A stretch of DNA of 14,296 bases from Chloroflexota bacterium (lineage in GTDB: Bacteria > Chloroflexota > Anaerolineae > UBA4142): the NCBI GenBank assembly GCA_023380675.1, contig JAMCRS010000179.1, positions 1-14,296 on the forward strand, given 5' to 3'. The position numbers were made by a program, and so were the translations under genes. Positions within the stretch are counted from its first letter, which is position 1. Each line of letters opens with the position of its first letter. Below the pieces are notes generated by a model. It had not been told where the DNA came from. It did no database searches and saw only the letters and a list, made by a program, of their open reading frames with translations. Shown one piece after another: positions 1 through 14,296 of this stretch.

Positions 1-1016
1 CGACCTGATCGCCTTCCTGGAGTCCGGAAACGATCTCGACGTTGAGGTCGCCCACCACACCGATCTCGACGTTGCGGCTGACGGTCTGCCCGCGCTCGAG
101 GACGTTCACGGAGACCGTTGCGTTCGCAGTCGCGCGGATCGATCGGCGCGGCAGGGTCAACACGTTCTGGCGCTCCGCAACGATGATGTCCGCGTCCGCC
201 GTCGTGCCCGGCAGCAGTCCCGGCGGAGCTTGTTCCACCGAGATATAGGCCGTGTAGGTGACCGCCACCGAGCTGCTCGCCCGCGTCGGGACAATGCGGC
301 TCACCTTGCCGGGAAAGGTCTTGCCCGGCACCGCGTCGAACGAAAGGTCGGCCGCCTGACCCACCTGCACGGTGGTCACGTCCTCTTGGCCTACGCTCGC
401 CTCGATCTCCAATTGGCTGAGGTCGGCCAATTCGACGAAAGTCGTATTCGCCGTGACCGTGTCGCCGGTGTTTCCGCTGACGCTCAACACGCGGCCGCTG
501 AATGGCGCGAGCATGGTCGCGCCGGTCAGGTCCTCTTCCGCCTGGTCCAGCGCGATCTGAGAGGCGAGCGCGTCCGCCTCCGCCTGCTTGACGGTGGCCG
601 AATCGGCCGGCGAGCTCAGTTTGGCCTGGTCGAGCGCGTCCTGCTTGACCTGGAAATCGGCCTGCGCTTGAGCCAGCGCGAGCTTGAGCGGCTGAGGATC
701 GATGCTAGCCAATGCCTGGCCTTGCGTGACTTGGTCTCCCGCCTGCACGCCCACCTGGACCAGTCTGCCCCCCGCGGAGAAACTCAGGTTCTCCGTATGC
801 GCGGGCGTGACGTCGCCGGGCACGGTGAGCACTTGGCGCACGTCGCCGATCGTCACGCGAGCGGTTCTAACCTGAACCGTCGGAGTCGCCTGCTGGAACG
901 AGGGGAGTGATGGAGCGAACGAAAAGGACCTCGCCGGTCGCGTAGCCCAGCCAGCCGGAAACGAGGATCAGCGCGATGGATGCGATAATTCCGATCGGGA
1001 TGCCGAAGCGTTTCAT
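1..1016 (-). CDS. Efflux periplasmic adaptor (HlyD/MacA/RND type), 3'-truncated by window edge, apparent frameshift
   Basis: Membrane-fusion adaptor that would link an inner-membrane ABC or RND pump to export. The ATG at 1016 has a good ribosome binding site (GGAG, 7 nt away) and encodes a short basic start followed by one membrane anchor (IGIIASIALILVSGWLGYA). That frame stops at 867-869. The adaptor body continues one frame over, from about 910 down to base 1 with no stop: a first lipoyl half (GGRLVQVGVQAGDQV), an alternating Gln/Ala/Asp-rich helical hairpin, a second lipoyl half (APFSGRVLSVSGNTGDTV), then beta-barrel sequence. Removing one T from the T4 run (922-925 on the plus strand) would join the two frames as GEVLSFAPSLPSFQQ. 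This is either a sequencing or assembly error or a real mutation. If the gene is broken, a GTG at 856 could start a leaderless body. The pump partner must lie beyond the left edge. The family call is firm; the substrate is unknown. Confidence 0.85.
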
Positions 1017-1445
1017 CCAGACTCTCCAGAGTTTCTTGGGGCTGCTCTCACGCCGGGCTCCTTCAAACAAAACGGGTATGCGGCCGCGAACGGCGCCGGC
1101 CGGGATCTGACTACCTGAGCGGCCGGCGTGGGCAGGATATCGTCGAGCGACCGCGTGGGCGAAAGAGGATGAGAACGGGTGTCCACAACCACGTGGCCCA
1201 TAACGCAGAACGGTGCGGATTTGTGGGGCGTGCCGGACTAGACGGCAAGCGGCGGGACTGCATGCTGTCGATGGACTATCGGGAGGCGCTCACTCACCAC
1301 TACCAACACGTAAAATGGGGGAAATAGTTTCGCGATGCGAGGCGGTCGTGCAGCAGCAGCAATGCCCAGCGTCTCGGCGGAATGAGCTGCCGCAGAATAT
1401 CCTTTGCAGCGGTGACGCACGGGCTGTGATCGCGCATACTGCGTG
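1017..1445. other. Intergenic region without a supported gene
   Basis: Short open frames here have no codon pattern, ribosome binding site or recognisable protein, so I call no gene. The only structure I see is an inverted repeat with 9-bp perfect arms (CGCCGGCCG at 1094-1102 and CGGCCGGCG at 1120-1128, 17-nt loop). It lies upstream of the adaptor gene on the minus strand and lacks an adjacent U-tract. No convincing promoter for the adaptor gene was found. Confidence 0.4.
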
Positions 1446-2144
1446 TCAATCGATCTTAACGGCCAGCCATATGGACGGGGAGTCCTCCTGCGGCTTGACG
1501 AACAACACGGCATAGTGCCCGCGCACGGCCGGTCGTAGCTTTCCCTGTGTGTCGACCTGGCCTTGGGCAAGGACAAAGCCATCCAGCGTTCGGACCTCGT
1601 GCACTCCGGAGGCGAGAATGGATTCGACGGGTTGCACGCCCGTCAAGTCTCGCAAGGTGCCAAGCGAGACAAATCGACCGTCTTCTCCGCTCGCCGCCAG
1701 TCCGACTCCCGCGAGCGCGCCGATCACTCCATCTTGCGTGCCTCCCAATCCGCGGAGGATGCACCCGCATCGTTCTGCGATTGCGCGCGCCTGCGCTTGC
1801 GTAACCAGATCGACCTTGGCCCGCCGGCCGAATTCGATCATTTCGGCAGAGACGGTTCGCGCCAGACACAAGCCGGGATCGCTCCCTGGTTGAAAATCGG
1901 CCTGCATGATCGCCTGCACTTGGTCTGCCAGCGGTGCAAGCTCGCCGTCCTCTTCTGCCTCAAGGTGTATGGTGGCGCTGCTGTTGTGCGCGGTCATGGG
2001 TATCCGCGGATCCACCAGGAACTGATGTCGCGTGACCCCAAGCACGGTAAACCGCCGGGCGAGTTGGCCGGCGATCGCCCGCGCCAAACGCCCGGTTCCT
2101 CTTGACGTACTATTGTCGGTGTCATCCAATCCGATGTAGATCAA
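1446..2144 (-). CDS. TiaS-like GLDDTD-motif protein (232 aa)
   Basis: The protein opens with IGLDDTDNSTSRGTG, the nucleotide-binding signature of archaeal TiaS (tRNA-Ile2 2-agmatinylcytidine synthetase). A second TiaS-like glycine-rich block, GLGGTQDGVIGALAGVGL, lies near residues 132-149. At 232 residues it is much shorter than TiaS and lacks an evident C-terminal OB fold or zinc ribbon, so a tRNA-modifying role should not be assumed; an ATP-dependent ligase or kinase-like activity is the furthest inference. I chose the TTG start at 2144: GAGGTG lies 7 nt upstream and the protein then begins MIYIGLDDTD, as in the family. An in-frame ATG at 2162 has no ribosome binding site. The gene is divergent from the small gene at 2339, and nothing beyond location ties it to the metal genes. 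Function unknown. Confidence 0.8.
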   Translation of the reverse strand: MIYIGLDDTDNSTSRGTGRLARAIAGQLARRFTVLGVTRHQFLVDPRIPMTAHNSSATIHLEAEEDGELAPLADQVQAIMQADFQPGSDPGLCLARTVSAEMIEFGRRAKVDLVTQAQARAIAERCGCILRGLGGTQDGVIGALAGVGLAASGEDGRFVSLGTLRDLTGVQPVESILASGVHEVRTLDGFVLAQGQVDTQGKLRPAVRGHYAVLFVKPQEDSPSIWLAVKID

Positions 2145-2267
2145 AGGTCCACCTCTGAGCATCCAGGTTGTGGGCGCTATAGAATTGGATGCAGTTGCGC
2201 TCGTCCTCTTCTTCGCCCCAGTTCCGAACCACGGGAAGAGCGAACGGCACGCTGATTTCGGTGCCCA

Positions 2268-2296
2268 TTGACAGGCCGCGCTCGAGCGCCTACAAT
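2268..2296 (+). promoter_or_regulatory. Sigma70-type promoter of the small 90-aa gene
   Basis: TTGACA at 2268-2273 and TACAAT at 2291-2296 are separated by exactly 17 bp, so 11 of 12 box positions match the consensus. The predicted start of transcription is near 2303, giving a leader of about 36 nt before the ATG at 2339. Confidence 0.75.
2278..2289. promoter_or_regulatory. Candidate operator: 12-bp palindrome inside promoter spacer
   Basis: GCGCTCGAGCGC is a perfect palindrome lying wholly between the -35 and -10 boxes. A dimeric repressor bound there would block RNA polymerase. No regulator can be named. Confidence 0.4.
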
Positions 2297-2338
2297 TGCT
2301 GAAAATCGATTCGGCGCGAAACCAAAGGAGCACGAGCC

Positions 2339-2611
2339 ATGGCCAAGATCTTTTACCGCGAGCGGAACAGGGTAGGCGCCGGCGCCAACCAACCGCGCTT
2401 TGCCGTCGTCGGAGTGCAGGGGAGCGATATGACATTCTTTCAGTTCCATCTGCGCAGGGGGGAATTGGAAGCGATCGCTGCCGCCGTGGGCGCGGAACTG
2501 GTGCTGCTCCCGCGCGGGATGGGAGAACACGCCGGCACCCCGGGCGGCGGTGGGAAACGCAAGCCGGGTCACCGCGGGAAAACGGTCCGTCGCCGCACGT
2601 CCTCAGCCTGA
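2339..2611 (+). CDS. Small basic protein of unknown function (90 aa)
   Basis: I do not recognise a named family. The ATG follows AAAGGAG at a normal distance, and a near-consensus promoter lies 43 bp upstream, so the gene is very probably real. Residues 1-60 look folded (FYRERNRVGAGANQPRFAVV, then an ELEAIAAAVGAELVLL helix-strand). Residues 61-90 are a Gly/Lys/Arg-rich, probably disordered basic tail. There is no signal peptide, membrane segment or cysteine. It converges with the storage-protein gene and diverges from the TiaS-like gene, so it is a single-gene transcript. The N-terminal pattern resembles short conserved hypothetical proteins seen in other bacteria; that is an impression, not a search result. 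Confidence 0.7.
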   Translation: MAKIFYRERNRVGAGANQPRFAVVGVQGSDMTFFQFHLRRGELEAIAAAVGAELVLLPRGMGEHAGTPGGGGKRKPGHRGKTVRRRTSSA

Positions 2612-2647
2612 ACGGGTCGGCTGACCCAAACGGGATCGCCGCAAGCG

Positions 2648-2690
2648 AGCCGGCAGCGCGGACCGATCGCTCAGCTTCTCCGCGCCGGCT
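2648..2690. terminator. Stem-loop between convergent genes, possible bidirectional terminator
   Basis: AGCCGG-CAG-CGCGGA (2648-2662) pairs with TCCGCGCCGGCT (2679-2690), giving a 12-bp stem with a 3-nt bulge and a 16-nt loop. The right arm runs into the stop codon of the storage-protein gene. A small GGGTC/GACCC hairpin (2614-2627) follows the stop of the 90-aa gene. Neither has a clear U-tract, so an intrinsic terminator is only plausible. Confidence 0.4.
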
Positions 2691-3519
2691 AGGTTGCCCG
2701 ATAGATACGCGTCCCGACGTGCTCCCCGTTCACGATCCGCGTGAGGTTGCCGGGTTCCAGTCCGTTGACGAGGAACACCTCGCGCAGACTGCGTGCGTCC
2801 CTGAGTATCTCCAACATGCTGCGCTCGACGGCGAGGTCGTTCAGGTCCAGCGCCATCAGCTCATTCACCTCGATCTCGGGAATAAACCGGGCCACCGGAT
2901 CCTTTTTGGGATCGGCCGTGTATAGTCCCTGCTCGTCTTTGATGAGGACACAACGCTGCGCGCCCATGACTTCTGCCAGTAGAAACGCTCCCGCATCCGT
3001 GCGGTGGGGCGGAATCCGTCCCTGTGCCGGCGGAGTCTCAAACAAGCCATAGGGGGGCATGGCGTGAGTGACCGGCAGTCCACCGGTCATGATGTAATTC
3101 GGAAGTTTCGACAGATCGTCGTGTCCGATCTTGACGCCTCCATGCTGGCTGAGCAGGATCGCGATCATGAGCGCGTTCTGCTCGCTGATGCTCGATCCGA
3201 GTTTCGCCAGCACGCCGGTCGGCATTCCCAGGTCGGTGCCGATGGCATAGGCGTGTCGAGCGCGGGTCCCTCCCCCCGTGGCAATGAGGAGCTTGTGCGA
3301 CTTGCGCAGCTCCACCAGCTCGTCCAGGATCGGGAGTAGCGCCTTGCGACCCCGGTCCACAATACTTTGTCCCCCGATCTTGACCACCGTCAGATCCGGC
3401 ATGAGACGGTAAACCGCCTCACCGTCGGTGCTCGCGAGAAGGGCCTTGTCCATGAGGGACTCACCCGCCAGTCGCGACTCGATGTTCAATCTTCCGCGTT
3501 CGTCACGTTTGAGGCTCAT
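2689..3519 (-). CDS. Molybdenum storage protein (MosA/MosB) homologue, amino acid kinase fold
   Basis: The 276-residue length and sequence match the alpha/beta subunits of the Azotobacter MoSto cage, a UMP-kinase-like protein that uses ATP to pack molybdate or tungstate into polyoxometalate clusters in the cytoplasm. Visible landmarks are VVKIGGQS (45-52), the nucleotide-binding ATGGGTRARH (80-89), RIPPHRTDAGAFLLAE, KDEQGLYTADPKK, and the C-terminal VNGLEPGNLTR...GEHVGT. These last motifs are characteristic of Mos proteins rather than of PyrH. The roughly 40-residue N-terminal arm is also typical. Only one subunit gene is present, so a homo-oligomer or a second gene elsewhere is implied. The ATG at 3519 is the only possible start because an in-frame TAG lies 15 nt upstream. 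Proximity to AOR and Wtp genes suggests tungstate storage, which is inference. A bona fide uridylate kinase is the less likely alternative. Confidence 0.88.
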   Translation of the reverse strand: MSLKRDERGRLNIESRLAGESLMDKALLASTDGEAVYRLMPDLTVVKIGGQSIVDRGRKALLPILDELVELRKSHKLLIATGGGTRARHAYAIGTDLGMPTGVLAKLGSSISEQNALMIAILLSQHGGVKIGHDDLSKLPNYIMTGGLPVTHAMPPYGLFETPPAQGRIPPHRTDAGAFLLAEVMGAQRCVLIKDEQGLYTADPKKDPVARFIPEIEVNELMALDLNDLAVERSMLEILRDARSLREVFLVNGLEPGNLTRIVNGEHVGTRIYRAT

Positions 3520-3553
3520 TCGTCCAGCCGGCTAACTCAGCCGGCAACCTCCT
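3520..3553 (-). promoter_or_regulatory. Ribosome binding site separated from start by a hairpin
   Basis: A perfect AGGAGG (3553-3548) lies 28 nt before the storage-protein ATG, too far to act directly. A 7-bp hairpin (GCCGGCT-GAGTT-AGCCGGC, 3545-3527) fills 19 of those nucleotides, so folding would bring AGGAGG to an effective 9 nt. No other ribosome binding site or start codon fits. Confidence 0.55.
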
Positions 3554-3570
3554 ATGCGTTGATTGCGAAA

Positions 3571-3599
3571 ATTATACCTTGTCCCAGGCCACACGTCAA
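3571..3599 (-). promoter_or_regulatory. Sigma70-type promoter of the storage-protein gene
   Basis: On the minus strand TTGACG (3599-3594), a 17-bp spacer and TATAAT (3576-3571) give 11 of 12 consensus positions. Transcription should begin near 3564, giving a 45-nt leader that contains the hairpin and AGGAGG. The promoter is 5 bp from the target duplication of the MITE-like element. Confidence 0.8.
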
Positions 3600-3604
3600 A
3601 GGCA

Positions 3605-3750
3605 GCTTGGCCGGAGAGTGTGGAGAAACAGCGCGTCACACTTGCACCCCCCAGCATGACTGTGGCGCAGTTCACCACAGCCACGGTTCCCGCTGGGGCA
3701 GGTGTGCGTGCAGTGCCAGTTACGACTTTCTCCACACTCTCGCTTGGCCG
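3605..3750. mobile_element. MITE-like non-autonomous element, 128 bp, with 15-bp TIRs and 9-bp target duplication
   Basis: The element spans 3614-3741. Its ends are perfect inverted repeats: GAGAGTGTGGAGAAA (3614-3628) and TTTCTCCACACTCTC (3727-3741). It is flanked by identical direct repeats GCTTGGCCG at 3605-3613 and 3742-3750, which fit a 9-bp target site duplication. The interior has no gene and holds smaller inverted repeats (CTGTGG/CCACAG around 3660-3680, and CCCCAGC/GCTGGGG), so it could fold into one long imperfect stem. Duplications of 8-9 bp are made by several transposase families, for example IS256 and some IS4-type groups; I cannot assign one from the ends alone. The intact duplication suggests a recent insertion. 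Confidence 0.8.
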
Positions 3751-3952
3751 TCACGCTGAAATCCGCATGCCCCGGGCGAGGCATACGCGTGTTCAGAAAC
3801 TGGATTGTCCTGCTGAGGAGCGGCGTGCGCGACGAAGCATGACAGATTCTCCCTTGCCCGTGTGCCGCTGGGTGGCATGGAACACTCGGCGTGGCATCCA
3901 CCCCGGCCCACGCGTGAGACCGGCGCGGAGGAGGATTGGCTTGCGGAGTGAT
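3751..3952. other. Non-coding stretch downstream of moaA
   Basis: No supported gene, promoter or clear terminator. It joins the moaA stop codon to the right flank of the MITE-like element and probably holds the 3' end of the moaA transcript. Confidence 0.35.
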
Positions 3953-4927
3953 TCAGCTGCCGATCTTGGACATCACCTGCCGGCGCGGCACCGCGTCCTG
4001 TGCCAGTCCGTGTCCCCACGGCTTGAGGTAGATGCTCGATCGCAGGATCGCGAGCAGGTCGTCATCGCTTGCGCCTGAGCGCAGCGGGGTCAAGAGGTCG
4101 ATCATTTCGTCGCGGAGAAGGCAGGGGCGAATCTTGCCGTCTGCGGTCAAGCGCAGACGATCGCAGCCTTGGCAGAAGGGATCGCTGACGGAACTGATAA
4201 AACCGACTGTGCCGAGAGCTCCCGCAAGTCGGTACGGGCGATACGGGGAGTGTCCGTTCCAATCCAACGGTTCGAGCGTAAGCTCCGCGGCGAGGCGCTG
4301 CTTCATTTCTTCGACCGGGACCAACGCGTCGATCTGAAAATCGGCGATCGGCCCCATCGGCATCACCTCGATGAAGCGCATGTCCCAGGGATGGTCGAGC
4401 GTGAGCCGCGCGAGGCTTGCGAGATCATTCTCGTTATGGCCGCGAACGACGACGGCATTCAGTTTGATCGGTTTCAGGCCGGCGCGTTCGGCGGCGAGGA
4501 CGCCGCGCCAAACCGAATCCAGTCGGCCGTTGCGCGTCATCTCGGCAAAGCGCTCCCCGTCGAGCGAATCGATGCTGATGTTGACGCGGTTCAAGCCGGC
4601 GCGCGCGAGCGGCTCCGCCAGGCGCTCTAGCCGCGCGCCATTGGTCGTCATCGCAATGTCTTTGATGCCGGGTGTCTTCGCAATCCGTTCGACGATCGCG
4701 GGCAGGTTCTTCCGCAGCGTGGGCTCGCCGCCGGTCAAGCGCACACGATCGATTCCAAGCGTCGCGGCGAGTTGAACGACGCGTACGAGCTCGTCGTCAG
4801 ACATGAGTTGAGCAGATGGGGCGTAATCCGCGCAGCCGTCCGGCGTGCAGTAAATGCAGCGGAAGTTGCAGCGGTCGGTCAAAGAAACGCGCAAGTAATG
4901 TATTTCACGCCCAAAGGAGTCACGCAT
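3953..4927 (-). CDS. moaA: GTP 3',8-cyclase MoaA
   Basis: Radical SAM enzyme for the first step of molybdopterin/tungstopterin synthesis, converting GTP to 3',8-cyclo-GTP in the cytoplasm; MoaC, not in this window, then makes cPMP. The first cluster motif is C20-N-F-R-C24-I-Y-C27, with GGEP at 66-69. The second cluster motif is C252-Q-G-C255 followed by DRLRLTADGKIRP-C269. The length of 324 residues is normal. The C-terminus ends MSKIGS instead of the usual di-glycine that reaches into the active site; this substitution is worth attention. The ATG overlaps the stop of the upstream MoaD-like gene by 8 bp (ATGCGTGA), indicating translational coupling; the ribosome binding site is only a purine run. 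It is the last gene of the aor operon. Confidence 0.95.
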   Translation of the reverse strand: MRDSFGREIHYLRVSLTDRCNFRCIYCTPDGCADYAPSAQLMSDDELVRVVQLAATLGIDRVRLTGGEPTLRKNLPAIVERIAKTPGIKDIAMTTNGARLERLAEPLARAGLNRVNISIDSLDGERFAEMTRNGRLDSVWRGVLAAERAGLKPIKLNAVVVRGHNENDLASLARLTLDHPWDMRFIEVMPMGPIADFQIDALVPVEEMKQRLAAELTLEPLDWNGHSPYRPYRLAGALGTVGFISSVSDPFCQGCDRLRLTADGKIRPCLLRDEMIDLLTPLRSGASDDDLLAILRSSIYLKPWGHGLAQDAVPRRQVMSKIGS

Positions 4928-5315
4928 CTTTCTCTTTCCCGTTCGATTCCTTGTACGTGTGGTGGATACCCTGGTCCTTGCTTTCCGTCATCGCCTTCGA
5001 CATCTCGCCGATCATGGCAACGCCGTGCCGGTATTGGAACGGCCACATGCTGCGGGGATGGAAAAAGGCCACGCGGTCGCCGTCGGACAGGGCGTGGCCG
5101 AGGTCGGGCTGCAGGCCCGGCATGGCGCTGAGGTCCCCATTGATGAACGTGATTCCGCGTTTTTCGCTCGGCATCTTGAGATGATTCAGCAAATCGCCGA
5201 CGGTGCTGCCGGCAGGCAAGCCGACTTGAAGATTGGCATAACTGCCCTGATCGGCTTCGCCCCCGAATCGCGCCAATTCGCCGTACAGCCACGTGTCCAC
5301 CGTAATGTCCGGCAC
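4920..5315 (-). CDS. MoaD/ThiS-fold protein with C-terminal extension and no di-glycine tail
   Basis: Residues 1-87 fit a ubiquitin-like MoaD fold (ITVDTWLYGELARFGG, LPAGSTVGDLLNHL, ITFINGD, LSDGDRVAFFHP). Where MoaD normally ends in PPxxGG the chain continues with HPRSMWPFQYRHGVAMIGEM (86-105) and a polar tail to residue 131. Without a terminal Gly-Gly it cannot carry a thiocarboxylate in the usual way, so it is unlikely to serve molybdopterin synthase. Its place between a normal MoaD and MoaA in an aor operon suggests a helper or subunit of the tungsten enzyme; that is inference. The GTG at 5315 starts one base after the MoaD stop, and its ribosome binding site is made from the MoaD GGG codons. 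It overlaps moaA by 8 bp. Confidence 0.85.
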   Translation of the reverse strand: MPDITVDTWLYGELARFGGEADQGSYANLQVGLPAGSTVGDLLNHLKMPSEKRGITFINGDLSAMPGLQPDLGHALSDGDRVAFFHPRSMWPFQYRHGVAMIGEMSKAMTESKDQGIHHTYKESNGKEKDA

Positions 5316-5316
5316 T

Positions 5317-5577
5317 CTATCCTCCTCCGATCGGCGGAAAGATTCCTATCTCGTCATCTGGCTCCAGCCGCCAGTCCTCCGGCCGGGCGCGCCCGTTGAC
5401 AAACGTAACCCTGACTTGTTCGGACGGAAGCCTGAGACGGCTCACGACGTCTTGGAGCGTGGCGCCGGCTGGCAGGTCCAGTTCGAGCCCGGCGGCGGCG
5501 TCCCCCTCCGAAACGTATCGCCGCAGGTTCGCGAATACTCTAACACGCACGTGTATTTCGGATGAATCTACGGGCAT
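5317..5577 (-). CDS. moaD: MoaD, molybdopterin synthase sulfur carrier
   Basis: This 86-residue ubiquitin-like protein ends EIGIFPPIGGG, the exposed glycine tail that is adenylated and thiocarboxylated to donate sulfur to the pterin. Family features seen are RVFANLRRYV, LPAGATLQDVV, VTFVNGR and the LEPDDEIGIFPP strand. I chose the ATG at 5577, with AGGA 9 nt upstream; a GTG at 5598 would overlap the maturase gene by 31 bp. With the ATG the overlap is 10 bp, still consistent with coupling. Its catalytic partner MoaE is not in the window. It could instead serve another sulfur-transfer route, but the locus favours cofactor synthesis. Confidence 0.9.
   Translation of the reverse strand: MPVDSSEIHVRVRVFANLRRYVSEGDAAAGLELDLPAGATLQDVVSRLRLPSEQVRVTFVNGRARPEDWRLEPDDEIGIFPPIGGG
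5320..5328 (-). promoter_or_regulatory. Ribosome binding site formed by MoaD Gly-Gly-Gly codons
   Basis: The last three sense codons of moaD are GGA GGA GGA, followed by TAG, A, and the GTG start of the next gene. The purine run acts as coding sequence for the catalytic tail and as Shine-Dalgarno sequence for the second MoaD-like protein. Confidence 0.7.
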
Positions 5578-6755
5578 CGCACGATATCCTGCGCCCACAG
5601 ACAGTCAGCGCACGAGGGATTCCAGCCCCAGCAGCCTTCATTTCGCTCGCGCAGATCGCAACTGTCCCGCAGGTCGCAGTTGGGGCACGACGGAAAATGG
5701 AACGACCGCACTTCGCCGCGAAAGCGAACATAGTCCTCGGACGTCCAGACGTCCGCCAGCGACTGCTCTCGAACGTTGCCGAGTACGTAACGGCTCACCT
5801 GCTTCTTCCGTCCGTCGATCGCAAAGTAACCATAGTTGTGGGACAGCGCGTAGCAGGGCGCGACGCCGCCGTCCCAGCCGACGACCATCGCCTTGTCCTT
5901 CACAAACCGGCAGCGCCGCTCGGCGCCCCAGTGCGTTCGCGGCAGGTCAAGCGTCCCCCACATCACCCACGCGTCGGCCTTGACCGGCCAACCCCCGGCC
6001 TTGAAGGGCGGGCGCGGCTCGTAGCCGTAGAGGACCTGGTCGCGCATGTCCTCCGTGTACGGCAAAACGTTGCTGACGAGCACGCGCGATGCGTTCAGGC
6101 GCGAGGCAAGCCCGGTCAGCTCCGCCAGCTCGGCGACGTTGCCTTGCAGGGCGACGAATTCGATCCCGAGTGCGGGGAAGAGCGAGCCGAGTTCCCTTTT
6201 CGCTTCGTTCAGGTGGCGAAGATTACCCAACACTTCGGCCAAGAGTGCGCCGCGGATGTCCGCGTACGTCTCGGGCTTGACTCCGTCGACAGAAATGACC
6301 AGGCGGTCGACGCCGAGTTCGATCAGTTCACGTGCAGTTTCGGGCTTGAGCATCAGCCCATTCGAGCCGACGGTCACGGCCAGCCCGCGCCGACGCACTG
6401 CGCGTATCATCTCCAGAATGTTCGGATGGGACAGCGGCTCGCCAAAGCCGGTGAATATGACTCGGTTCAGATCGGGTAAGCCATCCAGTGCCTCCACCAC
6501 GCGTTCGAACGTCTCCATCGCCATCTTGGCTTCGGGGTCGCCCCAGACGTTCCGAATGCACGTGCGGCAGTGGAGATTGCAGCCCGTCGTCGGCTCGATA
6601 TACAGCTTGCGCGCGTCGGGGAGGCGCGGGCGCAGAATGAGGTCGCCGTCGACGTTGTCGAGCCAGTATTCGGTGCCAGCCATCAGCCGTCGCCGCTGCA
6701 TAAAGTCGTCGGGGAACGCGAATTGGCCCCGCGCGTCACTCGTGACTAGAGGCAT
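5568..6755 (-). CDS. Radical SAM/SPASM protein, tungsten oxidoreductase maturase type, with AbrB-like N-terminus
   Basis: Residues 1-45 (VTSDARGQFAFPDDF..., GDLILRP) follow the pattern of an AbrB/MazE swapped-hairpin domain. The radical SAM core follows, with C59-N-L-H-C63-R-T-C66 and FTGFGEPLSHP at 101-111. The C-terminal part is SPASM-like, with nine cysteines (282, 301, 357, 360, 366, 375, 382, 385, 394) that could hold two auxiliary FeS clusters. Proteins of this type are encoded beside tungsten-dependent AOR genes and are thought to mature the enzyme; the reaction is unknown. The gene directly follows aor and overlaps moaD. The ATG at 6755 lacks a ribosome binding site and sits at the base of a hairpin, so its translation may be restrained. 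The family call is good; the modified substrate is inferred. Confidence 0.88.
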   Translation of the reverse strand: MPLVTSDARGQFAFPDDFMQRRRLMAGTEYWLDNVDGDLILRPRLPDARKLYIEPTTGCNLHCRTCIRNVWGDPEAKMAMETFERVVEALDGLPDLNRVIFTGFGEPLSHPNILEMIRAVRRRGLAVTVGSNGLMLKPETARELIELGVDRLVISVDGVKPETYADIRGALLAEVLGNLRHLNEAKRELGSLFPALGIEFVALQGNVAELAELTGLASRLNASRVLVSNVLPYTEDMRDQVLYGYEPRPPFKAGGWPVKADAWVMWGTLDLPRTHWGAERRCRFVKDKAMVVGWDGGVAPCYALSHNYGYFAIDGRKKQVSRYVLGNVREQSLADVWTSEDYVRFRGEVRSFHFPSCPNCDLRDSCDLRERNEGCWGWNPSCADCLWAQDIVRCP

Positions 6756-6771
6756 TTCGTGTCACACGAAA
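6755..6771 (-). promoter_or_regulatory. Hairpin at the maturase start codon
   Basis: TTTCGTG and CACGAAA are perfect 7-bp arms around a 3-nt loop. The arm on the 5' side of the gene includes the A of the ATG, and no Shine-Dalgarno sequence is visible. Folding would hide the start codon. Confidence 0.55.
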
Positions 6772-6773
6772 AC

Positions 6774-6798
6774 GGGCAGGGCGTTGGCCGCCCTGCCC
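6774..6798 (-). terminator. GC-rich hairpin downstream of aor, likely partial terminator or mRNA stabiliser
   Basis: GGGCAGGGCG and CGCCCTGCCC are perfect 10-bp arms around a 5-nt loop, starting 15 nt after the aor stop. On the minus strand it is followed by GTTTTCG, a short U-tract. Because the operon continues, it probably lowers expression of the downstream genes relative to aor. Confidence 0.65.
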
Positions 6799-6813
6799 AA
6801 CTCACTGCAATCG

Positions 6814-8574
6814 CTAGAGCTCTCCGAAGACCGAATCCAACGCACTGTCGGGCACGTCGAACACTTGATTGTGCGGCGGCAGTGGATCGAGCTTCATGAA
6901 TTCTGGGATCCGGTCGGCTGCCTTGCTGAGGCCGGCCGCTTCGTTGAACGCGCGCTCTTTCTTGAGAACGGCCGCGCCGTACTCGACCACTTGGTTGCTG
7001 GTCCAGTTGGTTCCCAGGACTCCGTTGACCTCGTCGATCATCCCTTCGAACCCGCTCGCGATGTCGAGGATCGGGAAGGCGATGAAGAGACAGTGGCCGC
7101 TGCTGTCGATGAAAGCGGTCGTCGCCTGGAACGCGCGACTCAGAGCTGCCTTGCCCTCCGGGGAGAGCGGGTCCTGCTTGCCGCTCACGCCCAGGATCTC
7201 GGGTGCGATCGTATAGCCGGCGGTGTGGTCCGCGCCCATGGTCGTGGTGGCATACGTGATGCCGATCCCCTTGACGGCGCGCGGCTCGTAAGCGGGCATG
7301 CCCTGGCCTTTGACCGCCGGTACGCGGGTCACGCCCAGCGTCTTGCCGGCCGCGCCGGTTCCGCTCCCCAGGATCCGCCCCATGGCCGTTCCTTTGCCCA
7401 TCTCGCGAATCAGGTTGATCGCGCCCTTGCCGTCGCCGAACTTGATCACCCCGGCATCCATCGCAACGGCAATGGCATCGCCGGTCTCGATCGTGTCCAG
7501 CCCGTAGGCGTTGCACAGCTTGATCATCTCGCCGATGTCGTCCAGGCTGTCGATCCCGCAGTTGGCCCCCAACGCCCAGTCCGACTCGTACTCGACACAC
7601 GACGCGATCTCTTTCCCGTCGGCCCCGTGCCAGGTGTTGGAACATTGAATGATGCAGCCGGGGCTGCAGGCATGGTTGTAGAGCTCCTTGCCCAGGCGCT
7701 GCTTGTTGCCTTCGAAGATCGCCTCGCCGGCGATCTTGGCGGCACCTTCAAAGCGACCGCTCGAGAAATTCCGCGTGGGGAGCCCGCCTGCCTCATTCAG
7801 GATGTTGATGAGCACGGCGGTGCCGTACGTGTTCAGACCACCCTTAGGCTTGGTGATGTCGTGCGTCATCATGGCCTCGGTGATCTTCTTGCGCCCCTGT
7901 TCGAACAGCCCCTTGTCGACGATCGGCACGCCGGGAGCGCCCTTGTCGTCGATCACGACGAGCTTGAGCCCCTTGCTACCCATCACCGAGCCGAGTCCCC
8001 CGCGGCCGGCGTAGCGACTGGGGCGCTTGGACTCGTCGTTGAACGCTACGCCCGAGTTGCCGTACCCTTTTTCACCGGCCACGCCGTACCCTGCGATGGA
8101 GACCTCCCCGAACTTTGCGTACACCTTCGGGAACACCTCGTGGAGGTCCTGGCCCGCATACTCGGTCGCGTCGAAGAATTCGACTTTCGGCTTGGCCGCC
8201 GCGGCGTCCCAGGTCAGCTTGACTCCCCAGGACCTGCTCTTGTCCTTCGGTTGGCCCTCGACGATCAGGGCCTTGACCTGCATGACCGCCAGGTCGCGTG
8301 CCCACGACGAACCGGCGTTCGATTCCTTGATACCGCCGGTCAATGGAGACTTGCCGCCGACCGACACACGAGCCGAAGTCGGCGCGGCAGTGCCCGTCAC
8401 GAGACCCGGACTGAACACGAGCTTGTTGTTGGGTCCCAGCGGGTGACTCAGGGGTGGTACCTCTTCTGAGACGAGGGTGGACGTCAACGCGCGCCCGCCC
8501 AGGTTCTTGTACGCGTCCGGGGCCGGGTCCACCCGGAAACTCCGGTCGCTCATGTCAATTCGAATGAACCACAT
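6814..8574 (-). CDS. aor: Aldehyde:ferredoxin oxidoreductase family protein (tungsten-pterin enzyme)
   Basis: Cytoplasmic enzyme expected to oxidise aldehydes to acids, or the reverse, with ferredoxin, using a bis-pterin tungsten (possibly molybdenum) site and one 4Fe4S cluster. The 586 residues cover all three AOR domains. The N-terminal pterin-contact segment is GGKSPLTGGIKESNAG (73-88). Cluster cysteines are C303, C307, C311 and a distant C495 (SSGHC). Other family blocks are VEYES, YGLDTIETG (357-365) and the MGADHTAG segment near 446-453. The spacing C-x3-C-x3-C differs from the C-x2-C-x3-C of the Pyrococcus enzyme and marks a subfamily. I chose the ATG at 8574, with AAAGGAG 7 nt upstream and the usual MWFIRID-like beginning; a longer frame to 8664 has no ribosome binding site. 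It heads the operon with the maturase, both MoaD proteins and MoaA. The substrate is unknown. Confidence 0.95.
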   Translation of the reverse strand: MWFIRIDMSDRSFRVDPAPDAYKNLGGRALTSTLVSEEVPPLSHPLGPNNKLVFSPGLVTGTAAPTSARVSVGGKSPLTGGIKESNAGSSWARDLAVMQVKALIVEGQPKDKSRSWGVKLTWDAAAAKPKVEFFDATEYAGQDLHEVFPKVYAKFGEVSIAGYGVAGEKGYGNSGVAFNDESKRPSRYAGRGGLGSVMGSKGLKLVVIDDKGAPGVPIVDKGLFEQGRKKITEAMMTHDITKPKGGLNTYGTAVLINILNEAGGLPTRNFSSGRFEGAAKIAGEAIFEGNKQRLGKELYNHACSPGCIIQCSNTWHGADGKEIASCVEYESDWALGANCGIDSLDDIGEMIKLCNAYGLDTIETGDAIAVAMDAGVIKFGDGKGAINLIREMGKGTAMGRILGSGTGAAGKTLGVTRVPAVKGQGMPAYEPRAVKGIGITYATTTMGADHTAGYTIAPEILGVSGKQDPLSPEGKAALSRAFQATTAFIDSSGHCLFIAFPILDIASGFEGMIDEVNGVLGTNWTSNQVVEYGAAVLKKERAFNEAAGLSKAADRIPEFMKLDPLPPHNQVFDVPDSALDSVFGEL

Positions 8575-8757
8575 ACACTTCTCCTTTCGAGAACCAGCGC
8601 TGGTTGTCGCCTTGGATCGATTTGCGGGTGTTTTTTCTCCCAGTTTGCCTCCTCGTCGAAACAAACAAGTTGCGATTCAGCCGCCTCGCGAGACAATACG
8701 ACGCCGACGAGACGCATACTCGCGTCCCGCAGGTTTGTCGCCGTCTCTAATGTCCCT
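8575..8757 (-). ncRNA. Long structured 5' leader of aor (candidate regulatory leader)
   Basis: The predicted transcript starts near 8757, leaving about 183 nt before the aor ATG. It can form an 8-bp hairpin (CGGGACGC / GCGTCTCG, 8729-8722 with 8715-8708, 6-nt loop), a GTTTG/CAAAC stem further down, and a small hairpin from the palindrome next to the ribosome binding site. The length and structure would suit a cofactor riboswitch or an attenuator. I could not match it to the known molybdenum-cofactor motif by eye. Confidence 0.4.
8592..8605. promoter_or_regulatory. 14-bp perfect palindrome beside the aor ribosome binding site
   Basis: AACCAGCGCTGGTT is perfectly symmetric and ends only a few bases before AAAGGAG on the minus strand. 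It could be a roadblock operator in DNA, or in RNA a 5-bp hairpin with a GCGC loop. Confidence 0.5.
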
Positions 8758-8763
8758 ATTGTA

Positions 8764-8793
8764 ATTATATAGACGGCCGATCCGACAAGTCAA
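8764..8793 (-). promoter_or_regulatory. Sigma70-type promoter of the aor operon
   Basis: On the minus strand TTGACT (8793-8788), an 18-bp spacer and TATAAT (8769-8764). Start of transcription is expected near 8757. Confidence 0.75.
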
Positions 8794-8825
8794 CGGTTTC
8801 CGTGAGACCGGCACTGATTTGCCTG

Positions 8826-8854
8826 TTGACAAGGACTTGAGTACGGAGTAGCAT
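8826..8854 (+). promoter_or_regulatory. Promoter of the padR-wtpABC operon
   Basis: TTGACA at 8826-8831, a 17-bp spacer, and TAGCAT at 8849-8854 (4 of 6 matches). It faces away from the aor promoter, with 32 bp between the two -35 boxes, so one bound protein could affect both. Confidence 0.6.
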
Positions 8855-8867
8855 ATGCGCTGCATAT
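8853..8867. promoter_or_regulatory. Candidate operator for the PadR-PBP regulator
   Basis: The inverted repeat ATATGC-GCT-GCATAT overlaps the end of the -10 box and the predicted transcription start of the padR-wtp operon. This is the usual place for an autorepressor. The link to the PadR protein rests on position alone. Confidence 0.5.
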
Positions 8868-8979
8868 AGAAGCTGCGTGCAGAAGACGGTTGCCGCAACC
8901 ACAAGTGCGCCTTCGGAATGCGCTCGCCCGCGCAACTCGCTGAGCAAGCACCTATTGCATGCGGACGCCAGGAGTCTCG

Positions 8980-10200
8980 ATGTCTCCTCTCCACCCGCTG
9001 CTCGGTCTCCTCTTGTCAGGGGAACGACACGGCTACGAATTGAAACGAATCGTCGACGAAGAATACGCGCCGTATTGGCACATTGACTTTGCACAGCTAT
9101 ATCGATCGCTCGCCAAAATGACCCGCCAGGGCTGGGTCGAATGGCGAGCCGAGTCGGGCGACGGCGCGCCGGACCGCAAAGTGTATTCCCTCACATCTCC
9201 GGGGCGCGCGGCCTTTCAGGCGTGGCTCGCGGAGCCGGCGCAGGACCGCGAGGAGTTTTTCGTCAAGCTGCGTCTCGCCCACGAATGCGGCGCTCCAATC
9301 GCGCCGTTGGTGCAAGATCGGCGGCGTAAGCTTGAAAAGGAGCTGGCCGGCCGTCTCGAAGCCGAGCGCGCGGCCCAGAGTTCCGACGACGCCGGGCGCC
9401 TGGCGCTCGCGAACGCCGCACTGCGTGAGACGGAGGCGATGCTGGTCGGGCTCGACCTGACTTCGGCCATCCTCTCTCCGATCGGCGGACCACGCGGCGC
9501 CGAGTCTCCCCACGACCAACTCAAGATCTTTGGCAGCGACGACCCGCTGCTCGGCTATCTCGCGCAGCTCGCGCACGCCGAATCTCACTCCATCGGAAGC
9601 GTGGGCGGGCTGCTCGCGCTCGCGCAGGGCGAAGCGGACCTGGCCGGGTCCCATCTCCTGGACGTGGAAACCGGGGAGTACAATGTTCCATTCGTCCGGC
9701 GTCTCGTGCCGGAGGACGAAATGGTGTTGGTCAATCTCGCCTTCCGCGAGAACGGGTTGATGATGGCGCCGGGCAATCCCAAAAAGATTCGCACCCTCCG
9801 CGATCTCTTGCGCCCTGACGTCCGCTTTATCAACCGCCAGGCCGGAGCCGGCACCCGTCTCCTACTTCACGTCCGGCTGCGTCAGGCCCGGCTCAATCCA
9901 CACGGGCTGCGAGACTGGGACCGCACCGTCGCCACGCACCAAGCCGTCGCGGACGCAATCAACGTCGGCGCGGCCGACGTCGGTCCAGGCGTGCGGGCGG
10001 TCGCAAGCGCGCACGGTCTCGAGTTCCTTCCTCTCGGACTGGAGCGTTTCGATCTGGTCATTCCAAATGACAAATTCGAGTCGCGCCGGGTCCGGCCGAT
10101 CCTGGACGCCCTCGACAGCCCCGAATTCCGACGCGCAGCTTCGACGCTCATCGGCTACGATCTCTCACGCAGCGGCAAAGTCGTCGCGCGCATCAGATAA
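8980..10200 (+). CDS. PadR-type transcriptional regulator fused to a PBP_like ligand-binding domain
   Basis: Residues 1-85 are a PadR winged helix (HPLLGLLLSGERHGYELKR, then LYRSLAKMTRQGWVEWR and the KVYSLTSPGRAAF wing). Residues 86-165 are a helical, coiled-coil-like PadR dimerisation region. Residues 180-395 are a periplasmic-binding-protein-like domain of the PBP_like type: GSHLLDVETGEYNVPFVRRL (223-242), MMAPGNPKKIR, FINRQAGAGTR (283-293), GAADVGPGVRA and ERFDLVIP. This domain usually senses a small ligand. Since it heads the wtpABC operon and faces aor, tungstate, molybdate or a pterin is the likely signal; that is inference. The protein is 406 residues and has no signal peptide, so it acts in the cytoplasm. 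The ATG at 8980 has CAGGAG 5 nt upstream and gives a normal PadR N-terminus; an ATG at 8959 lacks a site. The following gene begins 21 bp later. Confidence 0.9.
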   Translation: MSPLHPLLGLLLSGERHGYELKRIVDEEYAPYWHIDFAQLYRSLAKMTRQGWVEWRAESGDGAPDRKVYSLTSPGRAAFQAWLAEPAQDREEFFVKLRLAHECGAPIAPLVQDRRRKLEKELAGRLEAERAAQSSDDAGRLALANAALRETEAMLVGLDLTSAILSPIGGPRGAESPHDQLKIFGSDDPLLGYLAQLAHAESHSIGSVGGLLALAQGEADLAGSHLLDVETGEYNVPFVRRLVPEDEMVLVNLAFRENGLMMAPGNPKKIRTLRDLLRPDVRFINRQAGAGTRLLLHVRLRQARLNPHGLRDWDRTVATHQAVADAINVGAADVGPGVRAVASAHGLEFLPLGLERFDLVIPNDKFESRRVRPILDALDSPEFRRAASTLIGYDLSRSGKVVARIR

Positions 10201-10221
10201 CACAACGTAGAGGAGATAAGC

Positions 10222-11319
10222 ATGAAAGAACATATAGTGATCCTCGCCACCGCGCTCATGGCGGTTGGCTACAGCGCATGTGCGCCTGCCCCCGCACCGG
10301 CCGCCAGCCCCGTACCTCAGGCGCCCACGCTTGCACCGCAGGCGCCCACCGCGAAACCCCAGCCAACCACCGCTGCATCTGAGCCAACCACCGCCGCATC
10401 TCAGCCCACAACCACGTCGGCCGCAGCCCCCCAGGTCACGCTGACTATATTTGGCGCTGGCACGCTCGCCAATCCCTTCAAGCAGATGGACGACGCATTT
10501 TCTATAAAGTACCCCAACGTCACGATCCAGCCGCAATTCGGCGGAAGCGTCAAGATGGTCAAGCAGGTGACGGACCTGCACCAGATCGCCGACGTGGTCG
10601 CCGTTGCCGACTATAACGTGATTCCGCAGTATCTGTTCGGAGCCAATGGAACGACGGCCTACACCAAATGGTACGCCGGTTTTGCGACGAACGCCATCAC
10701 ATTCGTCTATACGGACAAGAGCAAGTACGCGAGCGAGATCACGCCGCAGAATTGGTATCAGGTGCTCGCGCGTTCAGGCGTGCAGATCGGCCGCTCGAAC
10801 CCGGACACCGATCCGTCAGGCTACCAGACGGTCCAGATGCTGAACCTGGCGGAGACCTATTACAAGCAGCCCGGCCTCGAGGACGCCATCCTGGCGAACG
10901 CCCCGAAAACGAATATGCGGGACACCGAGACGGAGCTGATCGCCGCGCTCCAATCCGGCCAGATCGACTATCTCGCCATTTATCTCTCCGACGCGCGGCA
11001 GCATAATTTCAAGTATCTGGATCTGCCGCCTCAGATCGATCTGAGCGATGCCAAGTACGCCGCCGACTACGCCAAGGCCTCGGTGACGACGGTGAACGGC
11101 ACCCTCAAGGGATCGCCCATCGTCTACGCGGTCACGATACCGAATAACGCCGCTCAGCCTGACTGGGCGACCAAGTACGTGCAGTTTCTCCTGGGCCCGG
11201 ACGGCCAGGCCGCGATCAAGACTAATGGGTTTGGCAGCGTCGCCCCGGCGTACGTGAACGACGTGAATCAGCCTCCCGCCGATCTCAAGAGCCTAATTAC
11301 GGCGTGGCCCAGCCAATAG
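10222..11319 (+). CDS. wtpA: Tungstate/molybdate ABC transporter substrate-binding lipoprotein (WtpA type)
   Basis: Captures oxyanion outside the membrane and delivers it to WtpBC. A hydrophobic signal ends at C20 (GYSAC; Tyr at -3 makes a weak lipobox) and is followed by a Pro/Thr/Ala-rich linker (21-70) with PTTAAS repeats that tethers the protein. The binding domain has the WtpA pattern: FGAGTLANPFKQMDDAF (77-93), YPNVTIQPQFGGSVKMVKQV, ADVVAVADYNVIP (123-135), VYTDKSKYASEITPQNWY and RSNPDTDPSGYQ (191-202), in which an Asp should contact the metal. Archaeal WtpA binds tungstate and molybdate with very high affinity through extra carboxylates. GAGGAGA precedes the ATG, and the end overlaps wtpB by 16 bp. 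Strong match to WtpA over bacterial ModA or TupA; metal preference is unproven. Confidence 0.92.
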   Translation: MKEHIVILATALMAVGYSACAPAPAPAASPVPQAPTLAPQAPTAKPQPTTAASEPTTAASQPTTTSAAAPQVTLTIFGAGTLANPFKQMDDAFSIKYPNVTIQPQFGGSVKMVKQVTDLHQIADVVAVADYNVIPQYLFGANGTTAYTKWYAGFATNAITFVYTDKSKYASEITPQNWYQVLARSGVQIGRSNPDTDPSGYQTVQMLNLAETYYKQPGLEDAILANAPKTNMRDTETELIAALQSGQIDYLAIYLSDARQHNFKYLDLPPQIDLSDAKYAADYAKASVTTVNGTLKGSPIVYAVTIPNNAAQPDWATKYVQFLLGPDGQAAIKTNGFGSVAPAYVNDVNQPPADLKSLITAWPSQ

Positions 11320-12176
11320 CTACCGGTCAAGACGCGGCTTCAGTCGGCCGCGCGGCGTCGCGGGGCAAGTCGAGATCGCTTGCCCCGTCGCGCCGCCTGA
11401 TCGTCGGGTTCTGGTTTGCCGGCGGTCTGTTGCTGGCGTTCATTCTCCTCCCTCTGCTGCAGCTCTACGTCACCCAGACGCCGGCGAGCTTGGGACACGT
11501 CGCCGCGATGGACGACGTGCGGGCCGCCATCGGCCTGAGCCTCGTCGCCGCGTTCCTGACCGCGGCGATCGCCGGGATCTTCGGCGTTCCACTCGCCTAC
11601 CTCCTCGCGCGCACCGCGTTCGGCTTCAAGTCGGTCGTCGAAGTGATCGTCGACCTGCCGTTGGCAGTGCCGCACACGGTCGCCGGCATCGCGCTCCTGT
11701 TCGTTTTCGGACGCACCGGCGTCATCGGCGCGCCGGTGGAGGCGCTGACTGGAATGCAGTTCTGGGGCAGCTTGGGGGGCATCGTCATCGCGATGCTCTT
11801 CGTCAGCGCGCCGTACACCGTAAACGCCGCACGCGTGGGCTTTGAGTCTGTCGATCCCCGACTGGAGAAGGTGGCCCGCACGCTCGGCGCCGGCCCGTGG
11901 ACCGTGTTCACGCGCGTCACCCTACCGCTCGCCCGACGCGGCATTCTGACCGGCCTAACGCTCACCTACGCGCGCTCGATCAGCGAGTTCGGCGCGGTCA
12001 TCATCCTGACGTACTACCCCATGACCGCGCCGGTCAAGATCTACGACCTCTTCCTCCAGTTCGGCCTGGGGGACTCGTCGGCGATGGCGGCGCTTTATCT
12101 CACCGTCGCCCTCTCCCTCTTCATCCTCTTTCGTTACCTGGCGTACGGCCGGGTCGTGCCGGGGGGACACGCGTGA
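11304..12176 (+). CDS. wtpB: Tungstate/molybdate ABC transporter permease (WtpB/ModB type)
   Basis: Inner-membrane channel subunit of 290 residues with about six hydrophobic segments (near 32-54, 75-102, 114-136, 152-175, 214-236 and 258-279). The cytoplasmic EAA loop that docks the ATPase is EKVARTLGAGPWTVFTRVTLPLARRG (188-213, shown in part by its EKVARTLGAG start). DLPLAVPHTVAGIALL (117-132) is typical of molybdate/tungstate permeases. The N-terminal 31 residues are polar and Arg/Ser-rich. The GTG at 11304 overlaps wtpA by 16 bp and has a poor ribosome binding site, so translation is probably coupled. The stop overlaps the GTG of wtpC by 4 bp. Confidence 0.92.
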   Translation: MAQPIATGQDAASVGRAASRGKSRSLAPSRRLIVGFWFAGGLLLAFILLPLLQLYVTQTPASLGHVAAMDDVRAAIGLSLVAAFLTAAIAGIFGVPLAYLLARTAFGFKSVVEVIVDLPLAVPHTVAGIALLFVFGRTGVIGAPVEALTGMQFWGSLGGIVIAMLFVSAPYTVNAARVGFESVDPRLEKVARTLGAGPWTVFTRVTLPLARRGILTGLTLTYARSISEFGAVIILTYYPMTAPVKIYDLFLQFGLGDSSAMAALYLTVALSLFILFRYLAYGRVVPGGHA

Positions 12177-13219
12177 CCGCCGTCATCGTCGAGCACGTCT
12201 CGGCCGAGCTAGGCAAATTCGCGCTCCGAGACATTTCGTTCGCGCTCGAGCAGGATGAGACGTTCGTCATCCTCGGCCCCAGCGGTGCCGGCAAGTCCGT
12301 CCTACTGGAGACGATCGCCGGCTTTAACCGGACCGACGCGGGCCGAATCGCGATCGACGGGCGCGACGTGACCGCGGCGCCCCCGGAGGCGCGCCGCGTC
12401 GGTTTGATGTTCCAGGACTATGCGCTCTTTCCTCACCTCACCGTCGCCCAGAACGTGGGGTTCGCCTGCGGCGACGACCGGACGCGCGTGCGTGAGCTGC
12501 TCGCCCGTCTCGGCCTAGAGCGGCTCGCCGAGCGCAAACCGCAGAATCTGAGCGGAGGCGAAAAACAGCGCGTGGCGCTCGCACGCGCGCTGGCGATGAA
12601 CCCCGCACTGTTCCTGTTCGACGAGCCGCTTTCCGCTTTGGACGCGCGTGCCCGCGACACCCTGCGCGAAGAGCTGAAAACCCTCCTGCGCCAGTTGGCC
12701 ATCCCCGCGGTCTACGTGACGCATGACCAGACCGAAGCCCTGGTGCTGGCAGACAAGATCGGCGTGCTGCGCGACGGGGCTTTGCTGCAGGTGGGCACGC
12801 CGGCAGAGGTCTTTAACACGCCGGCGGACGAGTTCGTCGCGAATTTCGTCGGCGTCGAGACGGTCCTCGAAGGGCGCGTGGTTTCCGCATCCGACGGCGA
12901 CGTCCGGATCGCACTCGGCGAGCGCGAGATTCATGCCGTCGGCGAACATCTCTCGCCGCGAGTCCTGGTGTGCATTCGACCCGAAGACGTCGCGCTGGCT
13001 CGCGCCGTGCACGCCGACTCGAGCGTCAAGAACCAGTTCGACGCCCGCGTGACCGCGATCGCTTCCTTGGGCCCGCTGTTCAAGATCACGCTCGATTGCG
13101 GGTTCCCCCTCGTGGCCTATGTCACCAAGCAATCCTATCTCGACCTCGGCCTCGCTCCCGGCGTTCGCGTGGTCGCCGGCGTCAAGGCGACCGCGATCCA
13201 TTTGATCCCCAAAGGCTGA
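12173..13219 (+). CDS. wtpC: Tungstate/molybdate ABC transporter ATP-binding protein (WtpC/ModC type)
   Basis: Cytoplasmic ATPase of 348 residues that powers WtpB. Walker A is GPSGAGKS (35-42), the Q-loop is FQDYALFPH (80-88), the signature is LSGGEKQR (126-133), Walker B is LFLFDE (146-151), the D-loop follows at SALD (154-157), and the switch histidine is H184 (VTHDQTEA). The C-terminal region from about residue 235, with a CIRPEDVALA strand and a FKITLDCGFPLVAYVT segment, fits an oxyanion-sensing TOBE regulatory domain, which in relatives lets bound molybdate or tungstate shut off transport. The GTG start at 12173 overlaps the wtpB stop (GTGA), with a G-rich run (GGGGGGAC) just upstream. 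The frame stays open further 5' but that part lies within wtpB. End of the operon. Confidence 0.93.
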   Translation: MTAVIVEHVSAELGKFALRDISFALEQDETFVILGPSGAGKSVLLETIAGFNRTDAGRIAIDGRDVTAAPPEARRVGLMFQDYALFPHLTVAQNVGFACGDDRTRVRELLARLGLERLAERKPQNLSGGEKQRVALARALAMNPALFLFDEPLSALDARARDTLREELKTLLRQLAIPAVYVTHDQTEALVLADKIGVLRDGALLQVGTPAEVFNTPADEFVANFVGVETVLEGRVVSASDGDVRIALGEREIHAVGEHLSPRVLVCIRPEDVALARAVHADSSVKNQFDARVTAIASLGPLFKITLDCGFPLVAYVTKQSYLDLGLAPGVRVVAGVKATAIHLIPKG

Positions 13220-13255
13220 CGCGCTGTTTCTCCCCACTCTCATCCCCACCGGGTC

Positions 13256-13283
13256 TTGACGGCGATGCTCCGCCGAATATAAT
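13256..13283 (+). promoter_or_regulatory. Sigma70-type promoter of the MFS exporter gene
   Basis: TTGACG at 13256-13261, a 16-bp spacer and TATAAT at 13278-13283. Transcription should begin near 13290, leaving about 133 nt of leader. The exporter is therefore probably not part of the wtp operon. Confidence 0.7.
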
Positions 13284-13312
13284 CAACCAACATTTGCAAG
13301 GCACTATGTCGT

Positions 13313-13358
13313 GTGACCTCGCTTTGGCCGCGGCCAACCGCCGCGCAAGGCAGAGGTC
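13313..13358 (+). promoter_or_regulatory. Palindrome nested in a stem within the exporter leader
   Basis: TTGGCCGCGGCCAA (13324-13337) is a perfect 14-bp palindrome, enclosed by GACCTC (13315-13320) and GAGGTC (13353-13358). GTGACC (13313-13318) could alternatively pair with GGTCAC further on. It may be an operator or a regulatory RNA fold. Confidence 0.4.
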
Positions 13359-13422
13359 GAGCGACGGTCACGCGTTGAGAACCAAACGGCTCTTTCACGC
13401 TAATCGCATGGGCTGAATCATA

Positions 13423-14296
13423 ATGAATGACGAATCCGCTCCAACCCGCGCAGACCCTCATCTCGGGCGCTGGGTGCTCGCCTCGACCATCCTCGCGTCC
13501 AGTATGGCCTTTATCGACGGATCGGCGTTGAACGTCGCGCTGCCGGCCGTACAGGCAGCGCTGAATGCCAGCGGCGCGCTCTTGTTGTGGGTTGTCAACG
13601 CGTACCTCCTGATGCTCGCCGCGCTCATCCTGGTGGGCGGCTCGTTCGGCGACGAGCTCGGCCGCAAACGCGTGTTCATGCTCGGCATCACGCTTTTCAT
13701 GTTCGCATCCCTGCTGTGCGGTCTCGCTCCGAGCATCGAATTCCTCATTGCCGCGCGCGTCCTCGAAGGGATCGGCGGAGCGCTCATGATCCCGGGAAGC
13801 CTCGCCATTATCAGCTCGTTCTTTCCGGCCGGCGAACGCGGCCAGGCCATCGGGACCTGGTCGGCGGTGACGACCATCGTGACCCTCGCCGGGCCGGTCT
13901 TGGGCGGGTTCCTGGCTAACGCGGGGTTGTGGCGCGGCGTCTTTTTGATCAATTTGCCGGTGGGACTAACCGCGCTCGCCGTACTCTATTCCAAGGTGCC
14001 CGAAAGCCGCGGCGACCAAGCCGGCGGCAAGATCGACTGGCTCGGCGCGCTGCTCGCGGTGGTCGGCCTCGCCGGACTGACGTACGGTTTCCTCTCGGCG
14101 CCGGATTTTGGATTCCAATCGCCGAGCGTATTCGCCTCGCTCGCTGGAGGACTTGCAGCGCTCATTGCTTTCGTGATCGTCGAGTCGCGCAGCACACACC
14201 CCATGATGCCGCTGGGCTTGTTTCGATCGCATACCTTCAGCGGAACGAATCTTTTGACCCTCTTTCTCTACGGCGCAAGAAACGTAAGAATCCGAG
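13423..14296 (+). CDS. MFS exporter, DHA2 (EmrB/QacA) type, 3' end outside window
   Basis: Inner-membrane proton-coupled drug or metabolite exporter. The first 291 residues are seen, covering about half of a 14-helix protein. Motifs are MAFIDGSALNVALPAVQ in helix 1, GGSFGDELGRKRVF (MFS motif A) after helix 2, RVLEGIGGALMIPG, and the antiporter motif C region LAGPVLGGFL. The start ATG at 13423 gives a short polar N-terminus; no good ribosome binding site precedes it. A helper role in metal homeostasis has no support from sequence. The last five residues before the edge (RNVRI) break the hydrophobic pattern expected after LLTLFLYGA. Confidence 0.9.
   Translation, partial: MNDESAPTRADPHLGRWVLASTILASSMAFIDGSALNVALPAVQAALNASGALLLWVVNAYLLMLAALILVGGSFGDELGRKRVFMLGITLFMFASLLCGLAPSIEFLIAARVLEGIGGALMIPGSLAIISSFFPAGERGQAIGTWSAVTTIVTLAGPVLGGFLANAGLWRGVFLINLPVGLTALAVLYSKVPESRGDQAGGKIDWLGALLAVVGLAGLTYGFLSAPDFGFQSPSVFASLAGGLAALIAFVIVESRSTHPMMPLGLFRSHTFSGTNLLTLFLYGARNVRIR

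What the first reader, a model, noticed from the sequence alone, without database searches (positions are those of the whole stretch)
2689..13219. A self-contained tungsten/molybdenum island joining sensing, import, storage, cofactor synthesis and enzyme
Side by side are a PadR-PBP regulator, the WtpABC importer, a MoSto-type storage protein, MoaA and MoaD, a radical SAM maturase, a tail-less MoaD-like protein and AOR. AOR, maturase and MoaD-like genes are known to cluster, but combining them with a metal-storage cage and a new kind of one-component sensor looks unusual. Selection of tungsten over molybdenum is inferred from the AOR and WtpA families.
Basis: partly seen in the sequence, partly recalled or inferred. 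Interest (0 to 1): 0.8.

Follow-up and report, generated by a model that had tools for sequence, protein, structure and literature searches.

The report
Tungsten island with mapped switch
A stretch of DNA from an uncultured Chloroflexota-type bacterium groups genes that appear to sense, import, store and use the rare metal tungsten, and comparing relatives shows the DNA switch its sensor probably binds and a recurring storage gene set around it.

Summary
In detail: PadR-PBP, WtpABC, a MoSto-like protein, MoaA, a GG-tailed MoaD, a tail-less MoaD-like protein, a TIGR04317 maturase and an AOR are present at the stated places. AOR, maturase, both MoaDs, PadR-PBP, MoSto and a tungstate transporter (TupABC instead of WtpABC) recur together in L016. 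But AOR lies near MoSto in only 2 of 25 single-gene MoSto loci, so the island is a rare junction of two conserved modules.

Module 1: TupA/TupB lie 3' of PadR-PBP in 14 of 17 loci with an intact PadR part. A palindrome, ACTATATGCANTGCATATAGT, lies 5' of 17 of 18 intact genes (window 8850-8870), mostly over the -10 box. The same site precedes AOR in three relatives. I infer a tungstate sensor that represses its own operon and probably activates AOR.

HTH-PBP tungstate regulators (TaoR/TupR) are known, so the sensor is a new variant, not a new kind. Metal identity, sensing, storage and direction of regulation are inferred.

The parts
1446..2144 (-). TiaS-TCKD-like protein (stand-alone kinase-type domain plus ~80 aa), partner of single-gene MoSto; start at MIYIGLDDTDN
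   Evidence: Pfam TiaS_TCKD 24.1 bits, below its cut-off of 27; AF2 model pLDDT 91.5 matches TiaS structures over ~152 columns, E 7e-9; beside MoSto in 14 of 25 loci
2268..2296 (+). promoter-like site of the small protein gene (TTGACA-17-TACAAT)
   Evidence: consensus scan, 11 of 12 positions
2339..2611 (+). undescribed ~90-aa protein (MAKIFYRERN...), core of about 60 aa and basic tail
   Evidence: 160 homologues at E up to 1e-3, none of the 120 listed with a Pfam domain; beside MoSto in 15 of 25 loci; low-confidence model
2689..3519 (-). single-gene MoSto-like storage protein (amino acid kinase fold)
   Evidence: 2ogx_B 2.4e-81, 2ogx_A 8.8e-56; own promoter-like site 3599-3571
3953..4927 (-). 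MoaA, GTP 3',8-cyclase; C-terminus IGS instead of IGG
   Evidence: TIGR02666 355 bits; tail compared with 7 relatives
4920..5315 (-). tail-less MoaD-like protein
   Evidence: ThiS 25.3 bits; 66-71% identity in L003, L016, L027
5317..5598 (-). MoaD with GGG terminus
   Evidence: ThiS 37.5 bits
5568..6755 (-). tungsten oxidoreductase radical SAM maturase
   Evidence: TIGR04317 425.8 bits, cut-off 380
6814..8574 (-). AOR (aldehyde ferredoxin oxidoreductase family), cluster motif CSPGCIIQC
   Evidence: AFOR_N/C; 9mqx and 1aor as best solved relatives; motif
8764..8793 (-). AOR promoter-like site TTGACT-18-TATAAT
8826..8854 (+). PadR-PBP-wtpABC promoter-like site TTGACA-17-TAGCAT
8850..8870 (.). 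PadR-PBP operator AGCATATGCGCTGCATATAGA, overlapping the -10 box of the + promoter
   Evidence: only hit of 8 bits or more in the window, 21.7 bits, left out of matrix training
8980..10200 (+). PadR-PBP regulator (PadR winged helix + PF12727 PBP-like domain)
10222..11319 (+). WtpA, tungstate/molybdate binding protein
   Evidence: TIGR03730 273.9, cut-off 242.75; PDB 3k6u 7.6e-71
11304..12176 (+). WtpB permease
   Evidence: NF040839 264.1 bits, below cut-off 340
12173..13219 (+). WtpC ATPase with C-terminal TOBE domain
   Evidence: NF040840 355.9 bits, below cut-off 440; TOBE

Best explanation
This is a tungsten island in which two separately conserved Chloroflexota modules have met. Module 1 is a tungstate-sensing regulon. 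PadR-PBP (PadR winged helix fused to a cytosolic tungstate/molybdate-binding PBP-like domain) binds the palindrome ACTATATGCANTGCATATAGT. At its own promoter the palindrome covers the -10 box, so the oxyanion-loaded protein most likely shuts off itself and the tungstate importer behind it (TupABC in most relatives, WtpABC here). At the AOR promoters of two close relatives the same palindrome ends on the -35 box (centre about -44), an activator-like position, so the same loaded protein probably switches on AOR, the maturase and the two MoaD-like genes: import off and enzyme on when tungsten suffices. Module 2 is a storage module: a homomeric MoSto-like ATP-dependent store with a TiaS-kinase-like protein and an undescribed small basic protein, in other genomes with a DUF134 protein and a palindrome of its own. 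In the window DUF134 is missing and MoSto probably has its own promoter. Shown by computation: gene families, recurrence, both palindromes and their placement. Inferred: ligand, direction of regulation, which protein binds which palindrome, metal stored, homomeric assembly, roles of the TiaS-like and small proteins.
For: TupA and TupB 3' of PadR-PBP in 14 of 17 loci with an intact PadR part, immediately so in 12. Operator: 16 of 18 PadR-PBP upstream regions tested (window included, L012 not) have a site with 4 or fewer mismatches of 20, against 0 of 2000 shuffled 700-mers; the L018 site overlaps its annotated start; so 17 of 18 intact genes, and the truncated L012 gene too. Held-out sites: window, L012, and 5' of AOR in L003 and L016. 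In 20 loci with the PBP-like domain but no PadR part the best match has 7-9 mismatches. Over 10 whole genomes 15 sites in all, reversed-pattern control 0; 10 at PadR-PBP, 3 at AOR, 1 before a Mo-hydroxylase, 1 unassigned. The palindrome forms a -10 box behind TTGACA/TTGACT in 18 of 20 sites tested, no shuffled control made. Storage module: of 25 single-gene MoSto loci, DUF134 in 17, small protein in 15, TiaS-like in 14 within 3 kb; TupA and TupB in 8, WtpA/B-like in 3, MoaA in 6 within 10 kb. MoSto and TiaS-like co-occur in 18 genomes (23 and 27 of 396; 1.6 expected; Fisher 2e-20; relatedness not corrected, and the TiaS-like query alignment was made mostly from copies beside MoSto). Second palindrome 5' of the small gene in 14 of 14 loci with small gene and DUF134 (5 or fewer mismatches of 22; 0 of 300 shuffled 4-kb pieces).
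Against: No biochemistry. MoSto and AOR are rarely neighbours (2 of 25). MoSto and PadR-PBP co-occur in 2 of 396 genomes (1.0 expected, p 0.26), MoSto with above-cut-off TIGR04317 in 5 of 23 (2.5 expected, p 0.09), PadR-PBP with above-cut-off TIGR04317 in 3 of 17 (1.8 expected, p 0.28). In the window the operator lies about 100 bp 5' of the predicted AOR start site, not at -44. L005 has no operator. Cluster-ligand positions of MoSto alpha (recalled) are not conserved, so storage of a polyoxometalate is uncertain. 6 of 25 MoSto loci have none of the three module genes. Wtp is said to carry molybdate too.
Confidence: 0.6

Rival explanations
1. Same circuit, but the physiological metal is molybdate or either metal: PadR-PBP is a general Mo/W sensor like ModE, and WtpABC plus MoSto serve Mo enzymes as well as AOR.
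For: In the window the importer is WtpABC, said to carry both oxyanions (passage in PMC11980592); one operator-like site in G599 (2 mismatches) lies before a xanthine-dehydrogenase-type Mo enzyme; the closest solved storage relative is the Mo store MoSto.
Against: 14 of 17 intact PadR-PBP genes have tungstate-type TupA/TupB beside them; 3 of the 15 genome-wide sites precede AOR, a family regarded as tungsten enzymes.
Confidence: 0.25
2. MoSto is in the island by chance juxtaposition; it serves general oxyanion homeostasis and has no functional tie to AOR.
For: No PadR-PBP operator at MoSto; separate promoter-like site; AOR near MoSto in 2 of 25 loci; MoSto and PadR-PBP genomes overlap no more than chance.
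Against: TupA/B, WtpA/B-like, MoaA, AOR or PadR-PBP lies within 10 kb of MoSto in 13 of 25 loci; MoSto genomes carry the broad TIGR04317 family more often (15 of 23, 6.5 expected, p 2e-4, relatedness not corrected); MoSto, PadR-PBP and the small protein fall on contigs of equal length in five further cases besides the window, two of them L016 and L002 (inferred from lengths only).
Confidence: 0.3
3. The MoSto-like protein is a nucleotide kinase (UMP/uridine kinase type), not a storage cage.
For: Amino acid kinase fold; archaeal UMP kinase model matches at 3e-18, below its cut-off; some database names say uridine kinase; alpha-type cluster ligands absent.
Against: MoSto chains match far better (2.4e-81 against 1.9e-14 for UMP kinases); own conserved H133, D134, H152, E161, H172; Mo/W neighbours.
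Confidence: 0.1
4. PadR-PBP acts the other way round: the apo form binds and represses AOR and importer together, and oxyanion releases it (simple induction).
For: Ligand release from operators is common among PadR proteins (recalled).
Against: Site geometry differs between own promoter (on -10) and AOR (beside -35, L003, L016); inducing an importer by its own sufficient substrate would be wasteful.
Confidence: 0.25

Closest known systems
TaoR / TupR (HTH-PBP regulators of tungstoenzymes and Mo/W transport, Desulfovibrio; Rajeev et al. 2019, known here only through passages of PMC10102598 and PMC11980592)
   Same: DNA-binding domain joined to a PBP-like domain, controlling AOR or tupABC
   Different: PadR winged helix instead of the HTH_17 type named for TaoR-like proteins, no TOBE domain found, Chloroflexota; operator described here
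ModE molybdate regulator (recalled)
   Same: proposed logic: loaded form represses import and activates enzyme or cofactor genes
   Different: TOBE ligand domain and different DNA-binding domain
Azotobacter vinelandii MoSto (MosA/MosB)
   Same: amino acid kinase fold, conserved ATP-site motifs, 277 bits to MosB
   Different: one gene instead of two; alpha cluster-ligand positions replaced; own conserved His/Asp/Glu set; no nitrogenase gene among the window genes I scanned
Tub, tungstate storage protein of Eubacterium limosum
   Same: proposed cytosolic tungsten store in a tungsten-enzyme bacterium
   Different: small TOBE hexamer, unrelated fold
Pyrococcus-type AOR with maturase (TIGR04317 / cmo, recalled)
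   Same: AOR, radical SAM maturase and MoaD-like genes together
   Different: AOR with C-x3-C-x3-C; joined to sensor, importer and storage
TiaS (archaeal tRNA-Ile2 agmatidine synthetase)
   Same: TCKD kinase domain fold and DDTD/GTG motifs
   Different: match covers only about the first 150 residues; far below the TiaS cut-off; in bacteria beside MoSto, and in several loci followed by an ECF-type transporter

Membership tests
MoSto (molybdenum storage protein) | sequence of the MosA/MosB family over the whole length | tested here: met
   2ogx_B residues 7-267, E 2.4e-81
MoSto (molybdenum storage protein) | two different subunits encoded side by side | tested here: not met
   one gene in the window and one match in each of 23 positive genomes; two genes in G043, G150, G166 only, of 8 positive genomes
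MoSto (molybdenum storage protein) | cluster ligands of the alpha chain (E129, H140, H156; recalled) | tested here: not met
   aligned residues G132, Y142, G158 in the window protein
MoSto (molybdenum storage protein) | ATP-dependent Mo/W storage | not testable with these tools
   needs purified protein and ICP-MS
W_rSAM_matur (TIGR04317) | score over the curated cut-off 380 | tested here: met
   425.8 bits
AOR/WOR family | AFOR_N and AFOR_C domains | tested here: met
   171.1 and 252.9 bits
AOR/WOR family | C-x2-C-x3-C cluster motif | tested here: not met
   CSPGCIIQC, C-x3-C-x3-C, also in L003, L016, L053 (CHPGCIIKC in L046); CxxCxxxC in L001, L007, L186; neither in the distant L047 protein
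WtpABC | WtpA over the TIGR03730 cut-off | tested here: met
   273.9 against 242.75; the second WtpA model, NF003196, 296 against 355, is not reached
WtpABC | WtpB and WtpC over NF040839 / NF040840 cut-offs | tested here: not met
   264 against 340; 356 against 440
TaoR/TupR-type regulators | PBP-like ligand domain behind a DNA-binding domain | tested here: met
   PF12727 221.9 bits, PF03551 51.2 bits
TaoR/TupR-type regulators | HTH_17-type DNA-binding domain (as named for TaoR-like proteins) | tested here: not met
   PadR domain instead
TaoR/TupR-type regulators | control of tungstate transport or AOR | tested here: inconclusive
   operator sites at these genes; no binding or expression data
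TiaS | full-length TiaS with tRNA-binding domains | tested here: not met
   29.6 bits against 600; 232 aa; structural match limited to about 152 columns

The most novel reading that the evidence does not exclude
An unreported two-switch tungstate economy of Chloroflexota: PadR-PBP (a tungstate one-component switch with a defined operator) trades import against AOR synthesis, while a second DUF134-governed module stores tungsten in a homomeric MoSto cage that is loaded or emptied with help of a TiaS-derived ATPase and a small basic protein; this would be the first MoSto devoted to tungsten enzymes rather than nitrogenase.
Probability: 0.3. Interest if true: 0.8.

Novelty: new variant of a known kind. 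Interest (0 to 1): 0.62.

Why it matters
It gives a concrete, testable operator and regulon for a probable tungstate regulator in a large, mostly uncultured phylum, links a MoSto-type protein to tungsten import genes and to named new partners, and offers a natural candidate tungstate switch. A 2019 paper states that A. vinelandii MoSto has no known homologues (PMC6448029, passage seen); here 7469 proteins match with E up to 1e-3 among the 7998 scored (distant kinases may be among them), the best 120 at 79% identity or more.

Tried and rejected
A riboswitch or other Rfam element controlling the island: no Rfam match up to E 1. Co-regulation of MoSto by PadR-PBP: no site of 12 bits or more beside MoSto, the small gene or the TiaS-like gene in the 174 loci scanned. 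DUF134 palindrome in the window: absent (best 9 mismatches of 22); no DUF134 ORF seen between the small gene and MoSto. The idea that MoSto is tied to AOR across the class: only weakly supported. The idea that the TiaS-like protein occurs only with MoSto: rejected, 9 of 27 positive genomes lack MoSto and some copies in MoSto genomes lie elsewhere. Literature: searches for PadR with tungstate (15 of 54 papers listed), PadR/molybdate/tungsten/operator (12 of 44 listed), TaoR with tungsten (2 papers), molybdenum storage protein with Chloroflexi (0) and DUF134 with molybdenum (0) showed no paper on these links; only the held open-access library was searched. The small-protein model is of low confidence (pLDDT 68.6) and was not searched against folds.

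Limits of the counts: Fisher tests ignore relatedness. Several loci are the same place fetched twice (L151-L167 repeat places among L001-L018; L057-L076 repeat L077-L096; L002 and L077 overlap), so of the 42 operator hits I count 24 distinct sites: 19 at PadR-PBP, 2 at AOR, 1 between WtpA and PadR-PBP, 2 unassigned. The L018 site was in the matrix training set; the window, L012 and AOR sites were not. L012 is a truncated gene: the palindrome stands directly before about residue 79, most of the PadR part is missing; it is left out of the 17. In one search, 13 of 396 genomes matched PadR-PBP over most of its length (G518, the truncated case, among them); four more (G458, G608, G571, G534) matched only by the PBP part there but hold the PadR part, so I count 17. 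The other listed rows match only the PBP part: of these the 13 loci L168-L180 lack a PadR match, 20 with shorter frames were fetched and lack it too, the rest were not looked at (mostly frames of about 640-750 aa, taken as MoeA-PBP fusions), and the list was cut. The scan used two peptide patterns and misses relatives; loci L019-L026 lack the PadR part or are cut and are not counted.
Full report
CHECK. Corrections: the AOR most likely starts at 8574, PadR-PBP at 8980, and two further genes belong to the neighbourhood: a TiaS-kinase-like gene at 1446-2144(-) and a ~90-aa gene at 2339-2611(+). No whole genome is held for the window. Its PadR-PBP relatives are named Anaerolineae or Chloroflexi where an organism is given.

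MODULE 1, THE SENSOR. 1343 proteins match PadR-PBP and the 120 listed carry both domains; one source already auto-names it 'molybdate-binding protein/DNA-binding PadR family transcriptional regulator'. A scan of the species genomes gave 26 loci; 17 keep the PadR part (L001-L011, L013-L018), L012 has lost most of it. In these 17, TupA and TupB lie 3' on the same strand in 14: immediately next in 12, and behind WtpA/WtpB-like genes in L002 and L007. L004 has a divergent WtpABC, L009 ends at the contig edge, and L013 (a Deltaproteobacteria-titled MAG) has the TiaS-like gene and ABC-type ATPases there. TupC was not seen in L006. L016 TupA matches NF041772 with 198 bits, below its cut-off of 400. 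Four loci carry an AOR on the same stretch: L003 and L016 with the close AOR (79%), maturase and both MoaDs contiguous, L001 and L007 with distant AORs (35% and 29%).

THE OPERATOR. Upstream regions share a palindrome. In 16 of 18 tested PadR-PBP upstream regions (window included) the best match to ACTATATGCANTGCATATAGT has 4 or fewer mismatches of 20, against 0 of 2000 shuffled 700-base pieces; the L018 site overlaps its annotated start; L005 has none. That is 17 of 18 intact genes. A matrix trained without the window, L012 or any AOR site finds one site of 8 bits or more in the window (8850-8870, 21.7 bits), the L012 site, and sites 132 and 136 bp 5' of AOR in L003 and L016; 42 hits of 12 bits or more in 1.30 Mb against a mean of 2.0 in five shuffles, repeated loci among them. 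As a control, 20 loci whose PBP-like domain has no PadR part have no site (best 7-9 mismatches); their heads look GntR-like, ArsR-like or MoeA-like by eye. Over ten whole genomes with PadR-PBP, the core pattern with up to two mismatches occurs 15 times in 9 genomes, the reversed control 0 times: 10 at PadR-PBP, 3 at AOR (G001, G002, G003), 1 before a xanthine-dehydrogenase-type gene in G599 and 1 near wtpC in G004. In 18 of 20 PadR-PBP sites tested, a TTGACA or TTGACT stands 16-18 bases before a -10 box made by the palindrome's left half; at the L003 and L016 AOR promoters the palindrome instead ends on the -35 box (no shuffled control for this geometry). In the window the + promoter follows the rule (TTGACA-17-TAGCAT), and the AOR promoter TTGACT-18-TATAAT lies further off. 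Hence the proposed logic: repression of own operon and importer, activation of AOR. Direction and ligand are inferred.

MODULE 2, STORAGE. MoSto matches MosB at 2.4e-81 and MosA at 8.8e-56. In 400 genomes drawn from the phylum of L016's genome, 8 have MoSto: 5 with one gene, 3 with two. In 396 genomes of its class 23 have it, each with one match. Taking the 23 plus two phylum-only genomes (25 loci), within 3 kb lie DUF134 in 17, the small protein in 15, the TiaS-like gene in 14, at least one of them in 19; within 10 kb TupA and TupB in 8, WtpA- and WtpB-like genes in 3, MoaA in 6, AOR in 2 (several loci are cut by contig ends). The three two-gene loci show none of the three partners. The TiaS-like gene occurs in 27 of the same 396 genomes, 18 shared with MoSto (1.6 expected); its query alignment was made mostly from copies beside MoSto, so the search leans that way. 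Its model (pLDDT 91.5) matches TiaS over 152 columns but it is far below the TiaS cut-off. In several loci it is followed by an ECF-type transporter. A second palindrome, GTTTTGGGCATATGCCCAAAAC, stands 5' of the small gene in 14 of 14 loci with small gene and DUF134 (5 or fewer mismatches of 22; best of 300 shuffled 4-kb pieces 6), with a one-base-longer form 5' of tupB in L049 and L094. The window and L016 lack both DUF134 and this site. Across 26 single-gene sequences the ATP-site motifs are kept, the alpha-chain cluster ligands (recalled) are not, and H133, D134, H152, E161 and H172 are conserved in 96-100% (chain numbering).

CO-OCCURRENCE in the 396 genomes. TIGR04317: 43 over cut-off, 112 at E up to 1e-75. 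With MoSto: 5 of 23 over cut-off (2.5 expected, p 0.09) and 15 of 23 broad (6.5 expected, p 2e-4). PadR-PBP: 17 genomes (13, four more, one of the 17 truncated); with MoSto 2 (1.0 expected, p 0.26), both at one locus (L016; L002); with TIGR04317 over cut-off 3 (1.8 expected, p 0.28), broad 10 (4.8 expected, p 0.007). So sensor and enzyme maturase tend to go together; storage and sensor meet in few lineages. Equal contig lengths (76393, 44190, 18317, 5938, 4801) suggest five contigs besides the window with sensor, small protein and MoSto; two of these are L016 and L002.

AGAINST WHAT IS KNOWN. PMC11980592 (abstract and passages) describes Tub as a tungstate store and TaoR-like HTH-PBP(-TOBE) regulators. 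PMC10102598 (passages) names tupR of D. vulgaris, citing Rajeev et al. 2019, which I did not read. PMC13328260 (passages) classifies 92 WOR clades; in its main text 'storage' gives 2 hits, both on Tub (one in the reference list), and 'radical SAM', 'MoaD' and 'Chloroflex' give none. PMC6448029 (passages) gives MoSto background: it also accumulates W. The island is thus a new variant of known kinds, with a newly mapped operator and a newly described storage neighbourhood.

Noticed in passing
window 3953-3958: MoaA ends IGS (codon AGC) while 7 of 7 relatives compared end IGG; the GG tail matters for MoaA activity (recalled). Real variant or sequencing error not resolved.
   Followed up: partly
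window 6814-8574, residues 303-311: AOR cluster motif C-x3-C-x3-C (CSPGCIIQC), shared with L003, L016 and L053 (CHPGCIIKC in L046), against CxxCxxxC in L001, L007 and L186.
   Followed up: partly
L086, L087, L088, L090, L013: TiaS-like gene followed by ECF-type transporter genes (double ATPase, CbiQ and a PF09819-type membrane protein by Pfam in L087, PF09819 also in L090; the other loci by eye), substrate unknown.
   Followed up: partly
L049 5036-5056; L094 11748-11768: One-base-longer form of the DUF134-associated palindrome 78-80 bp 5' of tupB, hinting that the storage regulator also controls import there.
   Followed up: no
L190 1501-1517 and 1766-3016 (G599): PadR-PBP-type site (2 mismatches) before a xanthine-dehydrogenase-type Mo-hydroxylase.
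   Followed up: partly
L186 1501-1517 (G003): PadR-PBP operator 5' of a distant AOR (36%) on another contig of a PadR-PBP genome.
   Followed up: partly
L004 3664-3684: Strong operator-like site (23.6 bits) past the end of wtpC with only small uncertain ORFs beside it.
   Followed up: no
L012 1152-1290: PadR-PBP gene that lost most of its PadR part while promoter and palindrome stand directly before the remainder: decay, or an assembly gap.
   Followed up: partly
L196-L215: The same PBP-like domain follows GntR-like heads (for example L196, L198, L206), ArsR-like heads (L207, L209) and what looks like a PIN-type head (L208, L211), all read by eye: a wider set of candidate Mo/W regulators.
   Followed up: no
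window 2-856 and about 13424-14296: Island edges: HlyD/CusB-type membrane fusion protein on the left and an MFS-type transporter start on the right (read by eye), apparently unrelated.
   Followed up: no
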